A stretch of DNA of 64,000 bases from an uncultured Maribacter sp. (GTDB lineage: Bacteria > Bacteroidota > Bacteroidia > Flavobacteriales > Flavobacteriaceae): the NCBI RefSeq assembly GCF_947496775.1, contig NZ_CANMDU010000013.1, positions 1 through 64,000 on the forward strand, in the 5' to 3' direction. This document shows, piece by piece, positions 1 through 64,000 of this stretch. Under the pieces are notes generated by a model. That model ran no database searches. It saw nothing but the letters and a program-made list of their open reading frames with translations, and had not been told where the DNA came from. The translations under genes were made by a program, and so were the position numbers. The number at the start of each line of letters is the position of its first letter. The first letter of the stretch is position 1.

Positions 1-2667
1 AATGTTACAGCTGAATTTAACTTAACACAAGTGGGTAGCTATACTTTTAGAATTACGGACACAAACACTGGATGTTATGTACTTACAGCTCCGTATGAAA
101 TTGCGCCGTATGATTTAATCGAGGTAACTGCAACCGCTATTGACCCAGTAATCTGTTTCAATGATGGTAATGGTTCAATTGAAATTAATATTACTGGTTA
201 TAGTGGTACATATGATTATCAAGTATTTGATGATTCAGATAACCCAATTGGAGCGCAAGTTAATACAGATACAAGTGTTAATCCAAGATTAATTACAGGT
301 CTTAACGGTGGTAATTACTACGTAAGAATAACAGAAACTACGGAGCCTTTCTGTGACGATGATACTAATATGGTAACTATAGTATCTCCAGATATGGACT
401 TAACCGAAATAACTACTGTTTTAACAAATGTTGAATGTACTAATGATCAGGGAGAAATAAGTATATCCCCAACAGGTGGTTTTGCTCCTTATGATATTAC
501 CGTTACTAATACAACAACAGCAGAAGTATTCGATACTGCTTTTGATGTAACCACAATTTTATTTACAGGATTATCTGCAGGAGACTATAGCGTTACCGTT
601 GTAGATGCTGGTGGATGTTCTATTACAAATAACTACCCTAACTTATTGGTAATGCCACTTGCAGTAACTGCAAATGCAATTCCATTAAACACTACTTTAG
701 CTTGTTTTGGAGATAAAACAGCAACAGTATCTGCTACAAATGTTATAAATGGTAGTGGTAGTTATGAGTACCAATTAAATTATTACGATACTACTAGTAC
801 TACTATTACGTTTACTTCCGGACGACAAACAAGTCCTGATTTTACAAATCTTGGTCCTGGCATATATAGCATTACTGTTTCTGATGGATGGAATTGTGAT
901 GTGGAAACTAATCAGGTAACTATTACAGAACCAACTAGAATAGAAGCAACTTTACTACGTACAAACCCTTTAACTTGTGCAACAGGAGTAGAGTTTGAAC
1001 TAAGTGTAACAGGCGGTAGTGGTACTTACGAATATAGTTCAGATAATATTACTTTTCTACCTATGACTAGTAATCCAATGCCATTACCTGAAACAGGTAT
1101 ATTAGGTGCAGGGGAACATCAATATTTTGTAAGAGATTTAGGTGGCGCATGTGCTTCTTTAACTTCAAATGCTATTACAGAAAATGCTATAGTTCCTCTT
1201 ACTTTAACGGTTGATACTTCCGCTGCTATTATTAGTTGTAATGGAGAATCTACAGCAACTATATATGCAAGTGCAGATGGTGGATTAGGTAACTATCAAT
1301 ATGAATTATTTACGGATGCTGCTTTAACAATAGGATCAAGAATAGCAGGACCACAATCACAAGGTGAGTTTGGTAATCTACCAGCAGGTACATATTATGT
1401 AAATGTAATCAGCGAAGATTGTACAGCTCCTGCAGAAGAAGTAATTATAACAGAACCAACGCCTTTAACTTACACTGAAGAAGTTATAAATGTTTTATGT
1501 AATGGTGAAGAAAATGGTAGTATAACAGTAACTCTTTCTGGAGGTTCTGGAGGGTATCAATATGCTATTTCTCCAAACTTAAACCAATTTGATACTATTA
1601 ATACATTTACAGATTTAGCTCCTGGTGACTATACTATTATTGCACAAGATCAAAACGGATGTTTTGAAGAATTAAATTATACTATTACTGCTCCAGACCT
1701 TTTAACAGTAGATCCAAACGTAATAACCCCAGAAACATGTATTGGCGATGAAGATGGTGCTATTACTATTAACATTCAAGGAGGAACAGCACCATATAGA
1801 ACAGCTATTAATTCTAATTCCGAAGTAGATTTTATACAAGATCGTTTAGATTTTACGAATCTGGCTGCTGGTAACTATTTAATTTTTGTAAGAGATGCTA
1901 ATGACTGTGAAACGAATCTTGTTGTAGATGTTAATCCAGGTGTAAATCTTAACGCAACTATTGTTCCTATTTATGAGTGTACGGGAGATGTGCCTACTAA
2001 TTATGTAAACATAACCTTAGAAGATTCTAGTGTTTTAGGAGATGTATTATATGCAATAGACTCTACAGATCCTAATGATATGCAATTAAATCCTGATTTT
2101 AGAAATTCTACTCCAGGAACACATTACATAGCAATAGCACACGCAAATGGATGCGTACAAACCTTTGATTTTGTAATAGAAGATTTTGAACCTCTTGTTC
2201 TATCTCTTGAACAACGTAATTTAAATGAAATTACAGCTATAGCAACCGGTGGTAAAGAAGAATTTACATTCCTTTTCGGAGACAGAGATAATGGTACAGA
2301 TAATACTTTAAGAATTACAGAAACTGGTACCTATACCGTAACCGTTATAGATGCTAATGGATGTGAATCTTCCGCAAGTATTTATATGGAGTTTATAGAT
2401 ATTGAGATACCTAATTTCTTTACCCCAGATGGCGATAACCAAAATGATACTTGGGCTCCAAAGAACCAAGAAGCGTTCCCAGAAATACTAACTATCATAT
2501 TTGATCGTTATGGTAGAGAAGTTTATAGAATGGGTATTAATGATAATCCATGGGATGGTCTTTACCGACAAACAGAACTACCAACAGGGGATTATTGGTA
2601 TGTAATAAAATTACGTGGAGAAGAAGACGATCGTGAATTTGTTGGCCATTTTACTTTATATAGATAA
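1..2667 (+). CDS. T9SS type B / gliding-motility C-terminal-domain protein with SprB-like repeats (5' truncated)
   Basis: The reading frame is open to the first base, so this is only the C-terminal ~889 residues of a larger protein. It is built of about ten repeats of roughly 75-90 residues in which a conserved Cys precedes a Gly/Asn-rich 'NGxI' turn and an 'AGxYxVxVxDxxGC' element; this is the SprB-repeat pattern of large Bacteroidota surface adhesins. The last ~85 residues, starting at IPNFFTPDGDNQNDTW and ending GHFTLYR, match the gliding_CTERM/CHU_C type B sorting domain, which directs export by the type IX secretion system and retention at the cell surface. The PorP/SprF-like gene follows by 19 bp, the usual arrangement for SprB-like substrates. 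The ligand is unknown; adhesion or gliding is inferred from the family. Confidence 0.9.
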   Translation, partial: NVTAEFNLTQVGSYTFRITDTNTGCYVLTAPYEIAPYDLIEVTATAIDPVICFNDGNGSIEINITGYSGTYDYQVFDDSDNPIGAQVNTDTSVNPRLITGLNGGNYYVRITETTEPFCDDDTNMVTIVSPDMDLTEITTVLTNVECTNDQGEISISPTGGFAPYDITVTNTTTAEVFDTAFDVTTILFTGLSAGDYSVTVVDAGGCSITNNYPNLLVMPLAVTANAIPLNTTLACFGDKTATVSATNVINGSGSYEYQLNYYDTTSTTITFTSGRQTSPDFTNLGPGIYSITVSDGWNCDVETNQVTITEPTRIEATLLRTNPLTCATGVEFELSVTGGSGTYEYSSDNITFLPMTSNPMPLPETGILGAGEHQYFVRDLGGACASLTSNAITENAIVPLTLTVDTSAAIISCNGESTATIYASADGGLGNYQYELFTDAALTIGSRIAGPQSQGEFGNLPAGTYYVNVISEDCTAPAEEVIITEPTPLTYTEEVINVLCNGEENGSITVTLSGGSGGYQYAISPNLNQFDTINTFTDLAPGDYTIIAQDQNGCFEELNYTITAPDLLTVDPNVITPETCIGDEDGAITINIQGGTAPYRTAINSNSEVDFIQDRLDFTNLAAGNYLIFVRDANDCETNLVVDVNPGVNLNATIVPIYECTGDVPTNYVNITLEDSSVLGDVLYAIDSTDPNDMQLNPDFRNSTPGTHYIAIAHANGCVQTFDFVIEDFEPLVLSLEQRNLNEITAIATGGKEEFTFLFGDRDNGTDNTLRITETGTYTVTVIDANGCESSASIYMEFIDIEIPNFFTPDGDNQNDTWAPKNQEAFPEILTIIFDRYGREVYRMGINDNPWDGLYRQTELPTGDYWYVIKLRGEEDDREFVGHFTLYR

Positions 2668-2686
2668 AAACTTAACCTAAACAACT

Positions 2687-3634
2687 ATGTATAATAAATT
2701 ATTAACCTTAGTCCTCCTCCTACTAAGTGTCTTTGGTGCTAAAGCGCAAGAGTTAACATTACCACAACTCTCGCAGTATTTAGCAGATAATCCTTTTGTA
2801 ATGTCGCCTACCTATGCAGGTATTGGAGATCATGTGAAAATTAGGATTAATGGATTAACACAATGGGTAGGAATTAAAGATGCGCCAGACACGCAATCTT
2901 TAGCTGCAGATATGCGTATAGGAGAAAGATCAGGTTTAGGTGCTCTTTTATATAATGATAGTAATGGAGAAACCAAACAAAGAGGAGCTAGAATTTCTTT
3001 TGCACACCATTTAACTTTAGATAGATATGATGACGAATTTTTGTCCTTTGGTATATCTTATAACTTTAATCAATTTAGAATAGATATTGAAAATTTTGAT
3101 GCTTTAGATCCAAGTGTAACTGATGATAGGGCAACAACTAATCATAACTTTGATGTTGGTGTTTTATATAGAAAAGATAAATTTTATATCAGTGCTAATG
3201 CATCCAATCTTATAGATAAAAATTTAACCAAATTTAATCCTATTTACGAACCAAATAGATTAAGAAATTACTATTTGTATACTGGTTATAGATATAAGAA
3301 AAATAAAAATAGTGATTTAGAAATTGAACCATCTGTATTCTTTCAATTATTCGAAAGTGATGGTAGATCTGTTACAGATTTAAATGTAAAATTTAGATGG
3401 TACGATTTTGAAGATTATTATTATGCAGGTGTTACTTATCGTTTCTTAAATGATCAAATCGGAGATCCTTTATATATTGCACCAATTATAGGTTTAAAAA
3501 AGAGCAACTTCTATTTTGGGTATTCATACCAAGTAATTTTAAACGAAATTTTAGGGTATAGTTCTGGAACACATGTTATAACATTAGGAGTAGATTTATT
3601 CCAAGGTGTTAGTAATTGCAGATGTACCTATTAA
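2687..3634 (+). CDS. PorP/SprF family type IX secretion system outer-membrane protein
   Basis: The 315-residue product has an N-terminal signal peptide (hydrophobic LLTLVLLLLSVFGAKAQ, cleavage after KAQ) followed by 'LPQLSQYLADNPFVMSPTYAG', the typical PorP/SprF opening with the 'NPAYAG'-like motif. The rest alternates aromatic and polar residues as in an outer-membrane beta-barrel, and it closes with GVDLFQGVSNCRCTY. PorP/SprF proteins pair with individual type B T9SS substrates and help them to the surface; the gene directly upstream encodes such a substrate. It starts 19 bp after that gene and is presumably co-transcribed. Family assignment is firm, but which substrate it serves is inferred only from adjacency. 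Confidence 0.88.
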   Translation: MYNKLLTLVLLLLSVFGAKAQELTLPQLSQYLADNPFVMSPTYAGIGDHVKIRINGLTQWVGIKDAPDTQSLAADMRIGERSGLGALLYNDSNGETKQRGARISFAHHLTLDRYDDEFLSFGISYNFNQFRIDIENFDALDPSVTDDRATTNHNFDVGVLYRKDKFYISANASNLIDKNLTKFNPIYEPNRLRNYYLYTGYRYKKNKNSDLEIEPSVFFQLFESDGRSVTDLNVKFRWYDFEDYYYAGVTYRFLNDQIGDPLYIAPIIGLKKSNFYFGYSYQVILNEILGYSSGTHVITLGVDLFQGVSNCRCTY

Positions 3635-3651
3635 ATACCAAATGTTTACTT

Positions 3652-3659
3652 TAATTTTG
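3652..3659 (+). promoter_or_regulatory. Candidate -7 promoter element of folB
   Basis: TAATTTTG matches the Bacteroidota TAnnTTTG element and lies 19 bp before the folB ATG. No TTG was found at the expected spacing upstream, so the call rests on the -7 element alone. Confidence 0.4.
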
Positions 3660-3678
3660 TAAAAAATTAAAGACAAGT

Positions 3679-4038
3679 ATGGGAATCATTGAAGTTACCA
3701 ATATTAAAGTTTATGCCTATCACGGTTGTTTAAACGAAGAAACAATAATAGGTAGCGATTATCTTGTTAATGTATCTGTAAAAGCCGATTTAATAAAAGC
3801 AGCAACATCTGATAACTTAAAAGATACGGTAGATTATGTACATATTAATCATATTGTAAAAGAAGAAATGGCAATTGCTGCGAAGCTTTTAGAACATGTT
3901 GCTGACCGAATTATACAGCGTATTTTACTAGAAATCAATATAGTTAAAGAAGTAATAGTATCTGTCTCTAAAATAAATCCGCCTATTGGAGGCGATGTAG
4001 AAAAAGTTACTATCACATTAAATTCTAAAAGATCCTGA
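3679..4038 (+). CDS. folB: Dihydroneopterin aldolase
   Basis: The 119-residue product has the usual FolB length. It carries the motifs IEVTNIKVYAYHGCLNEE near the N-terminus (conserved 'aYHG'), 'DTVDY' near residue 52, the 'LLEHVADRI' helix that holds the active-site Glu, and 'INPPIGGDVEKVTITL' near the end (conserved Lys/Pro region). FolB converts 7,8-dihydroneopterin to 6-hydroxymethyl-dihydropterin and glycolaldehyde in cytoplasmic tetrahydrofolate synthesis. It is a stand-alone gene followed by tRNA-Cys. The start has a plausible -7 element 19 bp upstream. Confidence 0.92.
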   Translation: MGIIEVTNIKVYAYHGCLNEETIIGSDYLVNVSVKADLIKAATSDNLKDTVDYVHINHIVKEEMAIAAKLLEHVADRIIQRILLEINIVKEVIVSVSKINPPIGGDVEKVTITLNSKRS

Positions 4039-4048
4039 TTATATATTT

Positions 4049-4078
4049 TTGAAAGCTTAAAATAACGCATTACCTTTG
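4049..4078 (+). promoter_or_regulatory. Promoter of tRNA-Cys
   Basis: TTG at 4049-4051, a 19-bp spacer and TACCTTTG at 4071-4078 exactly match the Bacteroidota housekeeping promoter TTG-N17/23-TAnnTTTG. The tRNA begins 12 bp after the -7 box. Confidence 0.8.
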
Positions 4079-4090
4079 CAGTATTAAAAT

Positions 4091-4164
4091 GGCATTGTGG
4101 CCGAGTGGCTAGGCAGAGCTCTGCAAAAGCTTGTACAGCGGTTCGAATCCGCTCGATGCCTCCA
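4091..4164 (+). tRNA. tRNA-Cys (anticodon GCA)
   Basis: All arms fold. The acceptor GGCATTG pairs with CGATGCC, and the anticodon stem GAGCT/AGCTT encloses the loop CTGCAAA with anticodon GCA. The T arm AGCGG/CCGCT encloses TTCGAAT. The discriminator is T and an in-genome CCA follows (4162-4164). It lies between folB and a terminator. Confidence 0.95.
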
Positions 4165-4197
4165 AAAAAACCCTCTAATAGAGGGTTTTTTTATTTT
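4165..4197 (+). terminator. Rho-independent terminator of tRNA-Cys
   Basis: AAAACCCTCTAATAGAGGGTTTTTTT is a compact GC-containing stem (CCCTCT/AGAGGG) with a loop of about four bases and a T run, immediately after the tRNA. Confidence 0.85.
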
Positions 4198-4228
4198 AAG
4201 ATATTATGTGTTAGCATATTAAAAAAAT

Positions 4229-4900
4229 TTACTCTCTAATTTGCTCCATTTTTTCTATCCCCTTTTCAATGTTAAATTTATCTTTTGGTAAAAATCCTTT
4301 GATAATAAGCACCAATCCACATATAACTAAAACAACTCCTAAAATCTTTTTTACTAATCTAATTCGTTCAAAAGTTAACTTTTTCTTGAGCTGTTTTGCT
4401 AATAATATTTTAAATATATCTATAATAAAATAGGTTATTAAAACAGCAGAAAAGAAAATAATTATTCTATTAGAGTCATTATTTAAACTAGGACCAACAA
4501 CTATTATTATTCCCAGCCAAAAAACCAATACACCTATATTAATAAAATTAAGTAGAAAGCCTTTTATAAATAGACTAATATAATGACCTGAAGTAATTTT
4601 TATAGTTTCTTCTTTTTTAGCTTCTTTTTTAACAATACTTGTAATACCATAAATTACAAGTATTACACCTCCAAAAACATATAACCCAGGTTCATTACTT
4701 AAATTTTCTAACAATTGAAAGCTACTAAAATAGGCTATTGTAATAAATACAATATCTGCAATAATTACTCCTAAATTAAAAACAATTGCTGCTCTAAAGC
4801 CTTTTATAGCACTAGTTTCTAATAGTACAAAAAAAACAGGGCCAATCATAAAACTTAATAAAAAACCAAGAGGAATAGCACCCTGTATATCTTCTAGCAT
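4229..4900 (-). CDS. LysE/RhtB family exporter
   Basis: The 223-residue inner-membrane protein has about six hydrophobic segments. Its N-terminus, GAIPLGFLLSFMIGPVFFVLLETSA, matches the LysE family opening (G..PGP...V). Members export amino acids or related small molecules; the substrate cannot be read from the sequence. It is the last gene of a leftward operon, rnr - GIN-domain protein - this gene, with only 12 bp to the GIN-domain gene. The C-terminal tail is Lys/Glu-rich. Confidence 0.78.
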   Translation of the reverse strand: MLEDIQGAIPLGFLLSFMIGPVFFVLLETSAIKGFRAAIVFNLGVIIADIVFITIAYFSSFQLLENLSNEPGLYVFGGVILVIYGITSIVKKEAKKEETIKITSGHYISLFIKGFLLNFINIGVLVFWLGIIIVVGPSLNNDSNRIIIFFSAVLITYFIIDIFKILLAKQLKKKLTFERIRLVKKILGVVLVICGLVLIIKGFLPKDKFNIEKGIEKMEQIRE

Positions 4901-4912
4901 AAATGGGGGAAG

Positions 4913-5596
4913 TTACATTTTAGTTATTTTACCACCAAAAACTGTTTTTTCTTCGAGCTTTGTTGGGTTTCCATATACTAATACTTCTCCACCGGCCTTT
5001 ACAGAAGCTTTTACATAATCTGTAGCGTATATTTCTGCTCTTGATCCAGCATTAACATTAATAGTAGAGAATTTTGTTTTTAAATCTTTTCCTTCATAAA
5101 TTCCTCCTGTATTAATTGCAACATCTTGTAAATCTGATGTGCCTGAAGTTTCTATTACTCCACCAGTAACTGTTTTTATAAGAAGTTGTTCTACTTCAGC
5201 CGAAATAACCAATTCTCCGCCTTCTTGTGCTTTTAATTCTAAAACATCTTGCGTTATGGTTTTTTCTGATACAATTCTAGCATCTTCATTAACATCTATA
5301 ACTACAATTGGTTGGGAATAATACAAATCAATAAAAGTTTTATAACCACTAAATATTTTATTGATTTCCATGCGTATTTTTAATACACCTTCTTTATTTA
5401 CAAAAACAACTTTATCTATATTATCTCCACTAATAACAGCTTTATTCTCTGTACTTTGAATTAAGTTAATAGATAATCCGTCAAAACTCTTTAACTCTGT
5501 AAACTTGGATAAGCTTACGGTTATTTCTTCATTTTGAGCACACAAAGCTTGTAAACTAATTGCAACAAAAAATAAAAATAAAACTGCTTTTTTCAT
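4913..5596 (-). CDS. GIN-domain (DUF2807) secreted protein
   Basis: The 227-residue protein begins with a signal peptide (KKAVLFLFFVAISLQALCAQ). The mature part is a run of short beta-strands with repeated 'A..GG.V..SG' turns (for example LKAQEGGELVISAEV, IKTVTGGVIETSG, VKAGGEVLVYG). This is the right-handed beta-helix pattern of putative auto-transporter adhesin head GIN domains, which are abundant in Bacteroidota. The function is unknown; a periplasmic or surface location follows from the signal peptide. It is co-directional with rnr (39 bp downstream of it) and the LysE-type exporter. Confidence 0.78.
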   Translation of the reverse strand: MKKAVLFLFFVAISLQALCAQNEEITVSLSKFTELKSFDGLSINLIQSTENKAVISGDNIDKVVFVNKEGVLKIRMEINKIFSGYKTFIDLYYSQPIVVIDVNEDARIVSEKTITQDVLELKAQEGGELVISAEVEQLLIKTVTGGVIETSGTSDLQDVAINTGGIYEGKDLKTKFSTINVNAGSRAEIYATDYVKASVKAGGEVLVYGNPTKLEEKTVFGGKITKM

Positions 5597-5635
5597 ATTC
5601 GTTTTTAAGTAAGTATATACGTACTAAAACAAAAT

Positions 5636-7843
5636 TTATTCCAAAATAGAAACTTTTTCATTTTTTCCAATCAAAGAAAAATCTAAGTGTCGTTTTATTA
5701 AATCTGTATTCTTAACCATTACTACAACTTCATCTCCTAATTGATATGTTGTGTTTGTTTTTTCTCCTGTAATGGAATACTCTTTCTCATCAAAGATATA
5801 ATAATCTCCCTTTATATCTCTAATACTTACCATTCCTTCACATTTATTTTCTATAATTTCTACATAAATACCCCATTCAGTAACGCCACTTATTACACCG
5901 ATAAATTCCTTATCCTGGTGATCTTGCATAAATTTAATTTGCATGTATTTTATAGAATCTCTTTCTGCTTTAGAAGAAAGTATTTCCATATCCGAAGAAT
6001 GTTTACATTTTTCTTCATATAACTCTGCATTGACCGTTTTTCCTCCATCTAAATAATGCTGTAATAAACGATGAACCATAACATCTGGATATCTTCTAAT
6101 TGGTGATGTAAAATGAGAGTAATACTCAAATGCTAAACCATAATGTCCTATATTATCTGTAGTATATGTTGCCTTACTCATACTACGAATAGCTAACGTA
6201 TCTACTAAATTTTGTTCTTTTTGTCCCTTAACGTCCTCTAAAAGCTGATTTAAAGAAGCGCTAATAGATTTTTTATCTTTAAAGTCTAACTTATGTCCAA
6301 AACGAGAAATAATACCATTAAGAGCTATTAGTTTGTCTTCATTAGGATCATCATGTATTCTATAAACGAAAGTTTTTTCTGGTTTTTGTTTACCAATAAA
6401 CGCAGCAACCTTTCTATTTGCTAATAACATAAACTCTTCAATAAGTTTATTTGCATCTTTTGCTTCTTTAAAATATACGCTAGTAGGTATACTTTCTTCA
6501 TTTAAATTAAAACGAACTTCTACTTTATCAAAAGATATAGCTCCATTTTGCATACGTTTAGCCCGCATAATTTTAGCTAATTTATCTAAGATTACGGTGG
6601 CATTTACAACTTCATCGGAAACTACATAAGAAGAATTACGTATAGAAACTTCTTCTGGTATATCGCCATCACCTGTTTCTATAATATGCTGTGCTTCTTC
6701 ATAGGCAAAACGTTCGTTAGAATTAATTACAGTTCTACCAAACCATTCGTTAATAACATTTGAATTTTTATCTATTTCAAAAATCGCAGAAAAAGTATAT
6801 TTTTCTTCATTTGGTCTTAAAGAACATGCATTATTAGATAATATTTCTGGTAACATTGGTACCACTCTATCTACTAAATAAACAGATGTTGCTCTTTCAT
6901 AAGCCTCATCATCTAAAATAGTATTTTCTTGTAAATAATGAGAAACATCGGCAATATGCACCCCTATTTCATAATTTCCATTTTCAAGAATTTCAAAAGA
7001 CAAAGCGTCATCAAAATCCTTAGCATCTTTAGGATCTATAGTAAATGTTAATACATTACGCATATCTCTGCGCTTAGCTATTTCTTCTTCTTTTATAGAA
7101 GTATCCAATTTTTGCGCATAACGTTCTACTTCTACAGGAAACTCATATGGTAAACCATATTCTGCTAAAATGGAGTGTATTTCCGTATTATGCTCTCCTG
7201 GTTTACCTAAAATTTCTTTTATTATTCCAAAAGGAGAATCTGTTCTATCTGGCCATTCTGTAATTTCAACAATTACTTTATCACCATCTTCTGCTTTTCC
7301 AACTTTATCTTTAGAAACAAAAATATCGGTATACATTCTAACATCTGTAGGTCTAATAAAAGCAAAATCTTTTTGCATATCTACAATACCAACAAATTCC
7401 GTTTTATTACGAGAAACAATTTTTGTTATTTCTCCTTCTAACTTTTTACCTTTTCTTCTTGGGTACACATATACCTCTACAGTATCTCTATGAAAAGCTT
7501 TATTTACCTTATTGTTAGGAATAAAAACATCGTCTTCCATTCCTTCAATTATAATATATGCATTACCTCTACTAGTAATATCAACAATACCAGTTTGGTA
7601 TGTTTTTGTAGAAGCTATAGCCTTATAATGACCTCTTGTTTCTTCTAAAATTCTTTTTTTCTCTTTTAATTGAACTAATTTCTTTATTAATTGGTTTCTG
7701 TCATGGGCATCTGTAATACTCATTCTAGAAGCAATTTGTTTATAAGTGAAACTTTTTTTTGGATCTTTTTCCAATACGGTAAAAATTCCTTTAGTAATTT
7801 CGTTTTTTCTATGATTTTTTGATTTTTTATTTCTCTTTGACAT
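5636..7843 (-). CDS. rnr: Ribonuclease R
   Basis: The 735-residue protein has the order expected of RNase R: an N-terminal winged-helix region (residues ~10-70), two cold-shock/OB domains, a central RNB nuclease core and a C-terminal S1 domain (~640-725). The RNB core contains the metal-binding run TIDPKDAKDFDDA with its clustered aspartates, plus 'HIADVSHYL' and 'HFTSPIRRYPDVMVHR'. It degrades structured RNA 3' to 5' in the cytoplasm and takes part in rRNA and mRNA quality control. The ATG is preceded by a basic-rich start (SKRNKKSKNHRKN). It heads a leftward operon. Confidence 0.95.
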   Translation of the reverse strand: MSKRNKKSKNHRKNEITKGIFTVLEKDPKKSFTYKQIASRMSITDAHDRNQLIKKLVQLKEKKRILEETRGHYKAIASTKTYQTGIVDITSRGNAYIIIEGMEDDVFIPNNKVNKAFHRDTVEVYVYPRRKGKKLEGEITKIVSRNKTEFVGIVDMQKDFAFIRPTDVRMYTDIFVSKDKVGKAEDGDKVIVEITEWPDRTDSPFGIIKEILGKPGEHNTEIHSILAEYGLPYEFPVEVERYAQKLDTSIKEEEIAKRRDMRNVLTFTIDPKDAKDFDDALSFEILENGNYEIGVHIADVSHYLQENTILDDEAYERATSVYLVDRVVPMLPEILSNNACSLRPNEEKYTFSAIFEIDKNSNVINEWFGRTVINSNERFAYEEAQHIIETGDGDIPEEVSIRNSSYVVSDEVVNATVILDKLAKIMRAKRMQNGAISFDKVEVRFNLNEESIPTSVYFKEAKDANKLIEEFMLLANRKVAAFIGKQKPEKTFVYRIHDDPNEDKLIALNGIISRFGHKLDFKDKKSISASLNQLLEDVKGQKEQNLVDTLAIRSMSKATYTTDNIGHYGLAFEYYSHFTSPIRRYPDVMVHRLLQHYLDGGKTVNAELYEEKCKHSSDMEILSSKAERDSIKYMQIKFMQDHQDKEFIGVISGVTEWGIYVEIIENKCEGMVSIRDIKGDYYIFDEKEYSITGEKTNTTYQLGDEVVVMVKNTDLIKRHLDFSLIGKNEKVSILE

Positions 7844-8452
7844 TAATCTTTCTTTCTAATTTGTCGGAAAATTACGAATTATAATCCACTACCTATTATT
7901 TTAGATATTACGCTAAAATAATTTTAAGGTTATTAACATATATATAATATTCATTTTTCTTTTATTTAAATTTAAAAAAACAATAGTGGTTATTATAGCT
8001 TGTTAATAGTGGTGATAAAAAAATGAAGAATAATTTGTATTGAACCGGTTTTAATTTTTATTGACAATTTATACAAGTCTATTTTTTATAGTTATCAATG
8101 TATTACATATCTTATTAACACATCTTAATAACCTCTGTTAACATCAAATTAAGGATAAGTAAATATTAATTTAGTGTTAACTTCTATAAAGTAGTACTTA
8201 ATATCTTTCTATTATATTCTAAGAAGTTAATTAGTTTTTCTTGATTTCTTTTCTAAGGCAAAATTCAAATGAGAAATCAAAATTATAAAGTTATTTTCTA
8301 TGGAAAGTTTATTAACAACTAATACAATGATTTAAAGGTGTAATTAACAACTGTTTATTTATATACTATAAAAAACGTTGTGAAATAGTTAATTATTGTG
8401 GTATACGCTTATCTATTGTACATTTGTATTATTAATTATGATACCAAAACAA
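7844..8452. other. AT-rich gene-free interval with repeated TTATTAACA motifs
   Basis: About 600 bp without a credible gene lie between the divergent rnr and rpiB. TTATTAACA occurs three times in the same orientation (7930-7938, 8112-8120, 8309-8317). A near-inverse copy TGTTAATAG is at 8001-8009, TGTTAACA at 8136-8143, TGTTAAC at 8175-8181 and a one-mismatch copy at 8341-8349. The rightmost part holds the rpiB promoter. The density of the motif could mean DnaA-like or regulator binding, but no function is shown. Confidence 0.5.
8396..8426 (+). promoter_or_regulatory. Promoter of rpiB
   Basis: TTG at 8396-8398, a 20-bp spacer and TACATTTG at 8419-8426 fit the Bacteroidota promoter. The implied transcription start is close to 8431-8434. 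This leaves a ~20-nt leader to the ATG at 8453 but almost none to the ATG at 8438, so it decides the start chosen for rpiB. Confidence 0.7.
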
Positions 8453-8884
8453 ATGAAAATAGCTATAGGTAACGATCACGCTGGTACAGAATATAAACTT
8501 GCAATTGTTGGTTTATTAAAGTCTTTAAATATAGAAGTTAATAACTATGGTACAGATGGTACTGATAGTGTAGATTATGCTGATTTTGTACATCCCGTAG
8601 CAAAAGATGTTGAAAACGATACCGTAAATTTAGGTATTATTATATGTGGTAGTGGTAATGGGGCATCTATGACCGCTAATAAACATCAAAAAGTTCGTTC
8701 TGCTTTGTGTTGGAATAAAGAAATAGTAGCTTTAGCAAGAGAGCATAATGATGCTAATATTTTAAGTTTACCTGCTCGTTTTATTTCTTTACCTCAAGCA
8801 TTAGAAATGGTTAAGACTTTTTTAAATACTGATTTTGAAGGTGGTAGACATGAACGCAGAATAGAAAAAATGCCTTGTAAATAA
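8453..8884 (+). CDS. rpiB: Ribose 5-phosphate isomerase B
   Basis: From this ATG the product is 143 residues and starts MKIAIGNDHAG, as RpiB proteins do. The catalytic Cys is residue 65 in IIICGSGNGASMTANK, and 'HERRIEKM' at the C-terminus supplies phosphate-binding Arg residues. The enzyme interconverts ribose 5-phosphate and ribulose 5-phosphate (pentose phosphate pathway, cytoplasm). A TTG at 8396 and an ATG at 8438 are also in frame, but the first lies inside the promoter and the second would be nearly leaderless. The gene is followed by a strong terminator. Confidence 0.92.
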   Translation: MKIAIGNDHAGTEYKLAIVGLLKSLNIEVNNYGTDGTDSVDYADFVHPVAKDVENDTVNLGIIICGSGNGASMTANKHQKVRSALCWNKEIVALAREHNDANILSLPARFISLPQALEMVKTFLNTDFEGGRHERRIEKMPCK

Positions 8885-8925
8885 TATTTTTTAGGTAATT
8901 ATATAAATACAATTAGTTTATAAAT

Positions 8926-8963
8926 AATTCCTCAAGGTTTACCCTTGAGGAATTTTATTTTTT
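8926..8963 (+). terminator. Terminator after rpiB
   Basis: A perfect 12-bp stem, AATTCCTCAAGG with CCTTGAGGAATT (8926-8937 / 8943-8954), has a 5-base loop and is followed by a T-rich run. Confidence 0.9.
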
Positions 8964-9031
8964 AATAACGTTCTCTATAAATAGTTATATATTAGAATAG
9001 CAGTATACAATTATATAAATTTATACTGACT

Positions 9032-9946
9032 ATGGCACATTCTCATCATAATCATAACCATGCACATCCCGATTTAAAAGGTAGAAATCTTGTGTTTTCT
9101 ATTTTTTTAAACATACTTATTACTGTTGCACAGATAATTGGTGGTTTTATTTCTGGTAGTTTATCTCTTCTTTCGGATGCTCTTCATAATTTTAGCGATG
9201 TACTTTCATTAGTTGTTAGTTATGTAGCAAATAGGCTTTCTAAAAAAAAAGCATCTAACCATAAAACTTTTGGTTACAAAAGAGCTGAAATTATGGCTGC
9301 CTTTGTAAATGCAGCAGCACTAATTGTAGTTGCAATAATACTTATAAAAGAAGCAATAGAGAGGTTTATGTTTCCACAAGAAGTTGAATCTAATCTTGTT
9401 ATTTGGTTGTCTTTATTTGGGATTTTAGCAAACGGATTAAGTGTTTTTTTATTAAAAAAAGATGCAGATAGTAATATGAATATGCGATCGGCATATTTAC
9501 ATTTATTAACAGATATGTTAGCATCTTTTGCTGTTTTAATAGGAGGCCTGTTAATGAAATATTTTCAGATGTACTGGGTTGACCCTTTTTTGACTTTTGC
9601 AATTGCGCTGTACTTAATATATATGGGTTATGATTTACTTATAGATTCTACAAAAGTTCTTATGTTATTTACTCCTGATACTATTAAAATTAATGAAATT
9701 GTGAACGTTGTTAATAAGATTCCTAGTGTTAAAAATGTGCATCATGTTCATATTTGGCAATTAAATGAAGACGAAGTACATTTAGAGGCGCATATAGATT
9801 TTAATCAAGATATAAAACTCTCAGAGTTCGATACAATTTTAGAACAAATAGAAGAAGAGTTATATCATAATTATGGAATTAATCATGTTAATATTCAACC
9901 AGAATTTGGTAAATGCGATCCTAAAAATATTATAGTACAAGACTAA
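9032..9946 (+). CDS. Cation diffusion facilitator family metal exporter
   Basis: The 304-residue inner-membrane protein has a His-rich N-terminus (AHSHHNHNHAHPD) typical of CzcD/ZitB-type zinc exporters. Its six membrane segments include the paired HxxxD metal-site motifs 'DALHNFSDV' in segment 2 and 'LHLLTDMLASF' in segment 5. The C-terminal ~90 residues form the cytoplasmic ferredoxin-like domain (VHHVHIWQLNEDEVHLEAHI). It exchanges divalent metal (Zn, Cd or Co) for protons; the precise metal is not determined. Its stop codon overlaps the next ATG by one base, so the two genes are translationally coupled. Confidence 0.9.
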   Translation: MAHSHHNHNHAHPDLKGRNLVFSIFLNILITVAQIIGGFISGSLSLLSDALHNFSDVLSLVVSYVANRLSKKKASNHKTFGYKRAEIMAAFVNAAALIVVAIILIKEAIERFMFPQEVESNLVIWLSLFGILANGLSVFLLKKDADSNMNMRSAYLHLLTDMLASFAVLIGGLLMKYFQMYWVDPFLTFAIALYLIYMGYDLLIDSTKVLMLFTPDTIKINEIVNVVNKIPSVKNVHHVHIWQLNEDEVHLEAHIDFNQDIKLSEFDTILEQIEEELYHNYGINHVNIQPEFGKCDPKNIIVQD

Positions 9947-10389
9947 TGTTAGAAATTAAAACTAAAAAGTTCCAAGAGTTTACAATAGAAGAACTTTACG
10001 CAATTTTGCAATTGCGTAGTGAGGTATTTATTGTAGAACAAGACTGTGTATATCAGGATATAGATAATAAAGACCAAAATGCTTTGCATATTATAGGAAC
10101 TAAAAATGGAGAAGTAGTTGCGTATACTAGAATATTTGCTCCAGGGTTTTATTTTAAAGACGCTAGTATTGGTAGGGTAGTGGTAAAGCAATCAGAACGT
10201 AAGTATGGCTATGGAAAGGTTATAATGGAAGCTTCTATAAATGCAGTTAAAATACACTTTAATGAAACAAAAATTCATATTTCCGCGCAAGAATATTTAA
10301 TAAAATTTTATAGTTCCTTAGGGTTTAAACAAGTAGGGGAAGGGTATTTAGAAGATGGTATTCCGCATGTTGGAATGATTAGAACGTAA
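9946..10389 (+). CDS. GNAT family N-acetyltransferase, ElaA-like
   Basis: The 147-residue protein fits the ElaA family in length and motifs: 'LYAILQLRSEVFIVEQDCVYQDID' near the N-terminus, 'IGRVVVKQSERKYGYGKVIM' for the acetyl-CoA pyrophosphate loop (R/Q-x-x-G-x-G/A variant), and 'ISAQEYLIKFYSSLGF' at the C-terminal acceptor side. It presumably acetylates a small molecule or protein amine; the substrate is unknown. The start ATG at 9946 overlaps the TAA of the CDF gene. A weak hairpin terminator follows. Confidence 0.85.
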   Translation: MLEIKTKKFQEFTIEELYAILQLRSEVFIVEQDCVYQDIDNKDQNALHIIGTKNGEVVAYTRIFAPGFYFKDASIGRVVVKQSERKYGYGKVIMEASINAVKIHFNETKIHISAQEYLIKFYSSLGFKQVGEGYLEDGIPHVGMIRT

Positions 10390-10405
10390 TTCCTTAAATT
10401 TTATA

Positions 10406-10432
10406 AAACCGACTTAAAGGTTGGTTTATTTA
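10406..10432 (+). terminator. Probable terminator after the elaA-like gene
   Basis: AAACCGAC (10406-10413) pairs with GTTGGTTT (10420-10427) through one G-T pair, with a 6-base loop and a short T-rich tail. Confidence 0.5.
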
Positions 10433-10560
10433 ATTAGTACTATAACAACAAAAGTTGTTCTAATAGGATTATATACACTTTTCTTAAGGTGATTAGTCAA
10501 TTTTTATACTAATTAAAGTTGTTACAAATAGCAAACCAACCCAATAGTTTGTATTAAAAA

Positions 10561-11175
10561 TTATATTAGCCTTTTTGCAGCCCCTTTTTCTATTAAATAA
10601 TCTAGTTTTAATATCAAATTTAATGGTTTTTCGGGCTTATTTGTAGACGATAAATAAAGGTATCCTTCTTTATAACTGTGTAGTTCTTTAATTTTTATTT
10701 TGCCTTGAATTTTAGAATCCAACGCTATATAATTAGAAAGTGTTTTTTGGGTAATATTTTTAGAATGTAGTAGCGCAATTAATTTTTCTCTATTAACAAA
10801 GATTATTTTACAAGAGGTAAAAGCATTGGGCTCATCTTTATAAATAGCAGTAATAAGCGCATAAAAATCTGTGGTTTTGGTAGTATCAAAAAGCCATCCT
10901 TTTTTAAGAGAATCTTCTTTTAAATAGCTAATTTCAAATGCAAAAGTTGGTAAATCATCTCCAATATAATCTAGTTGGGCTTTTTCATCTATTTTAAAAA
11001 CTTCTTGAGTTTCTTTATTAGTAAATAAAACATCAACCCCCTGGAGTTGCTGTTTAATATCTTGTATACGTTTTGTAGAATATTTTTTTAAATGCTTATG
11101 GTAAAGCGTATCTAAAAAAACAGCAAGATCTTTTTCTTTTTGTAAGTCCTTTTTAAAATTACTTTGGACTCCCAT
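10561..11175 (-). CDS. Putative type II restriction endonuclease (partner of the adjacent C5 methyltransferase)
   Basis: The 204-residue cytosolic protein has no family that I can name with confidence. A PD-(D/E)xK-type core is visible: GVDVLFTNKETQEVF carries the first Asp (about residue 49) and FKIDEKAQLDYIG supplies the D-x-K pair (DEK). The preceding helix 'LDTLYHKHLKKYSTKRI' is basic. It starts 2 bp after the end of the C5-methyltransferase gene, which strongly implies a restriction-modification pair in one transcript. It would cleave unmethylated copies of the methyltransferase's site. The recognition sequence is unknown and the assignment rests on motif plus context. Confidence 0.7.
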   Translation of the reverse strand: MGVQSNFKKDLQKEKDLAVFLDTLYHKHLKKYSTKRIQDIKQQLQGVDVLFTNKETQEVFKIDEKAQLDYIGDDLPTFAFEISYLKEDSLKKGWLFDTTKTTDFYALITAIYKDEPNAFTSCKIIFVNREKLIALLHSKNITQKTLSNYIALDSKIQGKIKIKELHSYKEGYLYLSSTNKPEKPLNLILKLDYLIEKGAAKRLI

Positions 11176-11177
11176 TT

Positions 11178-12404
11178 TTAAGAATTAATAGTAGTAAATA
11201 ATTCTTTAGCAATACGCTCTACAACGCCAACAACTAAAGCATTTCCCATAAAAAATGCCCTTTTAGTGTCCGATATTCCTTCTAGTTTGGTGTGGTTATC
11301 TGGAAACATATTTAAACGCTCCAGTTCTATAGGAGTTAATCTTCGCAGCCCATTTGGAGTAGCAACAACATGTTTAAACCTAGAGGCACTTTTGCCCCCT
11401 TCACCAGTAATAATAGTTCTAGATGCATTATCTAAAGCATCGGGAAAAACCATAGAACCTTCACTATAATTATATGTAAACCCGCTTTTTGCAGTTCTAA
11501 CTTCTTTTTTAGAACCTTTTAAATATTCCCATTTAGGAAGGTCTTTTTTATCAATATAAAATTCCGGAGTTACTTCTCCATTTTGTAAAATATCTTTTAA
11601 AACAGTTTTCTTGGTTTCCAGTTTGGGCTGGGTTTTAGAAGTATAAACGGTTCCATCACAAAAAACACCTGTATTTAAAAAAGGAGATAGTTTTCCTTCT
11701 TTATTAAAGGTATTAGAAAGTGTTACTAAATCTTCTTCTAAAGAAAAGGTAGCGTCTATTTTTAGTTGCGGTAAAACAGGAAAAGCTTTAGCTATTGTAC
11801 CTTCAGAACTAATCCAATTTAATTTATTTGCCTTTTTTAGATTTTTATAAACAGTTGTAGATTTATGGTAAGCCAAGAAAAAAATACGCCGTCTTCTTTG
11901 TGGCATTCCATAATCTGCAGCATTTATTACGCGCCATTCTACAGCGTAGCCTAAAGTATTTAAACTTTGTAACATAATAGCAAAATCTCGCCCCCTCTGT
12001 GAAGTGGGAGATTTTAACAAACGATCAACATTTTCTAAAAACAAATATTTAGGTGGGTTTTTCTTTTCCGATAAAATACGATGTATAGACCACCACAATA
12101 CACCTTTTTTACCAATAAGACCTTTAGAGTTTTGAGAGGTAGTAGCAACGGAATAATCTTGACAAGGAAACCCACCCACTAAAACATCGGCATCTGGTAT
12201 ATTAGAAGTTAACACACTTGCAACATCTTCATTACTATGATTTTCAGAACCAAAACGAGCTTCATACACCAAGGAGGCATGTTGCGTTTTTGTACTTGGT
12301 TCCCATTGGTTAGACCAAACAACCTGGTATTTATTTGTTTTTTCGAGTCCAAGTCTAAAACCACCCACACCCGCAAAAAGCTCTATTACTTTTAGTTTCT
12401 TCAT
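11178..12404 (-). CDS. DNA (cytosine-5-)-methyltransferase
   Basis: The 408-residue protein shows the ordered C5-methyltransferase motifs: motif I LFAGVGGFRLGLE (residues 9-21, AdoMet binding), motif IV GGFPCQDYS with catalytic Cys81, motif VI 'FLENVDRLL', motif VIII 'PQRRRRIFF' and motif X 'GNALVVGVVERI'. The variable stretch between VIII and X (about residues 190-330) would be the target recognition domain. It methylates a short site to protect DNA from the nuclease encoded 2 bp downstream. The start at 12404 follows the usual MKKLKVIELF opening. No C-protein regulator is visible. Confidence 0.93.
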   Translation of the reverse strand: MKKLKVIELFAGVGGFRLGLEKTNKYQVVWSNQWEPSTKTQHASLVYEARFGSENHSNEDVASVLTSNIPDADVLVGGFPCQDYSVATTSQNSKGLIGKKGVLWWSIHRILSEKKNPPKYLFLENVDRLLKSPTSQRGRDFAIMLQSLNTLGYAVEWRVINAADYGMPQRRRRIFFLAYHKSTTVYKNLKKANKLNWISSEGTIAKAFPVLPQLKIDATFSLEEDLVTLSNTFNKEGKLSPFLNTGVFCDGTVYTSKTQPKLETKKTVLKDILQNGEVTPEFYIDKKDLPKWEYLKGSKKEVRTAKSGFTYNYSEGSMVFPDALDNASRTIITGEGGKSASRFKHVVATPNGLRRLTPIELERLNMFPDNHTKLEGISDTKRAFFMGNALVVGVVERIAKELFTTINS

Positions 12405-12500
12405 ATAGTAGTGGCTAAAATTAGTTAAAATGAAGTAGATAGTTTTATAGATTATAGAAGTAAGTCCTTAAAAAGTTTTAATTTTCAGAAAAAAATAGAA

Positions 12501-13706
12501 ATGAATTTGCTTTATAGGTTCTTGTTATTACTGCTTTTTACTGGAACTTTAGTTTCTTCTTGTATAGACGAAACTAAATTAGAAAAAATACCATTAATGG
12601 CAGAAATAGATGAAATCCGAGAAGAATATGCTCCAGATAAGCGTGTTGCTTTGTTTTCAATTGCGGCAACAAAACAGAGGGACACCTATATTTTAAACGG
12701 AGAAAGTAATGTACCAAACGCAGTAGAAGCCTTAAAGAAAAACTTAAAGGAAAAGAACCTAGCTTTTGTAGACAGTATTACTATGTTACCAAATGCAGAT
12801 TTGGAAGGAAAAACAAAAGGCATTGTTACCATTTCTGTAGCAAATATTAGGAGTAATGCAAAACATTCTGCAGAATTGGCCACGCAGGCAACATTAGGAA
12901 CACCTGTTAACGTTTTAAAAAGAGAAGAAGATTGGTTTTTAATACAAACACCAGATAAATATATTTCTTGGGTAGATTTTGGTGCAATTACGGTCTTAAA
13001 TCATGAAGCCTATTTACAATGGAAAAAGGCGCCAAAAATAATATTTACCAATACTACGGGATATGTTTATTCCATAGCGAATAAACAATCGCAAATACTA
13101 TCGGATGTTGTTGCTGGAGGTATTATGGAGTTTTTAGGAGAAGAAAAAGAATTTTATAAAGTTGGTTTTCCTGATGGTAGAAAAGGATTTGTTTTAAAGA
13201 CCCAAGCAATGGATTATGGTAATTGGATTTCTACTGTTAATCCTACAGGAGAAAATTTAGTAACTACTTCTAAAAAATTTATGGGATTGCCTTATTTATG
13301 GGGAGGCACTTCTACTAAAGGAGTAGATTGTAGCGGTTTTACAAAAAGCATTTATTTTTTAAATGGGATGGTAATTCCTAGAGATGCCTCTCAACAAGTA
13401 CATACAGGGAAAGAGATAGACTCCGTTAGTAATTTTAATACTCTTCAAAAAGGAGATTTGCTCTTTTTTGGAAGAAAAAAAACAGACTCTACCAAAGAGA
13501 GAGTAGTACATGTGGGTATGTGGATTGGCAATAAAGAGTTTATACATGCTTCTGGTACAGGTCGTGTACAAATTGGGAGTACAGATAGTAGTGCTGCTAA
13601 TTATGATGCCTATAATGTAGATAGATATTTACGCTCCAAACGCTTGTTAAAAGAAGAAGATCCGGCTTTAGTAAATTTGGTAAACACCCCTATTTTTAAG
13701 GATTGA
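12501..13706 (+). CDS. NlpC/P60 (C40) family cell-wall peptidase lipoprotein with SH3-like domains
   Basis: The 401-residue protein begins with a lipoprotein signal (LLLLLLFTGTLVSSC, lipid Cys21). Residues ~105-235 contain two SH3b-like segments ('ANIRSNAKHSAELATQA' and 'TTGYVYSIANKQSQILSDVV'). The C-terminal catalytic domain has GVDCSGF with nucleophile Cys277, 'RVVHVGMWIG' with His337 and the third polar residue region near 'FIHASG' (His349). Family members cut the gamma-D-Glu/diamino-acid or related bonds of peptidoglycan stem peptides. Its membrane anchor suggests a periplasmic remodelling or recycling enzyme. Confidence 0.88.
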   Translation: MNLLYRFLLLLLFTGTLVSSCIDETKLEKIPLMAEIDEIREEYAPDKRVALFSIAATKQRDTYILNGESNVPNAVEALKKNLKEKNLAFVDSITMLPNADLEGKTKGIVTISVANIRSNAKHSAELATQATLGTPVNVLKREEDWFLIQTPDKYISWVDFGAITVLNHEAYLQWKKAPKIIFTNTTGYVYSIANKQSQILSDVVAGGIMEFLGEEKEFYKVGFPDGRKGFVLKTQAMDYGNWISTVNPTGENLVTTSKKFMGLPYLWGGTSTKGVDCSGFTKSIYFLNGMVIPRDASQQVHTGKEIDSVSNFNTLQKGDLLFFGRKKTDSTKERVVHVGMWIGNKEFIHASGTGRVQIGSTDSSAANYDAYNVDRYLRSKRLLKEEDPALVNLVNTPIFKD

Positions 13707-13941
13707 TTCTGGTTCTTAATTAAATATATACTAAATATTAAAAACAAACTCTTCGGTTGGTATTTTAGACTTTAATTATTTTGCTGATGATCTATATAAT
13801 CGCTGAAAGGATATTAATATTGGATAAAACTATTGTTTAAATTCTATTTATATTTTTTAAGAATAAAGAACCAACTTGTTAGTTTGTTAAAATAATTCTA
13901 GCAGTTTAGAAAATAGGTACTAACTTACAAAAAATAGCTTT

Positions 13942-14829
13942 ATGTCATTTAACAAAAACTTAAAAAACGCGAGTTCATTTTTACAGGTAAAAATGGTATT
14001 GCTCTGTTGTTTTATTTTCGGATTTACAAAAGCTCAGGAAGATGATAAAGAATGGAAAAATTTATTTAATGGTAAAGATTTAAGCGGGTGGACAACCAAA
14101 ATACAACACTATGAAACTGGCGATAATTTTGGAGAAACGTTTAGAGTAAATGACAGTATTTTAGAAGTTAGATATGATAAGTATGAGGGAGATTTTAATG
14201 ACCGTTTTGGTCATTTGTATTATGACACTCCGTATTCTTATTTTCATTTAGAAATGGATTATAGGTTTGTTGGCGATTGGTATTTGGGAGCACCAAAACA
14301 CACAAATTTAAATAGTGGGGTTATGTTTCATTCTCAAGACCCTAAAACAATGCTAAAAGACCAGAATTGGCCTATTTCTGTAGAAATGCAATTTTTGGCA
14401 GAAATAGAGAAAGGAACAGAAAGACCAACAGGAAATATGTGTTCTCCAGGTACAGATATTGTTTATAATGGAGTAAAAGCTACAAAACATTGTATAAAAT
14501 CTTCTTCTAAAACATACCCTAAAGGGCAGTGGGTAAAAGCAGAATTAATAGTTTTAGGAGACTCTATTATAAAACATATTATTAATGGTGAACTGGTGTT
14601 AACCTATACGAAACCATCAATTGGCGGAGCATTAATAAAAGGACATAATCCTGAGGAAAAAAAAGACGGACAACCTTTAACAGAGGGTTTTATTGCTCTA
14701 CAAAGTGAAGGGCAACCATTAGATTTTAAAAATGTGCGGATAAAAAATCTAAAAGGATGTATGAACCCTAAGTCCAAAAACTATAGAAAGTACTTTATTA
14801 AGTCAGACCCAGAAGCTTGCATTTTTTAA
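13942..14829 (+). CDS. DUF1080 (3-keto-disaccharide hydrolase-like) secreted protein
   Basis: The 295-residue protein has a signal peptide ending near 'CCFIFGFTKAQ'. The single domain opens 'EWKNLFNGKDLSGWTTK', the DUF1080 signature, and continues with 'FHLEMDYRF', 'NSGVMFHSQ', 'VEMQFL', 'KGQWVKAELIVLGD' and ends with 'EGFIALQSEGQPLDFKNVRIKNL'. This is a concanavalin-like beta-sandwich found in Bacteroidota secreted sugar-degrading proteins, some members of which hydrolyse 3-keto-glycosides. A short Cys-containing tail (CMNPKSKNY...CIF) follows the domain. Activity is inferred from family only. Confidence 0.85.
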   Translation: MSFNKNLKNASSFLQVKMVLLCCFIFGFTKAQEDDKEWKNLFNGKDLSGWTTKIQHYETGDNFGETFRVNDSILEVRYDKYEGDFNDRFGHLYYDTPYSYFHLEMDYRFVGDWYLGAPKHTNLNSGVMFHSQDPKTMLKDQNWPISVEMQFLAEIEKGTERPTGNMCSPGTDIVYNGVKATKHCIKSSSKTYPKGQWVKAELIVLGDSIIKHIINGELVLTYTKPSIGGALIKGHNPEEKKDGQPLTEGFIALQSEGQPLDFKNVRIKNLKGCMNPKSKNYRKYFIKSDPEACIF

Positions 14830-14908
14830 TATATCTATAAATCATATTTTTTATGATTCTTAGACTTGTTTTTAAACAAATGAACATTGGCGCTTTAGTA
14901 AATGTTAT

Positions 14909-15727
14909 TTATTTTAAAGAATCTAATGGGATTTTGGTTTTATCATAGAAGGAAAGCAATTTGTTTTTGTCTGCAAAGCGCCCACCTAAATCACTATCTG
15001 TTGGTGTTTTAACTAAAACGGTATTCCATTTTCCTTCTACACCTATATATTGTTTTTGAATGTGGTTATGATATGGTATAACTTTAAGGCAATCCTCAAC
15101 AATATCTATTATTACTTTTCTTTCCTTAGCAGATATATTTTTTAGGTCTTTAATACGTAGTAGTACTAAAATTTTGTCTTCATTTACCTTGCTAAAGTAT
15201 TCTATTTTCTTTGTATCAATACCACTTTCAATATCATAAGTAACGCATTGTTTTAGGGCTATAGAAACAGAGTCTTTACTTTTTAATAAAATAGAGCTAA
15301 GTTTATCAAGATCATTAGCAAGTAGTTTTTTTCTTGGGTCTTTTTCAACGTTAGAGGCTTCAGGGTTGTTTGCTCTTTGATAAACACCATAAAAGGATAT
15401 AGAAAGCACTACGGCAAAGAAACTTACCAAAATTATGCACCCGCAACCATGCCAAATAGGTCTTTTAACTGGGTTAATGTCGTTTTCTTTTTGGAGTGCA
15501 GCATTCATCTCTGGAGTAAATTGAAACTTGGAATAACTTATTTTACAATGCGAACATTCTGCTACATGTGTTTTAAACAAAGGAATAATAGGAATCCAAA
15601 AAAAATGAAAATATTTACCAAAAGTTGAAACCAAAAAAGAATCTTTTGTCTCACAATTTGGACAATAGGTTTTCCTAATTTTTCTCTTCTTTATTTTTGA
15701 AGATCGTGAGCCAAAAAAGAATAACAT
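14909..15727 (-). CDS. Zinc-ribbon membrane protein of unknown function
   Basis: The 272-residue protein has an N-terminal zinc ribbon: CPNC at about residues 22-25 and CSHC at about 58-61. A single membrane segment follows (about 96-114, CGCIILVSFFAVVLSISFYG), then a ~155-residue C-terminal region with 'FADKNKLLSFYDKTKIP' near the end. No enzymatic motif is recognisable. The zinc ribbon would face the cytoplasm and the C-terminal part the periplasm if the positive-inside rule holds. It lies downstream of the S41 peptidase gene in the same direction, 124 bp away. Confidence 0.65.
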   Translation of the reverse strand: MLFFFGSRSSKIKKRKIRKTYCPNCETKDSFLVSTFGKYFHFFWIPIIPLFKTHVAECSHCKISYSKFQFTPEMNAALQKENDINPVKRPIWHGCGCIILVSFFAVVLSISFYGVYQRANNPEASNVEKDPRKKLLANDLDKLSSILLKSKDSVSIALKQCVTYDIESGIDTKKIEYFSKVNEDKILVLLRIKDLKNISAKERKVIIDIVEDCLKVIPYHNHIQKQYIGVEGKWNTVLVKTPTDSDLGGRFADKNKLLSFYDKTKIPLDSLK

Positions 15728-15851
15728 ACAGATTAATTTTTAAGGTTTATTTATAATGCCAAATTTAACCTTTGGATTATTGAAAGGTATCCCTTTATTA
15801 AGGGATTTTTTTGTTTTTAGGAAAGATTTTTTTGTATAAAAACTAGTTTAA

Positions 15852-17480
15852 TTATTTTAAAATAGAAGTATATTTTTGGTTGTTTTGCAAGAGTTCTGTA
15901 GCAGCAAGAATAGCTTCGTCTTTTAGCAAATAGTAATTATAAAGACCTTCTCTATAGAAATAACGTTTTACAATTTCATCCTCTAAATTTTTTTGTATTT
16001 CTTTTTGAAAAGTATCCAGGGCGTTTAGTTTACTTTTATCCATTTCTACCAATAAGTTTTTATAAACTTCTTGAACATTGGACCCATAAATATCTTTATC
16101 ATCTGCGGATAAGGCTTCTCTTAAGGCTTTTTGTGCTTTAGTTTCAAAAGAAAAATTACTTTTAGAAACAAAGTTTTTAAAGTCCGAAAAATCAGTGTTG
16201 GTAAATGTAAATTTAGATACGTCTTCTATGTTATTTTTATAACTATAGTCGGTAGCAAAATCGAAAATAGTATTACTAGCAAGTAGTGCATTGGTTAAGG
16301 TATTAGTTTTAGCTGCATCTATTTCTATATCTGGTAATACACCGCCACCATCTTGCACTTTACGACCATTACGTGTTTTAAAATCGTTAAATTCCGTGGT
16401 TTTAACGGCATTTCCACTATCGTCCCTATTCCAGTAATCCAAAGCTTGTATACACCTTCCAGAGGCAGTATAATATCTAGAAATGGTAACTTTTAATTGC
16501 GTACCATAAGTAAGTTTCATTGGTCGTTGTACTAAACCTTTACCAAAGCTCCTTGCACCCATTATAACAGCCCTGTCCAAATCTTGTAAACTACCAGAAA
16601 CTATTTCGCTTGCAGAGGCACTTCTGCCATTTACAAGGACCACTAAAGGCATTTCAGTATCAAGGGACTTATTTTTAGTTTTGTACTCTCTATTGAATTT
16701 TTTTACTTTAGATTTTGTAGTTACAATGAGTTCTCCTTTAGGAACAAATAAATTGGTAACATTTATTGCTTCGGATAATAACCCCCCAGGATTACCTCTT
16801 AAATCTAAAATAATTTTTTCTGCACCTTTGCCTTTTAAATCTATAAGTGCTTCTTTAGTTTGTTTAGATGCTTTTGCATTGAATTTAGATAAAACAATAT
16901 AACCTGTTTTTTCATTTACCATTTTGTAAAAAGGAACGGCATCTACATCTATTCCTTCTCGTTTTACAGTAGTTGTTTTTGTTTCGCCTTGTCTTTTAAA
17001 AGTAACCCGAACAGTGGTACCATTAGCTCCTTTTAATAACTCACTAGCATTATCATCAAAATTGGCAACAGTAATATCTCCTATTTTTATGATTTCGTCA
17101 CCAGCTTTTAAACCAGCTTTATCTGCAGGGTAATCTTTATACGGCTCTACAATAAGCAACCTATCTTTATAAGAACGAACCAAAGAACCTATACCCGAAT
17201 ATTCGCCCGCATTATTAATTTTAAAAGCTTCTACATCCTGTTCATTTAAAAATTTGGTATAAGGATCTAAGTTCTCTAGCATGTTTTTTATAGCAGTATC
17301 CATTAACTCTGCAGGATTAGTTTCATCTACATAGTTCATGTTCAGTTCTTTAAAAAGCGTAGTAAATATTTCTATTTGTTTTGCTATTTCAAAAAAATCA
17401 CTTTTAAAACTGGATCCAGCAACAAGAATAACAATAGCTGCGAAAGGAATTAGGATTTTTTTCTTAACCAATTTATGCAT
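15852..17480 (-). CDS. S41 family C-terminal processing peptidase
   Basis: The 542-residue protein has an N-terminal signal anchor (KILIPFAAIVILVAGSSF), an N-terminal helical part with 'YVDETNPAELMDTAIKNMLENLDPYT', a PDZ domain ('GIGSLVRSYKDRLLIVEPYKDYPADKAGLKAGDEI') and the tail-specific protease core. The catalytic Ser is in 'GRSASASEIVSG', and the Lys partner is in 'MGARSFGKGLVQ'. CTPs cleave C-terminal tails of periplasmic proteins. Its start overlaps the end of rnpA by 8 bp, so the two are translationally coupled; this rnpA-S41 pairing is common in Flavobacteriia. Confidence 0.9.
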   Translation of the reverse strand: MHKLVKKKILIPFAAIVILVAGSSFKSDFFEIAKQIEIFTTLFKELNMNYVDETNPAELMDTAIKNMLENLDPYTKFLNEQDVEAFKINNAGEYSGIGSLVRSYKDRLLIVEPYKDYPADKAGLKAGDEIIKIGDITVANFDDNASELLKGANGTTVRVTFKRQGETKTTTVKREGIDVDAVPFYKMVNEKTGYIVLSKFNAKASKQTKEALIDLKGKGAEKIILDLRGNPGGLLSEAINVTNLFVPKGELIVTTKSKVKKFNREYKTKNKSLDTEMPLVVLVNGRSASASEIVSGSLQDLDRAVIMGARSFGKGLVQRPMKLTYGTQLKVTISRYYTASGRCIQALDYWNRDDSGNAVKTTEFNDFKTRNGRKVQDGGGVLPDIEIDAAKTNTLTNALLASNTIFDFATDYSYKNNIEDVSKFTFTNTDFSDFKNFVSKSNFSFETKAQKALREALSADDKDIYGSNVQEVYKNLLVEMDKSKLNALDTFQKEIQKNLEDEIVKRYFYREGLYNYYLLKDEAILAATELLQNNQKYTSILK

Positions 17481-17847
17481 TTGTTTTGGTATTAAATTTT
17501 TCTAATAGGAGTCGTAGTTGTTTTTCAATTACGGTATAGGTTGGCATTTTTTTACCAATGTATAAAATTAAAAACGCATAGCTACTATCCGTATTGTCAG
17601 TAACTATAAATTTATTAAGTCTGTAAGATTCTCGCAACAAACGTTTTACACGATTTCTTTTTACGGCATTTTTAAATCTTTTTTTAGAAACTGCCACACC
17701 TGTTTGTATTTTTATTTCATCTGGTAATGTGGTTTCTAAATAGATTAATTTTAAAGGGAAACTAGTAATGCTTTTACCCTCTATAAACAGCTGTTCAATG
17801 CGTTTTTTGCTTTTTAGCTTTTCTTTTTTTGGGTAAGACAAGTTCAT
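17473..17847 (-). CDS. rnpA: Ribonuclease P protein component
   Basis: The 124-residue basic protein has the RnpA signature: 'KKEKLKSKKRIEQLFIEGKS' near the N-terminus and the RNR motif in 'SKKRFKNAVKRNRVKRLLRES'. It is the protein cofactor of RNase P, which removes the 5' leader of pre-tRNAs. The gene is not next to rpmH here. Instead it lies 30 bp after an SDR gene and overlaps the S41 peptidase gene by 8 bp. Confidence 0.93.
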   Translation of the reverse strand: MNLSYPKKEKLKSKKRIEQLFIEGKSITSFPLKLIYLETTLPDEIKIQTGVAVSKKRFKNAVKRNRVKRLLRESYRLNKFIVTDNTDSSYAFLILYIGKKMPTYTVIEKQLRLLLEKFNTKTNA

Positions 17848-17877
17848 AGTTTATTGTGTTATAGCTATATTATATTC

Positions 17878-18594
17878 TTAAATTTTTTCTAATATCCAAT
17901 TTGGGGCAATTTTCATAATCCAAGCGATTAACCTCAATCTTTTAGTAATATATATTTTTTTCTTTTCTTTTAAAATTCCTGCATAGATTTGAGCTGAAGC
18001 CTTTTTTACAGGTGCAACCCAAAATAATCCATTTCCTTTTGCCATTGGCGTATTAACAAAACCAGGTTGAACATCCGTAATTTTAATATGTAATCTTTCA
18101 TTTTTGGCAATACACCTTAAGGCTTCAAGATAATTTGCTTGAAAAGCTTTTGATGCGCTATAAGAAGGACAATGCCTATTTCCTCTTATCGATGCAATAG
18201 AAGATATACCAACTAAATGTCCGTAGCCTTGTTTTTTGAACTTAGAAAATACAAATTCATATATTTTAGCTATTCCATTAACATTTGTTTGAATTATTTC
18301 ATTTTCGATTTCCCAATTTAGTTTTTGATTTATATCAGATATGCCAGAAGAAATGACTACTAAATTTACCGTTCCTAATTTTTGAAAAAGAGATATCATT
18401 TTTATATCTGAAATATCCGTTTCAATAATATCATGGCGTAAGGTTAAAATTTTATTTTTTGAATTTTCTTTTATTTCGTCGAGCAATTCAGTCCTTCTAC
18501 CAGTTAAGGCAACAGTCCAATTATTATCAAATAATATTTGGGAAAGGCTCCGGCCGATTCCGGAAGTTCCTCCAATAATAATGGCCTTTTTCAT
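17878..18594 (-). CDS. SDR family NAD(P)-dependent oxidoreductase
   Basis: The 238-residue Rossmann-fold protein has the cofactor loop 'IIGGTSGIGRSL' (TGxxxGIG variant) at residues ~5-16, 'ISSGIS' (NAG position), the catalytic Ser in 'GISSIASIRG' and the YxxxK in 'SYSASKAFQ'. Classical short-chain dehydrogenases oxidise or reduce alcohol/ketone groups with NAD(P)H; the substrate is not predictable. It sits 7 bp downstream of the M1 peptidase gene and 30 bp upstream of rnpA, so it is part of a four-gene leftward operon. Confidence 0.88.
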   Translation of the reverse strand: MKKAIIIGGTSGIGRSLSQILFDNNWTVALTGRRTELLDEIKENSKNKILTLRHDIIETDISDIKMISLFQKLGTVNLVVISSGISDINQKLNWEIENEIIQTNVNGIAKIYEFVFSKFKKQGYGHLVGISSIASIRGNRHCPSYSASKAFQANYLEALRCIAKNERLHIKITDVQPGFVNTPMAKGNGLFWVAPVKKASAQIYAGILKEKKKIYITKRLRLIAWIMKIAPNWILEKI

Positions 18595-18601
18595 TTATAT
18601 T

Positions 18602-20449
18602 TTATTCCTGCTTCCACATATTATTTGTAGCGTCAATATCAGCCATTAGTTGCGATGGATCTATAACAATAGATTCTATTTTGTTTATCGGTTTTGCAAT
18701 AGTAAAGTCATATGTGGGAAAAGCCCAAGGCCAATCGGCTAACATAGTTGCTTCTAAATTTTCTTTTGTACCACGCATCATACGTAAAGGAGTATAAAAG
18801 GCTTCTTTAGTACCATCTGTATAAGTTACTAGAATTTCTTGAGGCATAGGCATTAACCCAATACGTTCTAGGGTTATTTTTGTTTTCTCTCCTTCTGCTA
18901 TTACTTCTTTAATTCCGTAATCTATAGTATTGGTTGTTTGTGTCCAATCTGTTAAATACCAATCTAATTCTAAGCCAGTTACTTTTTCTGCGGTACGTTT
19001 TATATCGTTCGGAACAGGGTGCTTAAATTTAAAATCGGAATAGTATTTTTTAATAGTTTCCTGTAATTTTTCTTCTCCGATAATATATCCTAATTGAGAT
19101 AAGAAAATTGAACCTTTACTATAAGCGGCAATGCCATAAGCCATGTTATTATGGTAACGATCGGCATGTGTAGTCTGTGGCTGTTCTTGTCCAGATTTTA
19201 CTAAATATTGATATCCTTTATACGTTCCTTCTAAAGGGTTTGTCTTATTAGTACCCATTATTTTATCCATACAAAGTGTAGAAATATAAGTAGTAAAGCC
19301 TTCATCCATCCACTCATGTTTAGCCTCGTTGCTGGCTAAAACATGCTGAAACCAAGAATGTGCTAATTCATGGGCCATAACGCCAACTAAGCTTCCAAAT
19401 TTTCGTTCTCCAGTGATTAGGGTGCTCATTGCGTATTCCATACCACCATCTCCGCCTTGAATAACGGAATATTGTTTATAAGGATACTCTCCTATGTTGG
19501 TATTAAAATAGGTCATTGCTTCAGCCGTTTTTGGCTGTAATTTCTTCCAGTTTTCTTTAATATTCGGATTGTCTTTGTACAAAAAATGTAACTCTGTACC
19601 ATTTTCCATTTTTAGAATATCGTGTACATATTCCGGATCGGCTGCCCACATAAAGTCGTGTACTTTAGGGGCTTTAAAATGCCAGGTTAAGGTTTTGCCT
19701 CTTTGCTTTTTTATTTTGGATCCAGGAGCTTCATAGCCATGACCAATTTCATTTGGATTTTGCAAATAACCAGAACCACCAACCGTATAGTTTTTATCTA
19801 TTGTAATTTTCACATCAAAATTTCCCCAAACTCCTTGAAATTCTCTTGCGATATACGGGTCTGCATGCCAACCTTCAAAATCGTATTCAGCTAGTTTAGG
19901 GTACCATTGACTCATAGAAAGAGCTACTTTTTCTGTGCTATTACGACCTGAACGACGAATTTGAATAGGAACTTGTCCTTTAAATACCATTTCTAATGTT
20001 GTCTTGCTCCCAGGAGGAATTGGTTTTGCAAGTTCTACTTCTAATACAGTACCAGCTTCTGAGTAAGTAACTTTTTGCCCATCTTGCTTTAAAGAAGACA
20101 CGTGTAAAAAACCAATTTCGGAAGGAGATAAAGGAGCTATTCTACTTGTTTTTTCTTCGGTTATCATTCTTGCGTCAGGGTCTTTTATATTTTGGAGCCT
20201 AATGTCCATTTCACTACCAGGTTGAAATGCATTAAAGTATAAGTGATAATATACTTTAGAAAGTGCGTCTGGAGAGTTATTGGTATATACTAGTGTTTGT
20301 GTGCCTGAATATTGATAGTTTTCTACATCTATCTTAACACCCATAGTATAATCTACGTGCTGCTGCCAATAGGCTGTATTATTTTGGGCTAATAGAGAGG
20401 TTGTAATACTAAATAAGAGAAGCGTATATAAAGAAGATAACTTTTTCAT
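18602..20449 (-). CDS. M1 family zinc metallopeptidase
   Basis: Starting at the ATG at 20449 (MKKLSSLYTLLLFS, a proper signal peptide ending LLAQ), the product is 615 residues; the frame extends further upstream but that part is not signal-like. The zinc site is HELAH at 360-364 with the third ligand Glu383 in 'WMDEGFTTY'. The exopeptidase motif appears as 'GGMEYAM' in place of GxMEN. The protein should be a periplasmic or secreted aminopeptidase-like enzyme. It is the first gene of the operon M1 - SDR - rnpA - S41. Confidence 0.88.
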   Translation of the reverse strand: MKKLSSLYTLLLFSITTSLLAQNNTAYWQQHVDYTMGVKIDVENYQYSGTQTLVYTNNSPDALSKVYYHLYFNAFQPGSEMDIRLQNIKDPDARMITEEKTSRIAPLSPSEIGFLHVSSLKQDGQKVTYSEAGTVLEVELAKPIPPGSKTTLEMVFKGQVPIQIRRSGRNSTEKVALSMSQWYPKLAEYDFEGWHADPYIAREFQGVWGNFDVKITIDKNYTVGGSGYLQNPNEIGHGYEAPGSKIKKQRGKTLTWHFKAPKVHDFMWAADPEYVHDILKMENGTELHFLYKDNPNIKENWKKLQPKTAEAMTYFNTNIGEYPYKQYSVIQGGDGGMEYAMSTLITGERKFGSLVGVMAHELAHSWFQHVLASNEAKHEWMDEGFTTYISTLCMDKIMGTNKTNPLEGTYKGYQYLVKSGQEQPQTTHADRYHNNMAYGIAAYSKGSIFLSQLGYIIGEEKLQETIKKYYSDFKFKHPVPNDIKRTAEKVTGLELDWYLTDWTQTTNTIDYGIKEVIAEGEKTKITLERIGLMPMPQEILVTYTDGTKEAFYTPLRMMRGTKENLEATMLADWPWAFPTYDFTIAKPINKIESIVIDPSQLMADIDATNNMWKQE

Positions 20450-20567
20450 CTGTTTTTTTATTTTAATCCCACCAGCATATTTAATTTTTCTGATGTTTAT
20501 TTGGAAATGAATATGATTTTTATGCTTTACATAATTTCTATAAATAAATTGTTGTAGCATAAAACAG

Positions 20568-20606
20568 ACGCCATAAAACTTCTTAGTCTTAAAAGTTTTA
20601 TGGCGT
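20568..20606 (-). terminator. Terminator downstream of the S8 protease gene
   Basis: A 14-bp stem, ACGCCATAAAACTT with AAGTTTTATGGCGT, encloses an 11-base loop nine bases past the S8 stop codon. The tail (CTGTTTT on the minus strand) is only weakly T-rich. Confidence 0.65.
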
Positions 20607-20614
20607 GGAGCAAT

Positions 20615-22249
20615 TTACAATTGTGTTTTTCCTTCTGAAACATTTTTAGCCATGAGTAATGCATTATATGCATTTACCATTTTTCCAGATTTAGAAATTT
20701 TATCTAAAGTGTTACTTTTGGAGGCATCACCACCAAGAATAACCTTCGCTTTTGGCGCTAGACCAGATTGCATTAATATTTGTTTTACCTGTGCCGCTTT
20801 TAATTTTGGATATTGAGAACGAATAAGGGCGGCAACACCGGCAACTGCAGGAGCAGCCATAGAAGTTCCTCCCATAAATTTATATTTACTACCAGGTACA
20901 GTAGAGTAAATTGCTGCTCCAGGAGCAAATACATCTACATTGTTTGCGCCGTAGTTAGAAAAAGAGGCTACCATTTCGGATCCATATCTTTCTCCTAATG
21001 CACCAACTGTAATAACATTATTTGCAATTTCTGCACCGGCATGATTGCCATGATCGTTTGGAAAGTTAGGATGGCTAGCATCGTCAATATTTGAGCCATC
21101 ATTACCGGCAGCATGTACAATTAATACATCTTTAGAGGCTGCATATTTAATAGCATCATAAACCCATTCTGCTTTTGGTGAGAAAGACTTACCAAAGCTA
21201 CAGTTAATTATTTTTGCTCCATTATCTACCGCGTACCGTATTCCTAAGGCAATATCCTTATCGTACTCATCGCCATTAGGCACAGCACGGATGCTCATAA
21301 TAGCCACATTATTTGCTACCCCATTTGCTCCTTTTCCATTATTCCGTTCTGCCCCAATAATACCTGCCACATGGGTTCCATGGCTTTCATCTTCTACTCT
21401 ATTTTGAGGGTTTCCGTTACCATAACCTCGATCGTTGAAATCATATGGGTTATCCCCTACATCTTTACGACCATTAAAATCTTTATTTAGATTATAGTTG
21501 GCACTTTCGGTAAAGTGTGTAATGCCGCCATTAAGTTCTTCTATAACCTCAGGAATGCTATCGGCATAATTAAACATTTGACTTAAGACAGCTATGCTTT
21601 GCTGTAAACCTTGGTCTTCCGTTTTTATAGCAGTTAAATCTTTCTTGGTATAAGTATCTTTCCCCAAGTGTTTTTTTACAGCTTCATCTGCTGTTTTTAC
21701 TTGTTGTAAAATTTGCTCATATTGTTGCTTATTTTGAACTGCTTCTGGGTATTTTTTATCTAATTCTGCTTTTGCTTTTGCTTGCATTGCAGCATCTCCA
21801 AGGTTTAATCTAAGAATACGCGCAAACTCTAATTGCTCATTATACGACTCTCCTAAGAAATTATAACCATGGATATCATCTATATACCCATTTTTATCAT
21901 CGTCTTTTCCGTTTCCGGCTTTTTCCTTTTTATTGGTCCAAAGAACACCATCTAAATCTTCGTGTTTTAAATCCATTCCAGAATCTAAAACCGCAACTAT
22001 AACTTTAGTTCCTTTTTTATTATGAATAAGCTCCTTATAAGCTTTATCTACACTCATTCCGGGGATAGTATCCTTTACTAAATCTAAATGTCCCCAGTTT
22101 TGTTTTTCTTTTTCGGTAAGGTCTGCTATTTTAAGAGGTGTAGCATCAATATTTGCTACCGGAGTACTTACTAATTTTGTGGCTCCACAGCCAACAAATA
22201 ATAAAGCTGTTGTAACGCCAACAACAGTTTTTGAAATTTTAATAGTCAT
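20615..22249 (-). CDS. S8 family subtilisin-like serine protease, lipoprotein
   Basis: The 544-residue protein has a lipoprotein signal (GVTTALLFVGC, lipid Cys21). The catalytic triad is visible in order: Asp in 'VAVLDSGMDLKHEDL', His in 'ESHGTHVAGIIG' and Ser in 'GGTSMAAPAVAG'. A ~130-residue insertion rich in Lys/Gln/Glu separates the Asp and His regions. The oxyanion Asn is in 'IVHAAGNDG'. It is presumably anchored to the outer or inner membrane and degrades proteins in the periplasm or at the surface. It begins 28 bp after the MBL-hydrolase gene and is likely co-transcribed with it. Confidence 0.9.
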   Translation of the reverse strand: MTIKISKTVVGVTTALLFVGCGATKLVSTPVANIDATPLKIADLTEKEKQNWGHLDLVKDTIPGMSVDKAYKELIHNKKGTKVIVAVLDSGMDLKHEDLDGVLWTNKKEKAGNGKDDDKNGYIDDIHGYNFLGESYNEQLEFARILRLNLGDAAMQAKAKAELDKKYPEAVQNKQQYEQILQQVKTADEAVKKHLGKDTYTKKDLTAIKTEDQGLQQSIAVLSQMFNYADSIPEVIEELNGGITHFTESANYNLNKDFNGRKDVGDNPYDFNDRGYGNGNPQNRVEDESHGTHVAGIIGAERNNGKGANGVANNVAIMSIRAVPNGDEYDKDIALGIRYAVDNGAKIINCSFGKSFSPKAEWVYDAIKYAASKDVLIVHAAGNDGSNIDDASHPNFPNDHGNHAGAEIANNVITVGALGERYGSEMVASFSNYGANNVDVFAPGAAIYSTVPGSKYKFMGGTSMAAPAVAGVAALIRSQYPKLKAAQVKQILMQSGLAPKAKVILGGDASKSNTLDKISKSGKMVNAYNALLMAKNVSEGKTQL

Positions 22250-22277
22250 ATAAAATTTATTATGTTAATGTATGTCT

Positions 22278-23138
22278 TTAGTTAAAAAGGGTATTATAAG
22301 TGTATGTTTTATCTAATCTTATACCTTTTTCGGTATTTTTTAGAGTGCATATTTCATTATGAGCATCATGTTCAAACAACAAATAATAATTGTTTTCAAC
22401 TGCATTTTTCAAAAATAATTCTTTTTCAGATAAAGTAAGTAATGGTCTTGTGTCATAGCCCATAACATAAGGTAATGGAATATGGCCAACAGTAGCAATT
22501 AAATCGGCAGTAAAAACTAGCGTTTTTCCTTGATACGTTATGTGCGGAAGCATTTGTTTTTCTGTATGACCATCAACAAATAGAATTCCAAAACCTAATT
22601 CAGATTCTTTTAGGAAAGAAGTTTCTCCACGTTCTATAAATTTTAATTGACCACTTTCTTGCATGGGCAACAGGTTTTCTTTTAAGAAGGATGCTTTTTC
22701 CCTTACGTTAGGTTCAGTGGCCCATTTCCAATGTTCTTCATTAGTCCAAAAGGTTGCATTTTTAAAGGCGGGTTCGTACCCCGTGCGATTTTTATTCCAT
22801 TGAACACTTCCCCCACAATGATCAAAGTGTAAATGTGTCATAAAAACATCGGTAATATCATCTCTATGAAATCCATTTATTTTAAGGGAATTATCTAAAG
22901 TGTGATTACCCCATTGGTAATAATAATTAAAAAATTTATCAGATTGTTTATTACCCATTCCTGTATCGATCAAGATTAATTTGTCGCCGTCTTCGATAAG
23001 TAATGATCTGGCAGCTAAATCTATCATATTATTAGCATCCGCAGGGTTTGTTCTATTCCAAATAGATTGGGGTACTACGCCAAACATGGCACCTCCATCT
23101 AGCTTGAAATTACCAGTTTCTATAGGGTATATTTTCAT
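22278..23138 (-). CDS. MBL-fold metallo-hydrolase
   Basis: From the ATG at 23138 (MKIYPIETGNFKLDGGAMFG) the product is 286 residues; the only longer in-frame start is a TTG at 23159. The metallo-beta-lactamase-fold signature HLHFDH gives His102, His104, Asp106 and His107. Further metal ligands are His in 'LFVDGHTEKQM', Asp in 'FTADLIATVGH' and His in 'LFEHDAHN'. The fold and motif spacing resemble AHL-lactonase-like hydrolases of this superfamily, but the substrate is not assignable. Confidence 0.87.
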   Translation of the reverse strand: MKIYPIETGNFKLDGGAMFGVVPQSIWNRTNPADANNMIDLAARSLLIEDGDKLILIDTGMGNKQSDKFFNYYYQWGNHTLDNSLKINGFHRDDITDVFMTHLHFDHCGGSVQWNKNRTGYEPAFKNATFWTNEEHWKWATEPNVREKASFLKENLLPMQESGQLKFIERGETSFLKESELGFGILFVDGHTEKQMLPHITYQGKTLVFTADLIATVGHIPLPYVMGYDTRPLLTLSEKELFLKNAVENNYYLLFEHDAHNEICTLKNTEKGIRLDKTYTYNTLFN

Positions 23139-23202
23139 TGTAAAAAATAATTTGTGCAAATTAAGAAATATGGTAAGGAAATTAGGGGTATAGGCGGTTT
23201 TA

Positions 23203-25440
23203 TTAGCTGTTTTTTAACAAGATAGGTTCATTTTTATATTGTAAGAATGTATGTAATTGTTGTCCAAAGAAAATCATAGCCTTAATTTCTTGCACACTCA
23301 GAAGACGTTCTTTTTTTAGAATTAATAGAGTAGAACCATTAGATTCAATGTGGTAATAAGGGTTACTTTCTAAGAAAAGAATAAGCTCATCTGTAAATAA
23401 TTCTTTAATAGGAATTTCATTTTCACCACTTAAATAAAAACGTTTATTAAAGTCGGGATGGTTATTTATAGTAATATCTTTAAAACCAGCAAGGCCATAA
23501 ATAAAATCTAGTAACCCTTCTTTATCTAAAGTAAAAACGGGTATTTCATTGTCTAATTGAATATACATTATGGTAGTTTTAACCACCTCTTTTGCAATAA
23601 ATGCACCTTCTGTAAACTCTACATCAACTACTTTAAATTTGGACTCATTATCTTTTAAAGTATTATAGATATAAGGAATTTCTCTTGTTTTAAAAAAGAT
23701 AAAATTATTTAGAAAATTTGTTTTAATGTCCTTTTTAGGAACATAATTCCAATGGTATTCTTTGGCGGTATTTTTTAGTAGTTTTTGTCTTTTCGTAAAA
23801 TACCTTTCTACAGCGCCTATTTTGCTAAAAGGAATTACTTTACGAATGGCAAAAGGGTGTTTAGAGTCTGCTCTATGCTTATCTAAACCAATAATTTCTA
23901 TGCTTCCTCCTTTTTTACTAAAAGTATCTACATAACTTTCTATACCATCCATTACGGTATGGTCTACAAAACTGCATAGGGAAAAATCTAGTATTATGTT
24001 CTCATTTTCCGGAATTACATCTAGGTTATTTTTAAGTTTATAAAAATTTAAGAAGCTACAAAAGTACTTTACACTTACATAATAGTTATTACCATCCTTT
24101 TCCTTATACATTAAAATATTAGGCTTGGTAATATGATTAATAAATAAAGAAAAACTCTTATTTATAAGAACGTGAATTAAAAAGGTAATCACAATCCCGG
24201 CGCTTATTCCAGTAATTAAATTAGTAAATAATGTTGTGAGTAAGGTTACAAGAAAAATTACAATTTGTTCTTTTCCAATTTTAGCAATTTTTCCAAGGGT
24301 TTTTGGTGTTGCTAATTTGTAACCAGTATATACCAAAATGGCAGCTAAAGCGGCCAGAGGGATCATTCTTAATTGGTTTTGAAAAAGAAGAACAAACGCA
24401 ACTAAAAATAGAGCATGAAAAAGGTTCGCAGTTCTATTAGTAGCTCCATTATTAACGTTTACGGAACTTCTAGCAATAACTGTTACAACATTTAACCCAC
24501 CTACAAGACCACTTAAAGAAGTAGCAATACCTAAAGCTTTTAAATCTTTATTTACATTAGAACGCCGGCTTAGTGGATCTAATTTATCTACTGCTTTTAT
24601 ACTTAATAAAGACTCAATACTTGCTATTAAGGTAATAGCAAAAACAACTAATATAAATTCCTTTGTTTGGATGATAGAAAAATCTGGAAAAGCCCATTTT
24701 CCAAGTACATTATCTGGTATGTTTACTAAAAATTTAGAACTCATAGGATAAGGAATACCTAATGCCTCTAAAATATAACTAAAGCCAATGGTTAATATTA
24801 GTATCCACATTGGTGCAGGAATAAGTTGAAAGTATTTATTCCTTATTTTAGAATAGTAAATCATTATTAACAAAGCACTTGCTCCAATTGTCGCAGCAAC
24901 GAGAATTTCAGGAGTATCTAGGTATAATTTATATAATCCTGTTGGGATTTTTCCAAGAAGACTTACAATACTGCCACTTTCATTATTATGGCCAATCATA
25001 ATATGAAATTGTTTGGCAAGAATACCTAAGCCTATGGCTGCTAACATGCCTTCAATGGCAGATGCAGGAAAAAAATCTGCTAAGCGTCCCATTTTTAAAA
25101 AACCTAGTAGAACCATGAGAGCTCCGGAGATAACAATAGCAGCAAGTGTAAACAAATACCCTTGGTATAAATCTCCTCCACCTAAGGTTGTAATGGCGCC
25201 AAGAAGAACAATAACAAGACCATTTCCAGGACCTGTAATAGTTACATTGGAGCCCCCTAAAATAGCGACAACAATACCTCCAACAATGGCAGCGATTATT
25301 CCAGATATAGGTGGAGCTTCACTTGCCAATGCTAAACCAAGACCTAAAGGAAGGGCTATTAGCGAAACAACGAAACCAGAAAATATATTTTTAGGTAATG
25401 CGCTTATAAAATTTTTAGTTTGGCTTGTTTTTGTGGTCAA
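23203..25440 (-). CDS. SulP family inorganic anion transporter with extended C-terminal region
   Basis: The 745-residue protein has a SulP membrane core of 10-12 segments ('IFSGFVVSLIALPLGLGLALASEAPP' region through 'GISAGIVITFLIHVLI'). The motif 'NVVTVIARSSVNVNNGATNRTANL' corresponds to the conserved anion-site region. A STAS-like domain follows (about residues 485-540, 'NIILDFSLCSFVDHTVMDGI'). About 200 further residues beyond the STAS domain are unassigned, making it longer than usual SulP proteins (~550). Substrates in the family are sulfate, bicarbonate or similar anions. It overlaps the upstream universal-stress-protein gene by 4 bp. Confidence 0.88.
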   Translation of the reverse strand: MTTKTSQTKNFISALPKNIFSGFVVSLIALPLGLGLALASEAPPISGIIAAIVGGIVVAILGGSNVTITGPGNGLVIVLLGAITTLGGGDLYQGYLFTLAAIVISGALMVLLGFLKMGRLADFFPASAIEGMLAAIGLGILAKQFHIMIGHNNESGSIVSLLGKIPTGLYKLYLDTPEILVAATIGASALLIMIYYSKIRNKYFQLIPAPMWILILTIGFSYILEALGIPYPMSSKFLVNIPDNVLGKWAFPDFSIIQTKEFILVVFAITLIASIESLLSIKAVDKLDPLSRRSNVNKDLKALGIATSLSGLVGGLNVVTVIARSSVNVNNGATNRTANLFHALFLVAFVLLFQNQLRMIPLAALAAILVYTGYKLATPKTLGKIAKIGKEQIVIFLVTLLTTLFTNLITGISAGIVITFLIHVLINKSFSLFINHITKPNILMYKEKDGNNYYVSVKYFCSFLNFYKLKNNLDVIPENENIILDFSLCSFVDHTVMDGIESYVDTFSKKGGSIEIIGLDKHRADSKHPFAIRKVIPFSKIGAVERYFTKRQKLLKNTAKEYHWNYVPKKDIKTNFLNNFIFFKTREIPYIYNTLKDNESKFKVVDVEFTEGAFIAKEVVKTTIMYIQLDNEIPVFTLDKEGLLDFIYGLAGFKDITINNHPDFNKRFYLSGENEIPIKELFTDELILFLESNPYYHIESNGSTLLILKKERLLSVQEIKAMIFFGQQLHTFLQYKNEPILLKNS

Positions 25441-26300
25441 GTTCTGTTTCTAATAATTAATAAATCGGTTGGTAGATCAGATAAAATATGTTCTGTATCA
25501 TGGGGAAATATACGATCAAATATTCCTGTTTTTGCTGGAGCATTCATTACTAATAGATCTGCCCTAACAACCTCGGCATAATGCCCTATGGAGTAGCCTC
25601 TTTTTCCAAAAATACTCTGAGATTTAACTTTTAAATTTGTCTTTAAATATTTGGGTAAGTCTTCTATTATTTTGCGAACTCTAAATTCTTCTCTGTGTTT
25701 TAATCGTTCTTTTACAATAGTTGCTTTTTTAAGAGAGCGATCATCTTCTACAGTTACATGAATTTCTTTTTGCCTAATCTCTTCTACTACCGTTAATTTT
25801 TGAGCGCCAAGAGCATAACTCACATAAAAGGCATCTGTAATAGCCAAAGGCGTTTCGGGAGCATCTAAGCCATTTACAACAACGTGTTTGCAAGGAACCC
25901 TTTCCGCAGAAGGTTTAATTAATAAAAGTACAGAACAACAAACTTTACGTGTTAATTTTCTAGCAATAGAACCTACATAGAATCGAAACATATTTTCATG
26001 TTGCATAGCCCCTAACATTAATAAATCTATATTAGAGGTGCTGCAAGTTTTTAAAATAATTTCATAAGGATTTCCTTGTTTCCATTGAATTTCCACAGAT
26101 AAATCTGGATGTTCTATCGCAGAAAGAATAGCTTTAATTTTTAATTCTTTTTCTACAGTTTTTTCGCCAACATGTAATAAAATAAGTTTGGCATTAAAAA
26201 AATGAGCAATGCGTGTAGTTTCCAGCACATTAACATTGAGTGATGGAGAAAAAGCAAATCCAAATAAGATAGTTTTAAACGGATGGATTTCGTTTTTCAT
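25437..26300 (-). CDS. Universal stress protein, tandem UspA domains
   Basis: The 287-residue protein holds two UspA-like halves. The first begins 'FKTILFGFAFSPSLNVN' and has the nucleotide-loop pattern 'MLGAMQHENMFRFYVGSIARKL' (G-x2-G-x9-G-S-like). The second ends 'LLVMNAPAKTGIFDRIFPHDTEHILSDLPTDLLII', a degenerate copy of the same loop. It is a cytosolic protein of unclear biochemical role, presumably regulating or stabilising its transporter partner: the stop overlaps the SulP start by 4 bp, so translation is coupled. Confidence 0.83.
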   Translation of the reverse strand: MKNEIHPFKTILFGFAFSPSLNVNVLETTRIAHFFNAKLILLHVGEKTVEKELKIKAILSAIEHPDLSVEIQWKQGNPYEIILKTCSTSNIDLLMLGAMQHENMFRFYVGSIARKLTRKVCCSVLLLIKPSAERVPCKHVVVNGLDAPETPLAITDAFYVSYALGAQKLTVVEEIRQKEIHVTVEDDRSLKKATIVKERLKHREEFRVRKIIEDLPKYLKTNLKVKSQSIFGKRGYSIGHYAEVVRADLLVMNAPAKTGIFDRIFPHDTEHILSDLPTDLLIIRNRT

Positions 26301-26406
26301 GAAAAAAATTAAGTGCGTAAGATACTATAATATTTAAGAAATAAATTCTTGGATATTAACATTGTTATTTTTGAAATAAAAAGGTATTTTCCCTAAAAAT
26401 AAAATC

Positions 26407-28227
26407 ATGCTAGAACTTGCTGGAATTATTATACTTGGAATTATAGCTCAATGGATGGCTTGGCGTTTAAAACTGCCCGCTATTTTACCTTTAATATTAA
26501 TCGGATTATTGGTGGGGCCTATTGCCACTTTATTTACCGAAGATGGTTTAAAACTAATAGAACCTATATGGAATGGTACAAATGGTTTATTCCCAGGGGA
26601 TGGTCTTTACTATTTTGTATCCTTGGCCATAAGTATTATTCTTTTTGAAGGCGGACTAACGTTAAAACGTTCCGAGATAAAAAACGTAGGGCCTGTAATA
26701 ACTAAACTAATTACGCTTGGTTCTGTAGTTACTTTTTTTGGAGCTGGTTTGGCTGCACATTATATTTTTGAATTACAATGGCAAATTTCTTTTTTGTTTT
26801 CTGCCTTAATTATTGTGACTGGACCTACCGTAATTACGCCTATTCTTAGGAATATTCCGTTAAAAAAAGATGTCTCTACTGTTTTGAAGTGGGAAGGTAT
26901 ATTAATAGACCCTATTGGTGCTTTAGCTGCGGTATTGGTTTTTGAATTTATTAGCGTTGGTGAAGGTCATGGATATACACAAACTGCGTTAATAGAGTTT
27001 GGTAAAATATTACTTTTTGGAACTAGTTTTGGTTTTACTTTTGCTCATGCGTTAACCTTTGCCATAAAAAAGAATTTAATTCCTCATTATTTATTAAATG
27101 TAGCTTCCTTATCTATAGTATTATTAGTTTTTGTAACCTCTGATGTTTTTGCCCATGAATCTGGACTTTTAGCTGTTGTAGTTATGGGGCTTGTTTTAGG
27201 AAATATAAACCTACCTAACCTTAAAGAGTTGTTATATTTTAAAGAATCTTTAAGTGTATTACTCATTTCAATTCTATTTATTCTCTTAGCTGCCAATATT
27301 AACATTCGTGATTTAGAATTAATATATAATTGGAAAACAGTAGCACTTTTTGCCGTAATTATATTTATAGTACGCCCTTTAGGGGTCTTCTTAAGTACGC
27401 AAGGGTCAAATTTAAAACTCAATGAAAAGTTATTTATTAGTTGGGTGGGTCCCCGTGGTATTGTAGCTGCGGGTATTGCTTCTTTATTTGGTTCTAAACT
27501 TTTAGCTAAAGGAGAAGCAGGAGCAGAATATATTACGCCATTGGTTTTTATGATTGTTTTGGGAACCGTTTTGCTTAATGCTACTACTGCGAGATTGTTT
27601 GCAAAATTAATCGGGGTATTCTTAAAAAAATCGGAAGGTATTTTAATTATTGGTGGATCTAATGTTTCTAGATTAATTGCGAATTATCTTCTTAAAAACG
27701 GTAGACACGTAGTACTTATTGATAATAACCAAACTAATGTTGAAAAAGCAAAGAAGGCAGGATTAGAGGCATTGGTGGCTAATATTTACTCCGATAGTCT
27801 AATGGATAATATTGAATTAAATGATATGGGATATTTAATGGCCTTAACAGGTAATTCTGATATTAATAAATTTGCTATTAATAAATTTCAAAAACAATTT
27901 GGTGAAAATGGAGCGTTTAGGTTGGTAAGTAGTGATGAGATGAATAAGCCTGAAAACAACCCAAAAGAAGGTCTTTTTTCGCTTTCTGATGATTTTATTA
28001 AATTAACAGAAGCGGCAAGAGAGTTTCCTACTATTAATGAAATAGAAATTACAAGCCCGGAGCATTATTCAGAACTTTTAGAACTTACAAGGAAAGAAAT
28101 CTTTACAATTCCATTGTTTATTAAAGGTATTAAGGGAAATCTTGAAATAATTTCTTCTATAGATGCAGAAACTAAAACTATTGCTAAAGGATTTAAGCTT
28201 GTTTATTTAGGAAAATCTTTACAATAA
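26407..28227 (+). CDS. CPA-type cation:proton antiporter with C-terminal RCK/TrkA-N domain
   Basis: The 606-residue protein has about 12 membrane segments of the Na+/H+ exchanger fold, with 'IILFEGGLTLKRSEI' and 'FSALIIVTGPTVITPILRNI' (the polar site region) and 'WVGPRGIVAAGIASLF' near segment 10-11. After the membrane part (residue ~400) a nucleotide-binding domain begins with 'ILIIGGSNVSRLIANYLL' and 'VVLIDNNQTNVEKAKKAGL', a TrkA-N-type fold. It likely exchanges Na+ or K+ for protons under nucleotide control. It is divergent from the USP/SulP pair with a 106-bp shared upstream region. Confidence 0.9.
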   Translation: MLELAGIIILGIIAQWMAWRLKLPAILPLILIGLLVGPIATLFTEDGLKLIEPIWNGTNGLFPGDGLYYFVSLAISIILFEGGLTLKRSEIKNVGPVITKLITLGSVVTFFGAGLAAHYIFELQWQISFLFSALIIVTGPTVITPILRNIPLKKDVSTVLKWEGILIDPIGALAAVLVFEFISVGEGHGYTQTALIEFGKILLFGTSFGFTFAHALTFAIKKNLIPHYLLNVASLSIVLLVFVTSDVFAHESGLLAVVVMGLVLGNINLPNLKELLYFKESLSVLLISILFILLAANINIRDLELIYNWKTVALFAVIIFIVRPLGVFLSTQGSNLKLNEKLFISWVGPRGIVAAGIASLFGSKLLAKGEAGAEYITPLVFMIVLGTVLLNATTARLFAKLIGVFLKKSEGILIIGGSNVSRLIANYLLKNGRHVVLIDNNQTNVEKAKKAGLEALVANIYSDSLMDNIELNDMGYLMALTGNSDINKFAINKFQKQFGENGAFRLVSSDEMNKPENNPKEGLFSLSDDFIKLTEAAREFPTINEIEITSPEHYSELLELTRKEIFTIPLFIKGIKGNLEIISSIDAETKTIAKGFKLVYLGKSLQ

Positions 28228-28384
28228 ATTTGTATTTATTATATACTAAAACGTTAGTTATGCATCTATAATTATCCGTTTCACAACATTTACCTACAAA
28301 ATAAAAGCTTTATAAGAATATAACTACAAAGGACTCGTTCTCTTTTTTCAAATTAATTTAATAAACCAAAAACCAAATTTAATT

Positions 28385-28648
28385 ATGAAAAAGTTATTTT
28401 TATTTCTCGCTTTAGGAAGTTCTATTGTATTTACAAGTTGTAATAAAGATGATGATGATAAAGCTTCATCATGCTCAACCTGTGATTTGGATGTGTTAGG
28501 GACTGTAACTAGCTCAAAGTACTGCGATAATGGTGATGGAACTATATCAGTGACAACGCAAGGAACAACTCAAACAGTTGAACTTGATGGTGTTTCTTTT
28601 GATACTTTTATATCTCAATTAGATTTAGTAGCGGATTGTAAAAAATAG
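28385..28648 (+). CDS. Small Cys-rich lipoprotein of unknown function
   Basis: The 87-residue protein has a lipoprotein signal KKLFLFLALGSSIVFTSC (lipid Cys at position 19). A short acidic linker (NKDDDDKAS) and a 60-residue domain with CSTC, YC and a final DCKK follow. The four extra Cys could form disulfides or bind metal. I do not recognise the family. It has its own perfect-palindrome terminator and is not in an operon. Confidence 0.75.
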   Translation: MKKLFLFLALGSSIVFTSCNKDDDDKASSCSTCDLDVLGTVTSSKYCDNGDGTISVTTQGTTQTVELDGVSFDTFISQLDLVADCKK

Positions 28649-28702
28649 GTATTAAGTCCTAAATAACCGATACAAATTATTAAAGGATTAATAATTAATT
28701 AT

Positions 28703-28739
28703 AAAAAGTTGGATAATGATATCATTATCCAACTTTTTT
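28703..28739. terminator. Bidirectional terminator: 18-bp perfect palindrome
   Basis: AAAAAGTTGGATAATGAT is followed at once by its exact reverse complement, with no spacer, and by T residues. It lies 54 bp after the small lipoprotein gene. Because both arms carry A/T runs it could work for transcripts from either side. Confidence 0.85.
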
Positions 28740-28882
28740 GATTGTGCTTTTTAATATCAATGCTTAAAGATGCGTTTTGTTACTTTAAATTCTTTTCAAT
28801 ATTGTGTAAACTCTTTCTATAATTATTTTTTGAACAATAGTTTATCTTCTTTGTCTAGACCTTATAAACTTGTAATTTCTAA

Positions 28883-29113
28883 CTAAGAAAAAGGCTGGGC
28901 TTTGTTAATGGTTACCGTAATATCTTTCTCCTCTATTTGGTAATTAACGCCAGCAATAAGCTGAAAAAAGTGAACCGAAGATTCTCTTTTAATCTTGTTT
29001 ATTAACATAGACTCATCGATATCTCCACTTTCCTGTCTCCAAGTAAAAATAGAACGCTCTTCTAACTGAATAATACTATGTTTAGCGGTAAATTGAGCAA
29101 TGTATAATGTCAT
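28883..29113 (-). CDS. Small conserved-looking protein of unknown function
   Basis: From the ATG at 29113 (MTLYIAQFTAKHSIIQLEE) the product is 76 residues; the frame extends 26 codons further, but that part is Tyr/Asn-rich and unlike a coding start. The sequence alternates charged and hydrophobic residues, without signal peptide or membrane segment. The gene lies ~100 bp downstream of lepA in the same direction. I recognise no family; the coding call rests on the ordered composition and lack of overlap with other genes. Confidence 0.5.
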   Translation of the reverse strand: MTLYIAQFTAKHSIIQLEERSIFTWRQESGDIDESMLINKIKRESSVHFFQLIAGVNYQIEEKDITVTINKAQPFS

Positions 29114-29210
29114 AATCGGGGGATAATTAGGACAGCAAAAATAGGAAGAAATACTATTATTTTTATAGTTGTAAATAAATAATATTAACAATGCCTATGT
29201 TGCTAAATAT

Positions 29211-31007
29211 TTAATCATTAAGCTTTAATACAGCCATAAATGCTTCTTGGGGTACTTCTACATTACCTACTTGGCGCATACGTTTTTTACCTTTCTTTTG
29301 TTTCTCTAAAAGCTTACGTTTACGAGAAATATCACCACCATAACATTTTGCAGTAACATCTTTACGCAATGCTTTTGTTGTTTCCCTAGAAATTATTTTG
29401 GCACCAATGGCAGCTTGTATAGGAATATCAAACTGTTGTCTTGGTATTAGTTCTTTTAGTTTTTCACACATTTTTTTACCAATAGTAACCGCATTATCTG
29501 CGTGTATTAGCGCTGATAAGGCATCCACTGGTTGTGCATTAAGTAAAATATCTACACGTACTAATTTAGAAGTTCGCATACCAATTGGAGCATAATCAAA
29601 AGAAGCATATCCTTTGGAAACTGTTTTTAAACGATCATAAAAATCAAAAACAATTTCGGCTAATGGCATATCAAAATTAAGCTCTACTCTTTCCGTAGTT
29701 AAATAGGTTTGGTTAGTAATTTGCCCTCTTTTTTCAATACATAAGGACATTACATTACCAACAAAATCTGCTTTAGTAATTATGGTTGCTTTTATATATG
29801 GCTCTTCTACACGATCAATACTAGAAGGATCTGGTAAATCTGTTGGATTATTTACAATTAAAGGAGTCTCAGGTTCTTTTCTTGTATACGCATGGTAACT
29901 AACATTGGGTACAGTGGTAATAACCGTCATATTAAACTCACGCTCTAAACGTTCTTGAATAATTTCCATGTGTAGCATTCCAAGGAATCCACAGCGAAAA
30001 CCAAAACCAAGAGCAGCACTACTTTCCGGAGCAAAAACCAAGGAAGCATCATTAAGCTGTAACTTCTCCATAGAGGCACGTAACTCTTCAAACTCGTCTG
30101 TATCTACTGGATAAATACCAGCAAATACCATTGGTTTTACGTCTTCAAAACCTTCAATTGCGTTTTTTGTAGGTTTTGCAGCGTCTGTAATTGTATCTCC
30201 AACTTTTACTTCTCTAGCATCTTTAATACCGGTAATTAAGTATCCAACATCACCAGCTTTGATACTTTTTTGAGGGTGTTGTACTAATTTTAAAGTACCA
30301 ACCTCATCCGCAAAATAATCTTTATCTGTAGCTACAAATTTTATTTTTTGCCCTTTTTTAATTTCTCCGTTGATAACTCTGAAATAGGTTTCTACACCTC
30401 GGAAAGGATTATATACAGAATCGAAAACTAAAGCCTGTAAAGATTCCTCTAAATTTCCTTCAGGTGCAGGCACACGTTCAATAATAGCAGCAAGTATTTC
30501 TTCTATACCTATTCCAGTTTTTGCACTTGCTGGAATTACTTCTTCTGCATCACATCCCAAAAGATCTACAATATCATCCGTAACCTCTTCTGGACTTGCA
30601 CTAGGTAAATCTACTTTATTAAGAACAGGGATTATCTCTAAATCATTCTCTAGCGCTAAATACAAATTAGAGATGGTTTGTGCCTGTATACTCTGTGCAG
30701 CATCTACAACTAAAAGAGCACCTTCACAAGCAGCAATGGAACGAGAAACTTCATAAGAAAAATCTACGTGGCCAGGGGTATCAATTAAATTAAGAATGTA
30801 CTCTTCTCCCTTATAGGTATACTCCATTTGTATAGCATGACTCTTTATTGTAATACCACGTTCTCGTTCTAAGTCCATACTATCTAGTAGCTGTTCTTTT
30901 TTTTCACGATCGGTTACGGAGCCAGTAAAATCTAACAATCGATCCGCTAATGTACTTTTACCGTGATCAATATGTGCAATAATGCAAAAATTTCTAATAT
31001 TCTTCAT
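29211..31007 (-). CDS. lepA: Elongation factor 4 (LepA GTPase)
   Basis: The 598-residue translation GTPase has G1 '[15 protein letters not shown]', switch region '[11 protein letters not shown]', G3 'DTPGHVDF' and G4 'NKVDLP'. The EF4-specific C-terminal domain has '[23 protein letters not shown]', a LepA hallmark, and the protein ends '[13 protein letters not shown]'. It acts on ribosomes in the cytoplasm, back-translocating or assisting assembly under stress. Upstream, a small inverted repeat (TACCAG/CTGGTA, 31038-31057) could be a regulatory hairpin in the leader. Confidence 0.97.
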
Positions 31008-31269
31008 AGGAGCAAAATGAGCTATTACATTTAATTTTTACCAGTTTTATTTCTGGTAAAGAAATGCAATTGCAAATATAGTTTAATTTAAATACTGGAA
31101 TCTAAGGCTATACTATAATTATTATTACAAGAGAACCTTTATTATTTTAGTACTTATCGGTATATATTATTTAAGTAAAACAAGAATAAAAAACACCTAC
31201 AAACTACAATTAATGTAGGGTATTTCTTGAAATATTTATTTATATTTACGACAATACCGAAAATCCTAC

Positions 31270-33669
31270 ATGATAAAACTTTATTCGTCCCTTTTTTTCA
31301 TTTTTTTTTATTGTATAACTTCTTTTGCTCAAGAATATACAGTTTCAGGAACAGTTTTAGATGGTAATAAAATCCCTATTTCTTATGCTACTGTGGTTGT
31401 TAAAAGATTAGATTCTGTTTTAATAAAAGGAACGTCTACAAGTGAAGATGGAACATTTAAAATCGAAGAAATAAAAAGGGGTAAGTATTATTTACAAGCT
31501 AGTTATATTGGTAATACTTCTAAACTAATACCGGTACAAATAGATAAGAATATAACTGTAGAAAATATTAGCTTATTACTACAAGACCAAAACTTAGACG
31601 AAGTTGTGGTTACTTTGCAAAAACCTAGATTAGAAAGAAAAGCAGATCGTTTAGTGTTTAATATTGCTAATACCGCCTTGACAGATTCCGATATTTGGGA
31701 TGTTTTAAAGAAAACGCCTTCGGTTCTTATTTCTGGGGAGAAACTACAAATTAAGGGTCAAGATAACATAGGGGTCATGATCAACAATAAAAAAGTTAAT
31801 TTACCTACCGAGGATTTGTATAATTTACTCTCTGGAACTAGTGCTAATAATGTAGAATCTATAGAAGTAATTACCAATCCGCCTATAAAGTATAGTGCAG
31901 AAGGTGGTATGTTGATTAATATTGTAATGCATAAAAATTTAGCATCTGGTTATAACGGATCTCTTTATAATACTTATAAACAAGGTATTTTTGCTAAACA
32001 TACTTTGGGTACAGACCATTATTTTAAGGGAGATAAAACAGATTTTTCTGTGAATTATAGTTTTAGTCGCAATAAGAAAATTACTAGATATACGGATAAA
32101 ACAAGTTATTTAGGCACCCCAAGTTCAGATTGGACTGCCAATCAAAATTCTACTAGAAACGAGAACAAACACAATATAAATTTGTTTTTTGACTATTTTA
32201 TAAATAAAAAAAATACACTTAGCCTATCTAGTCTTAATGTTCTTACTCCAAATTATAGTGCACTTAATAATACAGATACAAACATTAACTTTGCAGATAT
32301 CACTTTGGATTCTAGTTTTAAATCTCTAATTTTTAGTGATAGAAATTATCTTAATACGGCATATTATGCGGATTGGATACGAAAATTAAAGAAAGAAGGT
32401 GCTGAAGTATCTTTTGGATCACATTATACTTTTTATAAGTCAGAAATTGGTCAAGATTTGAACACTACTTTTTTTAATAATTTAGGATCTTCTACAGGGG
32501 TTAATAACTTTACCACAGATTCTAACCAGAAAATAAACCTTTATAATGCTCAAATAGATTTTGTTACTCCAGTTGGAGAATCTAGTAGGGTAGAAGCAGG
32601 AATTCGATATGCCGGAATAGATTCTGAGAGCACTATCAGACAAGAAGGTTATGACCGTAATCAACCCGGAATAAACCCAACAGATGCAGGAGTATTTTTG
32701 TATAATGAAGATATTTACGCTGGCTATACTAGTTTTAACGCTAGCTGGGAAAAGTTTAAATTCAACACAGGTTTACGAATAGAATATACAGAAACAGTAG
32801 GAGATTTAGATACAAGTCCTAGCAAAACAGAAAACAATTATTTAGAGCTATTTCCTTCCTTCTCTTTGAATTTTGTTCCAAATAAAAATAATGGAGTAAG
32901 ACTTTACTATTTTAGAAGAATTAATAGGCCTAGATATAATAAAATTAATCCTTTTCAATATTTTGAAAGCAATAACTCTGTAATTGAAGGGAATCCAAAC
33001 TTATTACCAGCAACCAGAAATTACATTGCTTTAGAATATACTTTAAAGAAGGCGTATAGTATTGCGATTTCTTATAGGGCCGAAAAAAATTACTTTAGCG
33101 AACAAGTATTCCAAGATAATGCCTCGAATTTATTACGTTATTTAAGTTATAATATTGATAGGAATATTTCTTATGGGGTAGACTTTACTATGAATAAAAA
33201 TATTACGAATTTTTGGGATACTTATGCCCTAATATATATATCAAATAAAGAGAATGAATTTGTTGATTTTAATTCTGGAGATTTATTATCCAGAAATATT
33301 TGGATGTGGATGTTTAGGACAAGAAATAGTTTTACGCTACTAGATGATAAAAGTATAATGGCAGATGTAGATTATGAATATTATTCGCCAACAATTTACG
33401 GTAACGAAAGCTCAGATGCTAGCAGTAATTTAAGTATAACTATACGTAAAACATTGTGGAATAAAAAAGCAAGTATTTCATTAGGAATGTCCGATATTTT
33501 TAGAAAAGACATCTATTTTGCTTCTAGGGTATATGGCGATCAGAATAATTCTACTTTTACCAGAAGAGAAAATCGTCTTTTCACATTAGGGTTTAGATAT
33601 AAGTTTGGAAATGAAAAGATAAAAGCTAATAAAAAATCAAAAAATAATGCAGAACGTGGGAGAATATAA
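31270..33669 (+). CDS. Outer-membrane beta-barrel (TonB-receptor-like) protein with CarboxypepD_reg domain
   Basis: The 799-residue protein has a signal peptide (FFIFFYCITSFAQ). A carboxypeptidase-regulatory-like domain follows (residues ~22-100, 'YTVSGTVLDGNKIPISYATVVV'), then a plug-like region ('VLKKTPSVLISGEKLQIKGQDNIGVMINNKKV') and a C-terminal beta-barrel of repeated aromatic strands ending 'LFTLGFRYKFGNEKIKANKK'. It matches the 'outer membrane beta-barrel family protein' group, related to TonB-dependent receptors but often lacking a clear TonB box. The ligand is unknown. It is a single-gene unit. Confidence 0.85.
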   Translation: MIKLYSSLFFIFFYCITSFAQEYTVSGTVLDGNKIPISYATVVVKRLDSVLIKGTSTSEDGTFKIEEIKRGKYYLQASYIGNTSKLIPVQIDKNITVENISLLLQDQNLDEVVVTLQKPRLERKADRLVFNIANTALTDSDIWDVLKKTPSVLISGEKLQIKGQDNIGVMINNKKVNLPTEDLYNLLSGTSANNVESIEVITNPPIKYSAEGGMLINIVMHKNLASGYNGSLYNTYKQGIFAKHTLGTDHYFKGDKTDFSVNYSFSRNKKITRYTDKTSYLGTPSSDWTANQNSTRNENKHNINLFFDYFINKKNTLSLSSLNVLTPNYSALNNTDTNINFADITLDSSFKSLIFSDRNYLNTAYYADWIRKLKKEGAEVSFGSHYTFYKSEIGQDLNTTFFNNLGSSTGVNNFTTDSNQKINLYNAQIDFVTPVGESSRVEAGIRYAGIDSESTIRQEGYDRNQPGINPTDAGVFLYNEDIYAGYTSFNASWEKFKFNTGLRIEYTETVGDLDTSPSKTENNYLELFPSFSLNFVPNKNNGVRLYYFRRINRPRYNKINPFQYFESNNSVIEGNPNLLPATRNYIALEYTLKKAYSIAISYRAEKNYFSEQVFQDNASNLLRYLSYNIDRNISYGVDFTMNKNITNFWDTYALIYISNKENEFVDFNSGDLLSRNIWMWMFRTRNSFTLLDDKSIMADVDYEYYSPTIYGNESSDASSNLSITIRKTLWNKKASISLGMSDIFRKDIYFASRVYGDQNNSTFTRRENRLFTLGFRYKFGNEKIKANKKSKNNAERGRI

Positions 33670-33672
33670 TTT

Positions 33673-33888
33673 TTAATATGCTCCCATTAATCCGCCGCAA
33701 ACGCCTAAACTTACTAGTAAATAAATACCTGCTAGTATAAAAAGCACTTTTCCCGCTTTATACTTTCTTTTACTTCTTAAAATAAACCCTATTATTAATA
33801 ATAAGATTGCTGGCCCAAACATTAGGGCAAAAAGAAATGCAACTAGGCCATCTAAATTACCAACTTCTAAGGGTAGAGTTATATTCAT
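33673..33888 (-). CDS. Small two-segment membrane protein, third gene of the radical SAM operon
   Basis: The 71-residue protein has two membrane segments (about 17-37 and 48-69) flanking a basic loop 'LRSKRKYKAGK'. There is no recognisable family. Its ATG overlaps the stop of the radical SAM gene by 4 bp (ATGA), so it is translated from the same message. A role as a membrane partner or scaffold for the upstream enzymes is inference. Confidence 0.65.
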   Translation of the reverse strand: MNITLPLEVGNLDGLVAFLFALMFGPAILLLIIGFILRSKRKYKAGKVLFILAGIYLLVSLGVCGGLMGAY

Positions 33889-35279
33889 AATATTTCGTTT
33901 TGTAGTTCTTCTAAGCGTTTTAATTTATCATCTCTATAAAAAAGGTTCATAGTTTCAAACGGTATAATTTTATAATCTTTATTTACGATATGCACGCAAG
34001 ATTTTTTAATAGCCCTTACATCAAAATTATGTGCATCGATAAATTGCATAATTATAATTCTAAAAAGATTATCATAGCCTAAATTAGGAGCATCAATTTC
34101 TGGTAAACAACACATAATGCTTTTTAAATTTTCCTCTGCTTTTTCTACAGAATTTCCAGTACTAAAAAGGTCTATCATTTTACCATGTAGCTCAGGGTCT
34201 TGCTCATAAATTATGGTGTTTTTACCTTCATTTAATAAATCTTCGGGGTTTATGTACCGTGTTAAAGGACTTACGTTATTACCTAATTTTAAAGCATAAG
34301 CCATTACTAAGGCATCTGGATTACAAGGAACAGGAATTAAATCATCGGGCTCAAAAATTGGGGATTGCTCTAAAATTTTTCTTCGAACTTCGGTTAGGGT
34401 TATTCTATTTTCATCTGCTTCAAAATTATCTAGCCTACCAGCTATTTGTGTGGGCTGAAAAGTAACCCCGCGCACACATTTTTGTTTCAGAACAAAATCA
34501 ATTGTTTTGCCCATTTCATGGTCATTAAGTCCTTTTTGTAGGGTAACTACAAGCGTTGTAGAGAGGTTTAATTTATTTAAGTGTTCTAAGGCTTTTAATC
34601 TTGTTTCTGCTAAATCTGCACCACGCAAGGTCCGTAAAACGGTATTCTCTAAAGAATCAAACTGAAGATAGATTTCAAAATCAGGAGCATAGCTAGCCAA
34701 GCGCTTTGCAAACTCAAAATCTTTAGCAATTTTAATTCCATTGGTATTTAGCATTAAATGCCTTATAGGAAGTGTTTTTGCGTACTCTAAAATTTCAAAA
34801 AATTGAGGATGTATCGTAGGCTCCCCACCACTAAGTTGTACTACATCTGGTTCTCCTTCATTTTTTACAATAACATCGAGCATTTTTTTTACTTCTTCCA
34901 AAGTTCTATGCCTACCATAACTTGGAGATGAAGAAGCATAACAAGTGGGGCAGGTTAAATTACAACGATCCGTAAGTTCTACAACGGTAAGGCATGAGTG
35001 TTGCTCATGATCTGGGCAAAGACCACAATCATAAGGGCAGCCGTAATGTGTTTTGGTATTAAAAGTTTTTGGATATTCTGAAACCTTGTTATAGTTTCTT
35101 ATGTTTTTATAGTATTCAATATCATCCGCTATTAATACTTTAGAACGACCGTGCTCTTTGCAATTTTTGAGCATATATACATTCTCATTTTCAAAAACTA
35201 TTTTGGCATCTACCCTACGTAAACATTCAGGACATAGGCTTAATGTAAAATCATAATAGGTGTAATTTCTTTCCGGCAT
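33885..35279 (-). CDS. Radical SAM enzyme of the Tes/MJ0619-like type
   Basis: From the ATG at 35279 (MPERNYTYYDF) the product is 464 residues. The cluster-binding motif is CNLTCPTC (Cys106, 110, 113). Before it lie Cys16, 19, 40, 81, 85, 88 and 96 in the pattern CPEC...C.EHG...GCPYDCGLC..H...C. This arrangement is known from archaeal tetraether lipid synthase (Tes) and the MJ0619 pterin methylase, which carry additional iron-sulfur clusters. 'LSGGEPTIHPQF' is the SAM 'GGEP' motif. The C-terminal part (DAHNFDVRAIKKSCVHIV...IIPF) also matches that group. A C-C or C-methyl forming reaction on a lipid or cofactor is inferred. The gene overlaps the Lgt-like gene by 29 bp and the small membrane-protein gene by 4 bp. 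Confidence 0.85.
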   Translation of the reverse strand: MPERNYTYYDFTLSLCPECLRRVDAKIVFENENVYMLKNCKEHGRSKVLIADDIEYYKNIRNYNKVSEYPKTFNTKTHYGCPYDCGLCPDHEQHSCLTVVELTDRCNLTCPTCYASSSPSYGRHRTLEEVKKMLDVIVKNEGEPDVVQLSGGEPTIHPQFFEILEYAKTLPIRHLMLNTNGIKIAKDFEFAKRLASYAPDFEIYLQFDSLENTVLRTLRGADLAETRLKALEHLNKLNLSTTLVVTLQKGLNDHEMGKTIDFVLKQKCVRGVTFQPTQIAGRLDNFEADENRITLTEVRRKILEQSPIFEPDDLIPVPCNPDALVMAYALKLGNNVSPLTRYINPEDLLNEGKNTIIYEQDPELHGKMIDLFSTGNSVEKAEENLKSIMCCLPEIDAPNLGYDNLFRIIIMQFIDAHNFDVRAIKKSCVHIVNKDYKIIPFETMNLFYRDDKLKRLEELQNEIL

Positions 35280-36021
35280 ATTGTATTCCTTGAAGTATTG
35301 TTTTATAGTAGTATAGTACACAAATTAGGCATAAATATTGAATACTACTAAGCTCTAAAAATAGAAATGCATTTGGTTTTAGAAATTCTATGAAGAATCT
35401 AAAAATAAAATAACTAATCATAAAGATTTTGAAAAGCATTCCATTTTCTAACGTATTCTTTTTAATAAGGTTTTTTAAAAAGGCCAATAGGAAAATTAGA
35501 AATACTATTTCATATAACGCTATGGGGTGTCTTAAATATTCATCACCCAAATACATTCCAAGAAAAGTATTAGTAACAATACCATAAGTAAACTCATTGG
35601 TGCCTGTTAAAAAACAACCTAAACGACCAATGATAAGCCCTACAATTATGGGTAATGTAAAAAGGTCTCCAGAAGATGTTTTTTCGCCTATATATTTTTT
35701 AATCAACTCTACCCCTAAAAGGCCACCAAATAGGCCACCCATTATTGTTTTATTGTTTAGAATAGAAAGCCACCCTTGGTTATAATGTAGTACAGGGTTT
35801 TCAAAAAAAGCAACAAACCTAGATAAGAATAAAGCTCCAAAAATAGCACCAATAATTATTGATAAGCGGTTTGTAGACGATATTAAATCGGAGCTTTTTT
35901 TGCGTAAAAAGCGGTAGTATTGAAAGCCAATAAAAAAAGCTAAGTACTCTAAGATTAGGTGCATATTAATCTTTATTCCAAAGAGAATAGGTTCATACGG
36001 AATAGAAAAGCTTAAAAACAT
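35251..36021 (-). CDS. Lgt-like (prolipoprotein diacylglyceryl transferase family) membrane protein
   Basis: From the ATG at 36021 (MFLSFSIPYEPILF) the product is 256 residues with about seven membrane segments. Family landmarks are visible in order: 'IMGGLFGGLLGVE' (93-105), 'GRLGCFLTG' (132-140), 'RHPIALYE' (164-171) and 'RFFIEF' (208-213). Against canonical Lgt, the His of the HGGL motif is Met94, the essential Asn of the GRxGNF motif is Cys136, and the following Glu is replaced. It is thus probably a paralogue with altered chemistry rather than the housekeeping enzyme. It is first in a leftward operon with the Tes-like radical SAM gene, overlapping it by 29 bp. Confidence 0.75.
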   Translation of the reverse strand: MFLSFSIPYEPILFGIKINMHLILEYLAFFIGFQYYRFLRKKSSDLISSTNRLSIIIGAIFGALFLSRFVAFFENPVLHYNQGWLSILNNKTIMGGLFGGLLGVELIKKYIGEKTSSGDLFTLPIIVGLIIGRLGCFLTGTNEFTYGIVTNTFLGMYLGDEYLRHPIALYEIVFLIFLLAFLKNLIKKNTLENGMLFKIFMISYFIFRFFIEFLKPNAFLFLELSSIQYLCLICVLYYYKTILQGIQYAGKKLHLL

Positions 36022-36070
36022 AAATCTAAGATAGTAGCATTTTCTGTTTTTACAGCTACTGGAATAGTAG

Positions 36071-36078
36071 TAAATTTG
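36071..36078 (+). promoter_or_regulatory. Candidate -7 element of dusB
   Basis: TAAATTTG matches TAnnTTTG but ends only 4 bp before the dusB ATG at 36083. If it is the promoter, the transcript would start at or next to the start codon. Confidence 0.4.
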
Positions 36079-36082
36079 TACC

Positions 36083-37078
36083 ATGCCAAAAATTGGAGAC
36101 ATACAATTACCAGATTTCCCGTTATTACTTGCACCTATGGAAGATGTAAGTGACCCACCTTTTAGAGCTTTGTGTAAGGAACAAGGAGCAGATGTGGTTT
36201 ATACCGAGTTTATTTCTTCGGAAGGACTAATTCGTGATGCTGCAAAAAGTGTAATGAAGTTAGATATTTATGAAAAAGAACGCCCAGTAGGGATTCAAAT
36301 ATTTGGCGCTAATTTAGATTCTATGCTACGCTCTGTAGAGATAGTAGAAAAATCTAACCCAGATATTATAGATATTAACTTTGGTTGTCCTGTAAAAAAA
36401 GTAGTTAGTAAAGGTGCTGGAGCAGGAATTTTAAAAGACATAGATTTAATGGTGTCTTTAACCAAAGCCATGGTAGAACATACCAAGCTGCCTATTACGG
36501 TAAAAACCAGATTAGGGTGGGATGAGAGTTCTATTAAAATTGTTGAGGTTGCAGAACGCATACAAGATGTTGGCTGTAAAGCAATAGCCATTCATGGTAG
36601 AACTAGAGCGCAGTTGTATAAAGGAGATGCGGATTGGAAACCTATTGCCGAGGTAAAAAATAACCAAAGAATGCATATTCCTGTATTTGGAAATGGTGAT
36701 GTAAACACCCCAGAAGCTGCTGTAAAAATGCGCGATGAATATGGTTTAGATGGGGCAATGATTGGGCGAGCAAGTATTGGGTATCCTTGGTTTTTTAAAG
36801 AAGTAAAACACTTTATAAATACAGGAACGCATTTAGAACCACCAACTATGGAAGAACGTGTTACAGCCGCACGTAGGCATTTACAAATGTCTATAGATTG
36901 GAAGGGTGAAAAATTGGGTGTTTTTGAAACCAGAAGACACTACACAAATTACTTTAAGGGCATTCCAGACTTTAAAGAATATAGAATGAAAATGGTTACT
37001 AGTGATGCTTCTAAAGATGTCTTTGCTACTTTTGATGAGGTTCTAGAAAAATTTGGAAATTATCAGTTTGTTAGATAG
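36083..37078 (+). CDS. dusB: tRNA-dihydrouridine synthase
   Basis: The 331-residue FMN enzyme has the Dus signature 'LLLAPMEDVSDPPFRALCKEQGADVVYTEFIS' at the N-terminus. It also shows 'GIQIFGAN', 'IDINFGCPVKKVVSKGAGA' (catalytic Cys in GCP), 'AIAIHGRTRAQLYKGDADW', 'VFGNGDV' and 'GAMIGRASIGYPWFF'. It reduces specific uridines in the D-loop of tRNAs. DusB is the closest subtype by these motifs. The gene is divergent from the Lgt-like operon and convergent with the ThuA-domain gene (3 bp between stops). Confidence 0.93.
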   Translation: MPKIGDIQLPDFPLLLAPMEDVSDPPFRALCKEQGADVVYTEFISSEGLIRDAAKSVMKLDIYEKERPVGIQIFGANLDSMLRSVEIVEKSNPDIIDINFGCPVKKVVSKGAGAGILKDIDLMVSLTKAMVEHTKLPITVKTRLGWDESSIKIVEVAERIQDVGCKAIAIHGRTRAQLYKGDADWKPIAEVKNNQRMHIPVFGNGDVNTPEAAVKMRDEYGLDGAMIGRASIGYPWFFKEVKHFINTGTHLEPPTMEERVTAARRHLQMSIDWKGEKLGVFETRRHYTNYFKGIPDFKEYRMKMVTSDASKDVFATFDEVLEKFGNYQFVR

Positions 37079-37081
37079 TTT

Positions 37082-37993
37082 TTAATTCTTTTTATTATAC
37101 GGTGTAGTGTCTAACACCATCGTATTATAATCTGGAAAATTATTAGGAATTTTATAAGAAGTTTTCCCTGTTGCTAGCCACTCAGTTGCGCGGATTAAGG
37201 TAGTCTGAAACCCTATGCACCTGTAACTTTTAGGATATATATCGTCTTTCCAAAGATGTCCCATAGAAGAATTGTAAACCCTTCCTTTTCCGTATGAAAC
37301 TACCCATTCTACGGGCCAATTAATAGAAGTGTTAGAGTCTTTAGCATAAGAAAGAATAGTAATATTTTTTCCAGGACCACGTGCAAATTTATAAAGTTCC
37401 ATATCTGGAGTTTTCCATATTTTTGGAAAATCTTTATTAATAGGATGGCTATTTAAGATATAAATATTTTCATCATTTCTTGGTCCATGAAATGTTGCTT
37501 TTCCTTCGTGAGGAGGAATTGTAATTATTTCTTTATTCTCCTTCACCTGTAATGCTACCCCTTCATCTTTTGATCTCCAACCTAATCCTATCATTAAATT
37601 ATATTCTTTCCATTTTGGAAAAGCGTTATTTGCAGAATGAAGTATGTATAAACCTCCACCTTGACTTAGATATTCTTCTAAGTTTTTTTCTACTTCTTTG
37701 GGCCAGCGTATATCTTTACAGCTTATGTTATTAGTGTTTTGAATAACAACATCGTAATTTTTAAATTTTGGACGCCAATTTTTCCAGTTTTTATCTGCAG
37801 ATATAGAAGGTGTTGTAGAAATACTTACTTTAAATAAATTAGTTTCTTCTAAAATTGTTTTAACAAGTAAAGAAGTTTGTTTCCAATTATGATTATTAAA
37901 ACCATCAATAATTAAAACATTTAATTTGTCTGTATTAGGTTGTGCAAAAATAATTTGTCCCCAAAAAAGAAATACTACTAATTTATGTATCAT
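37082..37993 (-). CDS. ThuA-domain secreted protein
   Basis: The 303-residue protein has a signal peptide (HKLVVFLFWGQIIFAQ). The ThuA-like class I glutamine-amidotransferase fold is seen in 'LNVLIIDGFNNHNWKQTSLLVKTILEE', 'YDVVIQNTN', 'GGGLYILHSANNAF', 'GPRNDENIYILNSHPINKDFP' and 'WVVSYGKGRVYNSSMGHLWKDD'. ThuA proteins are linked to trehalose or other sugar catabolism, and secreted members are abundant in sugar-degrading Bacteroidota. No catalytic Cys is evident. It is last in the operon rbfA - permease - thuA-like gene. Confidence 0.85.
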   Translation of the reverse strand: MIHKLVVFLFWGQIIFAQPNTDKLNVLIIDGFNNHNWKQTSLLVKTILEETNLFKVSISTTPSISADKNWKNWRPKFKNYDVVIQNTNNISCKDIRWPKEVEKNLEEYLSQGGGLYILHSANNAFPKWKEYNLMIGLGWRSKDEGVALQVKENKEIITIPPHEGKATFHGPRNDENIYILNSHPINKDFPKIWKTPDMELYKFARGPGKNITILSYAKDSNTSINWPVEWVVSYGKGRVYNSSMGHLWKDDIYPKSYRCIGFQTTLIRATEWLATGKTSYKIPNNFPDYNTMVLDTTPYNKKN

Positions 37994-38026
37994 ATTAATA
38001 TGTTTTTCTTAGCTATTAATTACTTA

Positions 38027-39232
38027 CTAGGCAGTAATTAATTTTTTAGAAATTCTACTACTAGCAACTAAAGAGGCTAGTATTCCTAGAACAATAATAG
38101 TGGCTAAAACAATTACTACATTAATTAAATTAAATTGTACGGGATAGGCTAAGGTTGGGGTAATTTTTAACCACCCAAAAGCCAATTGCGAACCAATTAA
38201 TAAAGAGCCTAAAAGAACACCTATTAGCCCACCTAAACTAGTTACTAAAACCCCTTGTAAGAAATATATTTTCCGAAGCTGTTTTATGGTTGTTCCTAAA
38301 TTATATAGGGTCTTAGAATTTTGTTGCTTATCTAAAATCATCATAATTATGGCTCCTACGACATTAAAAAGAGCAATAATAAGTACTAGGGTAAAAATAA
38401 GGTAGGTTGCTAAATTTTCAGTGTTTAACATGCGATAAAGCGTACTATTCAGTTCTTTTCTACTTTTAATTATTACGTTAGGAATAATAGCTGTTATTTC
38501 ATTTTTTAGTACATCACCAGTTGCAGAGTCTGAGATTTTAAAATTAATACCTGAGACTTCAGTGTTGTCTTTTTCTAACAATGCTTGTACTAAGGGTAAG
38601 TGCGCAAAGACATACTTTTTATCAATATTTTCTTCAATAACATAAACGCCACTCATTAATAGAGCAAGCTCATTATATGGTTTTGTTTTTAATGTTAGTT
38701 GCGAAGTGTTTCCTTTTCCTGGTTTTGGAGCTAAAATTACTAATGGATGTCTGTACTGGTTGATAGATATTCCCAATAAATTGGCAATACCAATACCAGT
38801 AACTCCTTGCTCGTTGTTTATAGACCAATTACCATACTGTATGGTGCTATCTATTCCGGTTACCTTTGTAAAGCTAGAATCTACCCCTTTTATATACGCA
38901 ATATGATTTTTTTGACGGTGCGAGAGGTATACCTTCTCTTCTAACTCTTTGGTGTAAAAGCTTATTCCTTTAATTTTGGAAAGCTGTACCTCTTGTTCAG
39001 GGGTAATGGAGAAAAATTTCCCTGTTTTGGGTATTGCTTTTAAATCTGGATCAATAGTATTTGTATAAGAAAGACTAAATTCTTTTAAACCAGCAAAACC
39101 AGATAAAACAATAAAAAGTGCCCCAGAGCCTATAACAATAACTAAAAAAGTAATGAAATTAATAATATTCACCGCATTTTGACTGCTCCTAGAGTGCAGG
39201 TACCTTTTCGCGATGTATAATGGAAAGTTCAA
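38027..39232 (-). CDS. LolC/E-like ABC transporter permease (MacB-type)
   Basis: The 401-residue inner-membrane protein starts 'FPLYIAKRYLHSRSSQNAVNIINFI', the LolC/LolE opening. One N-terminal membrane helix is followed by a large periplasmic domain (~residues 45-270) and three C-terminal helices within 'LIFTLVLIIALFNVVGAIIMMILDKQQNSKTLYNLGTT' and beyond. The FtsX-type fold suggests lipoprotein release from the inner membrane toward LolA. No ATPase gene is adjacent; it would be encoded elsewhere. Its ATG lies 3 bp after the rbfA stop. Confidence 0.87.
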   Translation of the reverse strand: MNFPLYIAKRYLHSRSSQNAVNIINFITFLVIVIGSGALFIVLSGFAGLKEFSLSYTNTIDPDLKAIPKTGKFFSITPEQEVQLSKIKGISFYTKELEEKVYLSHRQKNHIAYIKGVDSSFTKVTGIDSTIQYGNWSINNEQGVTGIGIANLLGISINQYRHPLVILAPKPGKGNTSQLTLKTKPYNELALLMSGVYVIEENIDKKYVFAHLPLVQALLEKDNTEVSGINFKISDSATGDVLKNEITAIIPNVIIKSRKELNSTLYRMLNTENLATYLIFTLVLIIALFNVVGAIIMMILDKQQNSKTLYNLGTTIKQLRKIYFLQGVLVTSLGGLIGVLLGSLLIGSQLAFGWLKITPTLAYPVQFNLINVVIVLATIIVLGILASLVASSRISKKLITA

Positions 39233-39235
39233 TAG

Positions 39236-39628
39236 TTACGATTTTTTTCTTTTATCTAAAAGATCTCTATTTTCAATTGGGTTTTCTTCTCCTTTTAAAG
39301 ATTTTTCTATTTTTTCTATATAGTCTAAAGAATCATCTAAATAGAAAAGTAATTCCGGAACTCTTCGTAATTGATTTTTAGTTCGTTGCGAAAGTTCATG
39401 TTTTATAAGAGGTTGGTTAGATTGTATACCCTTTAAAAGCTCTTCTGCACCTTTATTTGGAAAAATACTAACATATACCTTAGCTATAGATAAATCGGTA
39501 GTTACAGATACTTTAGAGACAGAAATTAAAGTCCCTGTAAGTCCACCATCTATTGCTGCTCGTTGTAGAATATCTACAATATCTTTCTGTATTACTCCGG
39601 CTATTTTTTTCTGACGTTGCGTTTCCAT
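39236..39628 (-). CDS. rbfA: Ribosome-binding factor A
   Basis: The 130-residue protein has RbfA motifs: 'RQKKIAGVIQKDIVDILQRAA' at the N-terminus, 'ISVSKVSVTTDLSIAKVYVSIFP' in the middle (KH-type fold) and 'LRRVPELLFYLDDSLDYIEKIEKSL' toward the end. It binds the 30S subunit and helps 16S rRNA 5' maturation, notably in the cold. It is directly upstream of the LolC/E-like permease gene. Confidence 0.93.
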   Translation of the reverse strand: METQRQKKIAGVIQKDIVDILQRAAIDGGLTGTLISVSKVSVTTDLSIAKVYVSIFPNKGAEELLKGIQSNQPLIKHELSQRTKNQLRRVPELLFYLDDSLDYIEKIEKSLKGEENPIENRDLLDKRKKS

Positions 39629-39698
39629 GCTACAAAAGTACGTAGAAAATGGAGTTTTTTAGTTTTTCCGTATATTCATCTATAAAATAAGTAACGTT

Positions 39699-40100
39699 TT
39701 GAAGAAAATAGAACATATCGGTATTGCCGTAAAGAGTTTAGAAAAGTCTAATGATTTGTATGAAAAACTATTGGGAACGCCTTCTTACAAAGAGGAAGAG
39801 GTGGTTTCGGAAGGAGTTAAAACCTCCTTTTTTAAAACAGGCCCTAATAAGATAGAATTATTAGAAGCTACTAAGGAAGATAGTCCAATTGCTAAGTTTA
39901 TAGCAAAGAAAGGAGAAGGCATACATCATATAGCCTTTGAGGTCGAAGATATAGTAGCAGAAATAGCACGTTTAAAGGCAGAAGGGTTCATCGTTTTAAA
40001 CGATGAACCTAAAAAAGGTGCTGATAATAAATTAGTTGCGTTTGTACACCCAAAAACTACGAATGGCGTTTTATTAGAATTGTGCCAAGAAATAGGATAG
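39699..40100 (+). CDS. mce: Methylmalonyl-CoA epimerase
   Basis: The 133-residue VOC-fold protein starts with TTG (reading KKIEHIGIAVKSLEKSNDLYEKLLG); no in-frame ATG lies near the N-terminus, so a TTG start is likely. Metal ligands are visible: His in 'EHIGIAV', His in 'GIHHIAFEVEDI' and Glu in 'GVLLELCQE'. It interconverts the (2S)- and (2R)-methylmalonyl-CoA epimers between propionyl-CoA and succinyl-CoA. It is monocistronic, followed by tRNA-Met. Confidence 0.92.
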   Translation: MKKIEHIGIAVKSLEKSNDLYEKLLGTPSYKEEEVVSEGVKTSFFKTGPNKIELLEATKEDSPIAKFIAKKGEGIHHIAFEVEDIVAEIARLKAEGFIVLNDEPKKGADNKLVAFVHPKTTNGVLLELCQEIG

Positions 40101-40115
40101 AAGCACCGAATTTCC

Positions 40116-40146
40116 TTGCACCATAATAAAATAAGTAGTAATATTG
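40116..40146 (+). promoter_or_regulatory. Promoter of the CAT-anticodon tRNA
   Basis: TTG at 40116-40118, a 20-bp spacer and TAATATTG (one mismatch to TAnnTTTG) at 40139-40146 lie 15 bp before the tRNA. Confidence 0.6.
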
Positions 40147-40161
40147 CAACCGCAATTTGCG

Positions 40162-40235
40162 GGTCCTATAGCTCAGCTGGTTAGAGCACCTGACTCATAA
40201 TCAGGGGGTCCATGGTTCGAGCCCATGTGGGACCA
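40162..40235 (+). tRNA. tRNA-Met (anticodon CAT; elongator type, Ile2 not excluded)
   Basis: The acceptor GGTCCTA pairs with TGGGACC, the D arm is GCTC/GAGC, the anticodon arm is CCTGA/TCAGG around CTCATAA, the variable loop is GGGTC, and the T arm is CATGG/CCATG around TTCGAGC. The discriminator is A and CCA is not encoded. The anticodon CAT could be elongator Met or lysidine-modified Ile2. The 3' part from the anticodon loop is the integration target of the element to the right. Confidence 0.88.
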
Positions 40236-40237
40236 CA
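40194..40237 (+). repeat. attL: 44-bp direct repeat inside the tRNA
   Basis: The repeat runs from the anticodon loop (CTCATAA) to two bases past the discriminator and is identical to 54976-55019. The tRNA at this end is intact. Confidence 0.93.
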
Positions 40238-40249
40238 CTAGTAAATACA

Positions 40250-40282
40250 AAGCTTTCGAGAAATCGGAAGCTTTTGTTTTTT
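40250..40282 (+). terminator. Element-borne terminator behind the restored tRNA
   Basis: AAGCTTTCGA and TCGGAAGCTT form a 10-bp stem (one G-T pair) capped by GAAA, followed by TTGTTTTTT. It lies inside the element, so it replaces the terminator separated from the tRNA by integration. Confidence 0.8.
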
Positions 40283-40285
40283 AAG

Positions 40286-40309
40286 ACGGGTACAACATAG
40301 GTACAACAA
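40286..40309 (+). repeat. 24-bp subterminal repeat, left copy
   Basis: The sequence is identical to 54838-54861 and in the same orientation. It contains GGTACAACA twice, 11 bp apart. The position just inside the element end suggests an integrase or excisionase arm-type binding site. Confidence 0.75.
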
Positions 40310-40364
40310 TCTCTTTTCTTTTTACGTATCTTTAATTACTGCTTTTATTAAGAGGTAGGAGTTT

Positions 40365-41039
40365 ATGGATAAGTTAATTAAAAATATAGCTCAATTATGG
40401 TGCAGCCTAGACGATTCTATTGATAATTTTTTCAATAGAAGGATTTTAAGAACGCATAACTCTACCTTTCTTTTCTTAATTTCTATGCTTGGGATTGTGG
40501 CGATTAGTATAGCTTTTTTCGCAGAGTTTAATTCTGTTTTTTATAGATTCCTATTCTTTTTCGCTTATATTTTTATGGGATTTATAGGATTGACCATTGT
40601 TGGAGCATACCACGAAAAGAAACGTATAAAAAATAAAAGACTATACCCTTTTCTTTACAGAACATTAAAAATAGGGAATATCAATTACGATGCTCTAAAG
40701 CTTAATGATGACGAAAAAATTGACTTCCACTTATTATTAAACAGGAGAAAAGTTCAAAATAAAATCAATTTTCAGGAGAACAATAAAAGTAAAGATTCTG
40801 CCAATCATCGAATGTTGTTTTCAATGTTTCATGTAATACTTGAAGATGGAATAGAGAATTTAACTGATGTTCATAAAAAAGTGTTTTTTGAAATGCTCGA
40901 AGATTCTTTTTTAATGAACGGAAAAACTATCAATTACAAGACGTTAAAATCCAGTTTCTCAGGTTGGAAAGGAGATTTAAGCTCAGATAAAGGCAAGGGT
41001 TATATAAAATACTGGAAAAGTGTTTTTGATATAGCATAA
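40365..41039 (+). CDS. Membrane protein of unknown function in the integrative element
   Basis: The 224-residue protein has two adjacent membrane segments (about residues 35-55 and 60-82), with a soluble, charged C-terminal domain of ~140 residues. The C-terminal stretch 'LTDVHKKVFFEMLEDSFLMNGKTINYKTLKSSFSGWKG' looks helical. I recognise no family. It is the first gene inside attL and precedes the excisionase-like gene by 126 bp. Confidence 0.65.
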   Translation: MDKLIKNIAQLWCSLDDSIDNFFNRRILRTHNSTFLFLISMLGIVAISIAFFAEFNSVFYRFLFFFAYIFMGFIGLTIVGAYHEKKRIKNKRLYPFLYRTLKIGNINYDALKLNDDEKIDFHLLLNRRKVQNKINFQENNKSKDSANHRMLFSMFHVILEDGIENLTDVHKKVFFEMLEDSFLMNGKTINYKTLKSSFSGWKGDLSSDKGKGYIKYWKSVFDIA

Positions 41040-41165
41040 TTAAGAAATAATGATAGCGTAATTGTAATTACCCTATTGATTATGCGGTATTTGTTGTCAT
41101 ATGTTTGCCATGTACAAAAATGTAAATGGCCATTTACTCATTTCTAAATATTAAAAATAAGAGTG

Positions 41166-41456
41166 ATGAGTGAACAAGAAAACGTCGTAGAATTACTACG
41201 CGACATTAAAGGTTTATTATCCCACACCAAAAAGGTAATGAATGTAGATGATCTAGTAATTTATACGGGATTATCGAAAAGTAAAATATACAAGCTTACC
41301 CAGCTTAAATTAATACCTGCAGGTAGGAATCCTAACATACGTCAAAAGTTCTTTGATAAAGAAACTATTGATGCCTGGTTAATGGGAGAACCTAATCTGT
41401 CCGATGAATACCTAGAACAGCAATTTAATAAGCAGCTGTTGAAAAACAAAAAATAA
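41166..41456 (+). CDS. Helix-turn-helix (excisionase-type, MerR-like fold) protein
   Basis: The 96-residue protein starts at the ATG at 41166 (a GTG lies one codon earlier). Residues ~25-75 form the HTH_17 fold ('NVDDLVIYTGLSKSKIYKLTQLKLIPAGR' then 'FDKETIDAWL'). These proteins act as recombination directionality factors or transcription regulators on Bacteroidota integrative elements. It precedes the vapE-type gene by 10 bp and is presumably in one operon with it. Confidence 0.8.
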   Translation: MSEQENVVELLRDIKGLLSHTKKVMNVDDLVIYTGLSKSKIYKLTQLKLIPAGRNPNIRQKFFDKETIDAWLMGEPNLSDEYLEQQFNKQLLKNKK

Positions 41457-41466
41457 ATCCTTGGTT

Positions 41467-42669
41467 ATGGCTACTGATAAACAGGATTTATACAACGTTA
41501 AGGATCCAAAAAAGAAAACCATCTATGATTATACAATGGAATACTTGGAAACGAAGTATGACGTGATGTATAACGAGATTTCACACGATTTTCAGATTGC
41601 TTTTAAAGATTCCAGGAATTGGCATTACCTTAATCTTAATTCATTAATTATAGAATTGACCAAGGCGGGTATCGATATTAGTACGAGTAAATTAGAAATT
41701 CTCATGCGATCTGAATGGATACCTAAATACAACCCAATCAAGGAGTATTTTGAATCTCTTCCAAAATGGGATGGTGTAGATTATATATTGAAATTAGCAT
41801 CCTATGTGCCTACTTACGAAAAAGAAGCTTTTGTGTATCATTTTAGAAAATGGTTGGTAAGGTCTATTAAGTGTGCATTGGAATCAAGTTATTTCAACAA
41901 ACAAGCGTTTATTCTTTCTCATATGGGGCAAAATTCTGGAAAATCTACTTGGTGCAGATTTTTATGTCCTCCAGAACTTTCCGAATTTATGGCTGAGGAT
42001 ATCAGTAATGATAAAGATGCACGAGTACAATTGTGCAGAAACTTTTTATACAATCTGGATGAATTAGCGGTTCTATCAAAAAAGGATGTGAATGCATTGA
42101 AATCTTTTTTCTCCAAAACCTTTATCAATGAACGATTACCATATGACAGAAAGAACACTACACTACCAAGAATATGTTCCTTTCTTGGTTCTACTAATAT
42201 GTCCTCTTTTCTAAACGATGAAACAGGTTCGGTAAGGTGGCTTTGTTTTGAATTGATAGACAAAATTGACTTTGCCTATTCAAAAGAAATCAATATTAAA
42301 GATGTTTGGACGCAAGCTTATCACTTGGCATACCATGACCCAACTTTTAATCCTGAATTAAGTATTAATGATATCAAGGAAAATGAAGAGCGTAATAAGA
42401 AATACACCAAACTAAGCTCTGAACAGGAGTTGATTGCCAAGTATTATGAGAAATCTAATGACATGGAAGACTTTGTTACTGCTTCTGATGTTCTGGTGTC
42501 TATGTCTTGCCTTAATCTTCGATTGAACCATATTAATATTGGCAGAGCTTTATCCGGGTTTAAGTTTCAGAAAGTGAAACACCCTAAAAGACAGGTATAC
42601 GGTTATTTAGCTAAACCTCGCTTTAAGGATTCTCCTTGGGAAATGGAATTTTCAAAAAAGCAAGAATAA
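41467..42669 (+). CDS. VapE/VirE-type P-loop replication protein
   Basis: The 400-residue protein has the virulence-associated E fold. The Walker A variant is 'MGQNSGKSTWCRFL'. Before it lies 'NPIKEYFESLPKWDGVDYI', the characteristic NPxxxYLxxLxWDG-like motif. Walker B is in 'YNLDELAVLSKKD', and 'RICSFLGSTNMSSFLNDETGSVRWLCF' holds the Asn/Arg finger region. Such proteins are primase/helicase-like ATPases of integrative elements and satellite phages. The start is ATG 41467; a TTG lies two codons earlier. Confidence 0.85.
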   Translation: MATDKQDLYNVKDPKKKTIYDYTMEYLETKYDVMYNEISHDFQIAFKDSRNWHYLNLNSLIIELTKAGIDISTSKLEILMRSEWIPKYNPIKEYFESLPKWDGVDYILKLASYVPTYEKEAFVYHFRKWLVRSIKCALESSYFNKQAFILSHMGQNSGKSTWCRFLCPPELSEFMAEDISNDKDARVQLCRNFLYNLDELAVLSKKDVNALKSFFSKTFINERLPYDRKNTTLPRICSFLGSTNMSSFLNDETGSVRWLCFELIDKIDFAYSKEINIKDVWTQAYHLAYHDPTFNPELSINDIKENEERNKKYTKLSSEQELIAKYYEKSNDMEDFVTASDVLVSMSCLNLRLNHINIGRALSGFKFQKVKHPKRQVYGYLAKPRFKDSPWEMEFSKKQE

Positions 42670-42672
42670 CAC

Positions 42673-42852
42673 TTACCTACTTACCTGAAAGATATAATAG
42701 TAATAATACAGGGTGTGTTTTTAGGTAAGATGCTTAAAACCTATTCTACCTAATGATTACCTAACCTACCCAAAAGTGTAGGATAGGTAAGACTATTTAC
42801 TGAGTTAATGTGATGGGAATCCCCATGTATAGGCTTAATGGTAGGAAGGTAA
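42673..42852. repeat. Cluster of TTACCT/AGGTAA motifs (possible iterons)
   Basis: The gap between the VapE and primase-like genes carries TTACCT at 42673, 42681 and 42757, TACCTAA at 42747, and the reverse complement AGGTAA at 42723, 42785 and 42847. Seven short copies in both orientations within 180 bp, between two replication genes, would fit a replication origin or a regulator site. Confidence 0.5.
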
Positions 42853-42877
42853 GAGAAATTACAAAAAGTAAAAGCAA

Positions 42878-43735
42878 ATGAAAAAAGAAATAATGAATTG
42901 CGAAAAAGCCCGTAGTCTTTGCGTCGTTAAAATACTTGCAAAACTAGGACATTTTCCCAATCGGAAAACGGAAAAAGAAGCTTGGTTTCTAAGTCCTTTC
43001 AGGTCAGAAACACAAGCCTCTTTTAAGGTCTCTTTAAAACAAAACTACTGGATTGACTTTGGAACTTTTGAGGGAGGCAATGCAATAGATTTGGTAGTTA
43101 AATTAAACCACTGTTCTGTAAAGGAAGCACTAACTATTTTATCAAACGATATGAGTGATGTTTATGTTCAACAACATTCATTTTTGGAATTGGAAAAAGA
43201 AACAGGAAAATTAGAAATCCTAAAAGTGCAGCTTATTCAACATCAGGCATTAATTAACTATTTGAAGTCAAGAAAAATACCACTGCAAATAGCTAAACGA
43301 TACTGTAAAGAGGTTTGGTATAGAAATAACGAAAAAACACTTTTCGCTCTTGGACTCAAAAATCAGTTAGACGGATGGGAACTTCGAAACAAATATTATA
43401 AAACGTCTACCACACCTAAATCTTATAGTTATTTCAATAACGGAAATGAAAACCTAATGATTATTGAAGGGATGTTTGACTTACTCTCTTTACCAGTTTT
43501 ATTAAATAAGGATTTTCATGAGCATGACTTGATTGTTCTTAATTCAGTGGCATTTGTAAAACGTGTTGGTCTTTTGCTAAAAAGCTATACAACTATCAAA
43601 CTGTGTTTAGATAACGATATTTCAGGAGATAAGGCAACAGAATATTTATTAAATGTTTTTCCTTCTACTATTGATTGTAGAGAAATTTATAAAGCTCATA
43701 AAGATGCTAATGAAAAATTGATGTTATGGGATTAG
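42878..43735 (+). CDS. Primase-like protein (CHC2-type zinc region plus Toprim-like domain)
   Basis: The 285-residue protein has an N-terminal part resembling DnaG zinc-binding domains ('FLSPFRSETQASFKVSLKQNYWIDFGTFEGGNAIDLVVKL'). A C-terminal Toprim-like region has 'NENLMIIEGMFDLLSLP' (the Glu motif) and 'IKLCLDNDISGDKATEYLL' (the D-x-D motif). It would make primers or act as a topoisomerase-type module for element replication. Its stop overlaps the mobC-like start by 10 bp. Confidence 0.82.
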   Translation: MKKEIMNCEKARSLCVVKILAKLGHFPNRKTEKEAWFLSPFRSETQASFKVSLKQNYWIDFGTFEGGNAIDLVVKLNHCSVKEALTILSNDMSDVYVQQHSFLELEKETGKLEILKVQLIQHQALINYLKSRKIPLQIAKRYCKEVWYRNNEKTLFALGLKNQLDGWELRNKYYKTSTTPKSYSYFNNGNENLMIIEGMFDLLSLPVLLNKDFHEHDLIVLNSVAFVKRVGLLLKSYTTIKLCLDNDISGDKATEYLLNVFPSTIDCREIYKAHKDANEKLMLWD

Positions 43736-44250
43736 AATACGATGACAGAGATGAAAACTTTGATTGGGTAGAACGAAAATCAGAAGAACGGAAAAACAAA
43801 ATACAACTTACTACCAAACAGTTAGAAGATAGCGATTTTTTAATACTTCAGCTAGGCGAGGAAGATTCGGTGCAAACGAATTCGAGATGTGTGTCTGTGG
43901 ACACAAACTCGATTACTCCCGATGGTCGCAATGAAAAAAAAAGGGTGTTTAAAGGGAAAACAGAACTGATTAAATTCCGATGTACATCACTAGAAAAGAA
44001 ACTATTGAAGAATCGTGCAAGACGATGTGGATTGACTCTTAGCGAATATTTTAGAAGGGTTGCTTTTGAAAAAAAGATAACCGAACGCCTGACGGAAGAT
44101 GAGATTACTATTTATAGGACTCTAGTAAAATTCCACAACAATTTTAAAGCAATAGGAAACATGTATCGAAAACGTAATCCTCATTTAACTGAAAAAGTGT
44201 ATTGGTTGGCTGACGAAATAAAAGACCATCTTCAAAAGTTCTCACCATGA
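43726..44250 (+). CDS. MobC-like mobilization accessory protein
   Basis: The 174-residue basic protein contains 'TELIKFRCTSLEKKLLKNRARRCGLTLSEYFRRVAFEK' (about residues 84-121), the ribbon-helix-helix plus 'S-E-Y-x-R' pattern of MobC/MobB relaxosome proteins. 'NFKAIGNMYRK' follows. It would bind the transfer origin and help the relaxase. It overlaps the relaxase start by 4 bp. Confidence 0.83.
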   Translation: MGLEYDDRDENFDWVERKSEERKNKIQLTTKQLEDSDFLILQLGEEDSVQTNSRCVSVDTNSITPDGRNEKKRVFKGKTELIKFRCTSLEKKLLKNRARRCGLTLSEYFRRVAFEKKITERLTEDEITIYRTLVKFHNNFKAIGNMYRKRNPHLTEKVYWLADEIKDHLQKFSP

Positions 44251-45110
44251 TTGGAAAAGGAATGGCTATTGCCCACACCAAAGCTTCTATGTCTTATGGA
44301 TGGAATCAGGAAAAAGATGCTGAAGTAGTTTTTAAACAGGAATTGATAGGCAACAACCCTGAAGAAATAACACAGGAATTTAAAATGCTCCAGGATCAAA
44401 ATTATCATTGCCAAAAGAACACGCTTTCTTTTGTTCTTAGCCCAACTGTAGAAGATGGGAAACGATTGAAACTAAAAGATTTTGAAAAAGTATGTCAAAA
44501 ATTTATGGAACAGATGAAACTAGGAGAACGACAAGCGATTGCCTTTGTTCATAGAGATAAACAGCATACTCACATTCATTTATACGTAAATCGGATTGAT
44601 TATAAAGGAGTAGCTTATAACGATAGTTTTATTGGAAAACTAAGTCAACAAGCAGCGGAAAAGGTAGCGGAACAATTGCAGTTGACAACTGTAAAGCAAG
44701 TGCAAATGGAAAAGGAGTTCTTACTCCAAGACGTTAGACAGGAAATAAAGCGAAGACATGAACTTACATTAAAACAATTTACACCCAAGAATTTCGAGGA
44801 TTATATCAAATCGATGGAGACTAATGGGGTAAAAGTAATTCCTAGTATTAATAAAGGGGGAAAGCTCCAGGGATTTCGATTCGAATTCAATGGCTATAAT
44901 TTAAAAGGTAGTGAGGTACACCGGAGTATGACTGGAAGTAATATTGGGCAACAGTTGTATAGTCAATCCAATACCAAAATAAAAAGTATAGCACCCGTAA
45001 AAATATTAAATAATGCAGTTCCTGTAGCTCCAAGATTGGCAATTAGTATTCTAAAGAAAATTGCTAAAAAAACAATAAAATACACCATTGATGCAGGGCT
45101 AGGAATTTAA
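44247..45110 (+). CDS. Relaxase/mobilization nuclease
   Basis: The 287-residue protein has the MobA/VirD2-type metal site HTHIHLYVNRID with His107, His109 and His111. Tyr16 in the N-terminal 'TKASMSYGW' motif is the likely nicking tyrosine. It nicks the element at its transfer origin and pilots the strand into the recipient. At under 300 residues it lacks the C-terminal helicase or primase domains of larger relaxases. Together with the MobC-like protein it makes the element mobilizable but not self-transmissible. Confidence 0.88.
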   Translation: MIGKGMAIAHTKASMSYGWNQEKDAEVVFKQELIGNNPEEITQEFKMLQDQNYHCQKNTLSFVLSPTVEDGKRLKLKDFEKVCQKFMEQMKLGERQAIAFVHRDKQHTHIHLYVNRIDYKGVAYNDSFIGKLSQQAAEKVAEQLQLTTVKQVQMEKEFLLQDVRQEIKRRHELTLKQFTPKNFEDYIKSMETNGVKVIPSINKGGKLQGFRFEFNGYNLKGSEVHRSMTGSNIGQQLYSQSNTKIKSIAPVKILNNAVPVAPRLAISILKKIAKKTIKYTIDAGLGI

Positions 45111-45120
45111 ACACTATATC

Positions 45121-45486
45121 ATGATAAAGATTAAAGAATATATTGAATTGCTAACGTCTGAAATGGAAGTTCTCCGAGATGATGTCAACCGATTGGAAAC
45201 CATCAACGACCACATGAAGGATGTAAAGATTTCTATCGACCTGAAGGAGATCAAAGAAGTTTTAAAAGAGCATAGTAAGCAATTAGAGGATCAAAGGGAA
45301 CAACAGGAACGATTTTACAATCGAATGGAATCCTTATTTAAGACAGCTGGGGTATACCCTAAATGGGCGGTTATCACGTTTATTGTAGCTATTCTTTTTT
45401 CTGTAACTTCATTGGTTTATGTCTATCATACAAAGGTCGTTTCAGAAAGAACTTCTGATATTACTATTGAGAAAAGAACTCCATGA
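45121..45486 (+). CDS. Coiled-coil, single-segment membrane protein downstream of the relaxase
   Basis: The 121-residue protein has a long heptad-rich helix (about residues 8-75, many Glu/Lys/Leu). One membrane segment follows (about 80-102, 'WAVITFIVAILFSVTSLVYVYH'), with a short polar tail. Similar small proteins often accompany Bacteroidota mob genes. It begins 10 bp after the relaxase stop, so it is probably part of the mob operon. The function is unknown. Confidence 0.7.
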   Translation: MIKIKEYIELLTSEMEVLRDDVNRLETINDHMKDVKISIDLKEIKEVLKEHSKQLEDQREQQERFYNRMESLFKTAGVYPKWAVITFIVAILFSVTSLVYVYHTKVVSERTSDITIEKRTP

Positions 45487-45575
45487 TTAATTGATTTTTA
45501 TGTATTCAGAAGTTTAGTAATTTTGAACGATAGATAGTAAAAAATGCTACTTAGCTCGCATTTCTTCTAATAGAA

Positions 45576-45660
45576 TTGTCCCAAATAATTACTATTTTCG
45601 GGACAATTATTGCAGTATTTTAATTATATTTGTCCCGATTTTTATCTATTTTTGGGACAA
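45576..45660. promoter_or_regulatory. Duplicated operator TTGTCCC-N17-GGGACAA
   Basis: Two copies of the inverted repeat occur: 45576-45582/45600-45606 and 45630-45636/45654-45660, each with a 17-bp spacer and 54 bp apart. The second overlaps the candidate -7 box and the start codon of the AbiEi-like gene. AbiEi-type antitoxins repress their own promoter by binding inverted repeats, so this is the likely autoregulatory site. Confidence 0.8.
45625..45632 (+). promoter_or_regulatory. -7 element of the AbiE/type I RM operon
   Basis: TATATTTG matches TAnnTTTG and overlaps the left half of the second operator copy. No TTG lies at the consensus distance, which would suit a regulated rather than constitutive promoter. 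Confidence 0.55.
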
Positions 45661-46241
45661 TGATGGATTTTAATACCATACAAAAGAAAATTAAACCTGG
45701 AGAAATATTCTTTATTTCAGATTTTATCGAGCTTGGAAATTACGAAGCAATTCGAAAATCTTTACAACGCTTAACGAAGGATGATAGCATAAAACGCATT
45801 GCAAAAGGAATATATTTTTTACCCAAAATACACAAGCGCTTAGGGGTTATTTATCCTCATGCTGAACAAATAGCCAAAGCTATTGCAAAACGTGATAAGG
45901 CACGGATAATAGCCACGGGTTCTACAGCTTTAAATTTATTGGGGTTATCTACTCAAATCCCATTGAAAGTAGTGTTCTTAACAGATGGTTCTGCTAGGAA
46001 CATAAAAGTCGGAAATCAAACTATTCAGTTTAAAAAGACAAACCCTAAAAATTTAAGCATTGAGCATAGATTAACCAATCTTATAATTCAGGCATTAAAA
46101 GAAATTGGAGAAAAACATGTTACTCCAGAACAGCTTGATAAAATACAGAGGATAATAGAAAAGAGTAAAGAACAAGAAATAGTTTATAAAAATCTAAATA
46201 ATGCACCTATTTGGATTCAGAAAATAATAGTAGATAAATGA
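45660..46241 (+). CDS. AbiEi-like antitoxin / autoregulator (DUF6088-type)
   Basis: The 193-residue protein has an N-terminal winged helix (about residues 15-55, 'IFFISDFIELGNYEAIRKSLQRL' and 'IKRIAKGIYFLPK'). A C-terminal antitoxin domain includes 'IATGSTALNLLGLSTQIPLKVVFLTDG'. This is the type IV AbiEi antitoxin layout, usually paired with an AbiEii toxin as here. The ATG at 45660 was chosen because the longer TTG start at 45630 lies inside the operator. It overlaps the toxin gene by 4 bp. Confidence 0.87.
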   Translation: MMDFNTIQKKIKPGEIFFISDFIELGNYEAIRKSLQRLTKDDSIKRIAKGIYFLPKIHKRLGVIYPHAEQIAKAIAKRDKARIIATGSTALNLLGLSTQIPLKVVFLTDGSARNIKVGNQTIQFKKTNPKNLSIEHRLTNLIIQALKEIGEKHVTPEQLDKIQRIIEKSKEQEIVYKNLNNAPIWIQKIIVDK

Positions 46242-47221
46242 ATAACTGGTTAACATTATCAAAAGAAGAGCAAACAGAATTGTTTACTCAAATTGGTGTA
46301 AAAACCAATTTACCTCCACAGGCTATAGAAAAAGATGCTTGGGTTACATTAATGTTACGAATGATATTCACTTCAGGTTTAGCCAATCATTTAATTTTCA
46401 AAGGAGGAACTTCATTGAGTAAAGCTTTTAATTTAATTCAACGGTTTTCAGAAGATATTGATTTAGGTATTGACAGACAATACTTGGGGTTTGAAGGGGA
46501 TTTGTCAAAAGGGCAAATTCGAAAATTAAGAAGAGCCTGCCACTCTTTTGTTTCTAAAGATTTATCCGAATTGTTAAGACAACAATTAATAGCATACGGG
46601 TTAGATGAAACCCTATTTGAAATTATAGTAGAAAATACACAGGTGTCTGATCAAGATCCAGAAACTATTAAAGTGAACTATCAGTCACTATTTGGAGATT
46701 TGCCTTATCTACCTACAAGAGTATTGATTGAGGTTAGCGCTAGGTCGTTAATTGAACCCAATCAAGAAGTTGCTATTAAATCAATAATTGATGAACATTA
46801 TCATGAAGCAGATTTTTCGGAAGAAGAATTTATTGTGAATGCCACTAACCCTCAAAAGACATTTTTAGAAAAACTCATTCTCCTTCATGAAGAGTTTCAA
46901 AAACCTCCAGAGAAAATAAGGCATTTACGTATGTCAAGGCATTTCTATGATATTGGGCAAATACTAAATTCTGAATATGGGCAGGCTGCTTTGAAAAATA
47001 CATCTCTTTTTGAAAGTATAATTACTCATAGAAGTGTGTTAACCCCAATGAAAACTACGGATTATGAAAGTTTGACTTTACAAAGTCTTAATGTTATTCC
47101 GCCAAAAGAATTCTTGGATAACTACAAATCTGATTATAAAGAAATGCAAAATAGTATGATACATGGTGAATCATTGGGTTTTGATGTACTACTTAAAAAT
47201 ATTATGAACGAATTGAAATAA
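46238..47221 (+). CDS. AbiEii/AbiGii-family nucleotidyltransferase toxin
   Basis: The 327-residue protein has the nucleotidyltransferase signature GGTSLSK at 56-62 and 'SEDIDLGID' at 71-79 (metal-binding acidic pair), preceded by 'AIEKDAWVTLMLRMIF'. AbiEii toxins transfer nucleotides to targets such as tRNA and cause growth arrest that limits phage spread. The AbiEi-like protein encoded just upstream should repress and neutralise it. The hsdM gene begins 3 bp after its stop, an unusual continuation into a restriction operon. Confidence 0.88.
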   Translation: MNNWLTLSKEEQTELFTQIGVKTNLPPQAIEKDAWVTLMLRMIFTSGLANHLIFKGGTSLSKAFNLIQRFSEDIDLGIDRQYLGFEGDLSKGQIRKLRRACHSFVSKDLSELLRQQLIAYGLDETLFEIIVENTQVSDQDPETIKVNYQSLFGDLPYLPTRVLIEVSARSLIEPNQEVAIKSIIDEHYHEADFSEEEFIVNATNPQKTFLEKLILLHEEFQKPPEKIRHLRMSRHFYDIGQILNSEYGQAALKNTSLFESIITHRSVLTPMKTTDYESLTLQSLNVIPPKEFLDNYKSDYKEMQNSMIHGESLGFDVLLKNIMNELK

Positions 47222-47224
47222 AGA

Positions 47225-48817
47225 ATGTCTGAAGATCATAAAAAAGAATTAAAAAAGCAGCTTTGGAATATTGCTGATACACTTAGAGGCAAAATGAATG
47301 CGGATGAATTTCGCGATTATATTTTAGGATTCATTTTCTATAAGTACTTAAGTGAAAAGATGGAAATTTTCGCCAACGAAATATTGAAACAAGACAAAAT
47401 AAAGTTTCGAGAAATAAACCCTTCAATGCCTGATTTTGATGAATATTTAAAGGCCATCAAAGAAGAAGCATTAGAACAACTAGGTTACTTCTTAAAACCT
47501 GAAGAATTGTTTTCTGAAGTAGCTGTAAGAGGTAAAGGAGAAAACAATGAAGACGATCATTTTGATGAAGAAAAAACAGGTTTCATATTAGAGGATGTAC
47601 AAAAAATATTGCTCAATATTCAATTGAGCACTATGGGTACAGATAGTGAGGAAGATTTTGACAATCTCTTTGAAGATATGGATTTGAACAGTACCAAACT
47701 GGGTAAAACTCCTGAAGCTCGAAATACCATTATTGCCAAAGTTTTAACTCACCTTGATAAAATTGATTTCAAATTAGAACATACTGAACTAGATGTACTA
47801 GGAGATGCCTATGAGTATTTGATTGGGCAATTCGCAAGTAATGCTGGTAAAAAGGCAGGTGAATTTTATACCCCTCAGGAAGTTTCTATGATCTTGGCAA
47901 AGATTGTAACTACAGGTAAACAGAAACTAAAGTCTGTTTATGATCCAACTTGCGGATCAGGTTCTCTATTACTTCGTGTGGCAAAGGAAGTAGATGATGT
48001 GGGGGATTTTTACGGACAAGAAATGAATCGTACCACATATAACTTGGCACGAATGAATATGATTTTGCACGGTGTGCATTACCGTGAATTTGATATTAAG
48101 CAAGAAGACACCTTGGAGAGGCCACAGCACATTGATATGGAATTTGAAGCCATTGTAGCTAACCCTCCATTCTCCGCAAAGTGGAGTGCTAATCCATTAT
48201 TTACAAGTGATGACCGTTTCAGCCAATATGGTAAACTAGCTCCTAGTAGTAAAGCAGATTTTGCCTTTGTGCAACACATGATTCACCACTTAGCTGAAAA
48301 CGGAACAATGGGTATTATTTTACCTCATGGTGTATTATTTAGAGGTTCGGCAGAGCAACACATTAGAAGGTATTTAATTGAAAATAAAAATTACTTGGAT
48401 GCTGTAATTGGCTTACCAGCCAACATTTTCTATGGAACGAGCATCCCAACTTGTATTTTGATTTTTAAAAAATGTAGAGAAAACCCTGATGATGTCTTGT
48501 TTATTGATGCGAGTAATGAGTACGAAAAAGCTAAAAACCAAAACCAGCTTAAAGATAAACATATTAATAAAATAGTTGAGACTTACCGTAACAGAAATGA
48601 GTTAGAAAAATACAGTCATAAAGCTACCTTAAAAGAAATTGCTAAAAACGATTACAACCTGAACATACCTCGGTATGTTGATACATTTGAGGAGGAACCT
48701 GATATTGATATAGAAGCTATTGCCAAAAAAATAAGTAAAGTGGATGATTCTATGGTTGGTATTGATAAAATAATAGAACAATTCTGTAAAGATCTTAAAA
48801 TCACAGCACCTTTTTAG
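47225..48817 (+). CDS. hsdM: Type I restriction-modification DNA methyltransferase subunit
   Basis: The 530-residue protein has the HsdM N-terminal helical domain ('ELKKQLWNIADTLRGKMNADEFRDYILGFIFYKYLS'). AdoMet motif I appears in 'YDPTCGSGSLLLRV' and the N6-adenine catalytic motif NPPF at 313-316. The C-terminal part ends '...GIDKIIEQFCKDLKITAPF'. With HsdS it methylates adenines in a bipartite recognition site; with HsdR it forms the restriction complex. It sits directly after the toxin gene. Confidence 0.95.
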   Translation: MSEDHKKELKKQLWNIADTLRGKMNADEFRDYILGFIFYKYLSEKMEIFANEILKQDKIKFREINPSMPDFDEYLKAIKEEALEQLGYFLKPEELFSEVAVRGKGENNEDDHFDEEKTGFILEDVQKILLNIQLSTMGTDSEEDFDNLFEDMDLNSTKLGKTPEARNTIIAKVLTHLDKIDFKLEHTELDVLGDAYEYLIGQFASNAGKKAGEFYTPQEVSMILAKIVTTGKQKLKSVYDPTCGSGSLLLRVAKEVDDVGDFYGQEMNRTTYNLARMNMILHGVHYREFDIKQEDTLERPQHIDMEFEAIVANPPFSAKWSANPLFTSDDRFSQYGKLAPSSKADFAFVQHMIHHLAENGTMGIILPHGVLFRGSAEQHIRRYLIENKNYLDAVIGLPANIFYGTSIPTCILIFKKCRENPDDVLFIDASNEYEKAKNQNQLKDKHINKIVETYRNRNELEKYSHKATLKEIAKNDYNLNIPRYVDTFEEEPDIDIEAIAKKISKVDDSMVGIDKIIEQFCKDLKITAPF

Positions 48818-48819
48818 AA

Positions 48820-50034
48820 ATGGCAAAACAAAAAAACATACCCAAGCTGCGTTTTCCTGAGTTCAATGAAGATTGGAGTAAAGGTTCTTTAGAAAAAAAG
48901 AATTTCTCAAAAGGAAAGGGTATTTCTAAAGCTGACATAGCCGAAAATGGCGAGACGGCATGCATTAGATATGGAGAGCTTTATACGACATACGGAGAAA
49001 CAATAGATGAAGTAGTTTCGAGAACAAATGTTGATAAAAATGAATTAATACTTAGCGAAGCAAATGATGTAATTATTCCAGCATCTGGTGAATCTCAACT
49101 AGATATTGCTACAGCATCTTGTGTTTTAAAATCAGGAATTGCTTTAGGTGGGGATTTAAATATTATAAAGACAGAAAACAATGGTGTTTTTCTTTCCTAT
49201 TATTTGAACAGTAAAAAGAAAATTGAGATAGCAAGATTGGCACAAGGGATATCGGTAGTACATCTTTATTCAACGCAATTATCTCAGTTGGAATTGTTGC
49301 TTCCAAAAATACCAGAACAAACCAAGATAGCTTCTTTCTTCTCTACTATTGACAAAAAAACACAAGCACTCAAAAACAATAAAGAGTTATTGGAAGAATA
49401 CAAGAAAGGGGTTTCTCAAAAATTATTCTCTCAAGCTATTCGATTTAAAAATGATAAAGGGAAAGATTTTCCTGAATGGGAGGAATTAGAGCTTTCAGAG
49501 TTTTTAATTCCAACACTTAGAGAGGTATCAACTCCAAAAGATAAGTATCTAGCAATTGGAATTAGAAGTCATTGTAAAGGCACATTTCAAAAACCAAACT
49601 CAGACCCATCAAAAATTTCAATGGATAAACTCTTTACTGTAAAGGAAAATGACTTGATTGTCAATATCACTTTTGCTTGGGAAGGAGCCATTGCCCTAGT
49701 AAAAAAGAAAGATGAAGGAGGGCATGTCTCACATAGATTTCCAACATATACATTTAATAGAGACTTAGTTATTCATGAATTTTTTCAATTTGTTTTTGTC
49801 CAAAAAGAATTTCGAAATATTCTTGATTTAATTTCTCCTGGAGGTGCTGGTAGAAACCGAGTATTAAGTAAAAAAGAGTTTCTAAAAATTAAATGGTTTT
49901 TTCCTAAAGTAGATGAGCAAACCAAAATAGCTGACTTTCTATCTTCTATTGACAAAAAAATAGGATTAATAGATAAAAAGTTGAACGATACGGAGCAATG
50001 GAAAAAAGGATTATTACAAAAAATGTTTTGTTAA
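48820..50034 (+). CDS. hsdS: Type I restriction-modification specificity subunit
   Basis: The 404-residue protein has two target recognition domains (about residues 10-155 and 210-360), each followed by a conserved helical spacer. The spacers read 'PEQTKIASFFSTIDKKTQALK' (about 166-186) and 'DEQTKIADFLSSIDKKIGLID' (about 366-386). It determines the two half-sites of the recognition sequence, which cannot be read off. The DNA encoding the two spacers is closely similar and exactly 600 bp apart, allowing exchange of recognition domains. Confidence 0.93.
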   Translation: MAKQKNIPKLRFPEFNEDWSKGSLEKKNFSKGKGISKADIAENGETACIRYGELYTTYGETIDEVVSRTNVDKNELILSEANDVIIPASGESQLDIATASCVLKSGIALGGDLNIIKTENNGVFLSYYLNSKKKIEIARLAQGISVVHLYSTQLSQLELLLPKIPEQTKIASFFSTIDKKTQALKNNKELLEEYKKGVSQKLFSQAIRFKNDKGKDFPEWEELELSEFLIPTLREVSTPKDKYLAIGIRSHCKGTFQKPNSDPSKISMDKLFTVKENDLIVNITFAWEGAIALVKKKDEGGHVSHRFPTYTFNRDLVIHEFFQFVFVQKEFRNILDLISPGGAGRNRVLSKKEFLKIKWFFPKVDEQTKIADFLSSIDKKIGLIDKKLNDTEQWKKGLLQKMFC

Positions 50035-50037
50035 GCT

Positions 50038-50673
50038 ATGAAGCAAACTAAAGACATCTTGGAGCAATTAGAAGCTGAATATAGCAACATTGATTATTAT
50101 AATATTATTATTGATAAGATTGAAAACAATGTAAACGATAATCCTGATATCGCTATTGAAAGTTGCAAGGCACTTTTAGAAGGTATTTCAAAATTTATTT
50201 GGAATCAAGTTGATAGTGCTTATGATTCAGCAGTAGCAGACAAAATGGATTTTCATCCTTTAGTCAGAAAATCTATGAATAAATTGGCAGAGTTTAATGA
50301 GGATATAGAAATAGATTTTGTCAATAAAATCAATAAACTCATTGTTTCTATTGGAGAATTAAGAAATAGAAGAGGTGATATTTCTCACGGTAAGCTATCC
50401 CCTAAAGATTATTTCAGCGATTCCCAGTTTTCAAACTTAGTGATGAATATTACTGATAATATGCTTCATTATGTTTTGCATTGTTTTTCCAAAGTAAAAG
50501 CTGTAAAAGAGTTAGCATATGAAGATAACCCTGAATTCAATGAAAAATTAGATACCGAAAATGATTTTGGCTTTTTAAGCTACAGTAAAGCATTGTTTGA
50601 ACAAGATATAGTTGCTTATGAGCAAGAACTACAAGATTATCTAGAAACATTAGAATTGGAAGAACATGAGTAA
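50038..50673 (+). CDS. Abortive-infection-like protein inserted between hsdS and hsdR
   Basis: The 211-residue soluble protein has an N-terminal helical segment ('IAIESCKALLEGISKFIWNQV') and 'SIGELRNRRGDISHGK' (about residues 110-125). The latter resembles the RNxxGDxxHG motif of the abortive infection C-terminal (AbiJ/RloA-like) domain. Such domains are found in phage-exclusion proteins, possibly HEPN-like RNases. It is co-directional and overlaps hsdR by 8 bp, so it is translated with the restriction subunit. Confidence 0.72.
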   Translation: MKQTKDILEQLEAEYSNIDYYNIIIDKIENNVNDNPDIAIESCKALLEGISKFIWNQVDSAYDSAVADKMDFHPLVRKSMNKLAEFNEDIEIDFVNKINKLIVSIGELRNRRGDISHGKLSPKDYFSDSQFSNLVMNITDNMLHYVLHCFSKVKAVKELAYEDNPEFNEKLDTENDFGFLSYSKALFEQDIVAYEQELQDYLETLELEEHE

Positions 50674-53572
50674 ACAATCTGAACAAATATTAGAACAACA
50701 GTTGATTGCTCAACTTCAAAAATTGGGGTATGAATTTACCGTAATCAATAGTGAAAAAGACTTATTGCGAAACTTAAAATCTCAATTAGAAAAACATAAT
50801 AGCATTACTTTTTCTCCAACTGAATTTGATAAAGTGTTGAATATCCTTAGCAAAGGAACTGTATTTGAAAAAAGTAAAATACTGAGAGAAAAACAACATA
50901 TTGTACGAGACAATGGAGACAACCTTTATTTTGAATTCCTAAATACAGAATATTGGTGTCGTAATCAATACCAAGTAACTAATCAAATAACACAAGAAGG
51001 TAAATACAAAAATCGCTATGATGTAACGCTTCTGATTAACGGTATGCCCTTAGTTCAAATAGAGCTCAAACGAAGTGGTCTAGAGCTAAAAGAAGCATTC
51101 AACCAAATCAACCGTTATCAACGTCATTCTTTTGGTTCTGGTAATGCTTTATTTCAATACGTTCAAATATTTGTTGTTAGTAACGGTAGAAATACTAAAT
51201 ATTACGCTAACAACAGAAACCAAAGTTTCAAACAAACCTTCTTTTGGACGGATAGGGAAAACAACAGAGAAACGAATATACTTAATGGATTCACCGATTC
51301 GTTCTTAGAAAAATGCCATCTCAGTAAAATGATATGTAAATACATTGTACTGAATGAGGCACAAAAAATCCCTATGGTTTTGCGACCATACCAATATTAT
51401 GCAGTAGAAGCGATTATTGATCGCGTAAAGAACTCCACCAAAAACGGATATATCTGGCATACCACGGGCTCAGGAAAAACCCTAACGAGTTTTAAAACAA
51501 GTCAGGTAATTATGAAACTTCCAGAAGTTCATAAAGTCGTATTTGTAGTTGACAGAAAAGATTTGGATTACCAAACAACCAAGGAGTTTAATAGCTTTAG
51601 TGAAGGTTGCATTGATGGAACAGACAATACTAAAAACCTAGTCCAACAATTCACAGGAACTTATAAAGACAAAAAGGGAGTATCTAAAAACTCCAAACTA
51701 ATTGTTACCACTATTCAAAAGTTGAATACGGCCATAACTAAGCTGAAGTATGAAGCTAAAATGGCTGACCTGAAAGACAAGAAAATTGTTTTCATTTTTG
51801 ATGAATGTCATAGAAGTCAATTTGGAGATACACATAAGCGAATAAAAGAATTCTTCAGCAATAATCAGATGTTTGGTTTCACAGGTACTCCAATATTAAA
51901 AGAAAACGCCAATAAAAGTGAAGCTATTGCCCGAACTACTAAAGATTTATTTGATGAATGTTTACACAAATATGTGATTACAGATGCTATTAAAGATGAG
52001 AATGTTTTAAAGTTTTCCGTTGAGTATGTTGGTAGGTACAAAAAGAAAAATTCTGCAACTGAAATAGATATTGAAGTTGAAGATATTGATACAAAAGAAT
52101 TGATGGAGGATGAAAAACGATTGGAAAAGATTTCCGATTACATCATTGCCAATCACAGTCGTAAAACACACAACAAAGAGTTTACGGCAATGTTCTGTAT
52201 TAATAGTGTGCCAACACTTATTAAATATTATGACATTTTAAAAAGAAAGAAAGAAGCTGGAGAACACAACCTTAAAATTGCCACTATATTTAGTTATGGT
52301 GCAAATGAGCCTGATCAAGATGCAAATGGATTTATCAATTTTGAAGAAGATTTTGACAGTTTCGATTTAAACATTGTTGCCGAAGACAGTCCACAATATA
52401 AAAAAAGTAAACACACGAGAGAAAAGCTAGATGAATACATTGAGGATTACAATCAGCTTTTTGATGTAAAATATAGCACCAAGGATAGTCAAGATTTTTA
52501 CAATTATTACAACGATATTTCAAAAAAAGTAAAAGAGCGTAAAATTGACATTCTGTTAGTCGTTAATATGTTCCTGACTGGTTTTGACAGCAAAACATTG
52601 AACACACTTTATGTGGACAAGAACCTTCAACACCATGGATTGATACAGGCTTATTCAAGAACGAATAGAATTCTAAATGAACAAAAATCACAAGGAAACA
52701 TTGTAGTATTCAGGAATCTAAAAAACAGAACGGATGAGGCTATTACACTATTTAGCAACAAAGAGGCCATAGAGGTAATTGTTATGCAACCTTATGAAGA
52801 ATATGCAACCAAATTTGATGAAGCTTTTGAACAATTAAAACTTTACGCTCCAACCGTTGATAGTGTAAATCATTTATTAACTGAAGAAGATGAGTTAAAC
52901 TTTATCAAAGCATTTCGTGACTTAATGCGTATTAAGAATATTCTTTCAGCATTTTCTGATTTTAATTGGGAAGGTTTGCAAATGTCGGAGCAAGAATTTG
53001 AAGATTATAAAAGTAAATATCTTGATCTATATGACAAGGTAAAAAGTAATAACCAAAAGGAGAAAGTCTCTATTTTAGAAGATGTTGATTTTGAATTAGA
53101 GTTAATTCACCGTGATGAAATTAATGTCACTTACATTATCCAACTTTTAATTAAACTCAAAGCTAACACACAAAAAGATACAAGCAAAGCAGAAAAGGAA
53201 ATTTTCAACTTACTAAATACGGAAACAACGCTTCGTAGTAAACGTGAATTAATAGAAAGATTCATAGAAGAGAATTTACCAATCATTAAAGACTCTAATG
53301 AAGTAATACCTGAATTTGATAAATACTGGAATAAGGAACAGCAAAACGCATTTGACAAATTAGTAGAAGAAGAAAAACTTTCTTCTGAGAAAACTGAAAA
53401 GCTAATTGAAGACTATCTTTTTGCTGAAAAGATACCACTTAGAGATGAGGTTTTAGAACTACTTGAAGGTGAAAAACCAAGTCTTCTTCAACGCAAAAAA
53501 TTAGGCGACAGAATACTGAGCCGAATCACAGACTTTGTTGAAACATTTATAAATGGCATGGCAGGAAATTAG
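50666..53572 (+). CDS. hsdR: Type I restriction enzyme endonuclease/motor subunit
   Basis: The 968-residue protein has an N-terminal PD-(D/E)xK nuclease core with Asp119 in 'RYDVTLLINGM' and 'IELKRSG' (Glu133, Lys135). The SF2 motor has 'WHTTGSGKTLTSF' (Walker A, 266-272), 'FIFDECHRSQFGD' (DECH box), 'FGFTGTPI' (motif III) and 'QAYSRTNRI' (motif VI). A helical C-terminal region would bind HsdM/HsdS. It translocates DNA and cuts unmodified phage or plasmid DNA at random distant sites. It ends the defence operon, 42 bp from the convergent integrase gene. Confidence 0.94.
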   Translation: MSKQSEQILEQQLIAQLQKLGYEFTVINSEKDLLRNLKSQLEKHNSITFSPTEFDKVLNILSKGTVFEKSKILREKQHIVRDNGDNLYFEFLNTEYWCRNQYQVTNQITQEGKYKNRYDVTLLINGMPLVQIELKRSGLELKEAFNQINRYQRHSFGSGNALFQYVQIFVVSNGRNTKYYANNRNQSFKQTFFWTDRENNRETNILNGFTDSFLEKCHLSKMICKYIVLNEAQKIPMVLRPYQYYAVEAIIDRVKNSTKNGYIWHTTGSGKTLTSFKTSQVIMKLPEVHKVVFVVDRKDLDYQTTKEFNSFSEGCIDGTDNTKNLVQQFTGTYKDKKGVSKNSKLIVTTIQKLNTAITKLKYEAKMADLKDKKIVFIFDECHRSQFGDTHKRIKEFFSNNQMFGFTGTPILKENANKSEAIARTTKDLFDECLHKYVITDAIKDENVLKFSVEYVGRYKKKNSATEIDIEVEDIDTKELMEDEKRLEKISDYIIANHSRKTHNKEFTAMFCINSVPTLIKYYDILKRKKEAGEHNLKIATIFSYGANEPDQDANGFINFEEDFDSFDLNIVAEDSPQYKKSKHTREKLDEYIEDYNQLFDVKYSTKDSQDFYNYYNDISKKVKERKIDILLVVNMFLTGFDSKTLNTLYVDKNLQHHGLIQAYSRTNRILNEQKSQGNIVVFRNLKNRTDEAITLFSNKEAIEVIVMQPYEEYATKFDEAFEQLKLYAPTVDSVNHLLTEEDELNFIKAFRDLMRIKNILSAFSDFNWEGLQMSEQEFEDYKSKYLDLYDKVKSNNQKEKVSILEDVDFELELIHRDEINVTYIIQLLIKLKANTQKDTSKAEKEIFNLLNTETTLRSKRELIERFIEENLPIIKDSNEVIPEFDKYWNKEQQNAFDKLVEEEKLSSEKTEKLIEDYLFAEKIPLRDEVLELLEGEKPSLLQRKKLGDRILSRITDFVETFINGMAGN

Positions 53573-53614
53573 GAATAGCACTGTATAAATTTAGATTTTT
53601 GAGAATGAATTGAG

Positions 53615-54826
53615 TTAGAGCAATATCTCACTAGCTTCATCAATAACACGACTTTCCAACTCTTTTAAATAAGATTGGGTTACAGTCAAATTTTTGTGTC
53701 CCATAGATTCACTTATTATGTCTGTGGCTACACCTTTTTGTTTAAGACAATTGGCAAAACTATGACGAGCGACATAGCTACTCATGGGTTTATTAATTTG
53801 GCACATAGCAGCAATTTTTTTCAAATCTTGGTTATAACGAACTAACATTTTGTGCTTTCTGTTTTCTAACTGAGTGGGCGTATAGTCTTCTCTAAAGAGA
53901 ACAGGGAATACATAAGAGGTATGCGGATTTATATCCTTATAATAATCTAAAATCTTTTGAACAGGCTCTAATATTTTGATAGAGAAATTACCTTTTGTTT
54001 TAGACCTAGTATAATGAATCCTATCATAGCTAACATCTTTCCACCTCAGTTTAATCATATCAGCAAAATTCATTCCTCGTGTGTAGAAGCTAAAGATGAA
54101 ATAATTTTGGGCATTTATTAATGTTGGATAATCTTCAAGATTTATATGTGTAATTTTCGTAACCTCGTCCATCGTTAAAGCCTTTTTTATGGCTTTTCCT
54201 TTAAGCTTAGATAATTTGTAAGTTCTAAACGGGTAATAGCCTTCCTTGGTTATGTTACGTTGAATTGCAAAATTAAAAAGCGCACGTATAGATCTCATTC
54301 GTACTCCAATTCCTCCATCAGTACCGCCGCGAGATCTTAAAAAAACCTCATACTTAATTAAAAAAGTTGGTGTTATTTCTTTAAATGATAGTCTTTCTTT
54401 TTGATGAAATAGTTTTACAGAGTTTAAGGCTTCAGAGTTTACTTTGGCATTTCCTGTTCGCCCTGCTTCATTCATTTCATCAATGATTTCTTTCCAAAAA
54501 GAAAAAACCTCTTTTTGACGAGCTGGATTGGAATCAACCCTAAAATGTTTTTCAAAATCTTCTAGAGTAAAATCTTCGGTCTCTATCTCTAAATTGCCAT
54601 AAATCTTCAGAGCTCTATCCAGAATTTTATTTAAAAGGCGATTATTCTGAATATAATTTGCATTTCGTTTATTGAATTGACCGCCTTTTAAATCCCATTC
54701 ATTTTCTGGAATACTGAAAAGAGTTTTAAAGTATTTAGTGCGTCTATCTTTGGTCACTCTCAAACAAACAGGAAAGTGGCCATTGGCTAGTGATTTTTTT
54801 CGTAAAATTGTCTTGATAGAAGCCAT
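53615..54826 (-). CDS. Tyrosine recombinase (integrase) of the element
   Basis: The 403-residue protein has an N-terminal arm-binding domain ('MASIKTILRKKSLANGHFPVC'), a SAM-like core-binding domain (about residues 105-190) and a catalytic domain. Catalytic residues visible are Arg250 ('YTRGMNFAD'), Arg354 ('YVARHSFAN'), His377 ('MGHKNLT') and nucleophile Tyr386 ('TQSYLKEL'). It integrates and, with a directionality factor, excises the element at the tRNA. Its start codon lies 12 bp from the right subterminal repeat, so the integrase may regulate its own promoter. Confidence 0.93.
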   Translation of the reverse strand: MASIKTILRKKSLANGHFPVCLRVTKDRRTKYFKTLFSIPENEWDLKGGQFNKRNANYIQNNRLLNKILDRALKIYGNLEIETEDFTLEDFEKHFRVDSNPARQKEVFSFWKEIIDEMNEAGRTGNAKVNSEALNSVKLFHQKERLSFKEITPTFLIKYEVFLRSRGGTDGGIGVRMRSIRALFNFAIQRNITKEGYYPFRTYKLSKLKGKAIKKALTMDEVTKITHINLEDYPTLINAQNYFIFSFYTRGMNFADMIKLRWKDVSYDRIHYTRSKTKGNFSIKILEPVQKILDYYKDINPHTSYVFPVLFREDYTPTQLENRKHKMLVRYNQDLKKIAAMCQINKPMSSYVARHSFANCLKQKGVATDIISESMGHKNLTVTQSYLKELESRVIDEASEILL

Positions 54827-54837
54827 TGTTTTTTATA

Positions 54838-54861
54838 ACGGGTACAACATAGGTACAACAA
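54838..54861 (+). repeat. 24-bp subterminal repeat, right copy
   Basis: This is an exact second copy of 40286-40309. It sits between the integrase start and attR, in the region expected to hold the integrase promoter. Confidence 0.75.
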
Positions 54862-54975
54862 ATCATCGATTAAAGGTAGTTTATTAGTAAATAGATGCAA
54901 AAAGAAATATTATAAAATACTGATAATCAATACAAAAGAAAACATAAGCAACTAAATGTAACTGTTTTTTAGTTT

Positions 54976-55019
54976 CTCATAATCAGGGGGTCCATGGTTC
55001 GAGCCCATGTGGGACCACA
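54976..55019 (+). repeat. attR: 44-bp direct repeat of the tRNA 3' part
   Basis: The copy matches the tRNA from the anticodon loop onward but has no 5' half upstream (the flanking DNA is AT-rich and unlike a tRNA). It is therefore the displaced target sequence, not a second tRNA gene. Confidence 0.92.
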
Positions 55020-55027
55020 AGCAAAAC

Positions 55028-55060
55028 AAAGCCCTTACATTTCTGTAAGGGCTTTTTGTT
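55028..55060 (+). terminator. Original terminator of the tRNA, displaced by integration
   Basis: A 12-bp stem, AAAGCCCTTACA with TGTAAGGGCTTT, has a TTTC loop and is followed by TTG and T residues. It lies just outside attR, where the tRNA end would have been before integration. Confidence 0.8.
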
Positions 55061-55084
55061 TGTATTCAGCTTTTGTTGAGAGTT

Positions 55085-55258
55085 CTAAAATTTGGTCCAT
55101 TCACTTAGCTTAAAAGCACTTAACCAAACTTCTTTATTTTCTTTCCCTTTGAAATTAATTTTTACTGGGTTGTTTTCGTCCATTGTATAAATTACTTCTC
55201 CTAATTCTAGAGTTTTCCGTTACATTTCTTTTACGGATGTAACTCTGGAGAAAATTGT
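55085..55258 (-). pseudogene. Decayed 3' remnant of a GH2-type glycosidase gene
   Basis: On the minus strand the frame ending at TAG 55085-55087 reads VTSVKEM*RKTLELGEVIYT then MDENNPVKINFKGKENK and finally VWLSAFKLSEWTKF. This aligns without gaps to the last ~52 residues of the GH2 protein encoded at 56523-59447 (VTSGKEMQWETPGTGEVIFT..., WLNAFELSEWENF). It carries one in-frame stop. No further upstream homology is seen before the next gene, so only the tail survives. Confidence 0.85.
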
Positions 55259-55274
55259 TTTTTCTTAGACTATT

Positions 55275-56252
55275 TTACTTCGTTTTTATTTCTCCCATTT
55301 GGATGACATCAAAATTCTTTAAGGTTACTTTTTTTAATTCTTTAAGGTCGTCATTATTCCAGCGTTCATCTGGTGCGCCAGATATAAACATAGTGGATCC
55401 AACATCTGCCAAAATTAATCCGTGTTTTTTCATTGCTTTTAGAATTATTTTATTCGTTTCAGAAAAATCACTGGTATCAAATGTTGATTTAAGTCTTAAA
55501 ACAGCTCCGAATGGTAATAATTGGTCATTTTTATTACCAGAAACTAAATGACGTGCAGGATGCAGATACCCTTCATAAATTTTTGATCTAGGTATTGTAA
55601 AACGAATGGGATGGTCTATTTCTCCTTTTTCTATTTCACTATATCTAACAAGTAAAGGGAAAATTGGTAAACCCGCCGCATCTGCAGATGTCCACCCATC
55701 TGGTCTAAAGGTATTTGCATTTAAATCGAAAACTGCTGCGCTAGATACTTCAAAACCAGCACCAACTTGCTTTGAATGGAATAATTCATATAACATACCG
55801 TTTTCTATATCCACAGAAATAACATGACTATCCCCTTTTCCATTACCTTCTATCGGAGCATCTAAGGGAATAGGAAAAGGACCCTTATCACTTTCTGAAG
55901 GATAACCACTTTCATTAAAAGTAATAGGCACATTTGGTTGGCTACCATTAACTACGGTATAAGGTATACCAATAGGAACGTCGTTATATAGACCACTACC
56001 AAAATCGGCAAAAAGACCCGCATTTAATCCTATATTTTCTAGTATTGCACTAGATTTTGAATCTACTGGACTATTAGACACCTCTTTATTTAGTGGATGA
56101 TTTTGTGGGAAAATCTGAATGTTTTCAGCATCAGATAGTTTAATAGACCCACTATTATTTGGTGTAATTGCATCTTGTTCCGAAGAACATGCAGTAGTAA
56201 GTATTACTAGTGGTACAATAAAAAGACGTTTTAAGTTAAGTAAATTTTTCAT
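55275..56252 (-). CDS. Conserved secreted lipoprotein of unknown function in the sugar-use locus
   Basis: The 325-residue protein has a lipoprotein signal ending 'VILTTAC' (lipid Cys about 22). Strongly patterned blocks follow: 'SPVDSKSSAILENI', 'FPIPLDAPIEG', 'DSHVISVDIENGMLYELFHS', 'AVFDLNANTFRPDGWTSADAAGLPIFP', 'DHPIRFTIP', 'HPARH', 'LRLKSTFDTSDF', 'GLILADVGSTMFISGAPDERWN'. I recall proteins with this motif order as widespread secreted proteins without assigned function, but I cannot name a characterised family. The His/Asp-rich blocks could form an active or binding site. It lies between the GH2 gene and its decayed copy. Confidence 0.75.
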   Translation of the reverse strand: MKNLLNLKRLFIVPLVILTTACSSEQDAITPNNSGSIKLSDAENIQIFPQNHPLNKEVSNSPVDSKSSAILENIGLNAGLFADFGSGLYNDVPIGIPYTVVNGSQPNVPITFNESGYPSESDKGPFPIPLDAPIEGNGKGDSHVISVDIENGMLYELFHSKQVGAGFEVSSAAVFDLNANTFRPDGWTSADAAGLPIFPLLVRYSEIEKGEIDHPIRFTIPRSKIYEGYLHPARHLVSGNKNDQLLPFGAVLRLKSTFDTSDFSETNKIILKAMKKHGLILADVGSTMFISGAPDERWNNDDLKELKKVTLKNFDVIQMGEIKTK

Positions 56253-56437
56253 AATTAAATATTGAATAAACTATAATGGATAGTATAGTAATTGCAACTG
56301 CGGAAAAGAGAAATATAAATGTGATTTTAGCTCAATTATAAGTTCTTTTCTCTGAGTATTACGGATAATATCATTAATTGAAAACTGTTTTTCTTTCTCA
56401 TTATTGTCATATAGCCTAAACAAAAATGGTACAACTA

Positions 56438-56475
56438 AAAAAGCTGAACAATGATAACACTGTTCAGCTTTTTCT
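56438..56475 (-). terminator. Terminator of the GH2 gene
   Basis: A 13-bp stem, AAAAAGCTGAACA (56439-56451) with TGTTCAGCTTTTT (56462-56474), ends in a T run on the minus strand. It lies about 50 bp past the GH2 stop. Confidence 0.8.
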
Positions 56476-56522
56476 TAATTTCTATTGTTTATTTATCATG
56501 GGATAAATTTAGAAGGTAACTT

Positions 56523-59447
56523 CTAAAAATTCTCCCACTCACTAAGCTCAAAAGCATTTAACCAAACACCCTTATTTCCTTTACCATTAAAATTAATTTT
56601 TACTGGCTTGTTTCCATCTGATGTAAAAATTACTTCTCCTGTTCCTGGAGTTTCCCATTGCATTTCTTTACCAGATGTTACCTTTGCGGTTATAGGTTTT
56701 GTTTCTACCAAAGCATCTGATAGTATGGTAATAGCATCTTCATAAGGTAATTTATGAATGGTAGCAGACTTTAATTTATCCTTGTTAGGATCCATTAGGT
56801 CTGAATTACTACTTGGAGCATGGTGCCACGTTTTAAGTTTATAAGTTCCTTTAGGAAGGTTTTTAAAAACTAAGTTTACTCCTTTATCATCTATGGTAAT
56901 TACACCATCGCCATAGGCGTAGCCATATTTACCAATAACATTCATTTCTCCTAACCAACGGTTAATACCATTTACAGAACCTTTTTCTATAGTTGCTGTA
57001 GCACCTTTGAATGACTTAAAAGAATAACTATTATTAGTTTCGTCTGCTCCATACCATGGGTTCCAATTAAATTGTAAAAGTTGGTCGCTAGCACCTAAAT
57101 CTACTCTCTCTTTGGTAAAATCATAGATAGCAATAGCATTATTAATAAGGGTATTAGTACTAAAAGAAACTAGATTAGTACTAGCGCTGGCCGATTTTAA
57201 CCCTTTAGCTTTTGCGGTAATTGTTATTTTACCAACCGTATTTCCCGCTCTAATTAAGGCAGGGGCAACACCATATTCTGTAAACATAGGGTTAGCATTT
57301 ATAATAGCTTTATCTCCAATAACTGAAGCATCTCCTTTAACCGCAAATTTTATTAAGTGCTTTGTGTTAGGAACTGTGGTTCCGTTTTTATCTACAACTG
57401 TAGCGTAAGCCATTAAAACATCAGAACCATCTGCCTTAAATTGTCGTCCTTCAGTATCTAATTTTAGAGTAATAGCATAGGGTTTTCCAGCATTTTGTTT
57501 TGAGGTTTCAAGAATGCTTCCATTAGTAAATATAGCCTTGGCAGTTAACTTTCCAGGAGCATATTTTATATTTTTAAAATGAAAAGGAGCATGTTCTAAT
57601 CCGTCATAAATAGTGCCTTTACTTGGGGTTGCTTTTTCTAATAATTTACCGTTTGATAAAAGTTCTACCGCATTTGCATTACTGTAAACAGTAATTTCTT
57701 TAGTTTCTGGTTGCCATTCTTCTAGAATATTTACAAACGGAGTTTTTAGCATTTCCGCTTTGTACCATTCTAACTCAGGGCGTGGATATCTAAAAATAGT
57801 CATCATTCCGCTACGGGTGCGGTCTATTTTATCTTTAGCCTTATCATGTGTAGGATGAAAGGTGTAATAAGCATGTGCAGTCCAGGAAATTAAACCAGTC
57901 ATTAAAGGGTCATTTTTAAATGGTGCTACTGCAGCAGGCCCTCTTCTACCTTCCATAGCAAACATAGGTTCGGAACGGTCCCAAATAAAAGGCCCGTATA
58001 ACATGTTCGCATTTACATCGGTTAAACCAGAAGTTTGCCAACCTGTCCACCTGGCCCCTTGAGAAGCAGTAAGCCTTGTAGGGTCTTCTTGTTTTATGGT
58101 GTTATGAACACGTGGCACATAACCTCTATGATTTACTCCGGCTCCCCACATAATTATAGAAGCATGATTTCTATGGTTACGAATCATAGTTTTAGCAGAT
58201 TTTTCTAGGTTATTCCACCATTCCTCTTTGTCCGATATAGAAATCCACGTAGGAGCCTCTTCATATACTAAAATACCAAGTTCATCACAAGCTTCTATTA
58301 AAGCATTGTCTTGCGGGTAATGTGCAGTACGCATAATATTAAAACCATATTCTTTAAACTGTAACATGTCTTTATAATGTAACGAATTTGGCACGGCATC
58401 TCCTAAATAGGGGTACTGTTGGTGTCTGTTTGCTCCAATAAGCTCTATTGGTTCGTTATTTAATAGAAAGCCACGAACAGGGTCTTGTTCAAATTTTCGA
58501 AGTCCAATTTTAGTTTCTACAAAGTCTATTTCTTTACCATCAATTTTTATAACACTATTTACGCGATATAAATAAGGGTTGTCTATTCCCCAAAAGTGTA
58601 CATTATCTTCTAAACTACCTATTTGGTTAAATTGGTATTCTTCTTGGGGTTTTATGGTAGATGTATCTACTAAACGTAAAACAGAAATACCTTCTTTGTT
58701 TAAGATGCGGGTAATTATTTTACAGTTTACCTTTTCTTTATTTTCGTTTTTAACCGCTGTTTTAATGTTAATGGTAGCGTTTTTATTAACAGGATCTATG
58801 GTTGGTGTGGTTATATGCACCCCCGAGTTTAAGGTCTCCCAATTAAAAGTTACGTGAACAGGGTTTGTTTCTACCAAATATACATCTCTATATAAACCAC
58901 TAAACTTTACATAGTCAAAAGGTCCTGGGTCCGGCGGAATCATTTCGTTTCTTCTGTTGTCTACTAAAAGAGTTATTTGGTTTTCTTGCCCTTTGGTTAC
59001 AAAATTGGTAATATCAAAATGAAAAGGAGTGTAACCACCTACAGCATGTTGCCCTACATGTTTACCATTCACCCACAAATTGGTTACTTGGTGTGCTCCT
59101 TCAAACTCTAAAAACACTTTTTTGTTAGAGTTGCCTACAGATATATTTTTACGATACCAACCAACTTTTCTATGAAAAACTAGTTGTGTTTTTTCATCCT
59201 CTAAACCATCTAAAGCTAAAGAGGTAAGTTCTAGGGTGTGTGGAACGTTTACGTTTTGCCAATTAGAGTCATTTAATTCCTTTGTAAAGTTTTTAGCTTC
59301 CGGATTTCCTAAGTGAAATTTCCACCCTTGGTTAAGACTTAATTTGGTACGGTCTGTATTTGGAAAACCATACGGTAAATTTTGACTATTTATTTTCTGT
59401 AAGATAGATAAATTTATAAGTATAAATAGCAATACGATTTGTTTCAT
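56523..59447 (-). CDS. Glycoside hydrolase family 2-type protein (beta-galactosidase-like) with C-terminal accessory domains
   Basis: The 974-residue secreted protein (signal peptide to about residue 21) has the GH2 order: sugar-binding N domain ('LNQGWKFHLGN', 'VPHTLEL', 'LEFEGAHQVTNLWVNGKHVGQHAVGGYTPF'), immunoglobulin-like domain and TIM barrel ('LNNEPIELIGANRHQQYPY', 'MRTAHYPQD'). The likely nucleophile is Glu499 in 'MFAMEGRRG'. At the acid/base position the usual W-x-x-G-N-E is replaced by MWGAGVNHRG (433-442), without Glu. The C-terminal ~350 residues are beta-rich accessory domains ending 'VWLNAFELSEWENF'. It should act on a marine polysaccharide in the periplasm or at the surface. Confidence 0.85.
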   Translation of the reverse strand: MKQIVLLFILINLSILQKINSQNLPYGFPNTDRTKLSLNQGWKFHLGNPEAKNFTKELNDSNWQNVNVPHTLELTSLALDGLEDEKTQLVFHRKVGWYRKNISVGNSNKKVFLEFEGAHQVTNLWVNGKHVGQHAVGGYTPFHFDITNFVTKGQENQITLLVDNRRNEMIPPDPGPFDYVKFSGLYRDVYLVETNPVHVTFNWETLNSGVHITTPTIDPVNKNATINIKTAVKNENKEKVNCKIITRILNKEGISVLRLVDTSTIKPQEEYQFNQIGSLEDNVHFWGIDNPYLYRVNSVIKIDGKEIDFVETKIGLRKFEQDPVRGFLLNNEPIELIGANRHQQYPYLGDAVPNSLHYKDMLQFKEYGFNIMRTAHYPQDNALIEACDELGILVYEEAPTWISISDKEEWWNNLEKSAKTMIRNHRNHASIIMWGAGVNHRGYVPRVHNTIKQEDPTRLTASQGARWTGWQTSGLTDVNANMLYGPFIWDRSEPMFAMEGRRGPAAVAPFKNDPLMTGLISWTAHAYYTFHPTHDKAKDKIDRTRSGMMTIFRYPRPELEWYKAEMLKTPFVNILEEWQPETKEITVYSNANAVELLSNGKLLEKATPSKGTIYDGLEHAPFHFKNIKYAPGKLTAKAIFTNGSILETSKQNAGKPYAITLKLDTEGRQFKADGSDVLMAYATVVDKNGTTVPNTKHLIKFAVKGDASVIGDKAIINANPMFTEYGVAPALIRAGNTVGKITITAKAKGLKSASASTNLVSFSTNTLINNAIAIYDFTKERVDLGASDQLLQFNWNPWYGADETNNSYSFKSFKGATATIEKGSVNGINRWLGEMNVIGKYGYAYGDGVITIDDKGVNLVFKNLPKGTYKLKTWHHAPSSNSDLMDPNKDKLKSATIHKLPYEDAITILSDALVETKPITAKVTSGKEMQWETPGTGEVIFTSDGNKPVKINFNGKGNKGVWLNAFELSEWENF

Positions 59448-59553
59448 AATAGATGAATTATAGTCCTGTATTACAAATTAATAAAACCAAATGAGGTGCT
59501 ATTTATATTGGAGCAAAAAGGATCATATGTTACTTACTTTTAAACATTGGAAC

Positions 59554-59590
59554 TATAAGACCCTTTTTCAATTAGAAAAAGGGGCTTATA
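59554..59590. other. Intergenic hairpin between the FG-GAP and GH2 genes
   Basis: TATAAGACCCTTTTT and AAAAAGGGGCTTATA pair with one mismatch around a 7-base loop. There is no T run beyond the stem, so it may be an attenuator or mRNA-stabilising hairpin rather than a true terminator. Confidence 0.5.
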
Positions 59591-59627
59591 GAATTTGAAC
59601 ATATTTTAAGAAAATAAGGACAAATAT

Positions 59628-62600
59628 TTACTTAATAGTTTTTACTAGAACCGTCTGTATTGAGTCACTGTTTTTTGTTGCTAATAAATAGTTTTGTTTT
59701 CCAACGGAAATTAAGTTGAGGTCTTTAACATCACCAGGAATATACAAGCCGCTTTCTAAAGCTTTTATAGGGGTAAAAGACCCTTTACCATTACCTTTTA
59801 AAAATAATCCATTACTAGCATCATTTTTTGGAGTTTCAACTTCTGAGCTATAAAGATTCCCGGCAACAACAGCATCTAAATTACCATCTTTATCGAAATC
59901 TTGAACAATTACTTGGTTAATGTTAGATAACTGCGCTTCTATTGGTAATTGATGAGTAATAAGTTTACCATTTTTGTTTTCAATATACATACTTGCAAAA
60001 GATTTTACTTGGTAATGCAAGGAATTTTCTAAAGCTTTCTCTGTGTAAACATCTTCTATGGTTGCGGTAGAGAAGCTAGCGTAGTCTTCAAATTTTTTCT
60101 TAATAGTAGGAATTTGTTGGGAAGAGCATTCTCTTCCTCTAAGAGGATACTCTTTACCGTCATTGTAGTAACTTAAGACAATATCGTTTTTATCGTTTTT
60201 ATCAAAATCGTTTAAATAGATATCAAAAGTTTCTTCAGAATTAGCTTTATACTTAAAATTCTGACCTAAATTACCAGCAATAAAATCGATATCGCCGTCT
60301 TTATCAAAATCTCCAGATTTAATACTAAACCACCACCCAGTACTATTTTCTAAATCTTGAGTGCTCTTATTATTTTTAAATTTTCCGTTATTATTTTTTA
60401 ATACTGTAATAGGCATCCATTCTCCAACGATTACTAAATCTGTCCATCCATCATTATCAATATCAGTCCAAGAAGCATCTGTTACTAGTCCAAGTTTTTC
60501 TAATTCCGGGGCTATAGAATTTGTTACATTTTTAAATTTAGTAATGCCATTTTCACTTGTATTTTCTAAAATATAACTTTTGGCAGGTAAAGGATAGTTA
60601 CCAGGAATTAAACGTCCTCCAACAAAAAGGTCTAAATCTCCATCTTTGTCGAAATCATGGCTATAAACTCGAGAGCCGCTGGTTAGCATTTCTGGAAGTG
60701 CATCTTTAGACTTTGTAAAATTTCCATGTCCGTCATTTATATAGAAACGGTCTTGGAGCATTACTGAGTTTGGTTCAAATTCATTTCCTCCGCTTACAAT
60801 GTAAACATCATTATCCCCATCTTTATCTGCGTCAAAAATATGAATGCCGGCATCTTCATGACCGCTATCTAAGATAAGTTTACTCTTTTCTTGTTTACTA
60901 AACCCTTCTGTATTCTGAAAGTATACTGCTCCTTTATTTTGAGAAGAACCACCTATTATAACATCTTCTAGACTATCACCATTTAAATCGCCAACGGCAA
61001 CAAAAGGACCTAATCTCGATGTTTGGTGTGGTAATAAAATTTCTTTTTTAAAATCATCATAAATATTCTCTACATGCGCATGGTTAATTAAATCTGTATT
61101 AGATGTAGAAACAAATAGGGTATTATTTATAGGCGTATTTTCCACGTTATCGATTGCCTCGGCATAATCGATGGTTAGAAATTGATTGGATTTTAATTGT
61201 TTTAAGGTTTGTGTTTTTTGATCAGGCCATTGAATAGTAACTGCATTTATTGTGTCAGAATCTCCTAAGCCATAATGTAGTTCGGGAGCTACCGAGGATT
61301 GGAAGCCTCTAGATAATGTTAATTCCTGAAATTGTGTATTATCGTTCGTTTTTACAGTAATTTTGGCTCCAATACCTAATACGTTATTTTTTGGTCCTTT
61401 TAACTTAATGTTTAAAAAGTTGTTGAAATCTGCACTTTTGTTTTCAAAAATTGTTGCGGTATCATCTATATTATTACTAATTATTTCTAAATCTCCATCA
61501 TTATCTAAATCAGCATAAACGCTACCATTAGAGAATCCTTTATAGCTAATTCCCCAGTCTTCATTTTTTTGCGAGAATGTTAAATCGCCATTATTTTTAT
61601 AAACAAAATTGTCAATTTTTTCGGAAGGAATTGCTAAGCTTTTTTCCAATAAATTTTTATTGGGGTTCCATATGTTTTTTATAGAATCAAAATAATCTTT
61701 GTTATTAATTTCTCTTCGAGTACCATTGGCGATGAAAATGTCTTTTAAACCATCATTATCTAAATCTGCAAGTAAAGGTCCCCAGCTCCAATCTGTTGAG
61801 GAAACACCTGCAAGTCTAGAGATGTTACTAAAGTCTGGAAGTGTATCATTAATAACACCGTTATTTAATTGTAAACTGTTCTGCATATACTGGTAATGAA
61901 AACCAGAATTTACAGTACTCCAAAATAACTTAGGATTCATAGACGCCATATTAGCTTTAGCTCGTCTATTATCCTGCGCAGTCATATCTACCTGAAAAAT
62001 ATCTAAAAGCCCATCATTGTTAATATCAGCAATGTCTACTCCCATACCATAAAAAGAGGTGTTTTTGGTTAGTTGTTTAGACATTTCTGAGAAAGTGCCA
62101 TTTTTATTATTAATGTAAAAATGGTCGGGGGTACTAAAGTCATTAGAAACATAAAGGTCTGGCCAGCCATCTTGGTTTATATCTCCTACGGTTGCACTTA
62201 AAGAGAGGCCAAAATTACGAAGTCCTGCTTTTTTAGTTACGTCATTAAAAACACCATTATCATTTCTATATAACTTGTCCGATTCTTTACCCTTAGGATT
62301 TTCTTTTTTATAACGATAGTACTGGTTTGGAGCATTAAAAGGAGTTGGCGGATAGTTGGCAATATAGAGGTCTAAATCGCCATCTAAATCATAATCAAAA
62401 AAGGTAGATTGTACACTGTTGCCTATTTCAGCAATACCATATTCTTCTGCTTTTTCAGAGAAGGTACTATCTCGATTATTAACAAATAGTTGATTTTCTT
62501 TTGGACCAAATTTTCCGCCCACAGAACAGTATATGTCTAGAAAACCATCTTGGTTAATATCTACCATAGTTACACCGGTATACCAACGGGAATCCCCTGT

Positions 62601-62930
62601 AATATTAGCTGTTTCTGTAATATCTTGAAATTGTAGGTTTCCTTTATTAAGGTACAATTTATTAGATACCATATTCCCGGTAAAAAATAAATCTATAAGT
62701 CCGTCATTATTTATATCCCCGGCAGAAACACCGCCTCCCATAAATATATAACCGTAGGTAAAATAATTTAAGGAATCGTTCTCTGTTAGAATATTTGCAA
62801 AAGTGATATTCGATTTTTCAGAGTTTAATTGAGTAAATATTTTTTTTGTTTTCGCTTTTTTAGGTTGGTGGGAGCAACTAAAAAGACTAATAAGAGATAT
62901 TAAAACAAGAGCGTTAGCAAGAAATTTCAT
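59628..62930 (-). CDS. FG-GAP/VCBS-repeat and ASPIC/UnbV-domain lipoprotein
   Basis: From the ATG at 62930 (MKFLANALVLISLISLFSC, lipoprotein signal) the product is 1100 residues; the longer in-frame start is not signal-like. It has many FG-GAP repeats with calcium-binding 'DINNDGLIDLFF'-type loops (DxDxDGxxD) in two blocks, N-terminal and C-terminal. Between them is an ASPIC/UnbV domain ('GIGAKITVKTNDNTQFQEL', 'LHYGLGDSDTINAVTIQWP'). Such CRTAC1-like propeller proteins often lie next to SusC/D pairs and are thought to bind extracellular glycans or proteins. It follows the SusD-like gene after a terminator. Confidence 0.87.
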   Translation of the reverse strand: MKFLANALVLISLISLFSCSHQPKKAKTKKIFTQLNSEKSNITFANILTENDSLNYFTYGYIFMGGGVSAGDINNDGLIDLFFTGNMVSNKLYLNKGNLQFQDITETANITGDSRWYTGVTMVDINQDGFLDIYCSVGGKFGPKENQLFVNNRDSTFSEKAEEYGIAEIGNSVQSTFFDYDLDGDLDLYIANYPPTPFNAPNQYYRYKKENPKGKESDKLYRNDNGVFNDVTKKAGLRNFGLSLSATVGDINQDGWPDLYVSNDFSTPDHFYINNKNGTFSEMSKQLTKNTSFYGMGVDIADINNDGLLDIFQVDMTAQDNRRAKANMASMNPKLFWSTVNSGFHYQYMQNSLQLNNGVINDTLPDFSNISRLAGVSSTDWSWGPLLADLDNDGLKDIFIANGTRREINNKDYFDSIKNIWNPNKNLLEKSLAIPSEKIDNFVYKNNGDLTFSQKNEDWGISYKGFSNGSVYADLDNDGDLEIISNNIDDTATIFENKSADFNNFLNIKLKGPKNNVLGIGAKITVKTNDNTQFQELTLSRGFQSSVAPELHYGLGDSDTINAVTIQWPDQKTQTLKQLKSNQFLTIDYAEAIDNVENTPINNTLFVSTSNTDLINHAHVENIYDDFKKEILLPHQTSRLGPFVAVGDLNGDSLEDVIIGGSSQNKGAVYFQNTEGFSKQEKSKLILDSGHEDAGIHIFDADKDGDNDVYIVSGGNEFEPNSVMLQDRFYINDGHGNFTKSKDALPEMLTSGSRVYSHDFDKDGDLDLFVGGRLIPGNYPLPAKSYILENTSENGITKFKNVTNSIAPELEKLGLVTDASWTDIDNDGWTDLVIVGEWMPITVLKNNNGKFKNNKSTQDLENSTGWWFSIKSGDFDKDGDIDFIAGNLGQNFKYKANSEETFDIYLNDFDKNDKNDIVLSYYNDGKEYPLRGRECSSQQIPTIKKKFEDYASFSTATIEDVYTEKALENSLHYQVKSFASMYIENKNGKLITHQLPIEAQLSNINQVIVQDFDKDGNLDAVVAGNLYSSEVETPKNDASNGLFLKGNGKGSFTPIKALESGLYIPGDVKDLNLISVGKQNYLLATKNSDSIQTVLVKTIK

Positions 62931-62978
62931 GAGTAAAAAATTGAGTTGTACTAAGATAGATAAGTTACCTAATGATAA

Positions 62979-63011
62979 CAAAAAAACAGAGCACTGTTTA
63001 AGTGCTCTGTT
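62979..63011 (-). terminator. Terminator of the SusD-like gene
   Basis: An 11-bp stem, AACAGAGCACT (62985-62995) with AGTGCTCTGTT (63001-63011), has a 5-base loop and a T run on the minus strand (62981-62986). Confidence 0.8.
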
Positions 63012-63055
63012 ATAAAAAACTAACTCTAAACTAAATAGTTTACACTATTATATTA

Positions 63056-64000
63056 TTAGTACCCTGGATTCTGCGTTAAAATTCCACCACTTAAGTCAAT
63101 GGCATTAACAGGAATAGGGAATACATTGTTAATTTCGGAGTAAGAACCAGCTTCTGTTGCAAAAGGTGTAATTGCGCGACCTTCGTTTGCATTATATTCT
63201 GTCATTACTTCTACATAGTTACCCCATCTTCTTAAATCGAATAATCTATGACCTTCCATTCCTAATTCAAGACGGCGTTCGAAACGAACCGCTTTTCTTG
63301 CGAAATCTACATCAGCAAATGCAGCATAAGGTTCTATTTGGTAGTTAGCTGCATCACCTGCAGCAGCGAGGCCACCAAATTCTGGGTTTTCAACAGCTTG
63401 TACATAATTAGAACCTTTAGCTCTATTACGAACTCTGTTTACATACGTTAATGCAAGAGCCAAATCTGGGCTAGATTTCTCAACAGCTGCTTCAGCGGCC
63501 ATTAACAATACATCGGCAAAACGCATAATATGATAGTTAACACCAGAAAGTTGCTGTCCCCAAGAACCTGTAGCTTGGTTTCCTGTTTCCCCAGACCAGT
63601 ATACATTTTTCTTTGGCAAATAAGATCCAGAGATATCGCCATATTCTGCACGAATCCAGTTGTTTCCAAGATGCTCTCCATAACCGTTGTAGTCTATACC
63701 TCGACGACCTACAGTATAGTCTGCTCTAGGATCTAAAGGTCCTGCATAAGGTACCCAATCCGGACCTACATGATTTCCATCATCATCTTTAAATTTAAAG
63801 TTAGGAATTGGGTTATCATCTCCGTCCAGTATTAATGTTCCAGTATTATCGGATTGGAAAGTATCTAATGCAAAATCTGTGGTAACGTCTGTTTGATTAT
63901 ATGTATCTAATAGAGGTAAACCAGAACCATCTGTTTGAAATGCATTTAACAAATCTTGAGTGGGTTGATAAAAGCCACAACAAGATCCGAATGGGCCTGG
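63056..64000 (-). CDS. RagB/SusD family nutrient-uptake outer-membrane protein (5' end beyond the window)
   Basis: The frame is open to the right edge. The visible 315 residues begin PGPFGSCCGFYQPTQDLLNAFQ, a typical SusD internal segment. They continue with 'NYHIMRFADVLLMAAEAAVE' and 'ALTYVNRVRNRAK' (the conserved SusD TPR-like segment) and end 'ELGMEGHRLFDLRRWG...VFPIPVNAIDLSGGILTQNPGY'. The protein binds oligosaccharide at the cell surface and delivers it to a SusC-type TonB transporter, presumably encoded just outside the window. It marks a polysaccharide utilisation locus. Confidence 0.93.
   Translation of the reverse strand, partial: PGPFGSCCGFYQPTQDLLNAFQTDGSGLPLLDTYNQTDVTTDFALDTFQSDNTGTLILDGDDNPIPNFKFKDDDGNHVGPDWVPYAGPLDPRADYTVGRRGIDYNGYGEHLGNNWIRAEYGDISGSYLPKKNVYWSGETGNQATGSWGQQLSGVNYHIMRFADVLLMAAEAAVEKSSPDLALALTYVNRVRNRAKGSNYVQAVENPEFGGLAAAGDAANYQIEPYAAFADVDFARKAVRFERRLELGMEGHRLFDLRRWGNYVEVMTEYNANEGRAITPFATEAGSYSEINNVFPIPVNAIDLSGGILTQNPGY

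Follow-up and report, generated by a model that had tools for sequence, protein, structure and literature searches.

A conserved operon joining a Tes-like radical SAM protein, an Lgt-like protein and a small Cys-tail membrane protein: a candidate lipid-conjugation system

Tes couples two unreactive saturated carbons, the terminal sp3 carbons of lipid tails, a chemistry that is established for archaeal lipids. The available text of PMC9433317 describes the pocket of the enzyme as a lipid channel and its substrates as free phospholipids. It also identifies MJ0619 itself as Tes, and its authors were unable to corroborate the pterin methylation once assigned to that protein; the statement in an earlier, sequence-only reading of our locus that MJ0619 methylates a pterin is therefore outdated. 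Homologues of Tes are found in bacteria that are not known to produce such chains, according to the same portion of that source, and have been put forward as candidates for branched bacterial tetraethers in the accessible part of PMC8941075. The second enzyme of interest here is Lgt, the prolipoprotein diacylglyceryl transferase, whose acceptor is a lipobox Cys. Residues Y26, H103, N146, R143 and R239 are essential in the E. coli protein, with residue roles given in the available sections of PMC4728403 and PMC8689077. H103 is nevertheless not universal among true Lgts and N146C is present in distant ones, as far as the accessible text of PMC13251419 goes. We found no description of a set combining relatives of these two enzymes with the small protein reported below in the literature searched, a body from which subscription papers and preprints were mostly absent.

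Operon layout and conservation

The window analysed, a stretch of 64,000 nucleotides from an uncultured Maribacter sp., carries three minus-strand genes that encode an Lgt-like protein, a Tes-type radical SAM protein and a small two-helix protein (Table 1). The sequence-only reading had described three overlapping genes, and the coordinates were confirmed. The stop of the Lgt-like gene (35251) lies inside the radical SAM gene, which is read from the ATG at 35279, giving a 29-nt overlap; the start of the small gene (33888) overlaps the radical SAM stop (33885) by 4 nt.

Table 1. Positions of the operon genes and motifs in the window
Feature	Coordinates	Strand	Description
Lgt-like integral membrane protein (P0002)	35251..36021	-	256 aa, Pfam LGT, divergent subfamily
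Tes/TrsS-type radical SAM protein (P0001)	33885..35279	-	464 aa, with a rubredoxin-like site, an N-terminal cluster site, the radical SAM domain and a C-terminal cluster region
Radical SAM CX3CX2C motif	34941..34964	-	Cys106, Cys110, Cys113
Small two-helix membrane protein (P0003)	33673..33888	-	71 aa; hairpin predicted to be N-out/C-out, proposed as a lipid acceptor or partner
G-x-C tail codons of the small protein	33697..33705	-	Gly62, Val63, Cys64

The three genes recur side by side in relatives, with radical SAM identities of 68-94%. Among 92 loci compared, 90 had an Lgt-like gene, the other two being cut contigs, and 91 had at least one small Cys-tail protein. When radical SAM matches of at least 398 bits and Lgt-like matches of at least 151 bits were counted in 395 genomes of the phylum, 31 genomes had both genes, none had the radical SAM gene only, one had the Lgt-like gene only and 363 had neither (Fisher p 2.8e-45, a value that ignores relatedness). 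The corresponding counts in 247 genomes were 12, 0, 1 and 234. We conclude that the linkage of the trio is far beyond chance and that the trio is a conserved unit. The pairing that the sequence-only reading had put forward is right, and the possibility that these genes are not conserved together is excluded.

There were a few departures from the pattern. Genome G076 has a divergent Lgt-like gene without a radical SAM partner. In G272 and G486 the two genes lie on different contigs; no small protein was seen near either gene in G272, nor within about 1 kb at locus L123. Ten genomes of the class with only 40-67-bit matches were not counted as carrying the trio's radical SAM type, and three radical SAM matches of 170-202 bits (G297, G322 and G516) were kept outside the 31. 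An Lgt-like gene (66-68 bits) is linked to the match in G322; none was seen in G297 or G516.

The set is also found on three actinobacterial replicons, and the G-x-C tail of the small protein is present in distant loci of the same phylum, in Mycobacterium and in Nonomuraea, where it adjoins Lgt-like and radical SAM genes. The actinobacterial-type radical SAM branch is without the N-cluster cysteines. A distant clade adds a methyltransferase of the ICMT/PEMT family, whose substrates are of lipid type. In a phylogenetic tree, the radical SAM branch of the system was separate from Tes with support of 99/94. The branch joining all 23 Lgt-associated rows had a support of only 86/71 in this tree, in which long branches were flagged, so that the pairing of radical SAM and Lgt-like genes may have arisen in two or more steps. 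One row, L042 (67 bits), whose fetched neighbours included no Lgt-like gene, was kept in the tree and left out of the motif table; L035, with an in-frame stop, and L038, with long frames of high GC, were left out of alignments A1 and A3, and a 111-aa copy at L088 out of alignment A7.

Comparison of the two enzymes with Tes and Lgt

The radical SAM protein passes the Pfam Radical_SAM model (98.1 bits; cut-off, 29.5) and the MJ0619/HMPTM zinc ribbon model (70.2 bits; cut-off, 27). Its residues 11-334 and 400-452 match the solved structure of Tes (GDGT-MAS, MJ0619; PDB 7TOL/7TOM), with an E value of 3.7e-69 for 7TOL, and its likeness to both Tes and TrsS extends over its length. Taken with the Pfam LGT match given below, these results bear out the Tes/MJ0619-like and Lgt-like family calls made from the letters of the locus. 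The rubredoxin motif CX2CX20CX2H (C16/C19/C40/H43), the N-cluster motif CX3CX2C plus His (C81/C85/C88/H91) and the radical SAM CX3CX2C were each invariant in 38 of 38 aligned rows. At the level of loci, the N-cluster and CNLxCxxC patterns were present in 92/92 and the rubredoxin pattern in 90/92, the two misses being proteins cut at the start. Tes has the same rubredoxin and N-cluster motifs with the same spacing, as well as CX3CX2C, and its labile Met439 is equivalent to M411, which is kept in the core clade. The C-terminal cluster region differs, however: in the core clade the CC...C of Tes is replaced by S-C...E, and cysteines are found at 319, 390 and 391 instead.

On curated models, the protein reached 286.6 bits on the NCBIfam Tes equivalog (cut-off, 450) and 326.6 bits on that for the TrsS radical SAM (seleno)protein, NF045646 (cut-off, 490), the latter being its best full-length NCBIfam score; true membership of either family was rejected on these thresholds. 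Whereas the protein goes with Lgt-like genes, two Tes-type relatives, L171 and L173 (493.8 and 441.9 bits on the Tes model), showed none nearby, and no Lgt-like gene was detected in their genomes at E 1e-15. Two relatives that score on TrsS, one from M. vanbaalenii and one from a haloarchaeon, are likewise below the cut-off; they adjoin methyltransferase genes and have no Lgt-like gene annotated nearby. No lipid role was found for TrsS. Grouping with a cofactor- or peptide-maturation clade unrelated to lipids, the outcome that the earlier reading had named as refuting it, was not seen, although the nearest NCBIfam model was that of TrsS, for which no function was found. An AlphaFold2 model of the protein was weak (pLDDT 66, built on 29 sequences) and was used for fold matching only. 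By its motifs, the radical SAM protein keeps most of the metal sites of Tes and differs at the C-terminal cluster; it is no proven Tes.

The Lgt-like protein passes Pfam LGT (78.1 bits; cut-off, 24.9) and falls below the cut-off of the NCBIfam Lgt model TIGR00544 (45.6 against 118.9 bits). E. coli Lgt (PDB 5AZB) was the only Foldseek match under E 0.001 to its AlphaFold2 model (pLDDT 89), with a TM score of 0.58. Equivalents of E. coli R143, E202, R239 and E243 are kept; the first three are present in 12/12 aligned system members, and the fourth occurs as E or D. Of the five essential residues, R143 and R239 are therefore kept, whereas Y26, H103 and N146 are replaced, by His21, Met94 and Cys136, respectively. 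H103 and N146 are absent from all 12 aligned members and Y26 from 10, the other two having Tyr. Met, Val, Leu or Thr takes the H103 position, and Cys takes the N146 position in every one of the 12. True Lgt membership was rejected on the TIGR00544 score, and the protein is no proven Lgt. The second Lgt homologue of M. smegmatis, MSMEG_5408, has Y26H and N146C, matching the signature of the system, and its activity is "presumed low" in the available text of PMC13251419. Its possible membership in the system is a lead only.

A small membrane protein with a cysteine tail

The small protein passes no Pfam or NCBIfam model. Its tail has a G-x-C motif, predicted to lie at the outer end of the final helix, and the Gly and Cys of this motif are the only invariant residues in an alignment of 47 sequences. 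Cys was present in 117 of 119 profile matches, with exactly one Cys in 87. Mean charge across 106 proteins was +4.4 in the loop before the last helix and 0 in the tail, which by the positive-inside rule would place the Cys on the outer face. The residue before the tail Cys is mostly I or V, which we take to be unlike a normal lipobox.

We searched genomes with a small-protein profile that includes the window's own protein and observed a strong match in 14/14 operon genomes, always at the operon, and no match at E 0.001 in 14/14 genomes of the same family without the operon. Within the genomes tested, the small protein is thus confined to the system. A role as a C-terminal sorting tag used across the genome was rejected, as the profile matches in 28 genomes lay at the operon only, bar a weak one in G315 (E 5.7e-4). 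The NF058595 "lipo-invert" domain, a putative C-terminal anchoring domain, is similar in kind; the window's protein matches it weakly, at 12.8 bits against a cut-off of 37, weak matches came from 3 of 12 small proteins, and 0 of 296 genomes of the phylum exceeded the cut-off, so that membership was rejected. We conclude that the small protein is the key piece of the system, a point missed by the sequence-only reading, since its invariant cysteine and the adjoining Lgt relative point to protein lipidation, and that its conserved tail is new.

Possible roles of the system

A lipid reading of the trio is plausible. The cross-linking or branching of acyl chains that the sequence-only reading gave as an example is not supported in that form; three residues essential in E. 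coli Lgt are missing from the Lgt-like protein, and the radical enzyme differs from Tes in the cysteines of its C-terminal cluster region. We tentatively propose that the trio works as a single system dedicated to lipid conjugation, in which the Lgt-like protein lipidates the small protein and the radical SAM protein modifies the lipid chain. Linkage, co-occurrence, the conserved tail and the cofactor motifs are observed, and each reaction step that follows is inferred. The small protein would sit in the inner membrane with its positive loop on the inner side and its last helix pointing outward, resembling a lipoprotein signal peptide moved to the C terminus, and its charge suggests that the G-x-C Cys lies at the outer face. 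The Lgt-like protein, which keeps phosphatidylglycerol-holding residues of Lgt with a changed catalytic or acceptor side, may transfer diacylglyceryl or a related lipid to this Cys or to a partner that the small protein holds. On the cytoplasmic side, the Tes-like enzyme would, by analogy with its family, generate a 5'-deoxyadenosyl radical. The radical would abstract hydrogen from a fatty chain, either in the donor or in the small protein once lipidated, and the chain would be coupled or otherwise modified. This would yield a small membrane protein whose lipid tail is chemically unusual. Several observations count against the proposal: the replaced Y26, H103 and N146 together with the presumed low activity of the M. 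smegmatis paralogue, the I or V that mostly precedes the tail Cys, the altered cysteine pattern near the C-terminal cluster, the TrsS model as best full-length match, the N-cluster cysteines lost from the actinobacterial-type branch, the weak radical SAM structure model, and the departures seen in G076, G272, G486 and L123.

Perhaps the two enzymes instead make an unusual free lipid, for example one that is tail coupled or thioether linked, with the small protein as a subunit that has a structural or chaperone function and uses its Cys in catalysis or binding? Tes itself works on free phospholipids, as far as the available text of PMC9433317 goes, the small protein accompanies the enzymes, and its tandem copies could be subunits. 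However, an invariant Cys at the predicted outer face beside an Lgt relative would be unusual for a subunit. Lengths that range from 54 aa upward in core loci to 368 aa in a Nonomuraea frame, with the tail constant, are more like those of a processed substrate. We regard a free-lipid product as doubtful.

Peptide maturation, with the radical SAM protein modifying the small protein (for example, by placing a thioether or C-C crosslink close to its C-terminal Cys) and the Lgt-like protein as an accessory or anchor, is unlikely. The small genes do adjoin the radical SAM gene and are often tandem, with 2 or 3 paralogous copies in 23/92 loci, as precursor peptides might be. Yet the positive-inside rule puts the Cys outside, across the membrane from a cytoplasmic radical enzyme, which itself is Tes-like over its length. 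SPASM-type models scored far below their cut-offs among the best 25 of 60 matches to the radical SAM protein, and a RiPP radical SAM/SPASM maturase was rejected on this ground. A family-level comparison of 13 neighbourhoods gave the same answer for partner genes: no family besides the trio occurred in more than 3 of them, so neither an exporter nor a protease is a fixed partner, and a RiPP system was rejected on this count as well.

A redox or metal role would mean that the Cys tail acts with the invariant Cys136 of the Lgt-like protein as a thiol relay or metal site and that no lipid is transferred. It would fit the Cys that replaces N146 in all 12 aligned members and the DUF4395-family protein with several Cys that a distant clade adds; the phospholipid-binding arginines are kept, however, and would be needless in a pure redox protein. 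We consider such a role quite improbable. It is very improbable, despite the Pfam LGT match, that the Lgt-like protein is an ordinary second Lgt and that the operon supplies lipoprotein modification for local needs only. The genome also encodes, at another place, a canonical Lgt that has the HG motif and N, and the Lgt-like proteins of the system make up a profile group of their own that goes with a single radical SAM type.

Returning to lipid conjugation of the small protein, a bolder version may be considered, although we hold it to be rather doubtful. The trio might represent an unrecognised protein lipidation in Bacteroidota and Actinomycetota, whereby an Lgt paralogue lipidates an outer C-terminal Cys to give a "backwards" lipoprotein and a Tes-family enzyme joins or rebuilds the tails into a membrane-spanning or cross-linked anchor. 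If true, this would amount to a new way of lipidating proteins. The association, in many cultured bacteria, of a Tes-like enzyme with a protein of Lgt type and a tiny dedicated membrane protein whose Cys is conserved provides a concrete candidate substrate. Through this 71-residue protein, what N146C-type Lgt paralogues and one bacterial Tes-like branch do becomes directly testable.

Family assignment and linkage of the three genes

The sequence-only reading had proposed three overlapping minus-strand genes, and all three were found, with overlaps of 29 nt and 4 nt. The radical SAM protein passed the Pfam models for Radical_SAM and the MJ0619-type zinc ribbon. Its best NCBIfam score was to the radical SAM family TrsS (326.6 bits, cut-off 490), and the model for tetraether synthase, Tes, gave 286.6 bits (cut-off 450). 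Because both scores fall below their cut-offs, the protein is neither TrsS nor Tes by curated threshold. Solved Tes aligns with most of its length (sequence E 3.7e-69; profile E 1.7e-80), and the suggested structural comparison returned Tes as the first match to a low-confidence model (pLDDT 66). Among the matches listed, the closest named relative was that of Maribacter vaceletii, at 94%, which makes a host near Maribacter probable. The Lgt-like protein passed Pfam LGT, and E. coli Lgt was the sole match at E < 0.001 to its predicted structure (pLDDT 89). As a candidate Lgt equivalog it fails the NCBIfam model; the genome has a separate gene for a canonical Lgt at another site. Pfam and NCBIfam searches assigned no family to the small protein.

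Coordinates of the three genes, their neighbors and the additional small membrane proteins
Feature	Sequence	Position	Strand	Remark
Lgt-like gene	window	35251-36021	-	overlaps the radical SAM gene by 29 nt
Radical SAM gene	window	33885-35279	-	start taken at ATG 35279
Small gene	window	33673-33888	-	overlaps the radical SAM gene by 4 nt
lepA	window	29211-31007		named by eye
dusB-like gene	window	36083-37078		named by eye
Apparent integrated mobile element	window	41461-54826		about 5 kb from the trio
Extra small membrane protein	L058	4632-4835		about 67 aa
Extra small membrane protein	L065	4657-4860		about 67 aa
Extra small membrane protein	L074	4603-4806		about 67 aa
Extra small membrane protein	L077	4633-4833		about 67 aa

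A strong radical SAM homologue is encoded in 12 of 247 class genomes, the window's own included. The 11 others are 68-83% identical to the window's protein, and in all 12 genomes an Lgt-like gene adjoins the radical SAM gene or lies within about 500 bases. A scan of GTDB representatives yielded at least 582 stretches encoding a relative; the best 80, with 11 fetched relatives and the window, gave 92 loci. Conservation of the trio, for which a neighborhood search had been proposed, was borne out: the Lgt-like gene is present in 90 of the 92, and the two loci without it (L103 and L124) both begin at a contig edge. It ends within 40 nt of the radical SAM frame start in 74 of the 90, and in one locus (L097) it lies more than 3 kb away. 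By a strict count, small Cys-tail proteins are encoded directly downstream in 89 loci (one copy in 66, two in 21, three in 2), and the 4-nt overlap of the window is the commonest arrangement (41 loci). L040 and L038 also carry one: in L040 it separates the Lgt-like gene from the radical SAM gene, and in L038 its open frame starts so far upstream that the strict rule misses it; hence, the small protein is present in 91 of 92 loci. None was seen in about 1 kb of the remaining locus, L123.

Co-occurrence was also measured across 395 phylum genomes. A radical SAM match at E 1e-40 occurred in 34, of which 31 were of the system type (at least 398 bits) and 3 weaker (170-202 bits). The Lgt-like profile scored at least 151 bits in those 31 genomes and in G076, 32 in all (Fisher's exact test, 2.8e-45, ignoring relatedness). 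In two genomes (G272 and G486) the Lgt-like and radical SAM genes fall on different contigs, so that linkage was lost and co-presence kept. Weak Lgt-like matches (59-72 bits) were found in nine more genomes, and in one of these, G322, the gene is linked to its radical SAM gene. In 28 genomes tested, the small protein was found at the operon in all 14 with the operon and in none of the 14 without it. We conclude that the three genes almost certainly form one unit.

The Lgt-like gene of G076 (locus L133, 274 bits) is solitary and divergent; its fetched stretch gave no radical SAM or small-protein profile match. In some Flavobacteriaceae loci, the gene for an extra small membrane protein, which lacks the G-x-C tail, separates the Lgt-like gene from the radical SAM gene (see the table). 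Near the trio in the window are lepA and a dusB-like gene; within the fetched stretches, a dusB relative is present in 42 of 92 loci and lepA in 28, which suggests that many flavobacteria have the trio at a fixed site in the chromosome. The apparent mobile element nearby encodes a VapE-like protein, a relaxase, a DUF6088 and AbiEii-type pair, a tyrosine recombinase and type I restriction-modification genes (HsdM, S, R).

Distant relatives and plasmids

In the deep same-phylum loci L165, L166 and L167, small proteins end in GPGSC/GPGAC, NGMC and QGLC; none was seen in L164, from G272. In a distant same-phylum clade (L168-L170) the genes run radical SAM, ICMT/PEMT-family, DUF4395-family, Lgt-like and small protein, the last ending in FGAC or FGSC. 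The interposed methyltransferase was assigned by Pfam in L168 and L170, and the DUF4395-family protein by Pfam in L170, its counterparts in L168 and L169 being similar by eye. L172 reads Lgt-like, small protein ending in GGMC, radical SAM. Downstream of the radical SAM gene in L172 and L189, two distant lineages, is a membrane protein with a common RS[RK]CxLxDTRLVLAYL stretch, a possible fourth component.

In the plasmid collection, an Lgt-like gene lies close to the radical SAM gene on plasmids of Mycobacterium avium and M. branderi and on a Nonomuraea replicon. Their small membrane proteins end in TAGIC, SAGYC, SGGLC, TVGVC or SAGIC plus a short tail, behind a long Pro/Gly-rich front in Nonomuraea. 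The mycobacterial genes are deposited as "radical SAM protein" and "prolipoprotein diacylglyceryl transferase family protein." The Bacteroidota form occurs on a Persicobacter plasmid. TrsS-scoring relatives (M. vanbaalenii, a haloarchaeon) have methyltransferases alongside; the Mycolicibacterium vanbaalenii plasmid (L190) pairs a TrsS-like radical SAM gene with one, and close to this pair are CcdA, a disulfide oxidoreductase and another radical SAM gene. The fetched stretches of Tes-type L171 and L173 held no Lgt-like gene. In a 29-row tree, flagged for long branches, 23 Lgt-associated radical SAM proteins fall on one side of a weak branch (86/71), and Tes stands apart from them (98/98; split 99/94).

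Active sites and the Cys tail

Of the 92 loci, 90 encode a radical SAM protein with the rubredoxin motif of Tes, CX2CX20CX2H, the exceptions (L035 and L124) being cut at the start; the Tes N-cluster CX3CX2C..H and the radical SAM motif CNLxCxxC are present in all 92. In an alignment of 38 rows, the residues of these three motifs do not vary, and neither does the labile Met position (M411). However, near the C-terminal cluster Tes has CC...C and the core clade S-C...E, with Cys319, Cys390 and Cys391 invariant in place of the Tes pattern. The actinobacterial-type branch lacks the N-cluster cysteines and keeps CC...C.

The residues Y26, H103, N146, R143 and R239 of E. coli Lgt are essential (PMC13251419, PMC4728403, PMC8689077). 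The 12 aligned system members retain the equivalents of R143, E202 and R239 and have E or D at the position of E243. In contrast, H103 is replaced by Met, Val, Leu or Thr and N146 by Cys in all 12, and Y26 by His in 10. In the canonical Lgt that the window's own genome encodes, Tyr, N and the HG motif are all present. According to PMC13251419, H103 varies among true Lgts and N146C occurs in distant Lgts, one of them MSMEG_5408, whose activity is "presumed low."

Gly62 and Cys64 are the sole invariant residues in 47 aligned small proteins. Among 119 profile matches, Cys occurs in 117, the last 40 residues include G-x-C in 108, and 87 have a single Cys. Both Cys-less forms share their loci with Cys-bearing copies: the one in L090 is a Phe variant, and the one in L062 is a frame of 59 aa. 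Averaged over 106 proteins, net charge is -1.0 across residues 1-10, +4.4 in the loop leading into the last helix and 0 beyond the Cys, a distribution that would place both ends outside. The last helix would thus resemble a lipoprotein signal peptide, with the Cys followed by a median of five residues.

Precedent and proposed mechanism

Tes and MJ0619 had been cited as two precedents, the latter for pterin methylation. Both names refer to a single protein: Lloyd et al. 2022 identified MJ0619 as tetraether synthase and were unable to corroborate the pterin methylation (PMC9433317). Zeng et al. described bacterial Tes homologues, the available portion being without such a system (PMC8941075). 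We found no description of the trio in the open-licence literature, the longer listings of which were covered in part. Both enzymes are members of known superfamilies; their reactions here are proposals.

We give the small protein's Cys roughly even chances of being the site of a lipid, and the case for the radical enzyme acting on a lipid chain is about equally balanced. The joint model, favored but tentative and on the doubtful side, is that the Lgt-like enzyme would transfer a lipid onto this Cys and the radical enzyme would carry out radical chemistry on the lipid chain.
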